The notes under the pieces are model-generated. The model ran no database searches and was not told the origin of the DNA. It was given only the letters and a program-made list of their open reading frames with translations. From assembly GCF_011046735.1 (NCBI RefSeq), contig NZ_CP049258.1, positions 5,784,001-5,848,000 on the forward strand: a stretch of DNA of 64,000 bases, read 5' to 3'. The DNA comes from Nordella sp. HKS 07. Lineage in GTDB: Bacteria; Pseudomonadota; Alphaproteobacteria; Rhizobiales; Aestuariivirgaceae. Made by a program: the position numbers and the translations under genes. Below, piece by piece: positions 1 to 64,000 of the stretch. Positions within the stretch are counted from its first letter, which is position 1. Each line of letters begins with the position of its first letter.

Positions 1-465
1 TGCCACTGGCGTGGTGCCCCCGCCCTTGATCGCCTGCAGATAACGCGGCCTGATGCCGAGCATCTCCAGCCACATATGGTGGTTGAAATAATAGGGGACG
101 GGCAGGACGACATTGTCGCCGGCTTCGGCGAGCGCCATCATCGTCGCCGCGAAGGCCTGGTTGCAGCCGGCGGTGATCGCGATGTTCTCCGGCAGGATCC
201 GTGCCTGGTAGTCCGCCGACAGGCTCGACGCGAGCGCTTCGCGCAAGGCCGGGATGCCCAGTATCTCGGAATAGAGGCTGGTCTCCGGCAGCTTGGCGAG
301 ACGCCCGACTTCGTCGGCCAGGCTTTCCGCCGGCGGGTAGCTCGGAACGGCCTGGCAGAGATTGATGAGCGCGCGGTTGCTGGGGGTCGAGCTGATCCAG
401 CTCATCGCTTCGGCGATAGGGGGAGCTTCGATGCCTCTGATGGTCTTGCTGGCGAGAGATTTCAT
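1..465 (-). CDS. Class I/II pyridoxal-phosphate aminotransferase, N-terminal part (3' end outside window)
   Basis: The reading frame opens at an ATG at 465 and runs leftward off the window, giving the first 155 residues. It starts MKSLASKTIRGIEAPPIAEA and contains the segment ITAGCNQAFAATMMAL followed by a Val-Leu-Pro-Val-Pro-Tyr-Tyr-Phe-Asn-His stretch. This is the usual N-terminal layout of fold-type I aminotransferases, in which a TxGxxxA-like loop contacts the PLP phosphate. The PLP lysine lies beyond the window, so substrate and exact subfamily cannot be given. No strong ribosome binding site is visible before the ATG. It is divergent from the quinone oxidoreductase, with about 215 bases between them in which I see nothing else. 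Confidence 0.8.
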   Translation of the reverse strand, partial: MKSLASKTIRGIEAPPIAEAMSWISSTPSNRALINLCQAVPSYPPAESLADEVGRLAKLPETSLYSEILGIPALREALASSLSADYQARILPENIAITAGCNQAFAATMMALAEAGDNVVLPVPYYFNHHMWLEMLGIRPRYLQAIKGGGTTPVA

Positions 466-680
466 GAGACTTTGATTTTAGCGGAATCTTCGATGATTGG
501 TCTTCAAATCCGGCGTTGGCCGTCTTTCCGGGAATTGCAAGCTACTGGACGGTTTGACATTTCAGACCGATAGGGTGGAATGGCGTAAAGACAACGGCGG
601 CTGCAGCTTGCCTTTAAGGGCAGTGTGCGGAAAAGTCGAACTGGAAATTTTGCTGATTCAACTGCCGATGAGGTGATACG

Positions 681-1658
681 GTGCGCACGAAAACCATACA
701 AATCGCGGAGAACGGCGGCCCGGAGGTTATGCGCCTGGTGGAGACTGACGTTCCGTCTCCCGGCAAGGGCGAGATCACGTTGCGCCAGACCGCCATCGGT
801 CTCAATTACATCGATACCTATCACCGCTCGGGGCTCTATCAGCTGCCGCTGCCGGCTAGCCTGGGCATGGAAGCGGCAGGGGTCGTCGAGGCAGTCGGCG
901 AAGGCGTGAAGGGCATTAAGGTGGGCGATCGGGTTGCCTATGGCTTGGGGCCGCGCGGGGCCTATGCCGAATTTCGCAATGTGCCGGCTGTGCGCGTAGC
1001 CAAGCTTCCCAAAGCCATCAGCAATGAGACCGCTGCCGGCATGATGCTGAAGGGGCTGACGGTGCGGGCCTTGCTGCGCTCCGTCTATAAGGTCAAGCGT
1101 GGCGAAACCATCCTGTTTCACGCGGCGGCTGGTGGGGTCGGCGTGATCTTCACCCAATGGGCCAAGGCGCTCGGCGTCAAGGTGATCGGCACAGTGGGTT
1201 CGGACGACAAAGTCGCGGTCGCCAAGGCGTATGGCTGTGCCCATGTGATCAACTACCGTACTGACGATGTCGTGGCGCGGGTCAAGGAAATCACCAAAGG
1301 GGCAGGGGTACCCGTTGTCTATGACGGCGTAGGTCAGGCGACCTTCATGACCTCGCTGGACTGCCTGAAGCCGCGCGGCCTTCTGGTGTCTTTCGGCAAT
1401 GCGTCGGGGCCGGTGAAGTCCTTCGAGCTGGGACTTCTGGCGGCCAAGGGCTCGCTCTATGTGACGCGCCCGACGGTGATGAACTACATGGCCGACGATA
1501 CGGAATTGGCGGAAGCTTCGCGCGATCTGATCGAGGTCGTGAGGAGCGGCAAGGTCCGCATCCCGATCAACCAGCGCTACAGCCTGTCGGACGTGGCGAA
1601 GGCGCATCGTGATCTGGAATCGCGTGCCACCACGGGAACAACGATCCTGCTGCCCTGA
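681..1658 (+). CDS. NADPH:quinone oxidoreductase, zinc-independent MDR family
   Basis: A 325-residue medium-chain dehydrogenase/reductase of the quinone oxidoreductase (QOR) type, expected to reduce quinones or reactive carbonyls with NADPH in the cytosol. The N-terminal GroES-like half carries GLNYIDTYHRSGLY, a QOR signature, and lacks the cysteine and histidine ligands of zinc alcohol dehydrogenases. The Rossmann half has the nucleotide-binding stretch HAAAGGVGVIFTQWAK at about residues 150-166. Length matches the family, usually 320-330. The start is GTG at 681, preceded by GAGGTG. Its stop abuts the stop of the convergent protease gene. The physiological substrate is not visible from sequence. 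Confidence 0.9.
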   Translation: MRTKTIQIAENGGPEVMRLVETDVPSPGKGEITLRQTAIGLNYIDTYHRSGLYQLPLPASLGMEAAGVVEAVGEGVKGIKVGDRVAYGLGPRGAYAEFRNVPAVRVAKLPKAISNETAAGMMLKGLTVRALLRSVYKVKRGETILFHAAAGGVGVIFTQWAKALGVKVIGTVGSDDKVAVAKAYGCAHVINYRTDDVVARVKEITKGAGVPVVYDGVGQATFMTSLDCLKPRGLLVSFGNASGPVKSFELGLLAAKGSLYVTRPTVMNYMADDTELAEASRDLIEVVRSGKVRIPINQRYSLSDVAKAHRDLESRATTGTTILLP

Positions 1659-2399
1659 CTAGCTCGAGGAGGGCCGGCAGCTCTGGACCGACTGGGTGGA
1701 CAGAGACTTCCAACGCGGCGAGCAGGACGTCTGCGAGCAGAGGAAGTCGGCGAGGCTGGAACTCGGCACGGCGTGAGCCAGGTTCAGCGGCCGGCCATTG
1801 CCGTCCGACAATGTGCTGACCACCATGCCCGTGAGTTGGCCCGAGCCGTTGAAGACGGGGCCGCCGGATTCACCCTTCTTGGTGTTCATCCTGAGCACCA
1901 TCGCGTCGGGGTAGCCAAAGCCATTGTAGCTGACGGCCCTGCCGAAACTCATGGACTCGACCTGGCCCAGACGCGCCGTGTCGCCCTGCGCATGCGGCTT
2001 GCCGAGCGAGAAGACCGGGGCGCCGCGCGGCATGCAGGGAGTGGATGCCGGCTCGACCGGCTTGCCGTTGAGACCCTTGAGAGAGATGAGGGCCATGTCG
2101 TTGCTCGGCTTGATGGCGACGACTTTGCCGGCATAGAGGCGACCATCGGCGCCGCGTGCCGTGACGGTATATCCGGACTGCACGGCAACATGACCTGCGG
2201 TGAGGACATGGCCTGCATTGTCCACGATGAAGCCGCTACCGGAAGTTACAGCTTGGCCGGCATCGCCATCGCCAGGCTTGCCCTTACGTCGAGCCTGCGA
2301 CACGGTCAGGGTCACGTAGCTGGGGCTGGTCTGTTTCAACAGGCCCGACATGTCGGGGGTCGGTGTGGCCGCTGTAGGAATCGCGTCCGATCTCGACAC
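1659..2399 (-). CDS. Trypsin-like (HtrA-type) serine protease domain; N-terminus probably frameshifted
   Basis: A 246-residue open frame with a chymotrypsin-fold protease. The catalytic triad is visible as His in VLTAGHVA, Asp in KPSNDMALI and Ser in KGESGGPVFN. It lacks a PDZ domain, so it is a short S1-type peptidase and not a full DegP/HtrA. As read, the frame opens with a GTG at 2399 directly after an in-frame TGA and has no export signal, which is unusual for this family. A lipoprotein signal peptide is encoded just upstream in another frame (2284-2499), which suggests one lipoprotein protease split by a single-base shift. The product is probably periplasmic or outer-membrane anchored. 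The C-terminus is serine-rich. The protease call is firm and the start is not. Confidence 0.75.
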   Translation of the reverse strand: MSRSDAIPTAATPTPDMSGLLKQTSPSYVTLTVSQARRKGKPGDGDAGQAVTSGSGFIVDNAGHVLTAGHVAVQSGYTVTARGADGRLYAGKVVAIKPSNDMALISLKGLNGKPVEPASTPCMPRGAPVFSLGKPHAQGDTARLGQVESMSFGRAVSYNGFGYPDAMVLRMNTKKGESGGPVFNGSGQLTGMVVSTLSDGNGRPLNLAHAVPSSSLADFLCSQTSCSPRWKSLSTQSVQSCRPSSS

Positions 2400-2499
2400 T
2401 GATCACCCTGTCTTCAAGGGCGTTCTGCTGACCACTGCAGGCCGCGAGAAGGGCCAGTAACGGCAGCGTTACGGCCAGTTTTGGAAACTTAGTGGACAA
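2284..2499 (-). other. Lipoprotein signal peptide fragment in the frame preceding the protease
   Basis: From a TTG at 2499 this frame reads MSTKFPKLAVTLPLLALL and then AAC-SGQQN. It is a short basic n-region, a hydrophobic core and a lipobox (L-A-A-C) typical of lipoproteins processed by signal peptidase II. The frame continues to a stop at 2284, but after about residue 40 it becomes compositionally unlike protein and overlaps the protease frame. Removing one base between about 2300 and 2403 would join the signal to the protease. The G run at 2355-2359 is a plausible place. A separate 71-residue lipoprotein gene is possible but less likely. Confidence 0.55.
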
Positions 2500-2810
2500 A
2501 AGAAGGTCTCGCCTCGACGGAATTCCAGCCCTTTCGAGCCATCTAACAGCGCCTTGCGTCGGGAACAAGGCGGGGAGCGGAAGAAGCCGCAACTGCGGCA
2601 AACATGCAACAGTGCTCTGACGTTTGGGCAGCGAGACCCGCTCGTCTCGCAACAGGTTCAACCTTCCGAATGGGAAATCTCGTTGTTTTACATACCTGCC
2701 AGTGCCATAAATTCCTGAGCGGACGGCGCGAGGCACGCCCAAGCCTGTGGCTTCAACAGGCCAAGAAGAGTTCGGCTGACGGCGGCCGCGTTGGGCAAGG
2801 GGTAGGGAAT

Positions 2811-5225
2811 ATGAAATGCAATCCGCGCAAATGGCTCTATTGGGCGCCTCTGGCGGTATTGCCTTTTCTCGGCGCTCTCTGGCTGAACTCCGCGCCGATC
2901 GAACGCAAGCTGACGGAAGCCGCCGGCGCCAGTCTTTCCGGCATCAAGGCCGACTGGGCGAAACTGAGCTTCGATGGTCGTGACGCGCGGCTCGAAGGCT
3001 CGGCACCAGGGGTGCGCGCTGTCGAGGATGCCGTCAAGGCGGTCGCCGGCACCGAAGGCGTGCGCCGGGTCGAGTCCTCCGCGGCCAAGGTGGTGCTCGC
3101 TCCGCCGACCCTCGATCCGCTCATAGCCAACAATAATCGTCCTGAGATCAAAGGGACTTGGCCGGAAATCTTCGCCAAAACCCTGAAGATTATTTTGCCC
3201 GAGCGGACCTACGTCCTCGGCACCGATCCGGACCTCAAATCGGACGGTGCGGGAAATTGGAGCCTCGTTCCGGGCGCGCCTTTGAAAGACGGGGCCCATG
3301 ATGTCTCGGTCGAAGTCGACGACGGAGCGGGCAACAGCTCCAAGATCGCGTCGCCGGCGAAGGTCGTCATCGACACGGTGCCGCCGCCCATGTCGGCCTT
3401 TGTTCCATTCAGCGGAGCGGTCTCTCCCAACAGTCTTTCCGGCACATGGGCCGAGGGTGACGCCACGGCGCTCAAGGTCGAGCTTGCCGGCAAGACTCAC
3501 GTCCTGGGAAGCGATCCGTCCCTGACGTCCTCCGGCGGCACATGGACCCTGACCTTGCCGGAGCCACTGGCTGACGGGGTGTATGATCTGGCGGTCGAAG
3601 CCCTCGATGCTGCCCGCAACAGCACCCGCCTGAACATGCCGGCGGCGATAACGATCGCCAGCGACGTACCGCCGCCGACGGTTGCGCGATACTCAGGCAA
3701 CATCGTCACCCCGCTCGTTTCCGGCGTATGGGCCGAAGCGCCGAGGAACAAGCTGCAGGTGGGACTCGCCGGCAAGACCTATGAGCTGGGCCGTGATGCC
3801 GAACTCACCTCGGACGGAAGCGGCAACTGGAAATTGAAGCCGACCACACCCCTGAAGGACGGCATTTATGACGTCGCCGTCACCGTGACGGATGCGAAGG
3901 GCAGGAGCGTCAAGGACGAGACGGTGGGCGAGATCGAGATCGATGCCACGGCGCCCGCGGCCCCCACCGTCAACAAGTCGACCGGCTTCCCGCTGACCGG
4001 GACTTACGCCCCCGGCGACACCAAGCTTCTGCGGGTGACGGTCGCCGGTCACAGCTACACGCTCGGTACTGACGCGGCGCTGACCGCCAAGGCGGAGACC
4101 TGGACCCTGGCGCCGGACCAGAAGTTGGCGCCTGGCGTTTACGACGCGATCGTGGAAGCGGTTGATGCCTTCGGCAACGTCTCCTCCGCTGCCGGCACGG
4201 GCGCTCTTGTAATCGAAGCCGGCAAAACCACCGAGCCGCCACCGCCGCCACCTCCGCCGCCCGCGACGGATGCGGTGCCGACGGTGACGCCGCTCGTCGC
4301 GCTGATGGCGCGTCCGACGCTCGCCGGCACCTGGGTGCCGGGCGCCACGAGATCGCTCAAGGTTTCGCTGTCAGGCCAGAGCTTCGTCCTCGGCAGCAAT
4401 GAGGAGCTGACGGCCTCCGCCGGCCAGTGGAGTCTGAAGCTGCCGGAACCCCTGAAGGACGGCACCTATGACGTCGTGGTCGAGGTGACGAATGCCGACG
4501 GCAAGATCGTGACTGACACCACGAAGGACGAGCTCGTGGTCGACGCGGCTGGTCCTGTCTCGCCGACCGTCAACCTCTACGCCATGCTCGAAAGCCCGCG
4601 CAGTATTTCCGGTAGCTGGCCGGTGGAAGACGCGACAAGCCTCGTCGTGACGTTCAACGGAAAGAGCTGGACGCTCGGCAAGGATGCGGGCCTCACCGCC
4701 GACAAGGGCAACTGGACGCTCGCGGTACCGGAGGTGCTCAAGCCCGGCAGTTACGATGTCGGTGTCGTGGTGACCGACAAGCATGGCCGCACATCGTCCG
4801 ACCAGACCCGCTTCGAGATCCTGGTTAAGGAGCCGCCGCCGACTCCGCCACCTCCGCCTGAAGTGAATTGCGTGGACGATTTCGCCAAGACACTTTTGGC
4901 CCGGCCGCTCCAATTCGACAGAGACAAGTCGGCGGTGACGCCGACCGCCGCCGCCATCATCAAGGATCTCGCGGTGATCGCCGCGACCTGTCCCGAGGAT
5001 CGGCTCGAAGTCGGAGGTTACACCGACAATCGCGGATCGCGCGAATACAACCAGGCGCTGAGCGAGCGCCGCGCCGTCGCCGTCGCTAATGCACTTGCCG
5101 GTTTCGGCATCGCCCGCGAGCGTCTGACGGCGATCGGCTATGGCGAGAAGAATCCCGTTGCCGACAACAACACCCAAGCTGGACGAGCACTCAACCGGCG
5201 CATCGAAATCAAGATCGTGAAATAG
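2811..5225 (+). CDS. OmpA-family envelope protein with BON-like region and six Ig-like repeats
   Basis: An 804-residue envelope protein. The ATG at 2811 is chosen because it follows AAGGGGTAGGGA and is followed at once by an uncleaved signal/anchor (WLYWAPLAVLPFLGALWL). Residues about 30-98 resemble a BON domain. Six repeats of about 85-100 residues follow, to about residue 685, each with the pattern L-x-G-T-W ... LGxDxxLT ... GxWxL ... LxDGxYDVxVxVxD. Two proline-rich linkers (nine prolines after repeat 4; PPPTPPPPPE after repeat 6) break the array. Residues about 687-804 form an OmpA/MotB-like peptidoglycan-binding domain (GGYTDNRGSREYNQALSERR, GYGEKNPV, NRRIEIKI). It is followed after 12 bases by two small membrane-protein genes, probably one operon. 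A role in tethering the envelope to peptidoglycan is inferred. Confidence 0.88.
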   Translation: MKCNPRKWLYWAPLAVLPFLGALWLNSAPIERKLTEAAGASLSGIKADWAKLSFDGRDARLEGSAPGVRAVEDAVKAVAGTEGVRRVESSAAKVVLAPPTLDPLIANNNRPEIKGTWPEIFAKTLKIILPERTYVLGTDPDLKSDGAGNWSLVPGAPLKDGAHDVSVEVDDGAGNSSKIASPAKVVIDTVPPPMSAFVPFSGAVSPNSLSGTWAEGDATALKVELAGKTHVLGSDPSLTSSGGTWTLTLPEPLADGVYDLAVEALDAARNSTRLNMPAAITIASDVPPPTVARYSGNIVTPLVSGVWAEAPRNKLQVGLAGKTYELGRDAELTSDGSGNWKLKPTTPLKDGIYDVAVTVTDAKGRSVKDETVGEIEIDATAPAAPTVNKSTGFPLTGTYAPGDTKLLRVTVAGHSYTLGTDAALTAKAETWTLAPDQKLAPGVYDAIVEAVDAFGNVSSAAGTGALVIEAGKTTEPPPPPPPPPATDAVPTVTPLVALMARPTLAGTWVPGATRSLKVSLSGQSFVLGSNEELTASAGQWSLKLPEPLKDGTYDVVVEVTNADGKIVTDTTKDELVVDAAGPVSPTVNLYAMLESPRSISGSWPVEDATSLVVTFNGKSWTLGKDAGLTADKGNWTLAVPEVLKPGSYDVGVVVTDKHGRTSSDQTRFEILVKEPPPTPPPPPEVNCVDDFAKTLLARPLQFDRDKSAVTPTAAAIIKDLAVIAATCPEDRLEVGGYTDNRGSREYNQALSERRAVAVANALAGFGIARERLTAIGYGEKNPVADNNTQAGRALNRRIEIKIVK

Positions 5226-5237
5226 AAAGGGCCGCCA

Positions 5238-5366
5238 ATGGTCGATTTCTGGAATTTTAACGATACGATGTTCCTGGCCAGGGAAAACTGGGTGTGGCTC
5301 CTGGTGGCGCTGGGGCTGGGACTGATCGTAGGTTGGATCAGCTGCTCGATCGAAGAGAGAATCTGA
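5238..5366 (+). CDS. Small single-pass membrane protein (42 aa), unknown function
   Basis: A short frame translating as MVDFWNFNDTMFLARENW followed by a hydrophobic segment (VWLLVALGLGLIVGWISC) and a charged end (SIEERI). It begins 12 bases after the OmpA-like gene, is preceded by an AAAGG-type ribosome site, and its stop lies 2 bases before the next ATG. Tight packing and the clear transmembrane helix argue that it is translated. I do not recognise a family. It probably works with the OmpA-like protein and the downstream H3TH membrane protein. Confidence 0.65.
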   Translation: MVDFWNFNDTMFLARENWVWLLVALGLGLIVGWISCSIEERI

Positions 5367-5368
5367 TC

Positions 5369-5920
5369 ATGTCACATCTCGCTCTCGAACTGGCGCTCTG
5401 GATCCTTCTCGCTTTCTTCATCGGCTGCATCCTGGGCTGCCTGCTGCGCAGTCTTGTCGCTCGGGACACGTCGTCGGTGGCCCCACAGGGTCCTTCCGCT
5501 ACAGGCGATGTCCCGCGCGTCACCACCCCGGCATCTCAGGAAGCCGCTGCGCCCGCGGCTGCGGTTGCCTCGACGGCCCAACCCTTGATCGCCACGAGAC
5601 CGACGGGCATCGCCATGGCAAGGAACGGCACGCCGGATAATCTCCAGCGCATCAGCGGCGTCGGCCCCAAGAACGAGAAGACCCTGCACAGCCTGGGATT
5701 TTATCATTTCGATCAGCTCGCCGCGTGGACGCGCGAGGAGGTTGCCTGGGTAGACGACCACCTTAAATTCGGCGGCCGTATCGAGCGCGAGGAATGGATC
5801 AACCAGGCAAGGCTCCTGGCCGAAGGCAAGGAAGAGGAATTCCGCCGGCTCTACGGAACGGGCGGATTGCGCAACAACGAAGGCGAGACGGAATCGGGGA
5901 CGCACACGCGCAAGGATTAA
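5369..5920 (+). CDS. Membrane-anchored protein with C-terminal H3TH (flap-endonuclease-like) domain
   Basis: A 183-residue protein. Residues about 5-27 (LALELALWILLAFFIGCILG) form a membrane anchor. Residues about 30-85 are a low-complexity Ala/Pro/Thr linker. The C-terminal part has a helix-hairpin-helix motif (DNLQRISGVGPKNEKTLHSL) followed by GFYHFDQLAAWT and WVDDHLKFGGRIEREEWI. This resembles the COG3743 group, named as predicted 5' nucleases with a helix-3-turn-helix domain and also found fused to NADH dehydrogenase subunit E-like proteins. No nuclease catalytic centre is visible, so DNA binding or protein contact is as likely as catalysis. It is the third gene of the OmpA cluster. Its stop overlaps the stop of the convergent hydrolase by sharing TTAA at 5917-5920. 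Confidence 0.75.
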   Translation: MSHLALELALWILLAFFIGCILGCLLRSLVARDTSSVAPQGPSATGDVPRVTTPASQEAAAPAAAVASTAQPLIATRPTGIAMARNGTPDNLQRISGVGPKNEKTLHSLGFYHFDQLAAWTREEVAWVDDHLKFGGRIEREEWINQARLLAEGKEEEFRRLYGTGGLRNNEGETESGTHTRKD

Positions 5921-6782
5921 ACCAGCGCGAGCCAGGCTCTGATTGCGGCTTGCGCATCAGCCTCGTCGAGAAACGGCACATGGCCGCGATCCTTGATCAT
6001 ATGGGCGCTCAGGCGCGGATGGCGCCTTTCCATCTCCCGCACGGTCGCCTCGCTCAGCAGATCGGAATGCTCGGCCCTCAGCACCGCCACAGGGAGTGCT
6101 TGCAGGGCATCGAACACAGGCCATAGATCGGGAGTATCAGCCTTTTCTATCTCCGCATCGGTGGGAAACGCCTCGCCGAGGCGCAGATCGTAGTCGTTGA
6201 CGATCTTCCCGGACTTCTCGATGAAGACGCGCCTGGCAAAAGAAAGCCATTCTTCCGAATTCAGGCTCGCAAAACCCGGATGGTTCTGCTTCAGGGCCGC
6301 TGCAGCCTCTTCCCAGCTCGCGAACGAGACGGCCTTGCCGAGATAGCTTCGTATACGGAGCAGCGACGCCTTCTCGATGACCGGCCCGACATCGTTCAGG
6401 AGCACGCCGTTGAGCCGTTGCGGATATTGCGCCGCCATGATCATGGCGATGATGCCCCCCGCGACGTGCCGATGACATTCGCGCGCTCGATCTCTAGGGC
6501 ATCGAGCAGACGCATCGCATCGGCAAGCTCGACATCGGGCCTATAGGTCGAAGGATCGGGCGCATAGGCGGAGCGGCCGCGGCCACGATAATCCATGGTC
6601 ACGATGCGGCGTGTTCCGCCAAGCCATCGGGCCAGTGGTTCGAAGTCGCGGACATTGCGGGTCAGGCCGGCGAGACAGAGGAGGGGCGTCTCGTTGCCCG
6701 CCGCCGGATAGTCTCGCCCATAGAGAGCAAGACCGTCCGCCGATGTGAAATGGATGTCGCGAGGGGAGACGGGAGCTCCCAT
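5917..6782 (-). pseudogene. Alpha/beta hydrolase, interrupted by a single-base frameshift at the nucleophile elbow
   Basis: Two minus-strand frames together encode one alpha/beta-hydrolase of about 288 residues. The first (6782 down to 6441) runs from MGAPVSPRDIHFTSADG to the nucleophile elbow GTSRG and then into a stop. The second (from about 6456 to 5917) resumes with IIAMIMAAQYPQRLNGVLLN and continues to the end. The acid (Asp in RAEHSDLLS) and base (His in DRGHVPFLDE) of the triad are intact. Adding one G to the run read from plus-strand C 6455-6460 gives SRGGIIAMIMAAQ without a stop. The gene starts 3 bases after the lytic transglycosylase and is probably co-transcribed with it. Substrate is unknown. 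With all catalytic residues kept, a sequencing error or a very recent mutation is more likely than old decay. Confidence 0.85.
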
Positions 6783-6785
6783 CGC

Positions 6786-8885
6786 TCAGTCGCAGCCGGT
6801 GATCAGTTCGGCAATGCTGCCGCCCGAGCAATTGGCCGAGCCTGCTTCCGAGGAGTTGGCGAGCTTGATCGCGCCGGGTGCTCCGCGCCTGAGATCCGCT
6901 GTCATCGCATGCATCGTCTTGGGCGCGAGCCGCGAGCGATAGACATGCACATTCTGCATCACTTTCTGCACATAGTTGCGTGTTTCGGTGAAGGGGATCA
7001 TCTCGACCCAGTCGATCGGATCGACAGTGCCGGAACGCGGATCGCCATGCGCCTCGACCCATTCGCGCGAGCGGCGCGGGCCGGCATTGTAGGCGGCGAG
7101 CGTCAGGATGTAGGAGCCGCCGAACTCCTCGATGAGGTCGCCGAGATGCGCCGCGCCGAGCTTGACGTTGTAGGCCGGATCGCCGGTCAGCTTTTCAGGG
7201 GCATAGCTGAGGCGATACTGCTTGGCGACGAGCTTCGCTGTTCCCGGCATGAGCTGCATCAGGCCTTGCGCACCGACGCGGCTGCCGGCCTTGGGATCGA
7301 ACTCGCTTTCCTGGCGCGACAGGCCGAAGACCATGGCGCGTTCGACCGGCGGGCCGATCTGGCGCCAGTCGGGCAGGGCCTTGGTCGGATAGCCCCAATA
7401 GTCGATGTCGACACCCTTCTGACCCGCGAGCTTGGCCAGCCGAACCGCGGCGGCGGGGCCGCCGCCGCTCGAAACGTTACGCGCGACCGCGCTCATCTCG
7501 TCGGTTGTCTTGAAGCGGCCCGACAGCGACCACAGGAACATGTTGAGCTCGCGCGAGCGCCCGGTCTGCGCCACCATCTGGAAAGCGCGCATCACCTCGT
7601 CATTGTCGACGCGCGCCTGCGCTGCGGCCGAGGGCTGTCCGCCGGTGATCTGGATCGGTTGCGTGGCGATTCCCAGTTGCTCGCGCGCGAGCTGTCCATA
7701 ATAGACGGTCGGCACCGTGGCCGCTTCGCGATAGGCGGCCTTTGCCTTGTCCTTGTCGCCGAGTGCCGCATAAGAGCGGCCCATCCAATAGGCGGCGCGC
7801 GCTTTGTCGGTTCTGGTGGTGACGCCCGCCTGCAATTTGGCGAAGTGCTTGAGCGCGGTGTTCTCATCCTTCATGAAGCGCAGCGCGATCCAGCCGGCGA
7901 GGAATTCGCCTTCGCCGAAGAACTCGCCACTCGAAAAGCCATGGGCGCGGGCGAGCTGATAGGCGGTCTTGGCCGAACCGGGCCGGCGCGGGTCGAGCAG
8001 CATGCGCGCCACAAGGCGGCGTTCCACCCACCAGGCCTCGCCATCGCCGATGGCGGCGTTATCGGCCGGTATATCGAGCAGCATCTGCGCCGCTTTGGAT
8101 TGCTTGTTAGCCTTCCGGTAGTAGCGGGCCATCGCATAGCGCATACCGAGCTGCTGCCTCATGGCGCTGGGCAGAGACTGATACTGCTTCTCCGCACCGG
8201 CGGTGCCGCGAATGAGGGCCTGGGCCACCTTGGCGGCCGACTGGTAATCGCCGGAAAGCGATTTGGACACGCGGATCGCCGCGTTGGTCTCCTGCTTGTA
8301 GACGAGACGCCACATGCGCCCCCTGCGGTCGTCGCTGGTGATCAGCGAGCCGAACTCGCTCGTGATCTGCTTTTCCATTGCCGCGTCGAGCGTCTCATTG
8401 AGCCACACGCGCCGCAGCGTCCGGCGGGCCGCGTCGCTGTTGCCCGTTGCGAGCTGCGCCCGCGCTATGGCGAGCGAGCCCTCAGGCGTAAGGGGCGTGC
8501 GCTTCTCGAAATGAGCGAAGACGGTCTGGGCCGAGGCGTTGCTCGCATAGAGGCTTTGCTCGGCGCGCTTGAGCAGGGTCTCGGTCAGCGGCCATTGCGG
8601 TGCGGCGCTGAGGAACGCCATGATCCGGCTATAGCCCGCTTCCTTCCAGTTGTTCCGCAGATAGATGAGCTCGACCAGCTTGGCCGCGGCCGGATCGCCC
8701 GACTGCTGGGCGTAGCTTCCGGCATCGCTGTATTTGCCATTGAAGGCGGCATCGGCTGCATTAACCGCCGATCGGCTTACCTGCGGCGCGGCAATGGCGG
8801 ACGTGCTCAGAGGCGGGGCAACGGTAATAGCCGTCGACCCGAGCAAGGCCACAATGAGCAAGCCAGCGGAAAATCCCCGAATCAT
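6786..8885 (-). CDS. slt: Soluble lytic murein transglycosylase
   Basis: A 699-residue periplasmic transglycosylase that cleaves the MurNAc-GlcNAc bond in peptidoglycan, leaving 1,6-anhydroMurNAc. The ATG at 8885 gives a signal peptide (MIRGFSAGLLIVALLGSTAI); a longer frame to 8939 lacks this property. Residues about 50-480 form the helical superhelix typical of Slt70. The C-terminal SLT domain has the catalytic Glu in FGLSRQESEFDPKA, then GAQGLMQLMPGTAKLVA and LAAYNAGPRRSREW. It is divergent from dapA, an arrangement seen in other alphaproteobacteria. The frameshifted hydrolase follows 3 bases downstream. Confidence 0.92.
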   Translation of the reverse strand: MIRGFSAGLLIVALLGSTAITVAPPLSTSAIAAPQVSRSAVNAADAAFNGKYSDAGSYAQQSGDPAAAKLVELIYLRNNWKEAGYSRIMAFLSAAPQWPLTETLLKRAEQSLYASNASAQTVFAHFEKRTPLTPEGSLAIARAQLATGNSDAARRTLRRVWLNETLDAAMEKQITSEFGSLITSDDRRGRMWRLVYKQETNAAIRVSKSLSGDYQSAAKVAQALIRGTAGAEKQYQSLPSAMRQQLGMRYAMARYYRKANKQSKAAQMLLDIPADNAAIGDGEAWWVERRLVARMLLDPRRPGSAKTAYQLARAHGFSSGEFFGEGEFLAGWIALRFMKDENTALKHFAKLQAGVTTRTDKARAAYWMGRSYAALGDKDKAKAAYREAATVPTVYYGQLAREQLGIATQPIQITGGQPSAAAQARVDNDEVMRAFQMVAQTGRSRELNMFLWSLSGRFKTTDEMSAVARNVSSGGGPAAAVRLAKLAGQKGVDIDYWGYPTKALPDWRQIGPPVERAMVFGLSRQESEFDPKAGSRVGAQGLMQLMPGTAKLVAKQYRLSYAPEKLTGDPAYNVKLGAAHLGDLIEEFGGSYILTLAAYNAGPRRSREWVEAHGDPRSGTVDPIDWVEMIPFTETRNYVQKVMQNVHVYRSRLAPKTMHAMTADLRRGAPGAIKLANSSEAGSANCSGGSIAELITGCD

Positions 8886-9090
8886 CAATACGTCCCTGCC
8901 AGTCGGCCCCTGTCGGCCAGAAAAATCCCTATAAGCCAATTGCGACCGTCCTGTGGCCTGTCAAATCAGCTATTTCGCGCGCTTGCCGGTCTTCAGGCGA
9001 GCGTCTAATGTGCCCCGCATTCCCACGCTGCGCGGAACCTCCCGACTCTAGCCAGCGCATGGTTGCCAAGTTATTACCGGAGACTGACAC

Positions 9091-9972
9091 GTGAAGCTCA
9101 AGGGTTCTTTTCCTGCCTTGATTACCCCCATGAAGAACGGCCGCGTCGATGAGGACGGGTTCCGAAAATTCGTGGAATGGCAGATCAAGGAGGGCAGCCA
9201 CGGGCTGGTTCCGGTCGGCACCACCGGCGAATCCCCGACCGTCACGCCGGACGAACACAAGCGCTTGATCGAGATCACCGTCGAGGTCGCGGCGGGCCGC
9301 GTGCCGGTCATTGCCGGCACCGGCTCGAACAATACCGACGAGGCGATCGAATACACGGTGCATGCCAAGAAGGCGAAGGCGGACGTGGCGCTGATCGTCG
9401 TCCCTTATTACAACAAGCCTACCCAGGACGGGATCTATGCGCATTTCAGCGCCATCGCCAAGGCGGTGGACATACCCATCCTGGTTTACAATGTTCCCGG
9501 CCGCACGGTAGCGAACATCTCGGTGGAGACGCTTGCGCGCCTCGCCAAGGATCACTCCAACATCATTGGCACCAAGGATGCGAGCGCCGATCTGACCCGC
9601 CCGTCGCGCCAGCGCGAAGTATCGGGCGAGGATTTCATCCAGCTGTCGGGTGAGGACGGCACCGCGCTCGGCTTCAACGCCCATGGCGGCGTCGGCTGCA
9701 TCTCGGTGACGGCGAATGTGGCGCCGCGTCTCTGTGCCGAATTCCAGAGCGCGACACTCGCCGGTGACTATCGCGCCGCGCTCAAGCTGCAGGACCGGCT
9801 GATGCCGCTTCACACTGCTTTGTTCGTCGAGACCTCGCCGTCGCCGATCAAATACGCGGTGAGCCTTCTCGGCCATTGCCGTCCCGATATCCGCCTGCCG
9901 CTGGTCGAGCCGTCGGAAGCCTGCAAGAAGCAGGTGCACGCCGCCATGATCCATGCCGGTCTCCTGAACTGA
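9091..9972 (+). CDS. dapA: 4-hydroxy-tetrahydrodipicolinate synthase
   Basis: A 293-residue DHDPS, the first committed enzyme of the diaminopimelate/lysine pathway, condensing pyruvate with aspartate semialdehyde. Visible family residues include [16 protein letters not shown] near the N-terminus, the Tyr in [16 protein letters not shown], and the Schiff-base Lys in [12 protein letters not shown]. The start is GTG at 9091 with GGAG eight bases upstream. smpB follows after 7 bases, so the two are probably co-transcribed. A second DHDPS-family gene lies at 62491-63387. This copy, in the conserved dapA-smpB setting, is the likely biosynthetic one. Confidence 0.95.
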
Positions 9973-9979
9973 GGACGCC

Positions 9980-10477
9980 ATGTCGTCGAAAAGTGGTGGA
10001 ACAAAAGCCTCGCGCAAAGAGGAGGGGATAAAGGTTGTCGCTGACAACCGCCGCGCCCGCTTTGATTACGAGATCCTCGATACCTACGAGGCCGGCATCG
10101 AGCTGAAGGGCTCGGAGGTGAAGTCGCTGCGCGACGGCAAGGCCAATATCGCCGAGTCCTATGCCGCGGTGAATAACGGCGAGCTGTTCCTCGTCAACGC
10201 CTATATCCCGGAATATCGCGAAGCCAACCGTTTCAATCACGAGACCAAGCGGCCGCGCAAACTGTTGCTGCATGCGCGCGAGATCGACAAATTGTCGGGC
10301 GGCGTGCTGCGCGAGGGCCTCACCATCGTGCCGCTGCGCGTCTATATGAATGCCCGCGGACGCGCCAAGGTCGGCATTGCTTTGGCGCGCGGCAAGAAGC
10401 TGCATGACAAGCGCGACGCGATCAAGGATCGGTCATGGAATCGCGAGAAGGCGCGGCTCCTGCGCGAGCGCGGCTGA
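9980..10477 (+). CDS. smpB: SsrA-binding protein SmpB
   Basis: A 165-residue partner of tmRNA in trans-translation, which rescues stalled ribosomes. Family motifs are clear: [37 protein letters not shown] and the C-terminal [20 protein letters not shown] tail that enters the decoding centre. It starts 7 bases after dapA. Immediately after its stop the sequence becomes a decayed group II intron maturase, so the intron or its remnant sits right behind this gene. tmRNA itself was not seen in the window. Confidence 0.96.
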
Positions 10478-10499
10478 GCGCCAGGGGGATCCGACGCCG

Positions 10500-10944
10500 C
10501 TAGTTTACGTGGGGACACGTGCCCTCGTTGCCGGCAGCCAGGACGGCTGCCACCTTGTCCTTGATCCGCTGCACGCTTTTGCGTGACGGACTTGCGCCCA
10601 GATACCTTTGGCCATTCCGCCGGGAGCGGTGTGGTCCTGGGGCTGGCGATGCGGGCCCGGAACGTCTCACCCTTTCCGGTGCCGCGCCAATGCTTCACGA
10701 AGCGGTTCAATTGGAGATTGGCAAGCACGGGGCTGCTGATCCCGCCCCGCGGCGTGCCGCAGTCATTGCCCTTGTCACCGCTCACGCGCTCCGTTCCCGC
10801 CGCGTCCTGCACCTCGGCCGGCGCTTCCGCAGTGCCGCAGCGGCGCGCATGGACATGGGCAAGCATGCCCAGCTTGTCGCAGAGCTGGTTGAAGCGGAAG
10901 CCAAGCTCCGCCTTCGCCTTGTGATAGAGTTTTGTCAGGCTCAT
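10500..10944 (-). pseudogene. Remnant of a group II intron reverse transcriptase/maturase
   Basis: Three separate fragments of one minus-strand maturase are recognisable. The N-terminus (from 10944) reads MSLTKLYHKAKAELGFRFNQ, like the start of many group II intron ORFs. After a large internal deletion, GTPRGGISSPVLANLQLNRF (about 10680-10761) matches the RT stretch normally written GTPQGG-x-SP-LLAN, ending near FRARI where the YADD box should follow but does not. In another frame, 10500-10607 encodes RYLGASPSRKSVQRIKDKVA, the post-RT/domain X region, ending in a stop. The frames are shifted and the catalytic aspartates are gone, so the element is dead. I could not identify intron RNA ends. 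It fills most of the gap between smpB and the uracil-DNA glycosylase gene. Confidence 0.8.
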
Positions 10945-11071
10945 CACCAATCTCCCTTCTTCGGCCTCTTCGAAAGCACACCAGAAGCCAGGGCCCGCCG
11001 ATCGTATAATTTCATGACGCGATCGTGCACATCATTGCAAAGGGGGCTTGCGCAAAGGTCGGGGCCGGACC

Positions 11072-11713
11072 TCAGGGCGCGATTGGGAGGGAGGCGCGCA
11101 CCTGCGCGAACACGCTCTCGAACATCTCCGTCGTGAGAACGCCGGTGTTCGTGTTGTAGCGCGAGCAGTGGTAGCTGTCGAAGAGCGTGAGAGCGCCGAT
11201 CTTATGCTGCGCCCCATGGCCGAAGGGGTGGCGTGATTTCCTCTCGCCCAGGGCCGTCAGCGTCGCGTCATGGGCGATACGGCCGAGCGCCACGATGGTG
11301 GAAAGCCTCGGCAATGCCGCGATCTGGTCCCTCAGGAAACTGTTGCAGGTCTTGATCTCGGCCGGCAGCGGCTTGTTCTCGGGCGGCACGCAGCGCACCG
11401 CATTGACGATCATGCAGTCGATCAACGTATATCCGTCCTGAGGGTCGGCCCGATAGTCGCCCTTGGCGAAGCCGAAATGCTTGAGCGTCGCGTAGAGGAG
11501 GTCGCCGGCATAGTCGCCGGTGAAGGGCCGCCCGGTGCGGTTGGCGCCGCGCAGCCCGGGCGCCAGCCCGACGATCAGAAGCCGGGCGTCGGTACCGCCG
11601 AAGGTAGGGACTGGAGAATTGAACCAGTCTGCATGGTCGCGCCGCTGCGTCTCGCGGAACGAGACGAGCCGCGGGCAGAGCGGGCAGTTGGCGGATGGCG
11701 TCACCACGTGCAC
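11072..11713 (-). CDS. Uracil-DNA glycosylase, family 5 (UDGb-like)
   Basis: A 213-residue base-excision repair enzyme. The motif LLIVGLAPGLRGANRTGRPF, then FTGDYAGDLLY and the C-terminal SYHCSRYNTNTGVLT, fit the family 5 glycosylases. These remove uracil and some other deaminated bases and carry a 4Fe-4S cluster. Cysteines consistent with the cluster are CPLC near residue 10 and later Cys residues around DCMIVNAVRC and KTCNSFL. Absence of the Asp/Asn found in family 1 motif A is normal for this family. It lies 3 bases after the NYN-domain gene and is probably co-transcribed with it. Length is typical (about 210-230). Confidence 0.88.
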   Translation of the reverse strand: MHVVTPSANCPLCPRLVSFRETQRRDHADWFNSPVPTFGGTDARLLIVGLAPGLRGANRTGRPFTGDYAGDLLYATLKHFGFAKGDYRADPQDGYTLIDCMIVNAVRCVPPENKPLPAEIKTCNSFLRDQIAALPRLSTIVALGRIAHDATLTALGERKSRHPFGHGAQHKIGALTLFDSYHCSRYNTNTGVLTTEMFESVFAQVRASLPIAP

Positions 11714-11716
11714 GGC

Positions 11717-12325
11717 TCAGATATCGGCGAAGTCCTCGAAGGAAGAGGCAGACTGCGCCGGCGCCGGCCGCTCGCGCACCCGTTCAGGGCGTTCGCTCGG
11801 TTCGCGCCCGATCTCCTCGCGCAGGTCAGCGAGATCGATGAACTGATCGGCTTGACGGCGCAATTCGTCCGCCACCATGGGCGGCCTCGTGGCGAGGGTC
11901 GAGACGACGCTGGTGCGCCGGCCCTTGGCCTGCACGGCCTGGATGAGGGAGCGAAAATCGCCGTCGCCGGAGAACAGCACGATGTGGTCGAGATTGTCGG
12001 CGAGCTGCATGACATCGATGGCGAGCTCGATATCCATGTTGCCCTTGACCTTGCGGCGGCCGAGCGAATCCGTGAATTCCTTCGCCGGCTTGGTGACGAC
12101 CCGGTAGCCATTATAGTCGAGCCAGTCGATCAGTGGGCGGATCGGCGAGTATTCGGCGTCCTCCATCAGCGCGGTGTAGTAGATGGCGCGGATCAGCCGC
12201 GAGCGCTTGCGGAAAAAGCCGAGGAGGCGGCGATAGTCGATATCGAAGCCCAGCGATTTTGCGGTTGCGTAAAGATTGGCGCCGTCGATAAAAAGCGCTA
12301 CGCGTTCGTCCTGGTAAAAATTCAT
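11717..12325 (-). CDS. NYN domain protein (LabA/DUF88 family, PIN-like nuclease fold)
   Basis: A 202-residue protein whose first 165 residues form a NYN domain, a PIN-like fold of predicted ribonucleases. The acidic centre is visible as FIDGANLY, KGNMDIELAIDVM and LFSGDGDFRSLI. The tail (REEIGREPSERPERVRERPA) is charged and probably disordered. The start at 12325 follows TAGGAGATTTCAATC, a strong ribosome site. Divergent from folK, with 66 bases between starts. The RNA substrate is not known from sequence. Confidence 0.88.
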   Translation of the reverse strand: MNFYQDERVALFIDGANLYATAKSLGFDIDYRRLLGFFRKRSRLIRAIYYTALMEDAEYSPIRPLIDWLDYNGYRVVTKPAKEFTDSLGRRKVKGNMDIELAIDVMQLADNLDHIVLFSGDGDFRSLIQAVQAKGRRTSVVSTLATRPPMVADELRRQADQFIDLADLREEIGREPSERPERVRERPAPAQSASSFEDFADI

Positions 12326-12391
12326 GATTGAAATCTCCTATTTGAAACAGTGTTTTGATAGTCGCTTCGTGGGCGAGGCTCAAGGTCAATT

Positions 12392-12901
12392 ATGATCCTG
12401 ATCGGTCTTGGCAGCAATGTGGAAGGTCCTTGGGGAAACCCGCGCGAGACTATGCTGCGCGCCTTGCGTGAACTCGACGCCAATGGCACCGAGCTTGTCG
12501 CGGCTTCCCGTCTGGTCGAGACGACGCCCTTCGGCAAGGTGAACCAGCCGAGCTTCGTGAATGCGGTCGCGCGGATATCCACCGTGATGCCGCCCGAGAC
12601 TTTAATGCACCATCTGCATGATATCGAGCGACGGGCCGGGCGGCGGCGGCGGCTGCGCTGGGGCCCGCGCACACTCGATCTCGATCTTCTCGACTATCAC
12701 GGGCTGGTGCGTCGCGGCCGGCTCAAGCTGCCGCATCCGGGCATCCCCGAACGGGATTTCTGGTTGACCCCGTTGACGGAGCTGGTGCCCCGGTGGCGCC
12801 ATCCGGTGACACGGCGGACCGCCCAGCAGATGCGCAGTGTTTTGTCGGGCCTCTCGCAGGGTGGTATGGTGCTGCAAGAGGTGCCCGAAAGGGAGTCTTA
12901 A
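12392..12901 (+). CDS. folK: 2-amino-4-hydroxy-6-hydroxymethyldihydropteridine diphosphokinase
   Basis: A 169-residue folate-pathway enzyme that transfers pyrophosphate from ATP to 6-hydroxymethyl-dihydropterin. The family signature is visible: ILIGLGSNVEGPWGNP at the start, VNQPSFVNAVARI in the middle, and RWGPRTLDLDLLDYHG, in which the Asp residues bind the two Mg ions. LPHPGIPERDFWLTPL completes the pattern. It is divergent from the NYN gene. The next gene, an L,D-transpeptidase, starts 41 bases after its stop. Confidence 0.95.
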   Translation: MILIGLGSNVEGPWGNPRETMLRALRELDANGTELVAASRLVETTPFGKVNQPSFVNAVARISTVMPPETLMHHLHDIERRAGRRRRLRWGPRTLDLDLLDYHGLVRRGRLKLPHPGIPERDFWLTPLTELVPRWRHPVTRRTAQQMRSVLSGLSQGGMVLQEVPERES

Positions 12902-12942
12902 CGAGTCCCCGCCATGTTCGAGGCTTGCGCGTTCTGGTGAGA

Positions 12943-13554
12943 ATGGTTGTGACGATGCGTTTCCTTATAGCTCCCGCTGGAATGGCCGCGGCGGCGATGC
13001 TGGCTTATCCGGTGCATGCCGAGCCGATCACATTCTCGAGCGATACATTCCAGATTATCGGCGGAATCAGCAGCGAAGCAACGACGCCGGTGCGGCGGAG
13101 CAACTACCGCGGCAAGGAGATCGTCGATTTCCAGACCCAGCTCGCGCCGGGGACGATCCTCATCCGCACCAAGGAGCGCAAGCTTTATTATATTCTGCCG
13201 GAGGGTCGGGCGATCAGTTACGGCATCGGTGTCGGCCGTGAAGGTTTCACCTGGTCGGGCACCGACAAGGTCAGCCGCAAGGCGGAGTGGCCCGACTGGG
13301 TTCCGCCGAAGGAAATGATCGAGCGTGAGGCCGATCGCGGCAATTACCTCCCAGTGCGCATGCTTGGCGGACCTGATAATCCATTGGGCGCACGCGCCCT
13401 CTATATCGGCACGACCTTGTATCGTATCCACGGCACCAACCAGCCCTGGAGCATCGGCCAGTCCGTGTCTTCCGGTTGCATCCGGCTTATGAACGAAGAG
13501 GTCATCGACCTCTATAATCGCGTCGATGTCGGCGCCACGGTCGTGGTCGAGTAG
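12943..13554 (+). CDS. L,D-transpeptidase (YkuD/ErfK family), exported
   Basis: A 203-residue exported protein. The start at 12943 (or the in-frame ATG at 12955) gives a signal peptide MRFLIAPAGMAAAAMLAYPV-HA-E; earlier in-frame codons overlap folK and lack export features. The YkuD domain spans about residues 55-200, with ILIRTKERKLYYILPEGRAI at its start and the catalytic His and Cys in YRIHGTNQPWSIG and SVSSGCIRLMNEEV. These enzymes make 3-3 crosslinks in peptidoglycan or attach proteins to it. No LysM or peptidoglycan-binding domain is present, so it is the short form common in rhizobia. Confidence 0.9.
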   Translation: MVVTMRFLIAPAGMAAAAMLAYPVHAEPITFSSDTFQIIGGISSEATTPVRRSNYRGKEIVDFQTQLAPGTILIRTKERKLYYILPEGRAISYGIGVGREGFTWSGTDKVSRKAEWPDWVPPKEMIEREADRGNYLPVRMLGGPDNPLGARALYIGTTLYRIHGTNQPWSIGQSVSSGCIRLMNEEVIDLYNRVDVGATVVVE

Positions 13555-13666
13555 TCGGTGCATCGGGATCGATTTAGAGCTCAGCGCGAGCTTGCTGCGA
13601 AGAACCGGTCCCCACTCTTCGCATCCCGCGCCAATGCGCGATTATTATTCGGACGACGACACACCC

Positions 13667-13782
13667 TCATGCTGAGGCGCGACCCCGGCCTTGAGCCGGG
13701 GGAGCCTCGAAGCATGATCCAGGTACATAGGCCTTGCCGCTTGCCACCCTTCGAGGCCCGCCTTCAGCGGGCACCTCAGGGT
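13667..13782. repeat. Pair of intergenic palindromes, REP-like
   Basis: Two hairpins in the gap between the L,D-transpeptidase and the NUDIX gene. The first (13667-13717) pairs TCATGCT with AGCATGA outside, GAGGC with GCCTC, and CCCCGGC with GCCGGGG inside. The second (about 13747-13782) has GCCCGC pairing with GCGGGC inside a TTCGAGG/CCTCAGG context. The style matches palindromic repeats scattered between genes of many Hyphomicrobiales. No T run follows, so they are not simple terminators. Confidence 0.65.
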
Positions 13783-13798
13783 CATAATGCTCTGCGGA

Positions 13799-14527
13799 CT
13801 AAAGCATGTCCTCGCGCCAGCTCTTGCCTCTGTAGTATTGGAAGCAGACCGGCTGATCCGCCGGTAGATCCTGTTGCGCTTCCATCAGAGGCTGCAGCCG
13901 CTTCAGGACATCGCGCGTGATCATCGGCAGCTCGAGTTCCTGTGCTTCGGCGAAGCTGAACCAGTGCGGTGTCAGCAATTCGCCCGATCCCGGATGTCGC
14001 GGGTTGTCGAGATTGCCGACATGGCGCGCATTGGCGACGAAGAAACGTGAATCGAAGCGCCGCGTGCGCCCGGGCGGCGTGATGGCGCGCGCGAAGTAGC
14101 GCAGGTGGGACAGATCGAGGCCGGTCGCGGCGAGGATGCCGTCCCATTCCTCATTGGCGAGTTTGGCGTCGTCGGGAAGGCTGCCGAGGAAAAGACCGGT
14201 CTCCTCGTAAGTCTCACGGATCGCGGCCACGGCGAGGCCGCGGGCTTTCGACACGCTGGTATGTCCGCGCATGCGTTGCAAGAGTTTCTCATGGACGAGG
14301 GGATGGAGATCGCTCGTGACCTTGACGCGCATATCGCCAGGGTCGAGCCGGCCACCCGGAAAGACGAACATATTGGGCATGAAGGCGTGGCCGCCATGGC
14401 GTTTGCCCAAAAGCACGCGCGGCGCATTGTCGTCATGGCGCACGACGATCAGCGTGGCGGAATCGCGCGGCTTTTGCGCCTGCGGGAAGTGGCGCGAGCC
14501 GGCGAGTTCGGGATCGCGCTGGGTCAT
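13799..14527 (-). CDS. NUDIX hydrolase
   Basis: A 242-residue NUDIX protein, expected to hydrolyse a nucleoside-diphosphate-linked compound. The core is FVFPGGRLDPGD followed, after an insertion of about 40 residues, by AAIRETYEETGLFLG, which supplies the REx2EExGx part of the Nudix box. The upstream Glu of the consensus is replaced, as happens in the long-insertion NUDIX proteins resembling NUDT8/NUDT19. The ATG at 14527 is chosen because it overlaps the stop of the DUF983 gene as ATGA and has GAGGA just upstream. It is the last gene of the topA-rnr-DUF983-NUDIX run. Substrate unknown. Confidence 0.88.
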   Translation of the reverse strand: MTQRDPELAGSRHFPQAQKPRDSATLIVVRHDDNAPRVLLGKRHGGHAFMPNMFVFPGGRLDPGDMRVKVTSDLHPLVHEKLLQRMRGHTSVSKARGLAVAAIRETYEETGLFLGSLPDDAKLANEEWDGILAATGLDLSHLRYFARAITPPGRTRRFDSRFFVANARHVGNLDNPRHPGSGELLTPHWFSFAEAQELELPMITRDVLKRLQPLMEAQQDLPADQPVCFQYYRGKSWREDML

Positions 14528-14937
14528 TCCTCGATCTTTCCCCCAAATCCATGCATGCGCAATGCCCATTGCAGGCCGATGATGGAGCCTTTGACCGCGG
14601 GCATCAGCAGCAAGGTGAGGACCAGCGTGGCTGGGATCCAGATCGCGGCATGGATGAGATAGTCGGGCTGCCACAATCTCTCGACCACGAGCAGCAGCGG
14701 AATGATGATGTGTCCGACGATGAAGATCGTGAAATAGGGCGGCGCGTCGTCAGCACGCTGATGATGAAGCTCCTCGCCGCAGCGCGGGCACTTGTCCCTG
14801 ACGGCGATGAAGCCGGAGAAGATGGGGCCCGAACCACAAGCCGGGCATCGCCGCACGAATCCGCGCAGCATGGCGCCAAGCCACGAGCGCGACGGCATCG
14901 GTGCCGGACCTTGCGTGTTTTCGATGATGACGGGCAT
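14524..14937 (-). CDS. DUF983 family zinc-ribbon membrane protein
   Basis: A 137-residue protein. The N-terminal third holds two zinc-ribbon half sites, RRCPACGSGPIF and DKCPRCGEELHH. The rest has two hydrophobic helices (FTIFIVGHIIIPLLLVVERL and AAIWIPATLVLTLLLMPAVK). This matches DUF983, a common alphaproteobacterial family of unknown function. Its ATG overlaps the rnr stop as TGATG and its stop overlaps the NUDIX start as ATGA, so the three are translationally coupled. Confidence 0.9.
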   Translation of the reverse strand: MPVIIENTQGPAPMPSRSWLGAMLRGFVRRCPACGSGPIFSGFIAVRDKCPRCGEELHHQRADDAPPYFTIFIVGHIIIPLLLVVERLWQPDYLIHAAIWIPATLVLTLLLMPAVKGSIIGLQWALRMHGFGGKIEE

Positions 14938-17198
14938 CAGCGTCTCTTGGCCCGGCCCATGCCGCGCTGGCGCAGCGAGCGACGCGGTACCGGCTTGCCT
15001 TTACGCCCGTCGCTCATCATCTCGAAACGCAGTCCGCCCGAGACGGGTGCCGCCTCGACAAGGCGCACCTCGACCGGATCGCCGAGCTGGAAGGTCTCGC
15101 CCGAACGCTCCCCGATAAGCGCACGGCGCGTCTCGTCATAGACGAAATAGTCTGAACCGAGCGTGCCTGCCGGAATAAAGCCATCGGCGCCCGTATCATT
15201 GAGGGTAATGAAGAGACCGGCGGCCACAACGCCGCCGATGCGTCCCGCAAAGCGCGCGCCGATCTGCGAGGAAAGATGGCTGGCGATCAGCCGATCGACG
15301 GTCTCGCGTTCCGCCGCCATGGCCCGCCTTTCGGCGCCCGAGACGAGCTCGGCCGTATCATTGAGCTGTGCCGTGTCTTCCGGCGAAAGGCCGTCGTCGC
15401 CGAAGCCGAATGCAGTGATGAGAGCGCGATGCACAATCAGGTCAGCATATCGCCGGATGGGCGAGGTGAAATGCGCATAGTGCCGCAAGTGCAGGCCGAA
15501 ATGACCGGCATTCTCCGTGTCGTAGACGGCCTGAGCCTGGCTGCGCAGGACCACCTCGTTGACCACATGCTGATAGTCCTTGCCCTCGACCTCCTTCAGG
15601 ATCTGGTTGAAGTGCCGGGGCATCATGTGCTGGCCCTTGGCCAGATTGATGCCGACGGTCTTCAGGAACTCGGCCAGGCTGCGGATCTTCTCCTCGGCGG
15701 GCTCGCCATGGACGCGATAGAGGAGCGGCACCTTACGCTCGCCGAGCGTCTCGGCGGCCGCAACATTGGCCTGGATCATGAATTCCTCGATGAGCTTGTG
15801 GGCATCGAGACGCTCGGGCGTCACAACCCGCTCGATGAGGCCATGCGCGTCGAGGATAAGCTTGCGCTCGGGAAGATCGAGCTCGAGCGGTTCACGCTTG
15901 TTGCGGCCCTTGAGCAGCACCTTGTAGGCGGCCCAGAGCGGCCTCAGCACGGGGGCGAGCAGGGCCTCAGTCTTGTCGTCGGGCCGCCCATCTATCGCGG
16001 CCTGCGCCTGCTGATAGGAAAGCTTCGCCACCGAGCGCATGACGGCGCGCGCGAAATGGTGCTTGCGCTTGGCGCCGGTGCGATCGAAGGTCATGAAGCA
16101 GGCGAGGCAAGGCCGTTCCTCGCCTTCGCGCAAGGAGCACAGATCGTTGGAAATTCGCTCCGGCAGCATCGGCACGACGCGGTCGGGGAAGTAGACGGAA
16201 TTGCCCCTTATCCGTGCCTCGCGGTCGAGCGCCGAGCCCGGATGCACATAGGTCGCGACATCGGCGATGGCGACGATCACTTTCACCCCGCCTTCATTCT
16301 TGGGGTCATCGTCGGGTTCGGCCCAGACCGCATCGTCATGATCGCGCGCATCGGGGGGGTCGATGGTGACGAGGGGAACATCGCGCAGATCGGTGCGCTT
16401 GGCGTGTGAGAAGGGTTTCAGGGCCGCTGCTTCGGCGAGCGTGCGTGCGGGAAACTCCGATGGGATGCCGTGATGCTCGATGGCGATCAGTGAAATGTTG
16501 CGCTGGCTGGAAATGTCGCCAAGCCGCTCCTTCACGCGGGCGGTCGCAAGGCCCTGGCCGCGCCCGCGCATGACCTCGACGGAGACGAGCTCGCCAGGCT
16601 CGGCGCCATTCTCGTGACCGGGCTGGACCTGCAAATCATGACGCGCCTTCTTGTCGACCGGCACGACGCGGGCGCCCATGCCCCTGGCATGGCGGAATAT
16701 GCCGAGGATTCGGCTGCTGCGGCCGGCGATCTTGCGAATGATGCGGCCGTGATAGGGGAGCTTGGGATCCTTCACGGGCTCGATCCGGGCAAGCACCCGA
16801 TCGCCAACCGCGGCAGGCTGGGATTCCGCGCGCGTGCCCTTGGCCGCTTGCGCGATGATCAGTATACGGGGAGGCTTGCCCGCCGCATCGTCCCATTCGG
16901 CCGGCACGGCGATCAATTCGCCATCATCATCGCGACCGGTGACTTCCAGAACAGTGACCGGCGGCAGTTCGCCAGCCTTGGCCATGGCGCGGCCGGCGCG
17001 CTTGAGCTTGCCGTCCTTTTCCAGTTCCTTGAGAAGCCGCTTCAGCGCGATCCGGTCATTGCCTTTGACATTGAAGGCGCGCGCGATCTCGCGCTTCCCG
17101 ACCTTGCCTGAGCTGGTCTTGATGAAGTCGATGAGCTGTTCGGCTGACGGCAGATCGTTTTGCGCTGGCTTCGCTTTGCGCGCCACGACCTCAGGCAC
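14937..17198 (-). CDS. rnr: Ribonuclease R
   Basis: A 753-residue 3'-5' exoribonuclease of the RNase II/RNB family, able to degrade structured RNA. Order of domains: N-terminal winged helix (about residues 15-75), cold-shock-like RNA-binding region, RNB catalytic domain with the metal-binding aspartates in TIDPPDARDHDDAVW (about 285-300), and a C-terminal S1 domain (from about 640) with a basic tail (RRSLRQRGMGRAKRR). The start is GTG at 17198, inside the last codons of topA (8-base overlap), so it is coupled to topA. It partners with tmRNA/SmpB in decay of faulty mRNA in other bacteria; smpB is nearby but separately transcribed. Confidence 0.95.
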   Translation of the reverse strand: MPEVVARKAKPAQNDLPSAEQLIDFIKTSSGKVGKREIARAFNVKGNDRIALKRLLKELEKDGKLKRAGRAMAKAGELPPVTVLEVTGRDDDGELIAVPAEWDDAAGKPPRILIIAQAAKGTRAESQPAAVGDRVLARIEPVKDPKLPYHGRIIRKIAGRSSRILGIFRHARGMGARVVPVDKKARHDLQVQPGHENGAEPGELVSVEVMRGRGQGLATARVKERLGDISSQRNISLIAIEHHGIPSEFPARTLAEAAALKPFSHAKRTDLRDVPLVTIDPPDARDHDDAVWAEPDDDPKNEGGVKVIVAIADVATYVHPGSALDREARIRGNSVYFPDRVVPMLPERISNDLCSLREGEERPCLACFMTFDRTGAKRKHHFARAVMRSVAKLSYQQAQAAIDGRPDDKTEALLAPVLRPLWAAYKVLLKGRNKREPLELDLPERKLILDAHGLIERVVTPERLDAHKLIEEFMIQANVAAAETLGERKVPLLYRVHGEPAEEKIRSLAEFLKTVGINLAKGQHMMPRHFNQILKEVEGKDYQHVVNEVVLRSQAQAVYDTENAGHFGLHLRHYAHFTSPIRRYADLIVHRALITAFGFGDDGLSPEDTAQLNDTAELVSGAERRAMAAERETVDRLIASHLSSQIGARFAGRIGGVVAAGLFITLNDTGADGFIPAGTLGSDYFVYDETRRALIGERSGETFQLGDPVEVRLVEAAPVSGGLRFEMMSDGRKGKPVPRRSLRQRGMGRAKRR

Positions 17199-19843
17199 TC
17201 ACTTCGTCGGGTGTGGCGGCTTTCTTGGCGCGCTTCGGGGCCGCCTTCTTGGCCGGTGCCTTCTTCGCGGCAGCCTTCTTGGCGGGGGCCTTGGCTTCGC
17301 CCTTTGGCTTGCCGGCCTTCTTCGCCTTGCCCTTGCCGGCACGCGCCGCAAGAAGCGCGACCGCTTCCTCGATCGTCGTCTCTTCCGGGGGCTTGTCGCC
17401 CGGCAGCGTGGCGTTGACCTTGCCCCATTTCACATAGGGCCCGTAGCGTCCCGTCATCACATGGATCGGGCCGCCGCCGTCGGGATGCGCGCCCAGGTCC
17501 TTGAGCGCACCCGGCCGCTTGCGGTTGGCGTTCTTTTCCTTCTTCTCGGCGAGGAGATCGACGGCGCGATTAAGGCCGACGGTGTAGACGTCTTCGGGAT
17601 CACTCAGCGTGGCGTAGACACCGTCATGCAGGATGAAGGGGCCGAAGCGCCCGAAATTCGCAACGATCGGCTTACCGGTCTCGGGATGGAGCCCTACCTC
17701 ACGCGGCAGCGACAGGAGTCTGAGCGCCAATTCGAGATCGATGCTCGAGGGGTCGGTCTTCTTCGGGATGGACGCGCGACGTGGTTTCTCGCCTTCCGCT
17801 GCTTCGCCCAGTTGCAGATAGGGACCGAAACGGCCATCGCGCCGGGTGACGGGCTGGCCGGTTTCAGGGTCATTGCCGATCAGAATGCCTTCCGCCGGCA
17901 CCGCTTCGCCCGAACCGTTGCCCGGGGTGATCTGACGTGTGAACCGGCACTCCGGATAGTTCGAGCAGCCAACAAAAGCGCCGAACTTGCCGAGCTTGAG
18001 CGACAGCTGGCCGTCGGAGCAGGACGGGCAGGCGCGCGCCGGTTGGCCGTCGGTGCGTTCGGGGAAGACATGGGGACCCAGAATCTCGTTCAGCGCATCG
18101 AGCACATTGGTGATGCGCAGTTCCTGGATTTCGCCGACGGCGCCGGTGAAGTTCAGCCAGAAGTCGCGCAATACCGCCTTCCAGTCGATCTCGCCATTGG
18201 AGATCCGGTCGAGTTGCTCCTCCAGATTGGCGGTGAAGTCATACTCGACATAGCGCTTGAAGAAGGCTTCGAGAAACGCGGTTACCAGGCGGCCCTTGTC
18301 TTCCGGGACGAGGCGTTTCTTGTCGACCCTCATATAACCGCGGTCGCGCAGCACCGAGAAGATGGCCGTATAGGTCGAAGGCCGGCCGATGCCGAGCTCT
18401 TCCATCTTCTTGATGAGAGAAGCTTCCGAGTAGCGCGGCGGCGGTTCGGTGAAATGCTGCTCAGGCGTGATCGAGCGGACGCCAACGCCATCGCCGCGCG
18501 CCAGAGTAGGCAGGCGCCGGGCATCCTCGTCCTCTTCATCGTCGAGCCCTTCCTGGTAGAGTTTCAGGAAGCCGTCGAACTTCACCACCGATCCGGTGGC
18601 GCGGAAGGAATAGGATTTGCCGTCATCGCCCTTGGCGCCGATATCGGCGGTGGTGCGCTCGATCTCGGCGCTCTCCATCTGGCTTGCGATGGTGCGCTTC
18701 CAGATCAGCTCATAGAGCGCCATCTGGTCGGGATCGAGAGTGCGCCGGAGATTCTCCGGGAAACGGAACAGATCGGTCGGGCGGATGGCTTCATGCGCTT
18801 CCTGCGCATTCTTGGCCTTGGTCGTGTATTTGCGCGGAACCGACGGCAGATAAGGCTCGCCGAAGCGCTTCAGGATGGCATTGCGCGTCGCGGCGATCGC
18901 CTCGCCGGCGAGATCGACGCCGTCGGTACGCATATAGGTGATGAGGCCGGTGACCTCGCCGCCGATATTGACGCCTTCATAGAGGCGCTGAGCCACCTGC
19001 ATCGTCTTGGCGGATGAGAAGCCGAGCTTCCGCGAGGCCTCCTGCTGCAGTGTCGCGGTACGGAAAGGCGGATAAGGATGGCGCTTGACCGGCTTCGACT
19101 CGATCGTGTCGACGGTGAAGCGCGCGCCCTTGATCGCCGAGACGATCGCCTTGGCGGATGCCTCGTTCGAGATGTCGAGCTTGCCCAGGCGTTTGCCGTC
19201 GATGGCAGCGAGCCGTGCGCCGAAAGCATCACCGCGCGGCGAGGTGAAGGCGCCGTCGATGGTCCAGTATTCCTGCGCCTTGAAGGCCTCGATCTCGAGC
19301 TCGCGATCGCAGATGAGACGCAGCGCCACCGACTGCACGCGTCCGGCCGAGCGCGAGCCCGGCAATTTGCGCCACAGCACGGGGGAGAGCGTGAAGCCGA
19401 CGAGATAATCGAGCGCGCGGCGCGCGAGATAGGCATCGACGAGCGCCGCATCGACCTGGCGCGGGTGCTTCATCGCCTCGAGCACCGATTGCTTGGTGAT
19501 CGCGTTGAACACCACCCGTTCTATGTCCTTGCCCTTGAGAGCGCCTTTCTTCTTCAGGATCTCCAGAACGTGCCAGGAAATGGCCTCCCCCCTCGCGGTC
19601 GGGGTCGGTAGCGAGGATCAGCCGGTCGCTGTTCTTAAGAGCCGCGGCGATGTCGGAGACGCGCTTGGCCGACTTGCCGTCGACCTCCCAGGACATGGCG
19701 AAGTCTTCGTCGGGGCGCACCGAGCCGTCTTTGGGCGGCAGATCGCGCACGTGACCATAGGAGGCGAGGACGACATAGTCCTTGCCCAGATACTTGTTGA
19801 TCGTTTTGGCCTTTGCAGGCGATTCGACGACGACGACTGTCAT
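17191..19843 (-). CDS. topA: DNA topoisomerase I, reading frame broken by one extra base in a G run
   Basis: Type IA topoisomerase that relaxes negative supercoils, about 883 residues when restored. The first frame (from 19843) carries the Toprim start TVVVESPAKAKTINKYLGKD and reaches ATDPDREG, then runs out of register. The second (to 17191) resumes with AISWHVLEI-type sequence and holds the active-site Tyr in GLITYMRTDGVDLAG, the EPPPRYSEASLIKKMEELGI region, a zinc finger (ACPSCSDGQLS, VGCSNYPECRFT) and a lysine/alanine-rich tail. Removing one base from the run at 19587-19592 restores DREGEAISWHVLE exactly. Since topA is normally essential, I treat this as a probable sequence error in a functional gene. 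It overlaps rnr by 8 bases. Confidence 0.9.
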
Positions 19844-20084
19844 TTATCTTGCGATCTGAAAACTAGGACGGGGCTCATATAGGGATCGTTTCCGGCCCGC
19901 AAGCCTTGTGGAAAGCGATTCCACGGGAAGTTGAACTCTTAAGGTTGATGGATACAACCTAAGGTTATTCAGGGCCTATGCCGCGGATATATAAGCAAGC
20001 GTCCCTGGAAAGCAACTGCCCTAAGGTAATTGCGGGAGGGGGATCTGCCTCGGGCCCGTAACACGTGAGGTCAATAAGCGCGCT

Positions 20085-20100
20085 CCGCCGGGAACGGCGG
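20085..20100 (-). terminator. Short GC hairpin just after dprA
   Basis: CCGCCG-GGAA-CGGCGG forms a 6-bp stem with a 4-base loop three bases beyond the dprA stop. Downstream on the minus strand there is only a weak T stretch (GCGCGCTTATT), so termination is plausible but not convincing. The remaining gap to topA (about 19844-20084) shows nothing else I can support. Confidence 0.35.
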
Positions 20101-20103
20101 CCT

Positions 20104-21189
20104 TCAATCTTTCGAAACGAGGGAAACGAGCTGTCGTCCGTGGCGGGTGAGCTTGCCCGCGAGTTCGAGCTCGAGCAACACGCCGAGCACCTGTTGCGCC
20201 GGCACGCCGCTCTCGCGGATCAGATCGTCGACCTCGGTAGGCGCGGGACTCAGGAGTGACAGGATGGCGGCGCGCGTCGAGCCGTCGATCTCCGTCTCGG
20301 GGACAGGACCCGCCGCCGGCGCTTCGGGATGGAGCCGTGGCCGCATTTCGAGAAGTGCGTCCAGGACCTGCTGGCTTTTGCTCAGGAGATGCGCGCCCTC
20401 GCCGATCAGCCGGTTGGTGCCTTCCGCTCTGGGATCGAGGGGCGAGCCCGGCACCGCGAAGACCTCGCGGCCCTGTTCATTGGCGAAGCGCGCGGTGATG
20501 AGCGAGCCCGAGCGCAGAGCGGCCTCGACGACGATCACCGCCCGGCTCATACCGGAAATGATGCGGTTGCGGCGTGGAAAGGAGGTCTCGCGCGGCGTGG
20601 CCCCGGGGGGCATCTCGGAGATGAGAAGCCCGTCTTCACTAATCTTCTTCTGCAGGCCGGCATTTTCAGGCGGATAGGCGATATCTATGCCTGTGCCGAG
20701 AACCGCCACCGTACCTGGCGTGAGCGCGGCCTCATGCGCCGCGGTGTCGATGCCGCGCGCCAGGCCCGAGACGACCGCGAGCCCGGCTGCCGCAAGATCA
20801 GACGCGAAAGTACGGGCGAGGCGCTTGCCATTGGCGGAAGCGTTGCGCGAGCCCACGATCGCCACCGCGTCCCGCGCTACGAGTGCCGTCTTTCCCTTGA
20901 TGCAAATGAGGGGTGGCGCGCCGTCGCAATGGCGCAGGAGCGGCGGATAGTCCGGCTCAGGTTTCGCGACGAAGCGGGCGCCCGCTGCCGCGGCTCTGTC
21001 GAACTCGGCTTGCGCGTCCGCAATGCCGTAGATCTTGATCGGGCGCTTGCGGGTGAGATCGGGGAGAGCGTCCAGCGCTTCGGTGGCGCTGCCGAATTTC
21101 TCAAGAAGCTGATCGAAAACGATCGCACCGACATTCTCGCTGCGGATCAGGCGCAGCCAATCGAGCCGCTCCTGATCCGTCAGGATCAT
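20104..21189 (-). CDS. dprA: DNA-processing protein DprA
   Basis: A 361-residue protein that loads RecA onto incoming single-stranded DNA during natural transformation. The Rossmann-like core is clear: VAIVGSRNASANGKRLAR, LAVVSGLARGIDTAAHEAAL, SFPRRNRIISGMSRAVIVVE and the later SGSLITARFANEQGREVFAV. A C-terminal winged-helix segment (RAAILSLLSPAPTEVDDLIR) follows. The ATG at 21189 is chosen because it overlaps the plsY stop as ATGA and has family-like sequence right after it. The frame extends to 21327 inside plsY without support. DprA is widely kept in bacteria not known to be transformable, so competence should not be inferred from it alone. Confidence 0.94.
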   Translation of the reverse strand: MILTDQERLDWLRLIRSENVGAIVFDQLLEKFGSATEALDALPDLTRKRPIKIYGIADAQAEFDRAAAAGARFVAKPEPDYPPLLRHCDGAPPLICIKGKTALVARDAVAIVGSRNASANGKRLARTFASDLAAAGLAVVSGLARGIDTAAHEAALTPGTVAVLGTGIDIAYPPENAGLQKKISEDGLLISEMPPGATPRETSFPRRNRIISGMSRAVIVVEAALRSGSLITARFANEQGREVFAVPGSPLDPRAEGTNRLIGEGAHLLSKSQQVLDALLEMRPRLHPEAPAAGPVPETEIDGSTRAAILSLLSPAPTEVDDLIRESGVPAQQVLGVLLELELAGKLTRHGRQLVSLVSKD

Positions 21190-21803
21190 GTTTTGGAGCC
21201 GAGTTTGATCTTCGCTTCCTGGCCCTTGAGCAGGCGGGCGATATTCTCGTGATGCATGATCCAGATCAGCGCCGCGAGCAGGATGAGCGGAAACACCAGG
21301 GTAGGCTTGCCGAGGAACCAGGCCCACAGCGGGCTCAAGGCTGATGCCGTCAGGGCGGAAAGCGACGAGATGCGGAAAATGAACGCCATGGCGAGCCAGA
21401 CGGCAAGGAAGATAAGGCCCAGCGGCCAGTAGAGGCCGAACAGGATGCCGATATTGGTGGCGACGCCCTTACCGCCCTTGAAGCCGAGCCAGACGGGGAA
21501 GAGATGTCCGGCGAAGGCGGCAAGCCCGGCGATGAGGCCGGCGGTCTCGCCCCCGAGCGCCTTCATCAGCAGGATCGGGATGGTCCCCTTTACAGCGTCG
21601 GCAATGAGAGTTGCCGCGGCGAGCTTCTTGTTGCCGGTGCGCAGCACATTGGTGGCGCCGATATTGCCGGAGCCGATGGCGCGCACATCACCCAGGCCCG
21701 CCCAGCGGGTGAACAGGAGGCCAAAGGGAATGGAACCCGACAGATAGCCGAGCAGGGCGGCCATGATCGCCATGGCCGGCGTAACCGCCGCGAAATCGAG
21801 CAT
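21186..21803 (-). CDS. plsY: Acyl-phosphate:glycerol-3-phosphate acyltransferase PlsY
   Basis: A 205-residue inner-membrane enzyme making lysophosphatidate from acyl-phosphate and glycerol-3-phosphate. Hydrophobic segments alternate with conserved loops: LSGSIPFGLL, IGSGNIGATNVLRTGNK and FKGGKGVATNIG, the three PlsY motifs. The ATG at 21803 follows GGAGGGATTG; the TTG at 21806 is less likely. It lies in the minus-strand run pyrB-pyrC-plsY-dprA, an order found in many alphaproteobacteria, and overlaps dprA by 4 bases. Confidence 0.95.
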   Translation of the reverse strand: MLDFAAVTPAMAIMAALLGYLSGSIPFGLLFTRWAGLGDVRAIGSGNIGATNVLRTGNKKLAAATLIADAVKGTIPILLMKALGGETAGLIAGLAAFAGHLFPVWLGFKGGKGVATNIGILFGLYWPLGLIFLAVWLAMAFIFRISSLSALTASALSPLWAWFLGKPTLVFPLILLAALIWIMHHENIARLLKGQEAKIKLGSKT

Positions 21804-21817
21804 CAATCCCTCCCGCT

Positions 21818-21864
21818 CCCTTCGACCCTCACCCCGAGGGGGCCGCGCCGGGGCCCTCGAAGGG
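21818..21864. repeat. Intergenic palindrome between plsY and pyrC
   Basis: CCCTTCGA (21818-21825) pairs with TCGAAGGG (21857-21864) around a GC-rich interior (GAGGGGGCCGCGCCGGGGCC). It lies in the 74-base gap between the pyrC stop and the plsY start and resembles the CCTTCGAGG-type palindrome at 13747-13782. It could act as a weak transcript barrier between pyrBC and plsY-dprA. Confidence 0.5.
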
Positions 21865-21877
21865 TGTCGAGTCCCGC

Positions 21878-23200
21878 TTATCCGGCGGGATCGTACGCAT
21901 AGACGGTACGTCCCGCAACGACCGTTTCGAGTACGCGGCCTTCCAGCGTGCGGTGCTCGAAAGGCGAATTCTTCGAGCGCGAGCGCAGGACGTGATCCTC
22001 CACCGTCCAGCTTTGTTGAATATCGGCGAGGGTGAAATCGGCCGGCGCACCCGGCGCCAGGCGTCCCGCCTCCAGACCCAATATCTGTGCGGGCTTGGTG
22101 GAGAGCGCGTCGATGAGCCGGGTGAGTGGGACGCCGTCATTGTGATGCACGCTGAGGCTCGCCGAGAACAGAGTCTCGAGGCCGATGGCGCCGAACTCGG
22201 CTTCGGCAAAAGGCAGCCGTTTGGTGTCGGCGCTCTGCGGATCATGGCTCGACACGATGACGTCGATCGTGCCGTCAAGGACGCCTTCGACCAGCGCGCG
22301 CCGGTCGTCCTCCGCGCGCAAGGGCGGCGATAATTTGAAGAAGGTGCGATAGGCGCCGATATCGTTCTCGTTGAGGACGAGGTGATTGACCGAGACACCG
22401 CACGTGACGGGGAGGCCACGGGCCTTGGCTGCGCGGATGACCTCGACCGACATGCGGCAGGAGACCTGCGAAACGTGATAGCGGGCGCCTGTCGCTTCAA
22501 CGAGGCGCAGATCGCGCTCGATCATGATCACTTCCGAGACCGCGAGCGTGCCCGATAGCCCAAGCCGGCTCGCCGTCTCGCTGGCATTCATGACGCCGGT
22601 GGCGAGGGTAGGCTCCTCGGCATGCTGCACCACCAGCATGTCGAAGTCCTTGGCATAGGCCAGGGCGCGGCGGAACAGACGCGCATTGGCGACCGATTTG
22701 TTGCCGTCGGTGACGGCGACGGCGCCCGCCTCCTGCAGCGTGCCGATCTCGGTCATGAGCTCGCCGCCGAGCCCCTTGGTAAGGGCGGCCATCGGAGCGA
22801 CGCGCACGATCGCGGTATCGCGCGCCCGCCGCAGGATGAAATCGACGATTGCCGCATCGTCGATGACGGGATTGGTGTTGGGCATCACGATCATGGTGGT
22901 GATGCCGCCGGCCGCGGCCGCCTCCGAGGCGGTGGCCAGCGTCTCGCGATATTCGTTGCCGGGCTCGCCGGTGAAGACGCGCATGTCGATGAGACCGGGC
23001 ACGAGGATTCTGCCCTTGCAGTCGAATGTCGTGGTGCCGGCGCCGGCGGACTGTGCCGTCACCTTCGGCCCCGCGGCCAGGATCCAGCCGTCTTCGATCA
23101 GCAATCCGCCTTTTTCATCAAGGCCTTGCGCCGGGTCGATGAGACGGGCGTTGAGATAGGCCTTGCGCCCCGCCGAATGTTTTGCCGATGGTGCCATCAT
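21878..23200 (-). CDS. pyrC: Dihydroorotase-like protein lacking the HxH metal motif (PyrC'-type)
   Basis: A 440-residue amidohydrolase-fold protein next to pyrB. Active dihydroorotases have D-x-H-x-H after the first strand. Here the equivalent reads [15 protein letters not shown], with Arg and Phe where the two metal-binding histidines should be. The rest of the family pattern is kept ([38 protein letters not shown]). Such catalytically defective homologues are known as partners that assemble with aspartate carbamoyltransferase, with a separate active dihydroorotase elsewhere in the genome. I infer that role here. The start at 23200 overlaps the pyrB stop (ATGA). Annotation as an active enzyme in pyrimidine synthesis would be unsafe. 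Confidence 0.85.
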
Positions 23201-24159
23201 GCGTTGCCGCCTCCCGGCAGATTGCGGGCGAGCGCGTCGAGCACGGCCATGCGCACCGCGACCCCCATTTCCACTTGTTCGCGGATCACCGACTGCACAC
23301 CGTCGGCGACATTGGAGTCGATCTCGATGCCGCGATTCATCGGACCCGGATGCATCACCAGCGCGTCGGGCTTGGCGAATCTAAGCTTCTCCTCGTCGAG
23401 CCCGTAGAAGCGGTAATATTCGCGCACCGACGGCACGAAGGCGCCGCTCATGCGCTCGAGCTGGAGCCTCAGCATCATCACCACATCGGCGCCTTCGATA
23501 CCATCACGCATATTGCGATGGACCTCGACGCCGAAATGATGCGCCGCCGTCGGCAGCAGCGTCGAAGGCGCCACAACGCGTACCCGGGCGCCGAGCTTGT
23601 TGAGAAGGTGGATATTCGAGCGTGCCACGCGCGAATGCAGCACGTCGCCGCAGATCGCCACGATCAGGCCCTCGATGCGGCCCTTGCGGCGGCGGATGGT
23701 GAGGGCGTCGAGCAGCGCCTGGGTCGGGTGTTCATGCTGGCCGTCGCCGGCATTGATGACGGCGCAGGAGACTTTCTGCGCGAGTAGCTCCGCGGCACCC
23801 GAGGAGGGATGGCGCACCACCAGTATGTCGGGATGCATGGCGTTGAGCGTCATCGCGGTGTCGAGCACCGTTTCGCCCTTGGATAGGGCGGAGGTCGACA
23901 CTGCCATGTTGAGCACATCGGCGCCGAGCCGCTTGCCGGCGAGCTCGAAGGAGCTCTGTGTACGGGTCGAGGCCTCGAAGAACAGGTTGATCTGGGTGCG
24001 CCCCGACAGCACCGCCTGGCGCTTGTCGATTTGCCGGCTCACCTCGACATAACGCTCGCCGAGATCGAGGAGCGTTACGATTTCCTGAGCTGAAAGAGCT
24101 TCGATACCCAGCAGATGCTGGCCTTCGATGAGGCGTTTGGGATTGCGCGCTTGGGTCAT
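23197..24159 (-). CDS. pyrB: Aspartate carbamoyltransferase catalytic subunit
   Basis: A 320-residue enzyme catalysing carbamoyl phosphate plus aspartate to carbamoyl-aspartate in pyrimidine synthesis. The carbamoyl-phosphate loop [20 protein letters not shown] is at about residues 59-78, with [12 protein letters not shown] and the aspartate-domain stretch [13 protein letters not shown] later. The ATG at 24159 starts [20 protein letters not shown]; the frame runs further up but has no family likeness there. No pyrI regulatory subunit is seen, fitting the PyrB/PyrC' assembly type. It is the first gene of the pyrB-pyrC-plsY-dprA run. Confidence 0.96.
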
Positions 24160-24312
24160 CGAAGGCCACTGTCTAGGGACGATTCCTCGCCCCGGCAAGC
24201 GCCAATGCGGGCCTGTGGGAAAGTTTATGAGCGGCGCGGGCGATTCAGGCGCGATGGACGTCGGGGCACCCGGGCTTGCCTGCGTGGCCCACACCGAAGA
24301 AAATGACCCTGG

Positions 24313-25050
24313 ATGGCTCAAAAAGCACGATCCTTGCGTCTGACACCGGGCCTTGTTGCCCAGGTCCCCCCTTATGTCGGGGAAGCGCCGGCGCTACCTG
24401 GCGCGCCAGTGTCGGACGCCGAATATGACGAGGTCCTGCGTGAAATCCTGGAGAGCGCTCCGTCGCGGCATGACGTCTGGCTGTTCGCCTTTGGATCTTT
24501 GATCTGGAATCCTGCCTGCGACACCGTTGAAAGCCGGTCCGCCACGGTCCGTGGCTGGCGGCGGTCTTTTTGCCTCGGCTGGGACAGGTGGTTCAGGGGA
24601 TGTGAGGCGCGTCCGGGTCTCATGCTGTCACTCGATCGCGGCGGTCAGTGCCGGGGGGTGGCCTATCGGCTGCCACCCGATGCGATCGAAGCGAATCTGA
24701 GGAAATTGCTCCGTCGCGAGATCAGGACGTCGTCGAGGGCACATCTGCCACGCTGGCTGACGATCGAGACGACGACGGATAAGTTCCGCGCGCTGGCCTT
24801 CGTCATCAATCGGCACGGGGAGCGCTATATCGGTGGACTCTCGCTTGAAACGGTTGCGGATACGCTCGCGACGGCCGCCGGTCCCGTCGGAACCATGGCG
24901 GATTATCTGTGCAGCACCGTCCGCCATCTCGAGGAATTGGGGATTCGCGACAGGCAATTGTGGCGCTTGCAGGAACTGGTCTCCGACCGGATCGAGGCGA
25001 CAACACGATCTCAGAAAAGCGCGGGAATGGCGGGACAGGGTCGACTGTGA
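24313..25050 (+). CDS. chaC: ChaC-family gamma-glutamylcyclotransferase
   Basis: A 245-residue protein of the ChaC group, which cleaves glutathione to 5-oxoproline and Cys-Gly in the cytosol. The nucleotide-like loop [10 protein letters not shown] (about residues 58-67) is diagnostic, and the expected catalytic Glu is present in [10 protein letters not shown] (about Glu136). [20 protein letters not shown] matches the C-terminal part of the family. It is divergent from pyrB, with about 150 bases between. Two large hairpins follow the gene. Confidence 0.9.
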
Positions 25051-25074
25051 ATGGACGACCGGACAGTTTGCCAA

Positions 25075-25150
25075 CTAGTGTCCCGAATCCGAAGTTCGCC
25101 ACGAGCCAGCGGGACCTTCCGAGCGAACTTCGGATTCGGAAGGACACTAG
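25075..25150. repeat. Hairpin element 1, CTAGTGT-ended
   Basis: The left arm begins CTAGTGTCC then CGAATCCGAAGTTCGC. The right arm (25123-25150), read backwards, has the same two blocks separated by an extra TTC. The arms thus match over 25 bases apart from one 3-base asymmetry, with about 23 unpaired bases in the middle. It shares its CTAGTGT ends and a GAAGTTC core with the hairpin at 25165-25240, so the two look like copies of one repeat family. Confidence 0.75.
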
Positions 25151-25164
25151 AAAGCCTAATGATT

Positions 25165-25240
25165 CTAGTGTGCTTTTGAACGCGAAGTTCCTGTCAGTGC
25201 GAGCCTCCTGAAATCAGGAACTTCGCGTTCAGCACACTAG
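25165..25240. repeat. Hairpin element 2, CTAGTGT-ended
   Basis: The left arm (25165-25193) reads CTAGTGTGCT, TTT, GAACGCGAAGTTCCTG. The right arm (25215-25240), read backwards, is the same without the TTT. It is a near-perfect 26-bp inverted repeat with a 3-base asymmetry like that of element 1. The element lies 14 bases after element 1 and 128 bases before the permease start at 25369. The remaining bases to that gene hold only its ribosome site. Confidence 0.75.
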
Positions 25241-25368
25241 CGTGACGCGGGCGCGAAACAATCCCATATTGAGACATGATCACGGGTTGATCTCGTCGCC
25301 GACAGGTTGACTTGCGCTCCGGCGCCCATAATCTGTCACGACAGCTTCACGCCTGGATGGAGATGGTC

Positions 25369-26793
25369 ATGACCGATCTTGCCGCCCGTGCCAGCACGCC
25401 CAACACCGTCACCGTCGAACCGAGCCTGCATCGCGTGATGGGGCCATGGCTTCTGTTGCTGTTCATCGTCGGAGACATTCTCGGCACCGGCATTTATGCG
25501 CTGACCGGCCAAGTCGCCAAGCAGGTGGGCGGTGTGGTCTGGCTGCCCTTCCTGGTGGCCTTCATCGTCGCGCTGATCACCGCCTTCAGCTATCTCGAGC
25601 TCGTCACCAAATATCCGCGCGCGGCGGGCGCGGCGCTCTATACCCACAAGGCCTTCGGCATCCACTTCATCACCTTCATCGTCGCCTTCGCGGTCATGTG
25701 TTCCGGCATCACCTCGGCCTCGACGGCGTCGCGTGCCTTCGCGGCCAACATGTCGAACGCCTTCGACCTGGGGCTTGCCGGTACATTCGGCATCACATTG
25801 ATCGGCCTTCTCTTCATGGGTGTCGTGGCGATCGTCAATTTCCGGGGTGTGGGCGAGAGCGTGAAGGCCAATGTGGTCCTGACCTGCGTCGAGCTGACCG
25901 GTCTCCTGATCATCATCCTTATCGGCCTGTGGGCCATCGGCCTCGGCAATGGCGACGTCTCGCGGATCACTCAGTTCGCCACGGCCGCCGACCGGGGCGC
26001 CTTTTGGTCGGTCATTGCGGCCACCACGCTCGCCTTCTTCGCCATGGTGGGTTTCGAAGATTCCGTCAACATGGCCGAGGAATGCAAGGAGCCGCAGCGC
26101 ATTTTCCCCAAGGTGCTGCTCGCCGGCCTGCTGATCACCGGCGTCATTTATGTGCTGGTGTCGATCTCGGCGGTGACCCTGGTGGCGCCTGAGCAACTGG
26201 GCGAGGGGGAGACGCCACTGCTTCAGGTCGTCCAGGCGGGCGCGCCTGATTTCCCGCTATGGATCTTCGGTTTCATCACCATGTTCGCGGTGGCCAACAG
26301 CGCGCTCATCAACATGCTGATGGCGAGCCGGCTGGTCTATGGCATGAGCCGTGAACATGTCCTGCCGCCTGTATTGGGCAAGGTGCATGCCAGCCGCCGC
26401 ACGCCCTATATCGCCATCGCCTTCACGACGCTGCTCGCCTTCGCGCTCATCACCTTCGTGGGCGAGGTTCCGGCGCTCGGCGGCACGACGGCGCTACTTT
26501 TGCTGTGCGTCTTCACCATCGTGAATATCGCGGTGCTGGTGCTGCGCCGCGACCCCGTGGAGCACAGCCATTTCCGCAGCCCGACTATACTGCCCATTTT
26601 CGGCGCCATATGCTGCGCATTCCTCGCCGGCCCGTGGACCGGGCGTGATCCGGTGCAGTACAAGATCGCCGGCATCCTGATCGGCATCGGCGTCGTGCTC
26701 TGGGTGGTCAATCTGCTGGTCAACCGCGCCATGGGCCAGAAGCCGGCTGAGCCGACCATGGAAACGTCCGGCGGCTCAGGTCCGGTGAACTGA
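25369..26793 (+). CDS. APC-family amino acid permease
   Basis: A 474-residue inner-membrane secondary transporter with about 12 hydrophobic segments. TM1 carries the unwound Gly-rich motif FIVGDILGTGIYALTGQVAK typical of amino acid-polyamine-organocation transporters, followed by YLELVTKYPRAAGAALYTHK in TM2-3. GFEDSVNMAEECKEPQRIFP in the TM6-7 region is also typical. The ATG at 25369 has GGAG six bases upstream; the in-frame TTG at 25312 is not needed. The substrate cannot be told from sequence. There is no partner gene nearby. Confidence 0.88.
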   Translation: MTDLAARASTPNTVTVEPSLHRVMGPWLLLLFIVGDILGTGIYALTGQVAKQVGGVVWLPFLVAFIVALITAFSYLELVTKYPRAAGAALYTHKAFGIHFITFIVAFAVMCSGITSASTASRAFAANMSNAFDLGLAGTFGITLIGLLFMGVVAIVNFRGVGESVKANVVLTCVELTGLLIIILIGLWAIGLGNGDVSRITQFATAADRGAFWSVIAATTLAFFAMVGFEDSVNMAEECKEPQRIFPKVLLAGLLITGVIYVLVSISAVTLVAPEQLGEGETPLLQVVQAGAPDFPLWIFGFITMFAVANSALINMLMASRLVYGMSREHVLPPVLGKVHASRRTPYIAIAFTTLLAFALITFVGEVPALGGTTALLLLCVFTIVNIAVLVLRRDPVEHSHFRSPTILPIFGAICCAFLAGPWTGRDPVQYKIAGILIGIGVVLWVVNLLVNRAMGQKPAEPTMETSGGSGPVN

Positions 26794-26804
26794 GGAACTC
26801 AAAT

Positions 26805-26930
26805 TAGAGCGCCGGGCGTTCTCATGGAATCACCTCGGCGCTCTATCTCTTTGATTTTGCGCATCGGCCCACCCGAGAACCGCTTCGCATGGTCGGGTCA
26901 AGCCCGACCACAAGCTTCTCGGGCCGGTGC
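26805..26930. repeat. Two nested palindromes in the gap after the APC permease
   Basis: TAGAGCGCCG (26805-26814) pairs with CGGCGCTCTA (26836-26845) across 21 bases. Next, CCCGAGAA (26872-26879) pairs with TTCTCGGG (26916-26923), enclosing TGGTCGGG/CCCGACCA (26890-26910). The first could help terminate the permease transcript. The second is a cruciform-like repeat of the kind found between many Hyphomicrobiales genes. The rest of the 300-base gap up to 27094 shows only the ribosome site of the next gene. Confidence 0.6.
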
Positions 26931-27094
26931 TTTAGCCGGGATTGCCAGCAGGCGGCGTTAACCGATTGTAAGCCATATCCGCGCTTGGTCTGAGTGCGTG
27001 TACTTCACACCACAAATTCGCCCCGAATGCCGCGCCAGAATTATTGCCGAGCGTTTCGAGGGAACGACACGTGGATGCCTGGTGGAGTTGTAAT

Positions 27095-27436
27095 ATGCTG
27101 AGGGGTTTCGTTATCGGTGGCGCGCTGTTGCTGGCGTGTTTCGTGTCCGTGCCTGAACCGGCCAATGCGGGTACCAGGATCGGTGTCACGATCGGGGGCG
27201 GATGGGTGCCGGTCTATCCGGACGATGGCGATGACGATTATTACATCTCCTGCGGCGAAGGCCGGCGGATCGTGCGAGACGACGGCTTCTGGAGTGTTCG
27301 TCCGATGAAATGCGGCGGCGAAATCTATCGCTACGAAGCGGTCAGGCGAGATCGGCTATGGAGTGTGAGGGTCAGCGCGCGCTCGGGGCGCATCATCAGC
27401 GCACGGGTGATCGACGACTACCGGGACTATTATTGA
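27095..27436 (+). CDS. Exported hypothetical protein (113 aa)
   Basis: A small secreted protein. The ATG at 27095 follows GGTGGAG and opens a signal peptide, MLRGFVIGGALLLACFV..PANA-G. The mature part has an acidic loop (YPDDGDDDYYISCGEGRRIV) and a two-cysteine pattern (ISCGEG and MKCGGE), and ends in aromatic and acidic residues (DYRDYY). The C-terminal half (YRYEAVRRDRLWSVRVSARS) recalls small periplasmic PepSY-like or beta-rich proteins, but I do not assign a family. It converges on the AEC carrier gene. Confidence 0.7.
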   Translation: MLRGFVIGGALLLACFVSVPEPANAGTRIGVTIGGGWVPVYPDDGDDDYYISCGEGRRIVRDDGFWSVRPMKCGGEIYRYEAVRRDRLWSVRVSARSGRIISARVIDDYRDYY

Positions 27437-27463
27437 TCTGCCCGATATGACCGTTAGGCCCTC

Positions 27464-28396
27464 TCATGCCAGGAAGGCGAGCACCAGCGGAATGCTCACC
27501 GCGGCGCAGATTACCTGGAAGGTGAGTATGTTGGCGACGAGCGGCGCGTCGCCGCCCATCTGGCGGGCGAGCACATAGGCGCCGGAGCCTGTCGGCACCG
27601 CCGAGCACAGCACAGCCACGGCGGCGGGCGTTCCGGTGACGCCGAACAGTTTCAGCGCAACGGCCATCAGCACCGGCATCAACAGCAGCTTGAGCGCGGT
27701 GGCAAGTGCTACCGTCATTTTTGCCGACGCTGCCTCGCCGAAACGCAGCCCGGCGCCGACGGTGAGCAGCGCCAGGCCGAGCGCACCGCGCCCGATCATG
27801 TCGAGCACCTGGACGCCAAGGGCGGGCAGCGACAGGCCGGAGAGCTGGAACAGCACGCCGCCCATGGAGGACAGGAAGAACGGGTTGCGCAGGACGACAA
27901 ACGCCAGCCTGCCCGCCGAAGGGCTCTCGCCGCCATTACTGGCATAGACCGACAGGACAATCACACAGACGACATTGAGAAGCGGCGTCATGGTGGCGGC
28001 ACTCACCGCCGCCAGAGCCAGCGCGCCGTCGCCGAAGAACAAGGGCACGATGGCGAAGGCGATGAAGGTGTGCCAGCGCGTGGCGCCCTGGAACAGGGCG
28101 GAGAACTGCGCGCCATTGATGCCGAGCGCGGCGGAGAGGGATTTCCTGAGAACCAGAAGCAGGGCGAACATCGTCATGAGCGCCAGCACCATCGACGCCG
28201 CCATGTGCCAGACCGGTATCCGGGAGAAGTCGGCCGCGGCGATCTCCTTGAAGATGATCGCCGGGAAAAGGACGAAATAGCACACATGGTCGACGCCCGC
28301 CCAATGCGCATCGCCCATGAGATTGGTGCGCCTCAGCACGGCGCCGATCACGATGACGATGAAGACGGGCAGGAGAACGATAAAGGCGTCGGTCAT
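27464..28396 (-). CDS. AEC-family (auxin efflux carrier-like) transporter, copy 1
   Basis: A 310-residue inner-membrane carrier with ten predicted helices. It opens MTDAFIVLLPVFIVIVIGAV and ends with the conserved TM9-10 region AYVLARQMGGDAPLVANILT, both typical of the AEC family; bacterial members export malate, malonate and other anions. The ATG at 28396 overlaps the stop of the upstream paralogue (ATGA). It is the third gene of a coupled run ruvX-AEC2-AEC1. Around the YVLARQMGGD codons it shares a 37-base identical stretch with copy 2, so the pair arose by tandem duplication or has undergone conversion. Substrate unknown. Confidence 0.88.
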   Translation of the reverse strand: MTDAFIVLLPVFIVIVIGAVLRRTNLMGDAHWAGVDHVCYFVLFPAIIFKEIAAADFSRIPVWHMAASMVLALMTMFALLLVLRKSLSAALGINGAQFSALFQGATRWHTFIAFAIVPLFFGDGALALAAVSAATMTPLLNVVCVIVLSVYASNGGESPSAGRLAFVVLRNPFFLSSMGGVLFQLSGLSLPALGVQVLDMIGRGALGLALLTVGAGLRFGEAASAKMTVALATALKLLLMPVLMAVALKLFGVTGTPAAVAVLCSAVPTGSGAYVLARQMGGDAPLVANILTFQVICAAVSIPLVLAFLA

Positions 28397-29328
28397 TTGA
28401 GATTCTGGGCCAGCCAGATGAGGAGCGGGATGGTGATGAAGGAGAGCGCAGTCTGCAGCGTCACCGTCGTCGCCACAAGCGGGGCGTCGCCGCCCATCTG
28501 GCGGGCGAGCACATAGGCGCTCATGGCTGTGGGAACGGCGGCGCAGACGAGGCAGGCGAGGAAGGCGACGCCATCGATGCCAAAAACGAAACTCCACAGC
28601 GTGACGACGAGCGGCATGCCGAGGAGCTTGAGCAAGGTGCCGAGCCACACTGTGGGCGAGGGGCGCCTGATTTCCTCGACCCTGAGGCCGGCCCCCACCA
28701 TCAGCAGACCGCAGGCGATGGCGGCGCCGCCGAGCATGGTCAGCGTACTCAGCACCGGCGCATAGATGGGGATTCCGGAAAGATTGATCAGAAGTCCGAG
28801 CGTGGTCGCCCAGATGAACGGATTGCGGAAAATCACATAGAGGAGCTGGCGCAGGGGCATCGGCTGGGTGCCGGCATTCTGGGCCACGACATAGACGGCG
28901 GCAAAGTTGGCGACCGGCACCAGCACGGCGAGCACCACCGCGACCAATGCGACACCGAGCTCGCCATGGAGCTTGGCGAGGATGGGAAGGGCGATGAAGC
29001 CATTCCAGCGCGTCGTGTTCTGAAAAAGCGAGCTGAAGGCGGGCGCCGTGATGCCGAGGCCGGCAAGGATGGGACCGCGCAGGAGCAACAGGCCACCCGC
29101 CATGGTGGCGAAGCTCGCCAGCATGGTGAAGGTGATGCCGGCGAGCGGCAGGGTCTGGATATCGGACGAGATCAGTGTCTGCGCCAGGAGGGCCGGGAAG
29201 AACACCCAATAGCCCAGGAGCTCGATGCCACGCCACAGATCGAGAGGGACGATCTCGCGCCAGCGCAGCACATAGCCGAGGCCGAGAAGCAGGAAGACCG
29301 GCAGCAGGCTTTCAAAGGCGGCCGTCAT
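28393..29328 (-). CDS. AEC-family (auxin efflux carrier-like) transporter, copy 2
   Basis: A 311-residue paralogue of the adjacent carrier, beginning MTAAFESLLPVFLLLGLGYV and ending with AYVLARQMGGDAPLVATTVT followed by FITIPLLIWLAQ. It has the same ten-helix pattern. Outside the C-terminal motif the two proteins have diverged considerably, so different substrates or a heteromeric pair are both possible. Its start overlaps the ruvX stop (ATGA) and its stop overlaps the start of copy 1. Confidence 0.88.
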   Translation of the reverse strand: MTAAFESLLPVFLLLGLGYVLRWREIVPLDLWRGIELLGYWVFFPALLAQTLISSDIQTLPLAGITFTMLASFATMAGGLLLLRGPILAGLGITAPAFSSLFQNTTRWNGFIALPILAKLHGELGVALVAVVLAVLVPVANFAAVYVVAQNAGTQPMPLRQLLYVIFRNPFIWATTLGLLINLSGIPIYAPVLSTLTMLGGAAIACGLLMVGAGLRVEEIRRPSPTVWLGTLLKLLGMPLVVTLWSFVFGIDGVAFLACLVCAAVPTAMSAYVLARQMGGDAPLVATTVTLQTALSFITIPLLIWLAQNLK

Positions 29329-29792
29329 CCGGTGGTCTTGAGCGTATCGAGGGCGGATTGCAGGATATAGACGGCGGCGAGCTTGTCGATGACTTCAGCG
29401 CGCCTCGCCCGGCTGGTATCGGCGCCGATCAGCATGCGCTCGACAGCGGCGGTGGAGAGCCGCTCGTCCCAATAGGTGATGGCTATCGGGGTCAGCTTTT
29501 CGAGGTTGCGCGCGAAGGCGCGGGTCGATTGCACCCGTGGACCTTCGCTGCCATCCATGTTGAGCGGCAGGCCGAGCACGACGAGTCCGGCCTTCCGCTC
29601 CTCGGCGATGGCGAGGAGAAGGCGGGCGTCCTCGGTGAATTTCTTGCGCGCGATGGTAGCGATCGGCGAGGCGATCCGGCGGGTGATGTCGCTGACGGCG
29701 ACGCCGATCGTCTTGGAGCCGAGATCGAGGCCGAGCACTGGCACGTTGGGGGCCAGCCCGGAGATGGCGTCGGCGAAAGAGTCGATAATCAT
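29325..29792 (-). CDS. ruvX: Holliday-junction-resolvase-like protein RuvX/YqgF (pre-16S rRNA nuclease)
   Basis: A 155-residue RNase H-fold protein. The acidic centre is visible as LGLDLGSKTIGVAVSD, the Glu in YWDERLSTAAVERML, and the Asp in RAEVIDKLAAVYILQ. Members process the 5' end of 16S rRNA in E. coli and were earlier proposed as Holliday junction resolvases. It is the first gene of a run in which two transporters follow by 4-base overlaps, an unexpected but translationally coupled association. Confidence 0.92.
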   Translation of the reverse strand: MIIDSFADAISGLAPNVPVLGLDLGSKTIGVAVSDITRRIASPIATIARKKFTEDARLLLAIAEERKAGLVVLGLPLNMDGSEGPRVQSTRAFARNLEKLTPIAITYWDERLSTAAVERMLIGADTSRARRAEVIDKLAAVYILQSALDTLKTTG

Positions 29793-29866
29793 CGGGACGT
29801 CTTACGCGACTTGGCGTTTATGCGCAAAAGGAGGATAAAGGCACGGGATCACAGGAGATAATGCGG

Positions 29867-30574
29867 ATGAAGATCACCTATTTCGGCCATTCGGCCTTTC
29901 GCATCGAGACCGGCAAGGCGGTCATCATGCTCGACCCTTTCCTCACCCGCAATCCGTTGTTCACGGGCGATGCCAAGGCCGCCGCCGCAGGTGCCACCCA
30001 CGTGCTCCTGACTCATGGCCATGACGATCATACGGGCGATACGCTTGATATCTGCAAGACGACCGGCGCCACGCTTGTCGCCAATTTCGAGGTCGCGATG
30101 TATTTTGCCGCCAAGGGTGTCGCCAACTATTCCCCCGGCAATCACGGCGGCCGCATCGCCTTCGACGATTTCGATGTCGTCTTCACCAATGCCTGGCATT
30201 CCTCCTCGCATGTCGAGAACGGCATGCCCATCTATCTCGGCAACCCATCCGGCTTCGTCATCCTGCCCAAGAAGGAGAAGGGGCGCCGCCTCTATGTGTC
30301 GGGCGATACCGGCCTCACCTATGACATGCAGCTCGTCCACGAGCTCTACAAGCCCGAGATCGGTATCGTCTGCATCGGTGACCGCTTCACCATGGGCCCG
30401 GATCAGGCGGCCTATGCCTGCCGCAAGTTCTTCAAGTTCAAGACGGTTATCCCTTGCCACTTCGCCACTTTCGAGGGCTTCCTCATCCCCGATGCGAAGC
30501 CCTTCGTCAAGGCGATGGGACCCAAGGCCCGGACCGTCAAAGTCATGAAATCCGGCGACACGGTGACACTCTAA
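29867..30574 (+). CDS. UPF0173 metal-dependent hydrolase (metallo-beta-lactamase fold)
   Basis: A 235-residue metallo-beta-lactamase-fold protein. It starts MKITYFGHSAFRIETGKAVI, like UPF0173 members, and carries the metal motif LLTHGHDDHTGDT. Further ligands are in FTNAWHSSSH, YVSGDTGLT and IPCHFATFEGF. Of the two in-frame ATGs, 29867 is nine bases from GGAG while 29861 is only three bases away, so I chose the former. The substrate of the family is not established. It ends one base before the convergent gene. Confidence 0.88.
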   Translation: MKITYFGHSAFRIETGKAVIMLDPFLTRNPLFTGDAKAAAAGATHVLLTHGHDDHTGDTLDICKTTGATLVANFEVAMYFAAKGVANYSPGNHGGRIAFDDFDVVFTNAWHSSSHVENGMPIYLGNPSGFVILPKKEKGRRLYVSGDTGLTYDMQLVHELYKPEIGIVCIGDRFTMGPDQAAYACRKFFKFKTVIPCHFATFEGFLIPDAKPFVKAMGPKARTVKVMKSGDTVTL

Positions 30575-30575
30575 T

Positions 30576-30965
30576 TCACCGCCACATCCGTTTGCGGGCA
30601 GCGACACGGGCCAGCGCCTGGCTGAGTTCCGCATCCATGGGCGCAATGGCATGGCCTGTGGGCTGGGGCGGCGCACTGCGCCAGCCCATGGCCTCGAGCA
30701 CCGGACCCGATTCATAATAGGGCTTGATGAGCGACAGGACGAGATCGCGGAAGTCCTGCGGGTGGCTCTGCTCCAGGCTGCTCAGAACCGCGGTGCGCTT
30801 TTTCGCATCGGCGAAATCCGGATGACTGCCGACGAGTGCCTTGATCGGCGATGACGATTCCGCCAGCGCCAGCATGACGTCGGGAACGAGCGAGCCTTGC
30901 GGCAGGCCCGCTTCGTCGCCGGGCAGAAGGAGATTGGCGAGCTGTCGCAACTGCGCCGACGTCAT
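30576..30965 (-). CDS. Small partner protein of GMC oxidoreductase (129 aa), unknown function
   Basis: A 129-residue soluble protein encoded directly after the GMC oxidoreductase, with an ATGA overlap, so it is very likely made with it. The N-terminal part (MTSAQLRQLANLLLPGDEAG) recalls the small subunit 3 proteins of gluconate 2-dehydrogenase-type complexes, but the protein is shorter and has no Tat signal. The name is therefore by position and weak likeness only. It might aid folding or export of the flavoprotein. Confidence 0.65.
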   Translation of the reverse strand: MTSAQLRQLANLLLPGDEAGLPQGSLVPDVMLALAESSSPIKALVGSHPDFADAKKRTAVLSSLEQSHPQDFRDLVLSLIKPYYESGPVLEAMGWRSAPPQPTGHAIAPMDAELSQALARVAARKRMWR

Positions 30966-32550
30966 GCGATATCCTCGGCGAATTCATCAGCGAGCTTGAG
31001 CGCCACGGCGCCGATGGTGGAGGCGGGATTGGCGGCGCCGACCGTTGGAAACAGGCTGCCATCGGCGACAAGGATATTGGGCACGGCATGGCAGCGGCCG
31101 CGCGCATCGGTGACGGAAGTCCGCTTATCTTCGCCCATGCGCGCCGTGCCGAGCAGGTGCCAGCCGGTCAGGGGGGCGGGCGAGACGCGCACGGTACGAT
31201 AGGCGCCGGCAGCCATCAGCACTTCCTCGGCGCGGGCAAGACCAAAATCGAGGCTCTTCTGGGCGCGCTCCGAGATCCGGTAGTCGATCTTCACGCCTGG
31301 TAATCCGTCGCGCTCCATCGTGCCGGTGAGGCTGACGCGGTTATGCGCTTCCGGGAGATCCTCGGCGAGCACCAGGATCGGCATCGTATGGAGGAATTCC
31401 TCGCGCAACTGAGCCTGCGGCTCAGGACCCCAAAGGGGGACAGCCGGGAGGCCTGGACGAGGGGCGCGTTCTCGCGTGACAGCTGCAAATGAACGCCACG
31501 CTCGAAGCCGCGGGCGCGGTCGGTCTCGTAGAATTCATGCGAATAGATGGAGCAGCCGACCGGGCCGACAGGCCCGTCGAGGCGATCCTTGAAGATGCCG
31601 CGCACATAGGCGGCGGGATGAAACATGAGATTGCGGCCGAGCGCCGGACTCTCCACACCCGAAGCGAGGAGCAGCCGTGCGGTGCCGATGCCATTGCCGG
31701 CCATGACGACGGCTTGCGCGGGCAGGAAATGCTCCTCATCGGCGCGGTCGGCATAGACGACGCCGGTGGCGCGGCCCGCCTCGATCTCGATCTGCCGGGC
31801 CATCGCGATGGTTCTGAGCTCGACGCCGAGCTGGATCGCCTTCGGCCAATAGGTGAGATCGACCGAGGCCTTGGCCTTGGGAATGCAGCCGATGAGGCAT
31901 GGCCCGCAATGGTTGCAGGCATCGCGCCCGTCATGCGGGATGGAGTTGATCGCCGCGTCGACCGGCCACCAGTGCCAGCCGAGATCGCTGAAGGCGCGCG
32001 CCGCGCGATTGGCCACGGTCCCGAAAGAGAGAGGCGGCATGGCACGCCGGCTCTTCGGTGGATAGGCCGGATCGCCATCGAGGCCTGCCACGCCCATGAT
32101 CTCGTCATTGAGATCGTACCAGGGCTCGAGATCGAAATAGTCGAAGGGCCAGTCGTCGGCCACGCCGTCGAGGCTGCGGACGCGGAAATCGGAGGGGTGG
32201 AGGCGTGGAAAATGCGCCGCCCAGGCGACCGTCGAGCCGCCGACGCCGTTCCACATCAGCGGCTTGAATACGGAGTTTTCCTCATCGACGGGATAGTCGT
32301 TGGAGCCACGATAGCCGCCCGCTCTGAGGCGCAGATTGGGATTGGAGGCCCAGTCCTCCATGATTGCGCGCTGCCAGCGCATGGTCTTGGCCGGCATCCG
32401 GAGCGGATCGGGCCAACCGCCGCGCTCGAGACAGACGATCTTGAGATGCGGGGACCGGCGCTTGAGCTGCCAGGCGAATGCCGCCCCGCCGCAGCCAGAA
32501 CCGATGATCACGACGTCGACGGGATCCAGGCGTTTTCTTGTCATTACCAT
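30962..32550 (-). pseudogene. GMC-family FAD oxidoreductase, interrupted by a frameshift
   Basis: Two frames make one oxidoreductase of about 529 residues. The first (start ATG 32550 or 32544) has the FAD-binding DVVIIGSGCGGAAFAWQL, the substrate-domain start, and a cysteine motif DACNHCGPCLIGCIPKAK found in the long GMC subgroup. It goes out of register after NAPLVQASRL. The second (to 30962) resumes at QLREEFLHTMPILVLAEDLP and holds GWHLLGTARMG and AANPASTIGAVALKLADEF, the C-terminal GMC signature. One missing base in the mixed run at 31428-31439 explains the break. The substrate is probably a sugar, polyol or alcohol, but this is not determinable. All key motifs remain, so an error or recent mutation is likely. 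Confidence 0.85.
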
Positions 32551-32604
32551 AGAAGATAAGCGGGAATTGCGTGTGAGCGCAAACCCGGACATAAGCTTGG
32601 GGCC

Positions 32605-33294
32605 ATGTCAGACCGCAAACGACCTGTCGGCCCTGTTGTTGATCCCGTGCCACCGGGACTGGCCCCCGATCAGCGCCCGCTGTTCGGCCGCTGGACTAGG
32701 CTCGAGCCGGTCGTCGCCGCCCTACATGGCCGAGACCTCTACGAATCCTTCGCCACGAGCGATCCGGACGGGGCCATCTGGACCTATATGGGATATGGGC
32801 CGTTCGCCGATTTCGCGACCTTCGAGGCCTGGCTCGCGAAGCAGGAGGAGAGCCGCGACCCATGGTTCTACGCCTTCATTCGCCGTGACACCGGCAAGGC
32901 CGCCGGCATGGGCGCTTTCATGCGGCTCGATAAGGCGAATGGCGTGATCGAGATCGGCCATATCTGGATGGCGCCCGCCTTGCAGCGCACCCGCGAGGCG
33001 ACGGAAGCCATTTTCCTCATGATGCGTCACTGTTTCGACGATCTGGGCGTACGCCGTCTCGAATGGAAATGTCATTCCATGAATGCGCCGTCCCGCAAGG
33101 CGGCCGAGCGCTTCGGCTTCACCTATGAGGGCATTTTCCGCCAGCATCTGATCGTCAAGGGCCGCAACCGCGACACGGCCTGGTATGCGATGATCGACAA
33201 GGAGTGGCCGGCCATGGCGGCCAGATTCCAAGCCTGGCTCCATGATGAGAATTTCGATGCGCAAGGGCGGCAGAAGAGCCCGCTAGGCGGCTGA
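32605..33294 (+). CDS. GNAT-family N-acetyltransferase
   Basis: A 229-residue acetyltransferase of the RimJ/RimL-like type. It begins with an extended N-terminus (MSDRKRPVGPVVDPVPPGLA), then RWTRLEPV, and has an acetyl-CoA fold core: GVIEIGHIWMAPALQRTREA, followed by RRLEWKCHSMNAPSRKAAER and FGFTYEGIFRQHLI. These match the RimJ/RimL motif order. The target (small molecule or protein N-terminus) is unknown. Divergent from the GMC gene with about 55 bases between starts. Confidence 0.88.
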   Translation: MSDRKRPVGPVVDPVPPGLAPDQRPLFGRWTRLEPVVAALHGRDLYESFATSDPDGAIWTYMGYGPFADFATFEAWLAKQEESRDPWFYAFIRRDTGKAAGMGAFMRLDKANGVIEIGHIWMAPALQRTREATEAIFLMMRHCFDDLGVRRLEWKCHSMNAPSRKAAERFGFTYEGIFRQHLIVKGRNRDTAWYAMIDKEWPAMAARFQAWLHDENFDAQGRQKSPLGG

Positions 33295-33374
33295 GAAGGC
33301 CCTAGCCGGCCCCGGGTTGCAGGTCGGGTGAGCGGGTGTTATTGAGCGCCCCTGTTTTCCAGAAGAGTTGAAAC

Positions 33375-33662
33375 ATGTCGGTCGATCAGAAAACCGTGCG
33401 GCGTATCGCGCATCTGGCGCGCATCAAGGTGAGCGAGGAGGATGTGCCGCGCCTCGAAGGCGAGCTCAATTCGATCCTGCATTGGATCGAACAGCTGAAC
33501 GAGGTTGACGTCGCGGGCGTCGAGCCTTTGACCTCCGTCGTCGCCATGAAGATGAAAAAGCGCCAGGACGTGGTGACCGACGGCCATTATGCCAAGCAAG
33601 TGACGCAAAATGCCCCCGCGGCCGAAGACGAGTTCTTCATGGTTCCGAAAGTGGTGGAATAA
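33375..33662 (+). CDS. gatC: Asp-tRNA(Asn)/Glu-tRNA(Gln) amidotransferase subunit C
   Basis: A 95-residue subunit of the GatCAB amidotransferase, which converts mischarged Glu-tRNA(Gln) and Asp-tRNA(Asn) to their amides. The pattern [39 protein letters not shown] and the C-terminal [12 protein letters not shown]-like end (here [12 protein letters not shown]) is typical. gatA follows 6 bases later. gatB is not in the window, though it often follows gatA. Confidence 0.96.
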
Positions 33663-33668
33663 TTCTCG

Positions 33669-35135
33669 ATGACCAATCTTACCTCCCTGACCATTTCCGC
33701 CGCCCGTGACGGCCTGAAGAAGAAGTCCTTCTCGGCGCGCGAATTGACCGATGCGTATCTCGACGCGATGGCCAAGGCGCGCGTCCTCAACGCCTATGTC
33801 GTCGAAACGCCGGATCAGGCGCGCGCCATGGCGGCTGCTTCCGACGCCCGGATCGCCAAGGGTGAGGCGGGGACCCTCGAAGGCATACCGCTCGGCATCA
33901 AGGATCTCTTCGCCACCAAAGGCGTCCATACCCAGGCGGCGAGCCATGTGCTCGACGGCTTCAAGCCGACTTATGAATCGACCGTCACCACCAATCTGTG
34001 GCGCGACGGCGCCGTGATGCTGGGCAAGCTGAACATGGACGAGTTCGCCATGGGCTCGTCGAACGAGACGAGCTACTACGGCAATGTGATCAACCCCTGG
34101 CGCCGCAAGAATTCCAATGCGGCTCTGGTGCCGGGCGGATCGTCCGGCGGCTCCGCTTCGGCGGTTGCCGCGCATATCTGCGCCGGCGCCACCGCCACCG
34201 ATACCGGCGGCTCGATCCGTCAGCCCGCCGCTTTCACCGGCACCGTCGGCATCAAGCCGACCTATGGCCGCTGCTCGCGCTGGGGCGTCGTTGCTTTCGC
34301 CTCGTCGCTCGACCAGGCGGGACCCATCGCACGCGATGTGCGCGACGCGGCGATCCTGCTCAAGTCCATGGCGAGCGTCGATGCCAAGGACACGACGTCG
34401 GTCGACCATCCGGTTCCGGATTACGAGGCCGTCATCGGCAAGCCGATCAAGGGACTGCGTGTCGGCATCCCGAAGGAATACCGCGTCGACGGCACGCCGG
34501 CCGAGATTGATGCTTTGTGGGACAGAGGCGCCAGGTGGCTGAAAGAGCAGGGCGCCGAGATCGTCGAGATCTCGTTGCCGCACACCAAATACGCACTGCC
34601 GGCCTATTACATCGTGGCGCCGGCGGAAGCCTCGTCCAATCTCGCCCGCTATGACGGCGTGCGCTATGGCCTGCGCGTGCCGGGCGACGACATCCTGTCG
34701 ATGTATGAGAATACCCGCGCCAAGGGCTTCGGCCGCGAAGTGCAGCGCCGCGTGATGATCGGCACCTATGTGCTCTCGGCCGGCTACTACGATGCCTATT
34801 ATGTGCGCGCCCAGAAAGTCCGTACCTTGATCAAGCAGGACTTCGACAAAGCCTGGGACAAGGTGGACGTGGTGCTCACCCCGGCGACGCCGAGCCCGGC
34901 CTTCGCGCCCGGCGAGATCACCGATCCGGTGCAGATGTATCTGAATGATATCTTCACCGTGACGGTGAACATGGCGGGCTTGCCGGGCATCTCGGTGCCG
35001 GGCGGCCTGTCGGAGCAGGGACTTCCCATGGGGCTGCAGCTCATCGGCAAGCCCTTCGACGAAAAGACGTTGTTCCAGGTCGGCCATGCCATCGAGGAAG
35101 CGGCCGGAAAGTTCGAAGCGCCGAAATGGTGGTGA
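33669..35135 (+). CDS. gatA: Asp-tRNA(Asn)/Glu-tRNA(Gln) amidotransferase subunit A
   Basis: A 488-residue amidase that releases ammonia from glutamine for GatB. The Ser-Ser-Lys triad is visible: Lys in [14 protein letters not shown], the cis-Ser in [15 protein letters not shown] and the nucleophile Ser in [17 protein letters not shown]. Length is typical. It is coupled to gatC. A modest hairpin (CTCATCC/GGATGAG, 35137-35158) follows the stop, without a T run. The usual gatB partner is absent downstream, where a convergent deacetylase gene lies instead. Confidence 0.96.
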
Positions 35136-35199
35136 CCTCATCCGCTGCGGGGGATGAGAGGCATTCGATCCCCCAGCCGGCATGAGGTTTGATGCGACG

Positions 35200-36072
35200 C
35201 TATCCGCTCCGGCCGGCCCCCATATGCGTGATCGTCTCGAATAGCGCGAGATAATCGGGCTCGATCATCGCGATGGGTCTTCCCGCGGCTTCCGCCAGCT
35301 TCTGCTGATAGACCAGGAACTTGCCGGACGGCACGCTCGCCACAGCTGCATAGGCCGGATCGGCCATTGCCTCCTCGAGCGGCACAAACTCCACGCCCTC
35401 GTTGATCAACTGACCGAACAGCTCATCGGCGATATCGGCGAAAAACGGCAAGGTGTGTCCGAGCGTGATGCCTGTGATTTCCCGTCCAAACCACCGGCGC
35501 GCGCTCAGATTGTCATAGCGCAGCTGCGCCAGCGAAAACTCCAGAAATGTCCGCCGGACAAGAGCCGTTCCCTCATGATAGCCCTGCTCGCGGCAGTTGA
35601 GATAGGCCCGGTTCCAGCGCCACTCGTAAAGCCAGCTCGTGACCTCTGCCGTCTCGTAGTTCTGCGCGGCGAGAAAGTTGCGCAGCGTATCGCGCTTTTC
35701 CTCTGTGTCACCCCAGTAACATAGTGGGTGCCGGAAATAGCGTTTCGGCGCCGTTGCCAGCCATGGCATCAGGCAGCGTTCTCCCAAATCGATGTCCTCC
35801 ATATAGGTTTCAGCGGAGACGTCGTTCAGTTCGATGTGACTGTGCGTATGGTTCGCGACGTGATGGCCGTCGGCAACCCAGCCATCCATAATCGCGCTGA
35901 ATTCCGGGTGCTTGATGAGGGACCATGAGTTGGCGAAGGCATATACGCCTTTGATCTTGTGACGGTCGAGCGCCGCCTTGATGTCCTCGACTATTCCGGC
36001 GGCAGAATAGCCCGGCGGGGGATAGGACATAGGCCAGAGGGGCAGGTCATCAAGCGTGAAGGCCATCTTCAT
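35200..36072 (-). CDS. Polysaccharide deacetylase family protein
   Basis: A 290-residue NodB-homology protein. FTLDDLPLWPMSYPPPGYSA holds the first motif (T-x-D-D), and HHVANHTHSHIELNDVSAET supplies the metal-binding H-x(3)-H. YFRHPLCYWGD corresponds to motif 3. No signal peptide is present, so it is probably cytoplasmic; some members act on small N-acetylated or formylated compounds and not on cell-wall polymers. The ATG at 36072 has GGAG seven bases upstream. Substrate unknown. It is downstream of lexA but separated by a strong terminator. Confidence 0.85.
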   Translation of the reverse strand: MKMAFTLDDLPLWPMSYPPPGYSAAGIVEDIKAALDRHKIKGVYAFANSWSLIKHPEFSAIMDGWVADGHHVANHTHSHIELNDVSAETYMEDIDLGERCLMPWLATAPKRYFRHPLCYWGDTEEKRDTLRNFLAAQNYETAEVTSWLYEWRWNRAYLNCREQGYHEGTALVRRTFLEFSLAQLRYDNLSARRWFGREITGITLGHTLPFFADIADELFGQLINEGVEFVPLEEAMADPAYAAVASVPSGKFLVYQQKLAEAAGRPIAMIEPDYLALFETITHMGAGRSG

Positions 36073-36163
36073 GCACGTCTCCGCTTCTCGGTGACCGGGA
36101 ATAAACATTCCTCTAAGTAATAATCGGATTCAAGCGGTCTCGGCGCATGCCCATGCCGTTGGA

Positions 36164-36194
36164 CAAAAAAGAGCCGGGCGGATTGCGCCCGGCT
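36164..36194 (-). terminator. Intrinsic terminator of lexA
   Basis: On the minus strand AGCCGGGCG-CAATC-CGCCCGGCT forms a perfect 9-bp stem with a 5-base loop, followed by CTTTTTTG. It lies about 30 bases after the lexA stop. This is the clearest simple terminator in the window. Confidence 0.9.
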
Positions 36195-36222
36195 TGTCAC
36201 GTCCGCCCAGAATGGACAGAGA

Positions 36223-36930
36223 TCAATATTTGCGGATGAGTCCGACGAGGCGGCCCTGCACATTCACGCGATCGGGGCCGAAGATACGCGTCTCGTAAGC
36301 CGGATTGGCGGCTTCGAGCGCAATCGAATCGCCCTTCTTGCGGATCCGCTTCAGCGTCGCTTCCTCATTGTCGACGAGCGCCACGACGATGTCGCCATTG
36401 GTGGCGCTGTCGCCCTTGCGGATGAGCACCGTGTCACCGTCGAAGATGCCGGCATTGATCATCGAGTCGCCCTTGACCTCGAGCGCGAAGTGCTCGCCCG
36501 AGCCCAGCATTTCGGGAGGCACGGTGATATTGTGCGAGTGATCCTGGATGGCCGAGATGGGGACGCCGGCGGCGATCCGGCCCATCACCGGCACAATGGC
36601 CGCCCGCGGCGCGCCACTGCCGGCATGCGGGATCGGCTTCACCTTGCCGAGATTGCCTTCGATGACATTGGGACTGAAGCCCGGCCGTTTGGCTGTCAAG
36701 AGGCTGGGGCTGTGGGCGTCCGGCAGTTTCATGACTTCGAGCGCCCGCGCCCGGTTGGGCATGCGGCGGAGAAAGCCGCGCTCCTCGAGCGCGAGGATCA
36801 GCCGGTGGATGCCGGATTTGGACTGCAGGTTCAGCGCTTCCTTCATCTCCTCGAAAGAGGGGGACACGCCGTCTTCCTTAAGCCGCTCGTTGATGAAAAG
36901 GAGAAGTTCCAGTTGTTTGCGTGTCAGCAT
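36223..36930 (-). CDS. lexA: SOS regulator LexA
   Basis: A 235-residue repressor of the SOS regulon. The N-terminal winged helix is [20 protein letters not shown] and [20 protein letters not shown]. The cleavage site is Ala121-Gly122 in [10 protein letters not shown], with the catalytic Ser156 in [11 protein letters not shown] and Lys194 in ATLKRIRK. Two perfect GTTC-N7-GTTC boxes and one near-match lie within 95 bases upstream, so autoregulation is expected. It is the last gene after moeA but has its own promoter region and terminator. Confidence 0.97.
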
Positions 36931-36940
36931 GGCGTGACCT

Positions 36941-36955
36941 GTTCAAAGAACGTTC
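36941..36955. promoter_or_regulatory. LexA box 1 (GTTC-N7-GTTC)
   Basis: Plus-strand GTTC-AAAGAAC-GTTC is a perfect match to the direct-repeat LexA box known from Rhodobacter and other alphaproteobacteria. It ends 10 bases before the lexA start, where repressor binding would block initiation. Confidence 0.85.
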
Positions 36956-36980
36956 CGGGGAAGTCGATCAGCAAGAATCG

Positions 36981-36995
36981 GAACAAATACAAAAC
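36981..36995. promoter_or_regulatory. Possible degenerate LexA box
   Basis: Plus strand GAAC-AAATACA-AAAC, or GTTT-N7-GTTC on the minus strand, differs from the LexA box by one base. It lies between the two perfect boxes and could be a weak third site. Confidence 0.4.
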
Positions 36996-37005
36996 GAGAA
37001 TAAGC

Positions 37006-37020
37006 GTTCCCGTTTGGTTC
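37006..37020. promoter_or_regulatory. LexA box 2 (GTTC-N7-GTTC)
   Basis: Plus-strand GTTC-CCGTTTG-GTTC is a second perfect LexA box, 76 bases from the lexA start and 25 bases beyond the moeA stop. Two boxes in tandem suggest cooperative autorepression of lexA. Confidence 0.8.
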
Positions 37021-37044
37021 GGCAAGCTGAAACTGGTCGGTCGT

Positions 37045-38250
37045 TCAAAAATCGAGCGGCAACAGGTCGATAAGGTCGCCTGAGGACGCGGCCGGGGCGA
37101 AAGGCGGCCGGACGATGAGGCCCTGCGCCTCGGTGAGGGCGCGCTGCATCGACGAGTCCTGAACCGCCAGGGGGGTGGCTTCGTAAGCGCCATCGCTGCG
37201 GCGCGCGACCCGGGCGCGAAGATAATCCTGTCTCAGATCATTGGCCGGCAGATCGCATCCAAGCCGGGCCTTGACGATGTCGTCGGTCGGCGGAAGACCG
37301 AGCAGGGTGAGAAGCAGCGGTTTGAGGAAAATCCGCGCGCAGACGAACGCTGAGACGGGATTGCCCGGCAGGCCCAGAATCCGTTGCCGGCCCTTGCGGG
37401 CGAACATGAGCGGTTTCCCGGGCCGGAGCGCGATTTTCCAGAAATCGAGCTCTATTCCCTCTGCCTTGAGGGCAGCCTGTACAAGGTCGTGATCCCCGAC
37501 CGAGGCGCCACCGGTCGTCAGAAGGATATCTGCGCCGGCCGCCTTCCGGACGGCCCTGGAAATGGCTTTGATATTGTCCGGGACGATGCCCAGGTCGATC
37601 GCATCGCCGCCATAGCGGCGAACAAAGGCCACGAGAGCGAAGCTGTTCGAGGAAACGATCTGGTCGGCCCTGGGCATGTTGCCGGGGGAAACCAGTTCAT
37701 CGCCGGTCGTGAAAATTGCGACCCTCGGCCGCTTCGTGACCGGAAGCTCGGGCCAGTTCATTGCTGCGGCCAGTCCGATCTCGCGGGCCCCGAGAAGGGT
37801 CCCTCTGCGGAGCACGTCCTGGCCCCTGGCAAAGTCTAGGCCCTTGCGCCTTATATGCTGGCCCTCGAATTTGGCGGCCACGGTGATGTCGACATGGTCA
37901 TTTGCGGCTTCGGTACTCTCCTGGATGACCACCGTGTCGGCGCCCTTGGGCACCGGCGCCCCAGTGAAAATCCGCACCGCCTGGCCGGACTTGACCGTGC
38001 CCGCGAAGCCGTGACCGGCCGGGGCGGCGCCGATCACCGCGAGCCGGGCAGGAACGGCGGTGACATCGGCAAAGCGCACCGCATAGCCGTCCATAGCGGA
38101 AGCCGGGAAGGGGGGCTGGTCGCGCCTGGCCTTGATATCGGCGGCGAGCACCCGGCCGGCGCATTCATGCAACCGGACAGTCTCGCGCGACAGCGCCCTG
38201 GCGCCTTTCAGGATGCGGTCCTTGGCCTCGCCGACCGGCATGAGCGCCAT
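37045..38250 (-). CDS. moeA: Molybdopterin molybdenumtransferase MoeA
   Basis: A 401-residue enzyme inserting molybdate into adenylylated molybdopterin. Visible motifs: PPFPASAMDGYAVRF, IFTGAPVPKGADTVVIQE, FTTGDELVSPGNMPRADQIV, LLTTGGASVGDHDLVQAALK and LGLPGNPVSAFVCA, in the order expected for MoeA/gephyrin. The start at 38250 has GGAG nine bases upstream and lies 4 bases after the moaC stop. It ends the trp-moa run; lexA follows after its own regulatory region. Confidence 0.95.
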   Translation of the reverse strand: MALMPVGEAKDRILKGARALSRETVRLHECAGRVLAADIKARRDQPPFPASAMDGYAVRFADVTAVPARLAVIGAAPAGHGFAGTVKSGQAVRIFTGAPVPKGADTVVIQESTEAANDHVDITVAAKFEGQHIRRKGLDFARGQDVLRRGTLLGAREIGLAAAMNWPELPVTKRPRVAIFTTGDELVSPGNMPRADQIVSSNSFALVAFVRRYGGDAIDLGIVPDNIKAISRAVRKAAGADILLTTGGASVGDHDLVQAALKAEGIELDFWKIALRPGKPLMFARKGRQRILGLPGNPVSAFVCARIFLKPLLLTLLGLPPTDDIVKARLGCDLPANDLRQDYLRARVARRSDGAYEATPLAVQDSSMQRALTEAQGLIVRPPFAPAASSGDLIDLLPLDF

Positions 38251-38254
38251 TTTG

Positions 38255-38731
38255 TCAGTCTCCGGTGAAATGGCCGGACTTGCCGCCGGACTTCTCGATG
38301 AGGCGGATATCGCCGATGCGCATGGCGCGGTCGGCCGATTTGCACATGTCGTAGATGGTGAGGCAGGCGACCGACACGGCGGTGAGCGCCTCCATCTCGA
38401 CCCCGGTCTTGCCCTCGACCTTGACGGTGGCCTCGACCTCGATGGCCGAAGCCTTGGCGTCGGGCGTGAAATCGACCGTGACGCCCGAAATCAGCAGCGG
38501 ATGGCAGAGCGGGATGAGCTCGTGGGTCTTCTTGGCCGCCATGATGCCGGCGATGCGCGCCGCCGCCAGCACATCGCCCTTCTTGGTGCGGCCTTCGGTG
38601 ATCATCGCCAATGTCTCGGCATTCATGGCGATGCGGCCGCGCGCGGTGGCGAGGCGCGTCGTCACGTCCTTGGCCGAGACGTCGACCATGCGGGCGTGGC
38701 CCTTGTCGTCGAGATGGGTGAGCTTGCTCAT
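38255..38731 (-). CDS. moaC: Cyclic pyranopterin monophosphate synthase MoaC
   Basis: A 158-residue molybdenum-cofactor enzyme that forms cyclic pyranopterin monophosphate after MoaA. Motifs [14 protein letters not shown] and [19 protein letters not shown], with [20 protein letters not shown] at the end, are diagnostic. Its start overlaps the trpC stop (ATGA). The trpC-moaC-moeA linkage is common in alphaproteobacteria. Confidence 0.96.
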
Positions 38732-39522
38732 GTCCGCTTCAGGATAGCACGGGTTGCTTCGGCGACATCCTCCTGCCGCATCAGGCTCTCGCCGATGAGG
38801 AAGGCATTGACGCCGGCCCGCGAGAGCCGGTCGAGATCGCCGGGCGCGAAGAGTCCGCTTTCGCCGACGATCAGCCGGTCCTTCGGCACCATGGGCGCCA
38901 GGCGCTCGGTCGTCGCCAGCGTCGTCTCGAAAGTGTGGAGGCTGCGGTTGTTGATGCCGATGAGCTTCGTCGAAAGCTTCAGCGCACGCTCGAGCTCCTT
39001 CTCGTCATGGACTTCCGCCAGCACATCCATGCCCCAGTCGAAGGCGGCCGCCTCGAGCTCACAGGCGAGCGCATCGTCGATCATCGCCAGGATGAGGAGG
39101 ATGCAGTCCGCGCCCCAGGCGCGTGCTTCCGCAACCTGATAGGGATCGAGCATGAAATCCTTGCGCAAGGCGGGAAGCTGCGTGACCGCGCGCGCCGCGC
39201 CCAAATATTCCGGCGCGCCCTGGAAGGAGGGCGCGTCGGTGAGCACGGAGAGGCAGGCGGCCCCGCCATCCTCATAGGCCATCGCCAGCTGTGGCGGATT
39301 GAAGTCGGGCCGGATCAGTCCCTTGGACGGACTGGCCTTCTTGATTTCGGCGATGAGCGCCCACTGGCCTTGCGCAATCTTCGCCTCGAGCGCCGCCGCG
39401 AAGCCGCGCACCGGCGGCGCGTCGAGCGCCATCACGTCGAGCTCGCGCTCGCCGACCTCGGCTCTTGCCTTGGCGACCTCTTCGCGCTTGTAAGCGGCGA
39501 TCTTGTCGAGAATGGTGGCCAT
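38728..39522 (-). CDS. trpC: Indole-3-glycerol phosphate synthase
   Basis: A 264-residue (beta/alpha)8 enzyme closing the indole ring in tryptophan synthesis. Active-site stretches are [61 protein letters not shown] and [13 protein letters not shown]. The ATG at 39522 gives the usual length. It is not fused to trpF, which is absent from this cluster. It sits 4 bases after trpD and overlaps moaC by 4 bases. Confidence 0.96.
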
Positions 39523-39526
39523 CACT

Positions 39527-40543
39527 CTACCCGTTCGATACCTTGACGAGCTTCTCCAGGACGCTTCCGGCACCGCCGCTATCGATGGACTTTTGCGCCT
39601 GCGCCACGCCGTCCTTCAAATCCTTCGCTTTGCCGGCAACGAGCAGCGCGGCGGCGGCCGTCATGACGGCCGCGTCGCGAAAGGCGTTCTTCTGGCCTTC
39701 CAATACGCCTCTGAGCGCTTCGGCATTCTGGGCCGCGTCACCGCCTTTGAGATCGGCGGCGGAAGAGCGGGCGATGCCGACGTCTTCCGGCGTGATCTCG
39801 GTCGAAGTGACCTTGCCGTCCTTAAGTTCGGCGATCCAGGTGGTTCCCGACGGCACGATCTCGTCGAAGCCGCCTTCGCCATGGCAGATCCAGGCGCGCT
39901 CCGAGCCCAGATTGTTGAGCACATGGGCGAGGGGCTCGACCCAGGCTCTGGCAAAGACACCGGTGACCTGGCGCTTGACGCCCGCCGGATTGGATAGGGG
40001 ACCCAGCAGGTTGAATATCGTCCGCGTACCGAGCTCGACCCGGGACGGTCCGACATGCTTCATCGAGACGTGATGCGCCGGCGCGAACATGAAGCCGCAG
40101 CCGGCCTCGTCGATGCAGTGGCTGATCTGAGCCGGCGTGAGGTCGATCTTGATGCCGAGCGCCATCAGCACATCGGCCGAGCCCGACCTGGACGACAGCG
40201 CCCGGTTGCCGTGCTTGGCGATCTTGAGCCCGGCGCCGGCGGTGACGAAGGCCGCGCAGGTCGAGATGTTGTAGGAGCCCGATGCATCGCCGCCGGTCCC
40301 CACGATATCGATGGCATCGCCTGGCGCCACAACCGGCGTCATCTTCTCGCGCATGATCTCGACGGCGCCGGTAATCTCGTCCACCGTTTCGCCGCGTACC
40401 CTGAGCGCCATCAGGAAGCCGCCGATCTGCGACGGCGTCGCGTCGCCCGACATCAGCACGTCGAAGGCCGCGCGGGCCTCCTCACGCGTCAGCGCCTGGC
40501 CATTGGCGGCCTTGGCGATGAGGGGTTTGAGGTCTGTCGGCAT
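39527..40543 (-). CDS. trpD: Anthranilate phosphoribosyltransferase
   Basis: A 338-residue enzyme joining anthranilate to PRPP. The PRPP loop is [20 protein letters not shown], with [20 protein letters not shown] and [19 protein letters not shown] also conserved. I chose the ATG at 40543 because it forms TGATG with the trpG stop; a GTG at 40546 is the alternative. Part of trpE-trpG-trpD-trpC. Confidence 0.96.
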
Positions 40544-41118
40544 CACACGGCCCCCGCTTGTTCGAGGAAGTTCTTCAATAGGGTGTGACCATGCTCGGAG
40601 GCAATGCTCTCCGGGTGGAACTGCACCCCGTGGATCGGCTTGGTCTTGTGCTGGAGGCCCATGATGATGCCGTCCTCGGTCTCGGCGGTGACTTCGAGGC
40701 TGGCGGGCAGGCTGTCGCGCTCGACGATGAGCGAATGATAGCGCGTCGCCGCGAAGCCATCCGGCACCGTGGCGAAGATGCCCTTGGCCTGATGGCGTAT
40801 GCCCGACATCTTGCCGTGCATCAGCTTCGGTGCCCGGATCACCTTGCCCCCGAAGGCCTGGCCGATCGCCTGATGGCCGAGGCAGACGCCGAGGATCGGC
40901 ACCTGGTCCTGTGCCTTGGCGATGAGGTCGAGGCAGATGCCGGCCTCATTGGGGGTGCAGGGACCCGGCGACAGCACGATCGCCTTGGGCCTGGCCGAAA
41001 GGACCTGACCGACGCTGATCTTGTCGTTGCGGTGCACCACCGTCTCGGCGCCGAGATCGCCGAGGAAGTGATAGAGGTTCCAGGTGAAGCTGTCGTAATT
41101 GTCGATGAGGATGATCAT
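40543..41118 (-). CDS. trpG: Anthranilate synthase glutamine amidotransferase component
   Basis: A 191-residue class I glutamine amidotransferase that supplies ammonia to TrpE. The nucleophile Cys is in [19 protein letters not shown] and the His/Glu pair in [15 protein letters not shown]. The start at 41118 opens [20 protein letters not shown]; the longer frame to 41283 is made of repeat sequence. In several rhizobia trpE and trpG are fused. Here they are separate genes with a palindromic repeat in the 262-base gap between them. Confidence 0.96.
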
Positions 41119-41170
41119 GAGTGATGCCTCCTCTCCTGCGCTCGCATTGTGAATACAGCGCCAGACGTTT

Positions 41171-41343
41171 CCCTTCTTCCGCTTGCGGGAGAAGGTGGCC
41201 GACAGGCCGGATGAGGGTGTTGGTTCAGCGTGTTCGCTGCGTGAAGAATAGTGCAGCGCGGGCCATCTGGGTGATCTTCCCAAGCGGGGAGAACACCCTC
41301 ATCCGCCCTTCGGGCACCTTCTCCCGCAAGCGGGAGAAGGGGG
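41171..41343. repeat. Inverted pair of palindromic repeat units between trpE and trpG
   Basis: The left unit (41171-41221) and the reverse complement of the right unit (41294-41343) match over about 50 bases with a handful of differences and one indel. Both contain CCGCTTGCGGGAGAAGGTG and end in GGATGAGGGTGTT. Each unit has its own inner stem (CTTCCGCTTGCGGGAG; CTCCCGCAAGCGGGAG). About 72 bases separate them. Copies of such CTCCCGC/GCGGGAG palindromes are frequent in Hyphomicrobiales. Here the pair sits inside a biosynthetic operon, in the trpE-trpG gap. Confidence 0.75.
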
Positions 41344-41380
41344 AACGTGCAGACCGATCGCTCGTGGGGACCAGATTTCA

Positions 41381-42901
41381 TCATTGTCCCCTCCCGGCGC
41401 GGCCGGCGAAGCGGACCGCGTCATCGGCGGCGCGGAACAGCGCCTTGGCCTTGTTCACGCATTCGGCATGCTCGGATTCCGGTACGCTGTCGGCGACGAT
41501 GCCGGCGCCCGCCTGCACATACATCTTGCCGTCTTTCACGATCGCCGTGCGCAGCATGATGCAGGTGTCCATGTCGCCATCGGCCGAGAAATAGCCGGCA
41601 CAGCCGGCATAGGCGCCGCGCTTCTCTCCCTCGAGCTCATCGATGATCTGCATGGCGCGCACTTTAGGCGCTCCCGACACGGTGCCGGCCGGGAAACCCG
41701 CCACCAGCGCGTCGATCGCGTCATGCTTCCGGGCCAGCTGGCCTTCGACATTGGACACGATATGCATCACATGACTGTAATATTCGAGGATGAACTGGTC
41801 CGTCACCTTGATCGATCCGATTTCGGCGACGCGGCCCACATCATTGCGCCCGAGATCGAGCAGCATCAGATGCTCGGCGCGTTCCTTAGGATCGGCCAGA
41901 AGTTCTTCCGCCATCGCCCGGTCCTCGCTGGGCGTCTCGCCGCGCCGCCTGGTGCCGGCGATCGGCCTTATGGTGACCTTGCCGTCGCGCACCCGGACAA
42001 GGATCTCGGGCGACGAGCCGATGATCGCGAAGCGGTCGAAGTCGAGATAATAGAGGAAGGGAGAGGGATTGACGCGCCTGAGCGATCGATAGAGTGCGAA
42101 GGGCGGCAAGGAGAAGTCGGACTCGAAGCGCTGCGACAGCACCACCTGGAAGATGTCGCCGGCGGCGATGTAGTCCTTAGCCTTGTCCACCATGCCCATA
42201 TAGCTTTCGGGCGTGGTATTGGAACGGGCGTCGCCGATCGCCGGCACATCGGCGCGACCCATCATGCCATGATCGAGCGGCCGGTCGAGCGCTTCGACCA
42301 CATAAGCGAGACGCTCCTCGGCCCGCGCATAGGCCGCCTTGGCGCTGACATCCGCTTCCGGATAGACCGGCGTCACCATCGTCACATCGTCCTTCACGGA
42401 ATCGAATATGGCAATGATGGTCGGCCGGATCAGCATGCTGTCGGGAAGGCCGAGGACATCCGGATTGGCGACGGGGAGATCCTCCATCAGGCGCACCATG
42501 TCATAGCCCATATAGCCGAAGACGCCGGCCGCCATGGGGGGCGCATCCGGCGGCAGCTTGATGCGGCTTTCCTGGAGGAGGGCGCGCAGCGCCGGCAGCG
42601 GATCGAGATCGACCGTTTCGAAGGGGCCATCCGGATTGAACAGCGCCCGGCGGTTGATCTGGGTCTTGCGGCCCTCGACCTTCCAGATGACGTCGGGGCG
42701 CATGCCGATGATGGAATAACGCCCGCGCACGGCGCCGCCTTCGACCGATTCGAGCAGGAACGAATAGCGCGCATTGCGTGCGAGCTTGAGCATGGCCGAG
42801 ACGGGGGTTTCGAGATCCGCGACGAGGCGGGTGGCGAGAATCTGGGCTTCGCCAGACTCATAGACGCGACGGAATACGTCGAAATCGGGTGAGACTTTCA
42901 T
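41381..42901 (-). CDS. trpE: Anthranilate synthase component I
   Basis: A 506-residue enzyme converting chorismate to anthranilate with ammonia from TrpG. The N-terminal LLES element (RYSFLLESVEGGAVRGRYSI) that binds feedback tryptophan is present. The catalytic half has RRVNPSPFLYYLDFDRFAI, SPEILVRVRDGKVTIRPIAG, EHLMLLDLGRNDVGRVAEIG and FPAGTVSGAPKVRAMQIIDE. It starts 39 bases after ppiD. No tryptophan-rich leader peptide or attenuator is visible in that short gap, so control would have to act further upstream or by feedback. Confidence 0.96.
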   Translation of the reverse strand: MKVSPDFDVFRRVYESGEAQILATRLVADLETPVSAMLKLARNARYSFLLESVEGGAVRGRYSIIGMRPDVIWKVEGRKTQINRRALFNPDGPFETVDLDPLPALRALLQESRIKLPPDAPPMAAGVFGYMGYDMVRLMEDLPVANPDVLGLPDSMLIRPTIIAIFDSVKDDVTMVTPVYPEADVSAKAAYARAEERLAYVVEALDRPLDHGMMGRADVPAIGDARSNTTPESYMGMVDKAKDYIAAGDIFQVVLSQRFESDFSLPPFALYRSLRRVNPSPFLYYLDFDRFAIIGSSPEILVRVRDGKVTIRPIAGTRRRGETPSEDRAMAEELLADPKERAEHLMLLDLGRNDVGRVAEIGSIKVTDQFILEYYSHVMHIVSNVEGQLARKHDAIDALVAGFPAGTVSGAPKVRAMQIIDELEGEKRGAYAGCAGYFSADGDMDTCIMLRTAIVKDGKMYVQAGAGIVADSVPESEHAECVNKAKALFRAADDAVRFAGRAGRGQ

Positions 42902-42940
42902 AGGAGTAGACCAAGATGAGTGTGCCTTCAGGATTTGAGA

Positions 42941-44830
42941 TCAGTTAGCGTTCGCGCCCGTGACCTGTCGCCACATATTCTCGTCTACATAGACACCGAG
43001 TTCGTTCTGGAGATCGGCGACATAGCTCGCCGCCAGATTGTTACCGGCGCCATCGCTCAGTGCCTTGGCGATGGTCTTGGCTTCTTCCGAAGTGGGATCG
43101 TAAGTCGGGATGAGGACGGCCTGCGACTGCATGACCTTGGCGCCCTTGCCGTCGCCCTCCGGCGCAAAGGCAAAGCCGTTCTCGGGAACCGAGAAAAGGG
43201 CTGCGACCGCGTCGGCACCGAACTCGTTCGTCGTTTCGTTGCGCTTGAGGCCCTGGACCGTCTTGATCTCGGCCTTGGCTTCGCCGGCGAGCGCTTCAAG
43301 CGTCACGCCGTTGCGGGCGCGCTCGACCATCTGCTTGGCCTTTTCGAGCGCCACTTCGCGCAGCTTCTGCGCCTTCCAGGCGGTCTCGACCTCGGCCTTG
43401 ACAGTGTCGAAGGGCTTGATGGCGGAAGGCGTCACTTCGCGCACCTCATACCAGACATAGCCGCCCGACGGCGTCGTCAGCGCGTCGTTCTCGACGCCGG
43501 TGTCGCTCTCGAAGGCCTGCTTCAGGACATTCTCCTTGAACGGCACTTCGACTTCCTTGCCGTCCTTGCCCTGGCCCTGGACATCGACCGGGGACGTCAC
43601 GGTAAGCGGCAGGTTGACGTCCTTGGCGATCTCCTCGAACGGTTTCTGCTGAGCGCGCGCGTCCTCGATCGCATCATAGGTGGTCTGGACTTCGCTGCGC
43701 GCCTTTTCGAGCTGCAGGCGCTGGGTGAGCTCGGCTTTGACCTCATCGAGCGTCGACTGCTTCTCGGGCGTGATTTTCGTCACCTTGAGGAGGACGACCG
43801 ACAGCTTGCCCTGGACCGGATCGCTCACCTGGTCCTGCGCGAGGCCGAAGGCGGCGTCCGCAATGAGCGTGTCGAGGACCTTGTCCTTGCTGACTTCGCC
43901 CAGCGAGGCATCGGTGTCGGTGAGCCCGCGCTCCTTGGCGATGGCCATGAAGTCGGTGCCGGCGGCGATGCGCTCCTTGGCCTTCTTAGCTTCCTCGATC
44001 GAGGGGAAGGGGATCTGCAGGATGGTGCGCAGCTCCGGCTTGAAATAATCGCCCTTGAACCTGTCATAGGCCGCGGTGAGCTCGTCGTCGCTTATCTTGA
44101 TGGTCGGCGCCAGATCCTCCGGATCGGCCTTGATGACGGCGATCACGCGGTATTCGGGCGCCGTGAACTGGGCGCTGTTCTTCTCCCAGAATGTCTTTAG
44201 ATCCTGCTCGGTGGGCGTCGGAACGTCCTGGTCCTGCGGGCGCAGAACGAAATAGCGCGCATCGCGCTGCTCATTGCGATGGCGGTAGGCGGCTTCCTTG
44301 AGCGCATTGGGCGGCGTGAAGTTCCAGGTCGCGGTGTCGCCGACGGCGCTTCTGAGGAAGCGCGCGCGCTCGCCGGCGACGTATCCCGCTTCGGTCAGGC
44401 CGTTCTGGCGCAGGAGTTCGGCGAAGCGGGCCGGATCGAAGACGCCTTGCGAATTGTGAAAGGCGGGGTTTGTCTTGGCGAGTTCGACGATCTGGGCATC
44501 CGAGATGGCGAGCTTCATCTTGCTCGCTTCGCCATCGAGGGCGGCGGTACGAATCATGTCGTTGAGAACGGCGCGGTCGAGGCCGAGGAGGCGGGCCTGC
44601 TCCGGCGTGATGGTCCGGCCCGTCTGCCGCTGATAGTTCTGCAGCCAGTTTCGATAGGCCTCGGTGAATTCGACCCCGGAAATCTCCTGGTCGCCGACTG
44701 TCGCCAGCGCCGACGTAGCCCGGAAGGTGAAAACGTCAGCGATGCCCCAGACGCCGAAGCTCAGGACCAGCAGACCCATGAGCACCTTGGCCATCCAGCT
44801 CTTGGCGCCGCTTCTCATTCTATCGAGCAT
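42941..44830 (-). CDS. ppiD: Peptidyl-prolyl isomerase, PpiD/SurA-like, membrane anchored
   Basis: A 629-residue periplasmic folding factor. One N-terminal membrane helix (WMAKVLMGLLVLSFGVWGIA) follows MLDRMRSGAKS. Residues about 40-190 form a SurA-type chaperone domain (SALATVGDQEISGVEFTEAY). Parvulin-like PPIase regions follow (for example EAKKAKERIAAGTDFMAIAK and GLTDTDASLGEVSKDKV), with a second repeat near GGYVWYEVREVTPSAIKPFD. The ATG at 44830 is preferred to TTG at 44833. It is the first gene of the minus-strand run leading into trpE, and is divergent from tpiA. Confidence 0.9.
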   Translation of the reverse strand: MLDRMRSGAKSWMAKVLMGLLVLSFGVWGIADVFTFRATSALATVGDQEISGVEFTEAYRNWLQNYQRQTGRTITPEQARLLGLDRAVLNDMIRTAALDGEASKMKLAISDAQIVELAKTNPAFHNSQGVFDPARFAELLRQNGLTEAGYVAGERARFLRSAVGDTATWNFTPPNALKEAAYRHRNEQRDARYFVLRPQDQDVPTPTEQDLKTFWEKNSAQFTAPEYRVIAVIKADPEDLAPTIKISDDELTAAYDRFKGDYFKPELRTILQIPFPSIEEAKKAKERIAAGTDFMAIAKERGLTDTDASLGEVSKDKVLDTLIADAAFGLAQDQVSDPVQGKLSVVLLKVTKITPEKQSTLDEVKAELTQRLQLEKARSEVQTTYDAIEDARAQQKPFEEIAKDVNLPLTVTSPVDVQGQGKDGKEVEVPFKENVLKQAFESDTGVENDALTTPSGGYVWYEVREVTPSAIKPFDTVKAEVETAWKAQKLREVALEKAKQMVERARNGVTLEALAGEAKAEIKTVQGLKRNETTNEFGADAVAALFSVPENGFAFAPEGDGKGAKVMQSQAVLIPTYDPTSEEAKTIAKALSDGAGNNLAASYVADLQNELGVYVDENMWRQVTGANAN

Positions 44831-44952
44831 CAATTCACCTTCTCAAAAATGCTCCCGTTGGAGCGGCGCGCATAATAGGGATGAGGATCAACCCTCGCAA
44901 GCGCCGCTTGGCTCTGCTAGTAGGATTTGAGAATCTCGGGTAGGGGACTGAT

Positions 44953-45690
44953 ATGGCTCAGAAATCACCAAAACCGCTGGTCGCCGGTAACTGGAAGATG
45001 AACGGCACGACCGCCGCCCTGAAGGAAGCCCGGCTCCTGGCCGGCATGCTGAAGGACGTGCGCCTGAAATGCGAAGTCATGATCTGCCCGCCGGCGACCC
45101 TCATCACCAGCATCAAGTCGGTGGTCAAGGGCGCCAAAATCAGGCTCGGCGGCCAGGACTGCCATTGGCATGCGCATGGCGCCCACACCGGCGACATTTC
45201 CTCTGAAATGCTCGAGGATGCCGGCTGCAGCGCGGTGATCGTCGGCCATTCCGAGCGCCGCGCCGATCACGGCGAAAGCGACGAGACGGTAAGGCTTAAG
45301 GCGGAAGCGGCCTACAGGGCCGGCCTCACCGCCATTATCTGCATCGGCGAGACGCTCGATGAGCGCAAGGCCGGCCGCACCCTCGAGGTGATCGCGCGCC
45401 AGCTGAAGGGATCCTTGCCGATGAATGCGGTCCCCACCAATACCGTCGTCGCCTATGAGCCGGTCTGGGCCATCGGCACCGGCCTTACCCCCACCGTCGA
45501 GCAAGTGGCGGAAGTCCATGCCTCGATCCGCGCCAAGACCGATCCGGCTCTGCGCATCCTTTATGGCGGTTCCGTCAAGCCCGGCAACGCCGCCGAGCTG
45601 ATGGCGGTCGCCAATGTCAATGGCGCGCTGGTCGGCGGCGCGAGTCTCAAGGCCGCCGACTTCATCGGCATCATCAAGGCCTATACATAA
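44953..45690 (+). CDS. tpiA: Triosephosphate isomerase
   Basis: A 245-residue glycolytic enzyme interconverting dihydroxyacetone phosphate and glyceraldehyde 3-phosphate. Active-site Lys is in [14 protein letters not shown], the electrophile His in [13 protein letters not shown], and the catalytic Glu plus loop 6 in [32 protein letters not shown] binds phosphate. Divergent from ppiD. In many relatives secG follows; here two accessory genes intervene. Confidence 0.97.
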
Positions 45691-45693
45691 ATT

Positions 45694-46314
45694 TCAGAAG
45701 GATTGGACGGCGAGCAGCACGCCCAGGCCGATCAGGATCGAGCCCGAGGCCGTGAACAGCACACGGTTGCCGCGCGGCTGAGCAAAGAGGCGGCCGCGGG
45801 CCAGCGCGGCGAGGCCGACGGCGCCGAGATCGGCGAACGACAGCGCCAGATTGACGATCACGCCGAGCGCCAGAAATTGCAGGCCGACCGGCCAGGCGGC
45901 CGCGGGATCGACGAATTGCGGAAGAAAGGCCACGAAGAACAGCGCCGTCTTGGGATTTAGTATCTCGACGACGATGCTTTCCCGGAAGGCGGCCTTGCCT
46001 GAGGAAGCCGCTTCGGCTTGCGGGCCGGCGGTTCCTGATAGCATCCGCAAGCCGAGCCAGACCAGATAAGCGGCGCCGGCCAGCTTCAAGGCGACATAGA
46101 GGCCGGGAAAATGTGTCAGGACCGCAGCAAGTCCGATGGAAGCGGCGATGATGTGGGCATAGCATCCGATATGGATGCCGAGCGCCGCCATGATGCCCGC
46201 CCGGCTGCCAAATGCCATGGTCTGCGCCGTCATATAAAGGATCGCAGGGCCCGGCATGACCGCGAACAGCAAAGTGGCGAAGAGAAACGGCAACAAATGT
46301 TCGATGGGCGGCAT
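45694..46314 (-). CDS. LysE/RhtB-family amino acid exporter
   Basis: A 206-residue inner-membrane protein with six hydrophobic segments. PFLFATLLFAVMPGPAILYM is the family's opening motif, AYLVWLGLRMLSG marks the middle, and FRESIVVEILNPKTALFFVA is the conserved central loop. It exports amino acids or related metabolites; the exact substrate is not evident. Convergent with tpiA (3-base gap) and divergent from the LuxR gene. Confidence 0.9.
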   Translation of the reverse strand: MPPIEHLLPFLFATLLFAVMPGPAILYMTAQTMAFGSRAGIMAALGIHIGCYAHIIAASIGLAAVLTHFPGLYVALKLAGAAYLVWLGLRMLSGTAGPQAEAASSGKAAFRESIVVEILNPKTALFFVAFLPQFVDPAAAWPVGLQFLALGVIVNLALSFADLGAVGLAALARGRLFAQPRGNRVLFTASGSILIGLGVLLAVQSF

Positions 46315-46478
46315 GATGACCTCTCCAGAGAGTCGCCGCTATCGCAGCTTCCGGAAAGGCGCACCTCCTTCAAACAGAGGAGGAGAGTGTTGAGGAACAT
46401 CGCTTTCTAGCGATCAGGATAACTGAATAGTTAAGCTCTGGCCCTATGCAGCGGTGAGACGACATTTATGATCGCCGC

Positions 46479-47666
46479 ATGAAGAGCAAGGCCCTCTCTC
46501 CAAAAATTATCGAGCGTAAGAATAACTCGCCATCCGTCGAGGAGATTTCGACGGTCATCGGCCTCATTTATGATTGCGCGCTCGATCCGGCACGCTGGGA
46601 CAGGGCGCTCGCGGCCTTGACCCAGTTGTTCAACTGCCATGGCGCGCTGCTCGTGATGTTCGATCTCGCGCAAGGCCGCGCCGTCTTCTCGAAGTCGCTC
46701 AATATTTCTCCGTACTGGCTCATTGAGCTCGACCGCCATGCCGCCGAGCTCGCCTCGTGGAAGCGGCTCTATTACGCGCCGGACTGGTCGATCGACGAAC
46801 CGCAGGCCAATTCGCGCAACGTCCCGGCCGCCGTTCTCGCGGCCTCACCCGTCAACGCCGAGTGGAACGCGCCGCAGGACCTCGTCGACACGCTGCAACT
46901 GGTGCTGATGCGCTCGCCGACCCGGCATGCCCAGCTCGCCATGAGCCGGCACCGCGAAATGGGCATCATCACCGAGCGCGAAATGGCGCTTGGCCGATTG
47001 CTGCTCCCTCATATCAGGCGCGCCGCGATGATCGGCGATGTGATTGACCTCAAGACGGTGGAGTGCGAACGCGCGCATCAGGCGCTCGATGCCCTGATGG
47101 CCGGCGTCGTGATGACCGACAAGCGGGGGCTTATCCTCAGCTCCAACAAGGCCGCCGAGACGATGCTGAGGCAGGGCCGGCCCATTCATGCGGCGGGCGG
47201 CATGATCCGGACCGAGGATCCGGCGTCGTCCCTGAAGCTCATTGCGGCCATCGCGCAGGCCGGCGACCGTGTGATCGGCGCGGACAGCAAGGCGAGGGCG
47301 GTTCGGCTGACCCGCGCTGGCGACCCTCCGATGCTGGCTCATATTCTGCCGCTGGAAGAGGGCGATGTCCGCTCCAGGCTGCATCCCGGCGCCAAGGTCG
47401 CGATCTTCATCGGCCCAGTGTCGGCGGCGGCGCATGGGGCGGAGGCCATGTCGGTCGCCTATGACCTGTCGCCGATGGAGACGCGCTTGCTCGACGGCCT
47501 GCTGCAAGGACAGAAGCTCGCGGAAGCCGCAGAAAGGCTCGGTATCGCCGAGACGACGGCGCGCACCCATCTCGGCAACATATTTGGCAAAACCGGGGTG
47601 TCGCGCCAGAGCGATTTCATCCGGCTCGCCACCGAAATGGCCTCGGCGATCACGCTTCAGAATTGA
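46479..47666 (+). CDS. LuxR-type (helix-turn-helix) transcriptional regulator
   Basis: A 395-residue regulator. The C-terminal 65 residues form a LuxR-type HTH: YDLSPMETRLLDGLLQGQKL, AERLGIAETTARTHLGNIFG and KTGVSRQSDFIRLATEM. The N-terminal part (from EEISTVIGLIYDCALDPARW) resembles large LuxR proteins with a PAS-like or unknown sensor domain and no receiver domain. ALDALMAGVVMTDKRGLILS near residue 205 is PAS-like. Signal and targets are unknown; the divergent exporter is a possible target. Confidence 0.85.
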   Translation: MKSKALSPKIIERKNNSPSVEEISTVIGLIYDCALDPARWDRALAALTQLFNCHGALLVMFDLAQGRAVFSKSLNISPYWLIELDRHAAELASWKRLYYAPDWSIDEPQANSRNVPAAVLAASPVNAEWNAPQDLVDTLQLVLMRSPTRHAQLAMSRHREMGIITEREMALGRLLLPHIRRAAMIGDVIDLKTVECERAHQALDALMAGVVMTDKRGLILSSNKAAETMLRQGRPIHAAGGMIRTEDPASSLKLIAAIAQAGDRVIGADSKARAVRLTRAGDPPMLAHILPLEEGDVRSRLHPGAKVAIFIGPVSAAAHGAEAMSVAYDLSPMETRLLDGLLQGQKLAEAAERLGIAETTARTHLGNIFGKTGVSRQSDFIRLATEMASAITLQN

Positions 47667-47896
47667 TCCTCATGCGGCGCGCCGGAAAACGGAAGCCGTT
47701 GGGCCGGGCGGACCGTCCGTCCGGCGTTTCAAGAGATGAGATGAGTGTTTCAGTATAACTCTTTGAATTGTAGGGGGTATCCATATTTGGCTGCGGCCCT
47801 GGCAGGATCGAATGATGGCGCGTCTTGCCGAAGGGTTGCCTCGCTCCCATATCCGCGCTAGACGCTGCCACCGAATTTCGAAATCGGACCCTCCAG

Positions 47897-48298
47897 ATGC
47901 AAACCGTCCTCCTAGTCGTTCATCTCATCATCGCCTTGGCCCTGATCGGCGTCGTGCTTCTTCAGCGTTCCGAAGGTGGTGCCCTCGGGATCGGCGGCGG
48001 CGGCGGTGCCGGCTCGCTCTTCTCGGCGCGCGGCGTCGGCAATACGCTGACCCGCACCACGGCCATTCTGGCGGTCATCTTCTTCATGACCTCGATCGGC
48101 CTGACATTGCTCTCGGGCCGCACCGGCGGTGGATCGCTCTTCAATTCCCCGGCGACCCAGCAAAACCAGGGCCAGTCGGCGCCGACCGGGTCGGGTGGGA
48201 GCGTCCTGCCGACGCTGCCGCCGGCGGGTCAGAATCAGAATCAGCAAGGTGGTGGCTCGGGTGGCACCGGGCAGCCGCAGGTTCCTGTTTCACAGTAG
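47897..48298 (+). CDS. secG: Preprotein translocase subunit SecG
   Basis: A 133-residue inner-membrane subunit of SecYEG. Two helices (TVLLVVHLIIALALIGVVLL and LAVIFFMTSIGLTLL) flank the conserved QRSEGGALGIGGGGGAGSLF and ARGVGNTLTRTTAI loop. The C-terminus is a Gly/Gln/Pro-rich tail (QNQNQQGGGSGGTGQPQVPV) often seen in alphaproteobacteria. The ATG at 47897 is chosen because the frame upstream has no family likeness. pyrG follows, as in relatives. Confidence 0.95.
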   Translation: MQTVLLVVHLIIALALIGVVLLQRSEGGALGIGGGGGAGSLFSARGVGNTLTRTTAILAVIFFMTSIGLTLLSGRTGGGSLFNSPATQQNQGQSAPTGSGGSVLPTLPPAGQNQNQQGGGSGGTGQPQVPVSQ

Positions 48299-48319
48299 TT
48301 TGTTTCACAGCTTTCCACA

Positions 48320-48348
48320 GAAGCCCGGACCTCAGAAATCCGGGCTTC
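48320..48348 (+). terminator. Hairpin between secG and pyrG
   Basis: GAAGCCCGGA (48320-48329) pairs with TCCGGGCTTC (48339-48348), a 10-bp stem with a 9-base loop. No T run follows, so it may attenuate or protect the transcript and not end it fully. Confidence 0.45.
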
Positions 48349-48376
48349 GAATCGTATGGATGAGAGGTTAGATTAG

Positions 48377-50011
<1,635 letters not shown>

Positions 50012-50020
50012 GAGAGCTGC

Positions 50021-50683
50021 CTACCAGCCTATCCTGCTGCCGTCGAAACTGCGGAATGAGCCGTTGTTACCGGGGGCAGCGGCGTCGATGACCGCGCGAA
50101 GACCCTGGGCGCTTTCCGTCACTGGCAGATCGGCTTGAGGCCCGCCCATGTCGGTCTTCACCCAGCCCGGATGCAGTGCCAGGAAGATGAGCCGGTAATC
50201 GAAGGCGAGCTTGGCCGTGGCGATATTGAGCGCCGCCTTGGAGCAGCGATAGGCGTAGTCGCCGTCGGCATCGAGGCCCTCGGCTACCGAGCCGGCGCGG
50301 CTGCTGATATTGGCGACGATGCGACGCCGCCCGCGTTCAAGATGCGGCCGGAAGGCCTTCACCATAAGAAGTGGCCCCAACGTATTGATGCGGAGGGTGG
50401 TGAGGAAATCGTCTGTGGACAGAGTGTCAAGGCCGCCGGTGTCGCCGCGCCGGGCGGCGTTGTTGATGAGAACATCAACAGGCTGTGCCGCGAGATCAGT
50501 GGCGAGGGCTTCAATGCTTTCCGCTTCTCCGGTATCGAGTGTCTTCCAGGTAACAGAGCCGGCGAGGGCGGGCGCGTCAGCGGGCCTTCGGTTGCAGGCG
50601 AGGACACGGTGACCGGCGTCGGCATATTGCCGTGTGAGCTCAAGGCCCAGGCCTCGATTGGCGCCGGTAACAAGGATCGTCAT
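50021..50683 (-). CDS. Short-chain dehydrogenase/reductase
   Basis: A 220-residue NAD(P)-dependent SDR. The cofactor loop is MTILVTGANRGLGLELTRQY, with LINNAARRGDTGG in the middle, Ser in ANISSRAGSVAEG and the catalytic pair in YAYRCSKAALNIAT. It resembles C-factor-like SDRs. I prefer the ATG at 50683; one at 50713 is possible. It is the last gene of the LacI operon, 78 bases after the beta-glucosidase, so it may act on a product of that pathway. Substrate unknown. Confidence 0.87.
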   Translation of the reverse strand: MTILVTGANRGLGLELTRQYADAGHRVLACNRRPADAPALAGSVTWKTLDTGEAESIEALATDLAAQPVDVLINNAARRGDTGGLDTLSTDDFLTTLRINTLGPLLMVKAFRPHLERGRRRIVANISSRAGSVAEGLDADGDYAYRCSKAALNIATAKLAFDYRLIFLALHPGWVKTDMGGPQADLPVTESAQGLRAVIDAAAPGNNGSFRSFDGSRIGW

Positions 50684-50761
50684 CGGATGTCCATTCTCGA
50701 GATTGCGCGTCATGGCCGATCCACAATGTTCCAGAGCAATCGATTTTTTACCGCAAGGCTT

Positions 50762-52171
50762 TCAGGCGGCCGGCTTGGCGCTCTGGCTGGCTGAAGAATT
50801 GCGGGCGATCGCGGCATAGACATGGCCGCTGAATTTGATGCGCCGCGTCTGGTCGGCAAAGTCGACATGCACGATGCCGAAGGGCGTCGAATAGCCATAG
50901 GCCCATTCGAAATTGTCCATCAGCGTCCAGGCGAAATAACCCTTCACCGGTACGCCGCGGCGCATGGCGCGCGCCATATAGTCGAGATGATCGATATGAT
51001 ACTCGGCGCGCAGGACATCGTGGATGGCGCCGTCTGGCGTCACGCGCTCGGCCGTCGTGGCAAAGCCGTTCTCGGAGATGTAGATTGCCTTGGGTCCATA
51101 TTGCTCATGCACATAGACGAGTATGTCCTCGATCGACTCCGGCCAGACTTCGTACTTCACCGCCGAGTAGCGCCCGGGCGGATTGACACGCTCGAAATTC
51201 AAGGGCGGCAGCTCCGAGCCCGCCGCCATGATCGAGCGGCGATAGATGTTCACGCCCAGATAATCGAGGGGAGCGGCGATGATCTCACTATCGCCGGCGC
51301 GGATCTCGGGCAGCATACCGCCGCAAAGATCGAGCATCGTCTCAGGGTAACGGCCCTTGAACAGCGCATCGAGGAACCAGCGGTTCTGCGCGGCCTCGAA
51401 GCGCCCGGCGGCGGCGACGTCGGCCGCCTTGTCGGATGCCGGTATCACCGTGTTGAGGTCGAGCACGATGCCGATATCCGCCCCCTCCACATTGGCGCGG
51501 ATCGCCGGCACAGCCAGACCATGGGCGAGCAAGGCGTGATGACTGGCGCTTAAGCCCCCTTTGGCGCCATCCTTCAGGCCGGGCGCGTCCTCGCCGGTCG
51601 CGTACCCGCTCCAGCAGAAGGTCCAGGGTTCGTTCAGGGTCGTCCATTGCTGGACACGGTCGGTCAGCGCACGGCTCACCAGATCGGCATAGTCGGCGAA
51701 GCGATGCGACGTCTCGCGGCTGTACCAGCCGCCTCTGTCCTGCAACGCCTGTGGCAGATCCCAGTGATAGAGGGTCAGGAAGGGCTCGATGCCGGACTCG
51801 GTAAGGCCGTCGATCAGCCGCTTGTAGAAATCGAGGCCGGCCGCGTTGATCTTGCCTGCGCCATCCGGCTGGATGCGCGGCCAGGCGAGCGAAAAGCGAT
51901 AGGCGCCGAGGCCCAGTTCGCGCATGAGCCGGATGTCTTCCGGCCACCGGCGATAGTGGTCGCAGGCGACGTCGCCGGTGCTGTCATCGACGATGACACC
52001 GGTCTGGCGGGTGAAGCGGTCCCAGATGCTTTCGCCCTTGCCGTCGGCTTTGGGCGCGCCCTCGATCTGATAGGCGGCGGTGGCGGCGCCGAAGACGAAG
52101 GGGCCCGGCACATGCAGGGACCGCGCGCGCGCCATCAGCCGTTCCATGTCCTCAGCGGTGTTTGACATCAT
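50762..52171 (-). CDS. Beta-glucosidase, glycoside hydrolase family 1
   Basis: A 469-residue retaining glycosidase without signal peptide, so cytosolic. FVFGAATAAYQIEGAPKADG is the GH1 N-terminal signature; the acid/base Glu is in WTTLNEPWTFCWSGYATG and the nucleophile Glu in KAIYISENGFATTAE. GYFAWTLMDNFEWAYGYSTP binds the glycone. It overlaps the end of the permease gene by about 20 bases and is therefore coupled to transport. Hydrolysis of an imported beta-glycoside is the natural inference, although the transporter is of an amino-acid type. Confidence 0.93.
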   Translation of the reverse strand: MMSNTAEDMERLMARARSLHVPGPFVFGAATAAYQIEGAPKADGKGESIWDRFTRQTGVIVDDSTGDVACDHYRRWPEDIRLMRELGLGAYRFSLAWPRIQPDGAGKINAAGLDFYKRLIDGLTESGIEPFLTLYHWDLPQALQDRGGWYSRETSHRFADYADLVSRALTDRVQQWTTLNEPWTFCWSGYATGEDAPGLKDGAKGGLSASHHALLAHGLAVPAIRANVEGADIGIVLDLNTVIPASDKAADVAAAGRFEAAQNRWFLDALFKGRYPETMLDLCGGMLPEIRAGDSEIIAAPLDYLGVNIYRRSIMAAGSELPPLNFERVNPPGRYSAVKYEVWPESIEDILVYVHEQYGPKAIYISENGFATTAERVTPDGAIHDVLRAEYHIDHLDYMARAMRRGVPVKGYFAWTLMDNFEWAYGYSTPFGIVHVDFADQTRRIKFSGHVYAAIARNSSASQSAKPAA

Positions 52172-53783
52172 ATTTCCTCTCGATGGATGTGATCAGGCTC
52201 GCGGCGGCGAGGGTGAGCAGCACATAGAAGATCGCCGCGGAATTATAGGGCGCGAAGGGCAGGAAGCTCGCCGACTGGAATTCGCGCATGCGCTGGGTGA
52301 TGTCGCGGATCGACAGGATCGACAGCAGCGACGTGTCCTTCAGAATGGCGATGAATTCATTGCCGAGCGGCGGGATGATGACGCGGAAGGCCTGCGGAAT
52401 GATGACCAGCCGCGCCGTGGTCCAGCGGCTCAATCCAAGGCTGCGCGCCGCCTCGATCTGGCCCGGCGGCACCGCCTTGAGGCCGGCCCGGAATATTTCG
52501 GCAAGATAGGCGAAATAAGCGAGCGCCATGGCGGCGATGCCGCGCATGAGATTGGGCGGATCGATGAAGCCGCCCGTCCCCTCCTTGAGGGCGCCGCTGA
52601 GCGGCAGTCCGACATAGAGGACAACGACCAGCATGGGGATGCCGCGCAAGATGTCGATGATGAATTCAGCGCCGATCGAGAGCGGGTGGCGCTGATGCAG
52701 CAGGCCGCCGAATGTGAGAAGCGCGGTGACGATTGCCGCGATGGCGAAAGCCGTGCCGGCGGATTTGTTGTGGTCGGGAAGCGAGGCAGTCTGCCAGAAT
52801 GCGGCACTGTCCGATGTGAGCGCTTGTGAAGGCACGAGGGCGGCGCTCACATCCTGGGCTTGCGCTACGGCCTTGAGCGCCGCCTCGGCGGTGGCGAAGG
52901 TCTTGAGCGGCAGCTCGTCGACCTCCGGTGCGCCGGGGAATTGCGCGAAGCGCACGGCATCGATGAGGCTGCGCGGCGTGTTCTGGATGACCGCCACTTT
53001 TCCGGTCAGCGTGCCGGCGAGGGTATAGGGAATAGCAGGCTGCAGGAATTGCCAGGCGGCACCGGCGGCGAACAGCGCCGCGATAGCCGGAAAGACGAGG
53101 AAGCTGCGCCTCACCAGCTGGAGCTGGAGCAGCATGACCCAGCAGAGGCCAAGCAGGATCGCCAGGATATAAGCGAGGATTGCGGCGCGGATCGAGGTCG
53201 CGAGCCCGGCTGCGAAGCCCAGATAGGCGAAGAGCAGGAGATAGAGGAGGCCGGCGCCGTTGATGGCCGCGAGTCCCCAGAGGGCGATGCGACGCAACCG
53301 CTCTGGCGCGCGGCTGAAGAAGAAGGCGAAGCCGGCGAACGACAGGAGGGCATAGGCGAGGCAACTTGTCCGCGCAATCTGGGCGACGGCGGCCAGAGTC
53401 GCTTCAGTCAGGCGGCGCGGTGTCTCGCCCTTGATCACGAGATCGGAGGTGAAGGGGTCGACGCTGTTGGCGACGATGGAAGCGATGAAAGGCAGCGCCG
53501 TCGTGGTGACGGTGAGCCAGGCAGCTAGGGCGAGATTGAGCCCGGCCAGGATGAGGCTCATTTGCGGCCGCGATCGATACCAATGGAGCGCGGCCAAACC
53601 CGAGGCGAAGGCCGCCAGCAGCAGGACAAAGCCCGGCAGCAGAAGCGAAGAACCATGCTCGATACCGAGAATGGCGGCAAGCGAGCGGCGGTAGTCGGGA
53701 GAGGCGGCGAAGATATAGATGATGAAGGGCAGCGCCGAGAGGATGATGAGGTTGCTCGGCCGCAGTCTTTTCAGGAACCGCAT
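52152..53783 (-). CDS. Polar-amino-acid-type ABC transporter permease with long N-terminal extension
   Basis: A 543-residue membrane protein. Residues about 370-540 are a typical HisM-like permease core (GAEFIIDILRGIPMLVVVLY) with the ATPase-contact EAA loop EAARSLGLSRWTTARLVIIP. Typical family members have about 220-250 residues. Here about 200 residues with several extra helices precede the segment that looks like core TM1 (about 196-220), and a soluble stretch of about 110 residues (about 230-340, including AALKAVAQAQDVSAALVPSQ) is inserted before the rest. That stretch faintly resembles part of a binding-protein lobe. No ATPase gene lies nearby. It is in the LacI operon between the binding protein and the beta-glucosidase. 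Confidence 0.85.
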   Translation of the reverse strand: MRFLKRLRPSNLIILSALPFIIYIFAASPDYRRSLAAILGIEHGSSLLLPGFVLLLAAFASGLAALHWYRSRPQMSLILAGLNLALAAWLTVTTTALPFIASIVANSVDPFTSDLVIKGETPRRLTEATLAAVAQIARTSCLAYALLSFAGFAFFFSRAPERLRRIALWGLAAINGAGLLYLLLFAYLGFAAGLATSIRAAILAYILAILLGLCWVMLLQLQLVRRSFLVFPAIAALFAAGAAWQFLQPAIPYTLAGTLTGKVAVIQNTPRSLIDAVRFAQFPGAPEVDELPLKTFATAEAALKAVAQAQDVSAALVPSQALTSDSAAFWQTASLPDHNKSAGTAFAIAAIVTALLTFGGLLHQRHPLSIGAEFIIDILRGIPMLVVVLYVGLPLSGALKEGTGGFIDPPNLMRGIAAMALAYFAYLAEIFRAGLKAVPPGQIEAARSLGLSRWTTARLVIIPQAFRVIIPPLGNEFIAILKDTSLLSILSIRDITQRMREFQSASFLPFAPYNSAAIFYVLLTLAAASLITSIERKYDVKHR

Positions 53784-53805
53784 GATGTTTCCCCCGGGAC
53801 CACGG

Positions 53806-53834
53806 TCACTTCAGGCCTCATCGGCCTGAAGTGA
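53806..53834 (-). promoter_or_regulatory. Strong hairpin between binding-protein and permease genes
   Basis: TCACTTCAGGCC pairs perfectly with GGCCTGAAGTGA: a 12-bp stem with a 5-base loop, in the 68-base gap between the two genes. No T run follows. Such hairpins after binding-protein genes of ABC operons commonly stabilise the upstream mRNA or end part of the transcripts, so that the binding protein is made in excess. Confidence 0.7.
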
Positions 53835-53851
53835 TGGGCTGACCGTATTCG

Positions 53852-54598
53852 TTACTTCAGGCCCCAATATTTCTCGATGAGCTGGGCCAGGGTGCCGTCG
53901 TCCTTGATCGCCTGCAGGCCTTCATTGAAGGAGGCGACATGTTCGTCGCCCTTGCGGAAGACGAGGCCCAGGGGATCGGACTGCAGGTCCTTGATGCCGA
54001 CCACGAGTTCGCCGGCGAACTCCTTCTCATAAGCCTGACCATTGGCGCCGTTGATGACGACGCCGTCGACGTCCTTGTTCTTCAGGGCAAGGATGGCGGC
54101 GCTGAACGTGTCATAGGCGGCGACCTTGTCCTTGCCGACCAGGGTCTCGGCGAGCTGCGCATCGGTCGTGTTCGCCTGGGCGGAAAGCTTCTTTCCCTTG
54201 CTTTTGAAATCCTCGACGGTGAGGGCCTGATCGGCGACGCGCACGAGAATGGCCTGGCTGTTGACGATATAAGGATCAGTGAAATCCATCGCCTTCTTGC
54301 GTTCATCGGTGATCGAGACGCCTGACGCAACCAGATCGAAGTTGCCCTGATCGAGTGCCGCGAAGATGCCATCCCAGCCGGTGGTGACGAATTCGGCCTT
54401 GCAATTGAGCTTGGCGCAGATGGCGTTCACCACGTCGACGTCGAAGCCGACGATCTGGCCCGTCGCCTGGTCGACATACTCCATGGGCGGCGATGTCGTG
54501 TCGGAGCCCACCTTGAGCGTCTTGCCGCTGAGGTCGCCGGCTTGGGCGGGGCCGGCCAGCAGCAGGGCTGCGAAGGCGGCAAGCAAATATTTTATCAT
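53852..54598 (-). CDS. ABC transporter substrate-binding protein, family 3 (polar amino acid type)
   Basis: A 248-residue periplasmic binding protein. The ATG at 54598 opens the signal peptide MIKYLLAAFAALLLAGPAQA-GD. The fold is SBP family 3: KVGSDTTSPPMEYVDQATGQ, IVGFDVDVVNAICAKLNCK, DLVASGVSITDERKKAMDFT and LEKYWGLK-like ending (LIEKYWGLK). Members bind amino acids, and some bind opines or other amino-acid conjugates. It follows the LacI gene by 34 bases. With a beta-glucosidase and LacI regulator in the same run, the ligand may be a glycosylated or sugar-linked compound; this is inference. Confidence 0.92.
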   Translation of the reverse strand: MIKYLLAAFAALLLAGPAQAGDLSGKTLKVGSDTTSPPMEYVDQATGQIVGFDVDVVNAICAKLNCKAEFVTTGWDGIFAALDQGNFDLVASGVSITDERKKAMDFTDPYIVNSQAILVRVADQALTVEDFKSKGKKLSAQANTTDAQLAETLVGKDKVAAYDTFSAAILALKNKDVDGVVINGANGQAYEKEFAGELVVGIKDLQSDPLGLVFRKGDEHVASFNEGLQAIKDDGTLAQLIEKYWGLK

Positions 54599-54632
54599 GA
54601 CGTTTCCTCTCTGTTGCTCTTGTGCCACCGGC

Positions 54633-55697
54633 TCACGGCCGGACGAGCTTGTTAGCCTGCCGGACGACGAGGTCCGGCTGGTAGATTTCCTGCAGCGCCG
54701 CCGGTTCTTCGCCGGCGATGCGACGCAGGAAAAATTCTCCGAGCTTGCGGCCAAGCCGCTCGATCGGCAGATAGAAGGTGGTCAAAGGCGGGGAGAAATA
54801 GGCGCTGACATTGATGTCGTCATAGGCGATGACATCGACATCACGTCCCGCCGCAAGGCCCAGTTCCGATAACCCTGCGAGCACGCCGAGCGTGGTCGCT
54901 TCGTTGACGCAGATGAAACCCGTCGGCGGATCAGGCAGATGGCCGAGGCGCAAGGCGCTCTCCTTGCCGAAGCGGGGGCTGAGGCCGCCCATGGCCATGA
55001 GATCATCGCAGGGCGCGAGGCCCGCCTGGAGGAATGCCCGACGGAAGCCGTCAATGCGGTCCAGGGCATAGGAAAGCCGGCTGTCGGGATTGATGAGAGC
55101 GATGCGCTGGTGGCCGCCGGCGATCAGGCGCTGTGTCGCGGCATGCGCGGCCCAGTCATTGTCGACATCGACATGTGCATAGGTCACGGGCTTGCGGCAG
55201 CGGCCCAGCGCCACGAAGGGGAAGTTGCGCTCGACCAGGAAGTCGATGCGCGGGTCGTCCGCGCGGATGCCGGAGAAGATGAGTCCGTCGGCAAGACCGG
55301 TTTCCACAATGCGCTGGGCGACGATGCGCCCATCATCGGCGTCACGGATGACATGCACAGCGATATTGTAGGGTGAACCTTCGAGCGCCTGGCTGATGCC
55401 GCTGAGGATCTGGGTATATTCGACACCGTCCCATTCGAAGCCTTCGGCAACGATGACCGGCATCAGCACGGCGGCCTGAAAGGTCCTGCCGGCGCGCAGA
55501 GATACGCCGCGCATATTGGCCTGGTAGCCGACCTTGAGGGCGGCCTCGCGAATGCGCTCCTTGGTCTCGGCCGTGACCACGGGGGAATCCCGGAGCGCCT
55601 TGGAAATGGTGGCGATCGAGTAGCCGGTGGCCTGCGCCAGGGTCTTTACCGTGGGGCGCTGGCCAGCGGCTTGCGACTGCGGTTTTCTGGTGTTCAT
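54633..55697 (-). CDS. LacI-family transcriptional regulator
   Basis: A 354-residue repressor. The HTH is PTVKTLAQATGYSIATISKA and LRDSPVVTAETKERIREAAL, followed by a hinge (VGYQANMRGVSLRAGRTFQA) and a periplasmic-binding-protein-like effector domain (GLIFSGIRADDPRIDFL; INPDSRLSYALDRIDGFRRA). The ATG at 55697 is chosen over the frame opening at 55754, as it has GGTCGGAG just upstream. A LacI-type operator lies 43 bases before the start, consistent with autoregulation of the whole set through the SDR gene. Effector unknown, though the family points to a sugar or glycoside. Confidence 0.92.
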   Translation of the reverse strand: MNTRKPQSQAAGQRPTVKTLAQATGYSIATISKALRDSPVVTAETKERIREAALKVGYQANMRGVSLRAGRTFQAAVLMPVIVAEGFEWDGVEYTQILSGISQALEGSPYNIAVHVIRDADDGRIVAQRIVETGLADGLIFSGIRADDPRIDFLVERNFPFVALGRCRKPVTYAHVDVDNDWAAHAATQRLIAGGHQRIALINPDSRLSYALDRIDGFRRAFLQAGLAPCDDLMAMGGLSPRFGKESALRLGHLPDPPTGFICVNEATTLGVLAGLSELGLAAGRDVDVIAYDDINVSAYFSPPLTTFYLPIERLGRKLGEFFLRRIAGEEPAALQEIYQPDLVVRQANKLVRP

Positions 55698-55739
55698 CTC
55701 CGACCTTCGACCCGGCTCGCGATTGAGATTATATCCGAA

Positions 55740-55753
55740 TAAAATCGATTTCA
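55740..55753. promoter_or_regulatory. Candidate LacI-type operator
   Basis: TAAAATCGATTTCA is palindromic over AAATCGATTT with the central CG typical of LacI-family operators (general form TGAAA-nCGn-TTTCA). It lies between the divergent lacI-type gene and the MscS gene, in a short AT-richer promoter-like patch. Confidence 0.6.
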
Positions 55754-55830
55754 ATAAGGAGTTTTATCAAATGTGCCGTGAGGACGCGCGCCGTCTGGCG
55801 TAACGCGCCGGGCAGCGGTACAACCGCGCC

Positions 55831-58254
55831 ATGAGTCTGATCGATCTCCGCTTCCGCTATGCCGTGGCTGTATTCTGCGGTTTCCTCGTCTTCACGCTGC
55901 AGGCACTTGCCTTCGATCAGGCCATTCTGGGCCAGGCCGAGCGGGCGGCGGTATCGCTCAAGCAGGATTTGACCCGCATCCAGAACGAGCTATCGCTGCC
56001 GACGCTCACCTCCGACCAGCTCACCGATTTCCGCCGCCAGCTCGACGATGTCCGCGCCACATCGGTGCGCCAGTCCGAGAGCCTGAGAGGACCGCTTGTC
56101 GAGGTCGACCAGCAACTCAAGAGCATCGGGCCAGCTCCCGCCGACGGCACGAGCGAGCCGTCGGCCATCGCCGACCGGCGCACGGAATTGCAGAGTAGTC
56201 TGAATCGGATCAAGGCGGCGCAGGCGCAGCTCGATCTCGTCACCGTCGAGGCCGACCAGCAGATCGCCCGCGTCGCGCAATTGCAGCGCGATCAGTTTTT
56301 CAGCCGCCTGTTGGAGCGCACGGGATCAGTTCTATCACCGTCCTTCTGGTATGACGGTCTCACCGGCTCCGCGACTTTCTTCTCCAGGCTCAGCCAGCTT
56401 CTCGTCAACTGGTGGAAAGAAATCTCGCAGACCGGCGACCTCAGCGTCCTCTTTATCGTGCCGCTGATTCTGGGCGGGCTGGTCGTTCTCTATCACCAGA
56501 TTCGACGTTGGTTCATGCGCCGCTTCGGCAGCAGCCTGTTCGTGCGCAGCAGACCCCCGGACGACACCGATCGCCTGTGGCGCATTGTGCGCGGCGCCGT
56601 TTTTGCTGGTCTCTCCATCCTGGCTCTGTTCATCGCGTTTTACCTGAGCTTCGGTGCGGCCGGATTCTTGACCCCGCGGTTTGCCCAGTTCGTCTCGGCT
56701 TTTTCCGATCTGTTGATCACACCGGCGATCTTCGGCACGCTCGTCTACCGGATGGCGGCGCCGATCAACCCGGCCTACAGGGTGCTCAATCTCGATGACA
56801 AGGCGGCGGGTCGTTTCGCGTTTCTGACGACGCTTGCGGTCGTGCTCTCGGTGTTGAAGGACTCTTTTACTGAGATAGCTGCCGTCCTCTATCTGCCGTC
56901 CACCTTCATGGCGGCGCAGGGGGCGTCGGTCGCCATTGGCCTTATCGTCGTCATAGCGGCTATCCTCTTCATTGCCCGCAACCAGGAAGGATTGCCGAAG
57001 ACCGCGCATGACGGGGCGATCTATTTTACCTGGGCAAGAAAGTTCGGACCGCCGATCTGGCTCCTGCTGCTTGTCGCCACGGTCGCCCTCTGTCTCGGTT
57101 ATATCGCGCTGGCCGGATTCATCGCCGAGCAGATCGTCGACACTTCGCTCCTGATCGTCACCTTGCTGCTCGTCCATCACCTGACCGACGCGCTGGTGGT
57201 GTCGGGTCTCGATAGCGGCTCGAGCTTCGGCCAGTTCCTGCGCAGGATTACCGGGCTCGGCGAGCGCGGCGTCGCGCGCCTGAGCACGGTATTCCGCACC
57301 TTCATAGACCTGGCCCTCGTCCTCGTCGGCCTGCCGCTCCTGTTCTTGAACTGGACAGTCACCTGGGTCAGCTTCTCGAGCTTGCTCGACCGGGCCTTCG
57401 ACACGTTCAAGGTCGGCAACATCAGCTTCTCGCTATCGAGCATAGCTCTCATCATCACCGTCCTGGTCTGCGGCTTCCTGCTCACCAAGATCGTGACCCG
57501 CTGGCTCAATGCCCGCGTTCTCTCTCAGACCCAGATCGACAGCGGCGTACGCGACTCGGTTGTGAAAGGCGCCAATTACGCCGGTTATGTCGCCGCAGCC
57601 GGCTTTGCGCTTTCTGCCGCGGGTCTAGATTTTTCAAATCTCGCCATCGTCGCCGGCGCACTAGGCGTCGGCATCGGTTTCGGTCTGCAGTCGATCGTCA
57701 ACAATTTTCTATCCGGCCTCATTCTGCTGGCCGAGCGTCCGGTCAGGGCGGGTGATTGGGTCGACATCAAGGGCTCGGAAGGGATCATCAAGCAGATCAA
57801 TGTTCGCTCGACCGAGATCGAGACCTTCGACAACTGCTCCATCATCGTGCCGAACTCGCTGCTCATCACCGAGCCGGTCAAGAACTGGACGCATCGCGAC
57901 ACGATCGGCCGTTTCGTGGTGACGGTGCCCGCTTCGGTGAGCGCCGACCCGGTCGAGGTCAGGGATATCATTCTCAAGGCGGCCAAGGATCACGCTTTGG
58001 TGCTCTATCATCCCGAGCCCACTGTCACGCTCCGCGACTTCGGCCAGAACGGCTACATATTCGACCTCAAGGCCTATGTCGGCGACATTACCAGCGGCGC
58101 CAGCGTGGCGAGCGACATCCGGTTCTCCATTCTCGCGGCCTTCCAGGAGAACGGCATTCAACTGCCGCGCGCCTTCGCCGATGTGAGGGTCGGTGAGTCC
58201 GATGTGCCGGCGAGCCAGCCGGCAAGGACAACCGCGAAGCCGGCCAAGGCATGA
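55831..58254 (+). CDS. Large mechanosensitive channel, MscS family with DUF3772 N-terminus
   Basis: An 807-residue inner-membrane channel. A signal peptide (VAVFCGFLVFTLQALA-F) is followed by a coiled periplasmic domain of about 150 residues (DQAILGQAERAAVSLKQDLT to about 160) resembling DUF3772. About 10 helices come next, ending in the MscS pore helix and beta domain: GALGVGIGFGLQSIVNNFLS, LILLAERPVRAGDWVDIKGS and INVRSTEIETFDNCSIIVPN. It opens under membrane tension on osmotic down-shock. It is divergent from the LacI operon. Its stop overlaps the next start (ATGA). Confidence 0.92.
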   Translation: MSLIDLRFRYAVAVFCGFLVFTLQALAFDQAILGQAERAAVSLKQDLTRIQNELSLPTLTSDQLTDFRRQLDDVRATSVRQSESLRGPLVEVDQQLKSIGPAPADGTSEPSAIADRRTELQSSLNRIKAAQAQLDLVTVEADQQIARVAQLQRDQFFSRLLERTGSVLSPSFWYDGLTGSATFFSRLSQLLVNWWKEISQTGDLSVLFIVPLILGGLVVLYHQIRRWFMRRFGSSLFVRSRPPDDTDRLWRIVRGAVFAGLSILALFIAFYLSFGAAGFLTPRFAQFVSAFSDLLITPAIFGTLVYRMAAPINPAYRVLNLDDKAAGRFAFLTTLAVVLSVLKDSFTEIAAVLYLPSTFMAAQGASVAIGLIVVIAAILFIARNQEGLPKTAHDGAIYFTWARKFGPPIWLLLLVATVALCLGYIALAGFIAEQIVDTSLLIVTLLLVHHLTDALVVSGLDSGSSFGQFLRRITGLGERGVARLSTVFRTFIDLALVLVGLPLLFLNWTVTWVSFSSLLDRAFDTFKVGNISFSLSSIALIITVLVCGFLLTKIVTRWLNARVLSQTQIDSGVRDSVVKGANYAGYVAAAGFALSAAGLDFSNLAIVAGALGVGIGFGLQSIVNNFLSGLILLAERPVRAGDWVDIKGSEGIIKQINVRSTEIETFDNCSIIVPNSLLITEPVKNWTHRDTIGRFVVTVPASVSADPVEVRDIILKAAKDHALVLYHPEPTVTLRDFGQNGYIFDLKAYVGDITSGASVASDIRFSILAAFQENGIQLPRAFADVRVGESDVPASQPARTTAKPAKA

Positions 58255-59132
58255 GAGGCATCGACCATCTGGTGCTCTGCGGGCACGATCTCGGTGCAAT
58301 GCGCGACAGCTACACGGCGCTGGGCTTCACGCTGACGCCCGAGGCGCGCCATCCTTTCGGCACCGGCAACAGTCTCATCCAGCTCGAAGGCTGCTTTCTC
58401 GAATTGCTGAGCGTGATCGAGCCGAAGAAGATCACGCAAGCCGGGGCAGGGCACTTCTCCTTCGCCGCCTTCAATCGCGACTTCCTCGAACGCGGCGAAG
58501 GCATGTCGATGCTGGTTCTCGATTCCACCGATGCGCGCGCCGATGTGGCCGCCTTCCGCGCGGCGGGATTGCAGACTTATGAGCCGTTCGATTTTCAGCG
58601 CCAGGCGAAGCTTCCCAGTGGCGAAGAGGTGACTGTCGGCTTCTCACTCGCTTTCGCGACCGATCCGGCGCTGCCGAACATCGCTTTCTTCACTTGCCAG
58701 CAGCATGCGCCCGAACATTTCTGGAAGCCGCACTATCAGCGCCACGCCAACCGCGCCTTGACCATTCTCGATGTGAGCCTTGTTGCCGAGAGACCTGATG
58801 CTCATGCTGCCTTTCTTTCGGCTTTCGCCGGAGTCCCCGCCGAAGCCGTCGCCGGCGGCATCACGCTGCGCACCGCGCGCGGCAACATCAGCTGCATTAC
58901 GCCTCAAGCCTTCGCGCGGAGTTTCGGCCGCGCGCGCGATATGGGACAGGGCCCGCATTTCGGCGGCTTCACCGTCGGCGTGCGCCGGATTGCCAGGCTG
59001 GAGGAGGCGATCAGCGCCCCGGCCTACCAGCTTCGCAAGGATGGCGCTCATCGTGCCGTGCTCTCTGTTGACGTAAACGGTAGCGCTCTTGCGTTTTTTG
59101 CGTTGAACCGGCAAGACGATGAAGATGAGTGA
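58251..59132 (+). CDS. Glyoxalase-like (VOC superfamily) protein
   Basis: A 293-residue protein with a double VOC-like layout. The opening MRGIDHLVLCGHDLGAMRDS and LGFTLTPEARHPFGTGNSLI match the Glyoxalase_3-type domain, with FLELLSVIEPKKI as the next strand and AFFTCQQHAPEHFWKPHYQR later. Conserved His and Glu could bind a metal. The reaction is unknown. It overlaps the MscS gene by 4 bases and the thioesterase gene by 14, so the three are translationally linked; a functional link is not obvious. Confidence 0.82.
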   Translation: MRGIDHLVLCGHDLGAMRDSYTALGFTLTPEARHPFGTGNSLIQLEGCFLELLSVIEPKKITQAGAGHFSFAAFNRDFLERGEGMSMLVLDSTDARADVAAFRAAGLQTYEPFDFQRQAKLPSGEEVTVGFSLAFATDPALPNIAFFTCQQHAPEHFWKPHYQRHANRALTILDVSLVAERPDAHAAFLSAFAGVPAEAVAGGITLRTARGNISCITPQAFARSFGRARDMGQGPHFGGFTVGVRRIARLEEAISAPAYQLRKDGAHRAVLSVDVNGSALAFFALNRQDDEDE

Positions 59133-59562
59133 TGATGAAAGAATCTTGACGCGACGGGAAGAGATCGAGCGCTGGTGGCGTGGCGCCGGCTCGCCCTTCA
59201 ACGAAATCCTCGACATGCGGCTGGTGAGCCTGGGCAATGGCGAAGCGACCTTCGAGGCCGTGCCATCCCCCCGTTTCTACAACCCGCAGCAGCGCTGCCA
59301 CGGCGGCTATGCCGCCACCATGCTCGACAGCGCGATGGGCTGCGCGATCTTTTCCCGGCTCGGCAAGGAAGCCAATTTCGGCACCATCGAACTCAAGGTC
59401 AACTATGTGCGCGGCATCTTTGCCGAAACGGGCCTCTTGACCTGCACCGGGAAAGTCATTCATTTCGGCCGGCGCATCCAGACCGCCGAGGCCCGCATCA
59501 CCGACGCGGCCGGCAAGCTCTATGCGCATGGATCCGGCACTTTTATGGTCTATAACGAATGA
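59119..59562 (+). CDS. PaaI-family hotdog thioesterase
   Basis: A 147-residue hotdog-fold acyl-CoA thioesterase. The motif [20 protein letters not shown] (His-Gly-Gly followed by an acidic helix) and [15 protein letters not shown] are characteristic of PaaI-like enzymes. The start is at 59119 or 59125. Its stop overlaps the kdsA start (ATGA), so it is the last accessory gene before the core block resumes. Acyl-CoA substrate unknown. Confidence 0.9.
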
Positions 59563-60395
59563 AACCGAATACCACCGTACAGATCGGCAAGTTGAGCATC
59601 GGCAACAAGCTGCCGCTGACCGTGATCGCGGGTCCCTGCCAGCTCGAAAGCCGTGAGCATGCCTTCATGATGGCGGGCAAGCTCAAGGAGATCGCCCGGA
59701 AGCTCGGGATCGGCCTCGTTTACAAGTCCTCCTTCGACAAGGCGAACCGCACCAGCCTTACCGGCAAGCGCGGCCTTGGCCTCGAAAAGGCGCTTGCCGT
59801 CTTCGCCGACATTCGCAAGGAATTCGATCTGCCGATCCTCACCGACGTCCATGAAAATCATCAGTGCGCGGAGCTTGCACCGGTGGTGGACGTGCTCCAG
59901 ATCCCGGCCTTCCTCTCGCGCCAGACCGATCTCCTCATCGCCGCCGCCCGGACGGGCCGGGTGGTCAATGTGAAGAAGGGACAGTTCCTGGCGCCCTGGG
60001 ACATGAAGAATGTCGCGGCCAAGGTGGTCGAGAGCGGCAATCCCAATGTCATCCTCACCGAGCGCGGCGCTTCCTTCGGCTACAACACACTGGTGAGCGA
60101 CATGCGCTCCCTGCCGATCATGGCCGAGACCGGCTGCCCGGTGGTGTTCGACGCCACTCATTCGGTCCAGCAGCCCGGCGGCCAGGGAACGTCCTCGGGC
60201 GGCGACCGCCGTTTCGTGCCGGTTCTCGCCAAAGCCGCCGTCGCGGTGGGCGTGGCGGGTGTCTTCATCGAGACGCATCAGGATCCCGACAACGCGCCGT
60301 CCGACGGCCCCAATATGGTGCCGCTGGACAAGCTCGAAGCGCTGCTCACCGCACTCCTGGCGCATGACCGGATTGCCAAGGCGGATGCGGCCTAG
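59559..60395 (+). CDS. kdsA: 3-deoxy-8-phosphooctulonate synthase, metal-dependent type
   Basis: A 278-residue enzyme condensing arabinose 5-phosphate with phosphoenolpyruvate to KDO 8-phosphate for lipopolysaccharide. Motifs include [20 protein letters not shown] and [19 protein letters not shown]. The residue in [15 protein letters not shown] is Cys27, where the metal-independent E. coli enzyme has Asn, so this is the metal-dependent class. eno follows after about 100 bases in which I see no clear signal. Confidence 0.96.
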
Positions 60396-60494
60396 ACCGG
60401 GGGCGAATGACGCCGGATCCGGGGCCCGGAAGACGGACTTGCAATCGTCATCCGGGGCCAGCATAGAGACGCTCCGACCAGCCAACTGGAGTGA

Positions 60495-62490
<1,996 letters not shown>

Positions 62491-63387
62491 TCAAGCCGCC
62501 GCGCGCGCCTTCAGCCCTTCGATATGCTGATCGATACGCTGCGCCAGGGCGTCCGAGATCGGCACCATGGGCAGTCTGAGCTCCGGACTGTCGATGAGGC
62601 CGGTGCGCCACAGCCAGTGCTTGATCGGCGCGGGATTGGGTTCCTGGAACAACAGCCGCGGCGTGTCGGCATATGCCCGCCAGGCGGCGAGTGCCGCTCG
62701 CTGGTCGCCTTGCCGGAGCAGCATGCGGACATGCGCCAAGGTCTCCGTTCCGACATGAGCGGAAGCGAGAATGCCGCCATCGGCGCCTTGCGTGAGCGCG
62801 GTGTAGAAGAGGGCGTCTTCTCCGGTGAGCACGGAGAAGCCTTGCGGTCTGTGGCGCAGAAGATCGAAGGACTGGCCCGCATCGGCGCAGCAATCCTTCA
62901 CACCGACAATGTTGGGGAGTTCCGCCAGGCGCAGCATCGTTTCATTGCCGAGGTTGACGCCGGTCCGATAAGGGATGTTGTAGATCACGATCGGGCGATC
63001 CGTATTGCCGGCGAGCTGCGCGAAATGCTGGTAGAGGCCGGTCTGCGAGGGGCGCGTGTAATAGGGGCAGGCGATCAGATAGCCATCGACGGCAAGCATC
63101 TGTGTCCGGTGCAGCGCCTTGAGCACCTTCACCGTGGCGCCCCCCGAGAGGCCGAGAAATATCGGCATCTGGCGCTTCGCCTCGGCAAGCTCGGCACGCG
63201 CCACCAGCACGATGCGGTCGGTCTCTTCGTCGCTGAGGCTCAAGCCTTCGCCTGTGGTGGCGCCGAGAATGACGCCGTCGACCGGCTGTGCGGCATAGTG
63301 GCGGATCATCCGGGTGAGCGACGTCTCGTCGAGCTCGCCGTTACGGAAGGGGGTGATCAGCGGGATCCACAGACCCACGATTGTCAT
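62491..63387 (-). CDS. DHDPS/N-acetylneuraminate lyase family protein (second dapA-like gene)
   Basis: A 298-residue class I aldolase-fold protein. WIPLITPFRNGELDETSLTR, GATTGEGLSLSDEETDRIV, ACPYYTRPSQTGLYQHF and the Schiff-base Lys in NIVGVKDCCADAGQSFDLL match the DHDPS/NAL family. The residues differ enough from the dapA at 9091-9972 that it may be a DHDPS isoenzyme or a lyase for another 2-keto acid. The ATG at 63387 has GGAG eight bases upstream; the frame to 63402 is not needed. An intrinsic terminator sits in its leader. Confidence 0.88.
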   Translation of the reverse strand: MTIVGLWIPLITPFRNGELDETSLTRMIRHYAAQPVDGVILGATTGEGLSLSDEETDRIVLVARAELAEAKRQMPIFLGLSGGATVKVLKALHRTQMLAVDGYLIACPYYTRPSQTGLYQHFAQLAGNTDRPIVIYNIPYRTGVNLGNETMLRLAELPNIVGVKDCCADAGQSFDLLRHRPQGFSVLTGEDALFYTALTQGADGGILASAHVGTETLAHVRMLLRQGDQRAALAAWRAYADTPRLLFQEPNPAPIKHWLWRTGLIDSPELRLPMVPISDALAQRIDQHIEGLKARAAA

Positions 63388-63418
63388 GTTTCGTCTCCTC
63401 ATGGGCCGGAGACGGGCA

Positions 63419-63448
63419 ACAAAAAACCCCGTCCAAACCGGCGGGGTT
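63419..63448 (-). terminator. Intrinsic terminator in the leader of the dapA-like gene
   Basis: Read on the minus strand, AACCCCG pairs with CGGGGTT around CCGGTTTGGA, followed by TTTT. It lies 32 bases before the ATG at 63387 and points toward that gene, so it is placed as an attenuator or as the end of a short upstream transcript. Confidence 0.7.
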
Positions 63449-63476
63449 CACTTCGATCTTCTGGCGGCTGTCTACT

Positions 63477-63551
63477 TCACACGCAAGCGATCTTCGTCCC
63501 CCGAATGGGAGATTTTTTCGATTTCGCGTTGATGGTGCGGCAAGCGGCCAT
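63477..63551 (-). CDS. Possible leader peptide (24 aa), Lys-rich
   Basis: An ATG at 63551 opens MAACRTINAKSKKSPIRGTK-IACV and a stop, 29 bases before the terminator. Four of 24 residues are lysine, including a K-S-K-K cluster. If translated it could sense lysine supply through ribosome stalling. Against this, no clear ribosome site precedes the ATG, the upstream frame stays open for some distance, and such short frames arise by chance. Treat as a hypothesis. Confidence 0.25.
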   Translation of the reverse strand: MAACRTINAKSKKSPIRGTKIACV

Positions 63552-63629
63552 GTTCTGAGAATGACCGATCAAGCGCGCGCGGTCAAGGTTGACTTGCTTT
63601 CGAGGTCTTCGCCGGCCTAGCGCGTATCC

Positions 63630-63729
63630 CGGCGACGTAGAATCACGTCGCCGAAAAGGATTCGCGCCAAATCAATATGTTGGAGCAAATCCTTATCGCC
63701 AAAGTCTTCAACTTTGGCGGGATTTGCTC
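63630..63729. repeat. Two palindromes in the gap before the MalT-like gene
   Basis: CGGCGACGT-AGAATC-ACGTCGCCG (63630-63653) is a 9-bp hairpin. Next, GAGCAAATCC (63683-63692) pairs with GGATTTGCTC (63720-63729), enclosing CGCCAAAGT-CTTCA-ACTTTGGCG (63697-63719). The nested pairing is perfect apart from the 4-base TTAT bulge. Neither has a T run. They resemble dispersed palindromes of Hyphomicrobiales. The rest of the 384-base gap holds the terminator and possible leader listed separately. Confidence 0.65.
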
Positions 63730-63771
63730 TAGATCAGGCTCACTTCAGTCCGGTTGGAGAATGAGCCACGG

Positions 63772-64000
63772 ATGTTCATCGAGACCAAGATGCATCCCCC
63801 GCATTTGCGCGGGGCGACGGTGGAGCGACCGCGACTGATCGCCATGCTCGAGGAGGCGACGCAAGGCAGGCTCGCCATCGTCTCCTCGCCGGCCGGGTTC
63901 GGCAAATCGACGCTGCTTGCGCAATGGGCGGTGAAGGCCGCGGTCGGCCGACGCATCGCCTGGCTCTCTGTCGATGCACAGGACAATGACCTCGCCCGCT
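63772..64000 (+). CDS. MalT-like ATP-binding LuxR-family regulator, N-terminal part (continues outside window)
   Basis: The first 76 residues of a protein that runs off the right edge. It starts MFIETKMHPPHLRGATVERP and has a P-loop in IVSSPAGFGKSTLLAQWAV, followed by RIAWLSVDAQDNDL, the usual opening of MalT-type regulators (AAA-like NTPase plus LuxR HTH at the far C-terminus). The HTH itself is not in the window, so the LuxR part is inferred from the family. GGAG lies 12 bases before the ATG. Confidence 0.75.
   Translation, partial: MFIETKMHPPHLRGATVERPRLIAMLEEATQGRLAIVSSPAGFGKSTLLAQWAVKAAVGRRIAWLSVDAQDNDLAR

Follow-up and report, generated by a model that had tools for sequence, protein, structure and literature searches.

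An oversized PAAT-type ABC permease of Nordella sp. HKS 07 with a predicted single lobe of a solute-binding protein

In type I ABC importers, the EAA segment of the permease is the contact site of the ABC ATPase. In the sugar family, MalF carries extra N-terminal helices and a folded periplasmic P2 domain (not known to derive from a solute-binding protein, SBP) on a type I permease, while in L. lactis GlnPQ the SBDs stand directly before TM1 of the permease. Permeases of the polar-amino-acid type (PAAT), such as HisQ-HisM and ArtQ, are compact, with 220 aa in a solved structure (Art(QN)2, PDB 4yms, chain D) and 212-238 positions in the matched NCBIfam PAAT models. GlnPQ has two complete SBDs, and its receptor domains are covalently linked (PMC11331510). 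The permease described here is encoded on the minus strand of a 64,000-nucleotide stretch of the Nordella sp. HKS 07 genome (hereafter the window, whose coordinates are used throughout):

52152..53783, minus strand: oversized PAAT-type ABC permease, ORF of 543 aa plus stop (ATG at 53783, stop at 52152), with BPD_transp_1 (2e-20) at residues 362-538
53046..53783, minus strand: N-terminal module (residues 1-246) of seven helices, taken to be transmembrane from the AF2 model and loop charges, with outer loops 28-48 and 93-126
52776..53045, minus strand: predicted periplasmic domain, residues 247-336, with the fold of SBP3 lobe 2 (AF2, Foldseek, VIA-align and profile comparison)
52155..52775, minus strand: canonical permease core, residues 337-543 (Pfam, NCBIfam, profile and structure matches)
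52440..52466, minus strand: EAA coupling segment (within residues 440-448), where an ABC ATPase makes contact (sequence; invariant positions)

With 543 residues the protein is about two and a half times as long as a usual PAAT permease, in agreement with an earlier note on this DNA that had called it more than double the usual size, and it falls into helices (1-246), a periplasmic alpha/beta domain (247-336) and a normal-sized core of about 207 residues (337-543). Relatives were drawn from the best 80 of 159, giving 81 loci (L011-L091) with one duplicate (L011 is at the same place as L013) and one locus cut by the contig start (L086); L010, which is on the minus strand in its locus and by coordinates at the same place as L012, was omitted. 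The permease alignment contains 47 rows (the Nordella protein and 46/81 loci), the alignment designated A5 excludes L059 and L065 (late starts chosen), and the SBP alignment contains the Nordella SBP and 37/80 SBPs. Homologues in the 47-row alignment are 44-87% identical to the Nordella protein and align over its full length, and in a nucleotide comparison with L012 third codon positions dominate the changes in all three segments (37/15/83, 13/7/30 and 11/3/52 at positions 1/2/3). On these sequence comparisons the entire length of the permease is coding and under selection; a frameshift, a fusion artefact and a wrong start were excluded by the full-length homologues together with the codon-position bias.

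The core shares its fold, its size and the EAA segment with the HisQ-HisM and ArtQ permeases, to which the Nordella protein adds 246 membrane residues and the predicted SBP-lobe domain. BPD_transp_1 scored 73.7 bits against a Pfam gathering score of 26.4 (residues 362-538), while the NCBIfam cut-offs of the named PAAT equivalogs (EhuD, ArtQ, GlnP, HisQ/M) were all missed, the best being EhuD with 106.9 bits vs 205.2. PHROGs matched the core alone, and a viral fold library gave no match at E 0.001 or below. Positions 24-212 of the EhuD model align to residues 342-538, and in the profile of the 47 permeases residues 350-543 align to 4yms 29-215; with the core beginning at 342-350 in both, its first helix is 337-363, directly preceded by the soluble domain. 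A soluble part inside the core, where the earlier note had put it (after the first core helix), is excluded. Helix 194-219, seemingly taken for core TM1 in that note, matched 4yms at an i-Evalue of 1.7e3 only. The EAA segment is mostly conserved in the 47 sequences, with Q442, E444, A445 and G450 invariant, and was assigned to the cytoplasmic side from loop charges and the core match.

About 200 extra N-terminal residues with several helices had been noted previously; the extension is real and longer, about 246 residues with seven helices in the AF2 model (9-27, 49-67, 73-92, 127-156, 161-189, 194-219 and 227-246). Net charges are +2.2, +2.1, +0.4 and +2.1 for the inner loops, which are short (4-8 residues), and +0.2, +0.1, 0 and -1.6 for the outer loops; since the inner loops are the more positive, the soluble domain is placed on the periplasmic side. 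Residues 1-250 gave only stray Pfam matches (best E 0.019, at most 2/20 members per family), and a PDB search with residues 1-340 led nowhere. Against 4yms_D the VIA-align 2 alignment starts at model residue 27, so that the N-terminal helix of ArtQ may be matched by a short stretch near the start of the Nordella protein.

The soluble segment had been put at about 110 residues; it exists, at about 90 (247-336). Its possible disorder, raised in the same note, does not apply, as the domain models as ordered, with an AF2 pLDDT of 77-89 per 10-residue block over 251-340 within the whole protein and a mean of 81.4 when modelled alone, and a disordered insert is thereby excluded. The comparison with SBP3 lobes proposed earlier gave a match to lobe 2. 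All of the top nine Foldseek rows are binding proteins or domains, including the GlnPQ SBDs, which are the best rows, BstB (7t1m) and SocA; the E-values are weak, none being at or below 0.001 (8b5d_B: E 0.021, prob 1.00, TMq 0.60). The best VIA match is SocA, the deoxyfructosyl-glutamine binding protein of Agrobacterium (6hqh, 5lom and 5l9o, Z 8.4-8.5; for 6hqh Z 8.5, rmsd 2.9, 83 aligned, chain 129-227), which is a complete soluble SBP for a sugar-amino acid conjugate; its Z of 8.5 is modest, many other SBPs come within Z 1 of it, and the same list has LCP proteins at up to 7.8. In hhalign the insert profile scored 28.1 (P 5.5e-5) against lobe 2 of 27 SBP3 rows, which include the SBP of the Nordella operon twice, vs 10.7 against lobe 1 of the same rows; none of 200 column shuffles reached 28.1 (best 20.0), and the reversed profile scored 9.5. 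Against the family of the operon's own SBP alone P was 0.16, which is not significant, and the broader profile was needed. A lobe-2 HMM matched the 47 permeases 30 times with an E-value of 10 or less (best 0.0039). Among the 15 matches listed, 13 lie at residues 255-325, the other two being one at 215-258 of L059, for which a start about 50 residues later had been set, and one stray at 425-441. SBP_bac_3 was absent from the six Pfam families matched by any of the 47 inserts at E up to 10, and a PDB sequence search with the insert returned no SBP3 match.

The weak binding-protein flavour reported earlier was thus correct and can be made more specific, as homology to lobe 2 of the SBP3 proteins (Foldseek, VIA-align, hhalign). 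Judged from profiles and the structural model, residues 247-336 are lobe 2 alone of the family-3 SBP fold, spanning the region between the two hinge strands. Lobe 1 is missing: the lobe-1 profile reaches only 10.7, and in the AF2 model the domain is flanked by membrane helices, its hinge-side ends entering helix 227-246 and core TM1 and not a lobe 1. GlnPQ likewise joins a family-3 SBP fold to a PAAT permease, whereas the Nordella permease has one lobe only in place of a complete SBD, a seven-helix module ahead of it and a separate SBP gene.

Six residues of the domain are invariant in the 47 rows (G257, T269, P270, P318, W330 and L335). In the hhalign registers T269-P270 and P318 map to ligand-facing positions of SBP lobe 2, the GTT motif and HisJ D161, the latter of which we take to be the Asp of lobe 2 that grips the amino group. 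Its replacement by an invariant Pro argues against a further amino-acid site of the canonical kind, as does the single lobe, so that of the second sensing or docking site suggested in the earlier note the docking half may stand, and by analogy docking of the separate SBP is the reading we prefer. The same positions bear on another reading, that the half-SBP is a tethered pseudo-receptor or gate whose former ligand face is turned to the membrane part or to its twin, where it would bind ligand or cap the pore and thereby sense or gate transport. Both hinge ends enter membrane helices in the AF2 model, so that the transmembrane module occupies the place of lobe 1, and ligand-facing positions are kept in 47/47 rows; against this, the amino-gripping Asp is lost and one lobe alone is unable to close on a ligand, and we consider this reading unlikely.

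The domain was found in 81/81 homologous loci (best 80 of 159 relatives), nearly all alphaproteobacterial and representing bacteria that live in soil or with plants, with a length of 86-91 residues in the 47 aligned sequences, and its motif is retained in L101, which is 39% identical. This retention, together with the six invariant positions, argues against its being a structural relic of a GlnP-like SBP-permease fusion that lost lobe 1, with the remaining lobe just stabilising the N-terminal module and having no role in transport. In favour of a relic, conservation is lower in the domain than in the core (mean pairwise identity 0.47 vs 0.75), and the receptor domains of GlnPQ, like this domain, are covalently linked (PMC11331510); on balance such a relic seems improbable to us. 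MalF rows occur among the structural matches of the permease. The P2 of MalF differs from the half-SBP domain in fold and position and is not known to derive from an SBP, so the parallel is positional only. Other long PAAT permeases of the Nordella genome (L093, 394 and 504 aa; L094, 391 aa) also consist of a PAAT core and extra residues, the two L093 proteins resembling AapQ/AapM. Neither the lobe profile nor the N-terminal profile finds any of them among the matches listed at E up to 10, which rules out that our permease belongs to these long Aap-like proteins.

Four further genes on the minus strand complete the operon:

54633..55754, minus strand: LacI-family regulator (Pfam; mechanical ORF, the true start may be further in)
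53852..54598, minus strand: solute-binding protein, SBP_bac_3 (Pfam 1.8e-41), with a signal-like N-terminus; ATG at 54598 chosen, the mechanical ORF beginning at 54754
50762..52171, minus strand: GH1 beta-glucosidase (TIGR03356, 566.8 bits vs a cut-off of 478.5)
50021..50713, minus strand: short-chain dehydrogenase (SDR), the next gene of the row (ORF; Pfam adh_short on the L018 homologue)

The order is LacI regulator, SBP, permease, GH1 or GH42 beta-glycosidase and SDR, and the GH1 gene starts with an ATG inside the end of the permease gene, the two sharing 20 nt; an ATG in that register is present in 59/81 loci. Among the loci of the best 80 of 159 relatives there is an SBP match in 80/81, a LacI-family regulator in 72/81 and an SDR in 70/81, while GH1 is present in 40/81, GH42 in 23/81, either in 63/81, both in 0/81 and neither in 18/81 (15/74 where at least 4 kb of downstream sequence is available). 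From the operon, the substrate is probably a beta-glycoside of an amino compound. For the fused kinase-aminotransferase we considered a hydroxylysine or phosphoethanolamine pathway, and hence collagen glycosides as a possible substrate.

Unlike the HisQ-HisM and ArtQ systems, the Nordella operon has no recognised PAAT ATPase gene of its own. No ABC ATPase ORF was found within 18 kb of sequence surrounding the permease (44001-62000 of the window), nor, by motif in ORFs of at least 150 aa and by tblastn (26/81 loci), in the flanks of 57/81 loci (best 80 of 159 relatives), and ATP therefore probably comes from another system. No PAAT ATPase that looked like the operon's own was recognised in the 81 loci, 71 of which have at least 3 kb on both sides. 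PAAT-type ATPase matches (45% or more) occur in 4/81. The one in L024 is encoded on the opposite strand and accompanied by a permease and, judged by eye, an SBP of its own; those in L043 and L069 are followed by another SBP (by eye), and that in L019 is a fragment of ~61 codons. Same-strand ABC ATPases are present in 15/81 loci, 2 of HisP type and 13 of 352-402 aa, and the three of these 13 that were tested are UgpC-type, above the cut-off. In 11/81 loci, of Ensifer/Sinorhizobium type and all with neither GH1 nor GH42, an ATPase (382-402 aa; UgpC-type in L051, the one tested) lies some 100-870 bp downstream of the aminotransferase fusion; as it adjoins the operon it could serve the importer there. 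In S. meliloti an ATPase gene of this kind is the first of a sugar ABC operon.

The Nordella genome contains at least 12 HisP-like ATPases (150 of 341 candidates scored), and 11/20 PAAT-like SBP and permease stretches examined in it are without a PAAT-type ATPase. The remaining permeases without an ATPase mostly have ordinary lengths (215-256 aa); the lengths of four longer ORFs among them (290-460 aa) assume that translation begins at the earliest available start codon. Both the 57/81 loci and the 11/20 stretches would suit an adaptor role, with the seven helices and the domain recruiting a shared ATPase or another membrane protein; that most such permeases are ordinary-sized indicates that sharing requires no module of this kind, and inner loops of merely 4-8 residues also make the idea very unlikely.

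We tentatively favour, with slightly less than even confidence, a type I importer that takes up beta-glycosides of amino compounds and in which the built-in half-SBP helps to dock the SBP and the ATPase is borrowed. The operon has a single membrane subunit, hence the permease would probably be homodimeric; its two half-SBP domains would flank the pore and keep the separate SBP in place, or orient it, during docking, by analogy with the P2 loop of MalF and MBP. The imported beta-glycoside would be split inside by GH1 or GH42, and, as the operon has no ATPase gene, ATP would come through that of another system, of PAAT or UgpC/MalK type; docking as such is independent of whether the operon has its own ATPase. 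It is quite unlikely that the homodimer instead uses two half-receptors, with the membrane part replacing lobe 1, to accept the substrate that the free SBP delivers and keep it above the pore; if this half-receptor reading were true, the substrate site would be divided between SBP-derived and membrane-derived halves.

The possibility, raised in the earlier note, of a common and already described subfamily holds in so far as the subfamily is conserved (best 80 of 159 relatives), while no published description was found: literature on the architecture, the substrate, shared ATPases and S. meliloti transport yielded no description of this protein, and plasmid records name the homologues merely "amino acid ABC transporter permease" where annotated. 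The half-SBP permease points to an operon that is so far uncharacterised and probably serves beta-glycosides of amino compounds, with an importer that is mostly without an ATPase gene of its own. To our knowledge, SBP docking and substrate handover in PAAT importers are still poorly resolved, and a natural permease with a built-in half-SBP would provide a direct test of which lobe matters for docking, and would inform how receptor-permease fusions arise or decay. A homologue on pSymB of the laboratory strain S. meliloti 1021 makes the system open to such testing.

The oversized permease is the third gene of a minus-strand row that resembles an operon:

54633-55754, minus strand, LacI regulator, the first gene of the row
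ATG about 54598, end 53852, minus strand, SBP3 (family 3 solute-binding protein, SBP) between the LacI regulator and the permease
52152-53783, minus strand, oversized permease, 543 residues encoded
50762-52171, minus strand, GH1 beta-glucosidase (TIGR03356, over its cut-off)
50021-50713, minus strand, SDR, after GH1

BPD_transp_1 (residues 362-538) is the sole Pfam domain in the permease, and the top NCBIfam rows, none over its curated cut-off, are PAAT permeases of 212-238 positions; the protein is itself a PAAT-type permease. Its end overlaps the GH1 start by 20 nt, and an ATG in that register is present in 59/81 homologous loci, being kept also where SDR comes next without GH1 between (L018, and L102 on S. 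meliloti R14 pSymB).

In the AlphaFold2 model built on 47 sequences (mean pLDDT 82.9, pTM 0.72; residues 492-509 below 50), seven long helices lie ahead of residue 247, followed by a soluble domain (247-336) running strand 251-257, strand 262-266, helix 271-278, strand 293-296, helix 299-307, strand 312-318 and strand 328-334, and by core helices at 337-363, 367-380, 384-402, 411-436, 440-448, 453-491, 495-502 and 511-538. The core matched the PAAT importer Art(QN)2 (4yms_D) both in Foldseek (39% identity, E 8.7e-8) and in VIA (Z 18.4, rmsd 2.9, 200 aligned). The earlier note had placed the soluble part inside the core, behind its first helix, which is wrong according to the model and the 4yms match, as the domain precedes that helix. 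Loop charges in the N-terminal module (1-246) obey the positive-inside rule, which argues for a periplasmic soluble domain, while those of the core are near neutral. Neither Pfam nor the PDB yielded a significant sequence relative for the N-terminal module, and it was not found apart from the rest of the permease in the phylum- and class-spread samples (398 and 385 genomes).

The genome containing the window measures 7.18 Mb, and within its family the permease occurs in 3/69 genomes, all of its own genus. Scanning one genome per species brought up 159 relatives, the best 80 of which formed the homologue set; aligned relatives are 44-87% identical to the window permease, the nearest being that of Aestuariivirga sp. 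YIM B02566 (87%). Judged by record titles, most of these best 80 of 159 belong to Rhizobiales- or Rhodobacterales-type genera or are MAGs of Alphaproteobacteria, and the only locus among them labelled outside the Alphaproteobacteria is in a Spirochaetaceae MAG (L090), perhaps through horizontal transfer or a binning error. In the spread samples, where few candidates were scored per genome, the permease matched 5/398 genomes (E <= 1e-10) and the N-terminal module alone 1/385 (E <= 0.001), own genome included in both. Homologues also lie on plasmids: 64 records matched, of which 53 are Sinorhizobium, 9 Ensifer and 2 Ruegeria, and pSymB of S. meliloti 1021 is one of these.

Modelled in isolation, the soluble domain retained the same seven elements (pLDDT 81.4, pTM 0.66). 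Foldseek rows 1-9 were all binding proteins or domains, mostly SBP3, with GlnPQ SBD1 (E 0.021, prob 1.00), BstB, SocA and an ancestral arginine binder among the rows and none at E 0.001 or below. The best VIA match was SocA 6hqh (Z 8.5, rmsd 2.9, 83 aligned), and the aligned chain ranges (e.g. 109-211, 129-227) are what we take, from general knowledge of SBP3 structures, to be lobe 2. LCP proteins (Z 7.8) and prephenate dehydratase (7.2) appear in the same list, so that the fold alone does not prove an SBP origin. Sequence profiles add weight to homology with lobe 2: compared with 27 SBP3 rows, the insert profile scored 28.1 (P 5.5e-5) on their lobe 2 and 10.7 on their lobe 1, while 0/200 column shuffles reached 28.06 (best 20.0), the reversed profile gave 9.5, and nine other permease stretches scored at most 17.3, the top one overlapping the insert. 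Against the operon's SBP family alone the insert profile was not significant. The alignment sets GKVAVIQNTP opposite KKLSAQANTT and, at its end, VSAALV opposite VDGVVI, and therefore puts T269-P270 on the ligand-facing GTT stretch and has the invariant P318 where the amino-gripping Asp would stand, a position occupied by N185 in the operon's SBP and by D161 in HisJ. We consider it unlikely that the domain acts as a pseudo-receptor or gate. The domain is present in 81/81 homologues, its motif is retained in a 39% identical homologue (L101), and a relic is an equally improbable reading.

An ATPase is expected for the permease, since its EAA segment is intact. None was found in the 18 kb around it, and over the 81 loci no PAAT ATPase of its own was recognised: the fetched flanks hold no ABC ATPase ORF in 57, opposite-strand ORFs alone (one or two) in 9, and one same-strand ORF in 15. 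PAAT-type matches (at least 45%) occur in four loci, by eye adjoining other SBPs in three (L024, L043, L069) and being a fragment in L019. ATP is therefore probably supplied by another system. Thirteen same-strand ORFs encode 352-402 aa, and the three tested (L051, L076, L091) are UgpC-type, over cut-off. Eleven of the 13 lie ~100-870 bp behind an aminotransferase fusion. These are Ensifer/Sinorhizobium-type loci, each lacking both GH1 and GH42, and a UgpC-type partner is conceivable there; in S. meliloti a similar-looking ATPase precedes genes for a sugar SBP and a pair of sugar permeases. In R14 pSymB, an ATPase-like stretch and an annotated sugar SBP (15605-16828) share one open frame of 813 codons (L102:14387-16828).

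The ATPase-less state is not unique to this operon, as 20 of 26 stretches examined in its own genome carry an SBP3 and a PAAT-like permease, with an ATPase at least 45% identical to PAAT ATPases in 9 and absent in 11, operon included; ATPase sharing may be widespread there. The ten others (L135, L137, L138, L140, L143, L145, L147, L148, L150, L151; below 45% within 12-14 kb) include several with weaker ATPase matches of 25-40%. Elsewhere in this genome a PAAT permease and ATPase lie within one 496-residue ORF (L096:4168-5658). Only 2/81 loci have another PAAT-like permease in their flanks, in both cases on the opposite strand, so the permease studied here is likely a homodimer.

Neighbours over the 81 loci are SBP (80), LacI (72), SDR (70), GH1 (40) and GH42 (23), the two hydrolases never together and both missing in 18. 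In many loci (48/81) the transporter is accompanied by a fusion protein of ~1010 residues (PRK06148) in which an APH kinase part, an M23 peptidase-like part and a class III aminotransferase part are joined; 46 of the 48 cover at least 800 of 1012 residues. That of L018 (8364-11402) has Pfam APH, Peptidase_M23 and Aminotran_3, with PRK06148 over cut-off, and the copy in the window's genome is away from the operon, at 4125747. Inspected by eye, the neighbours of L101 and L076 include genes resembling FAD amine oxidases. In the partner SBPs (53852-54598 and homologues) R102 is kept in 38/38, but the lobe-2 acid position 185 varies together with residue 38; the two resulting types, Ser38/Asn185 (27 of 38) and Tyr38/Asp185 (11 of 38), suggest a ligand switch within the family. 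We infer as substrate a beta-glycoside of an amino compound.

The permease architecture and its conservation are established, and the soluble domain is homologous to lobe 2 of an SBP. With one lobe only and no Asp, it does not belong to the SBP3 proteins, and in carrying half a receptor the permease differs from GlnPQ-like fusions. No description of such a permease was found in the literature searched, which lay largely outside subscription titles and included PMC8276074 and PMC12138971. An adaptor role for the seven helices and the half-SBP domain appears quite improbable. Our tentative preference is that the two half-SBP domains of the homodimer would dock or clamp the SBP in the periplasm.
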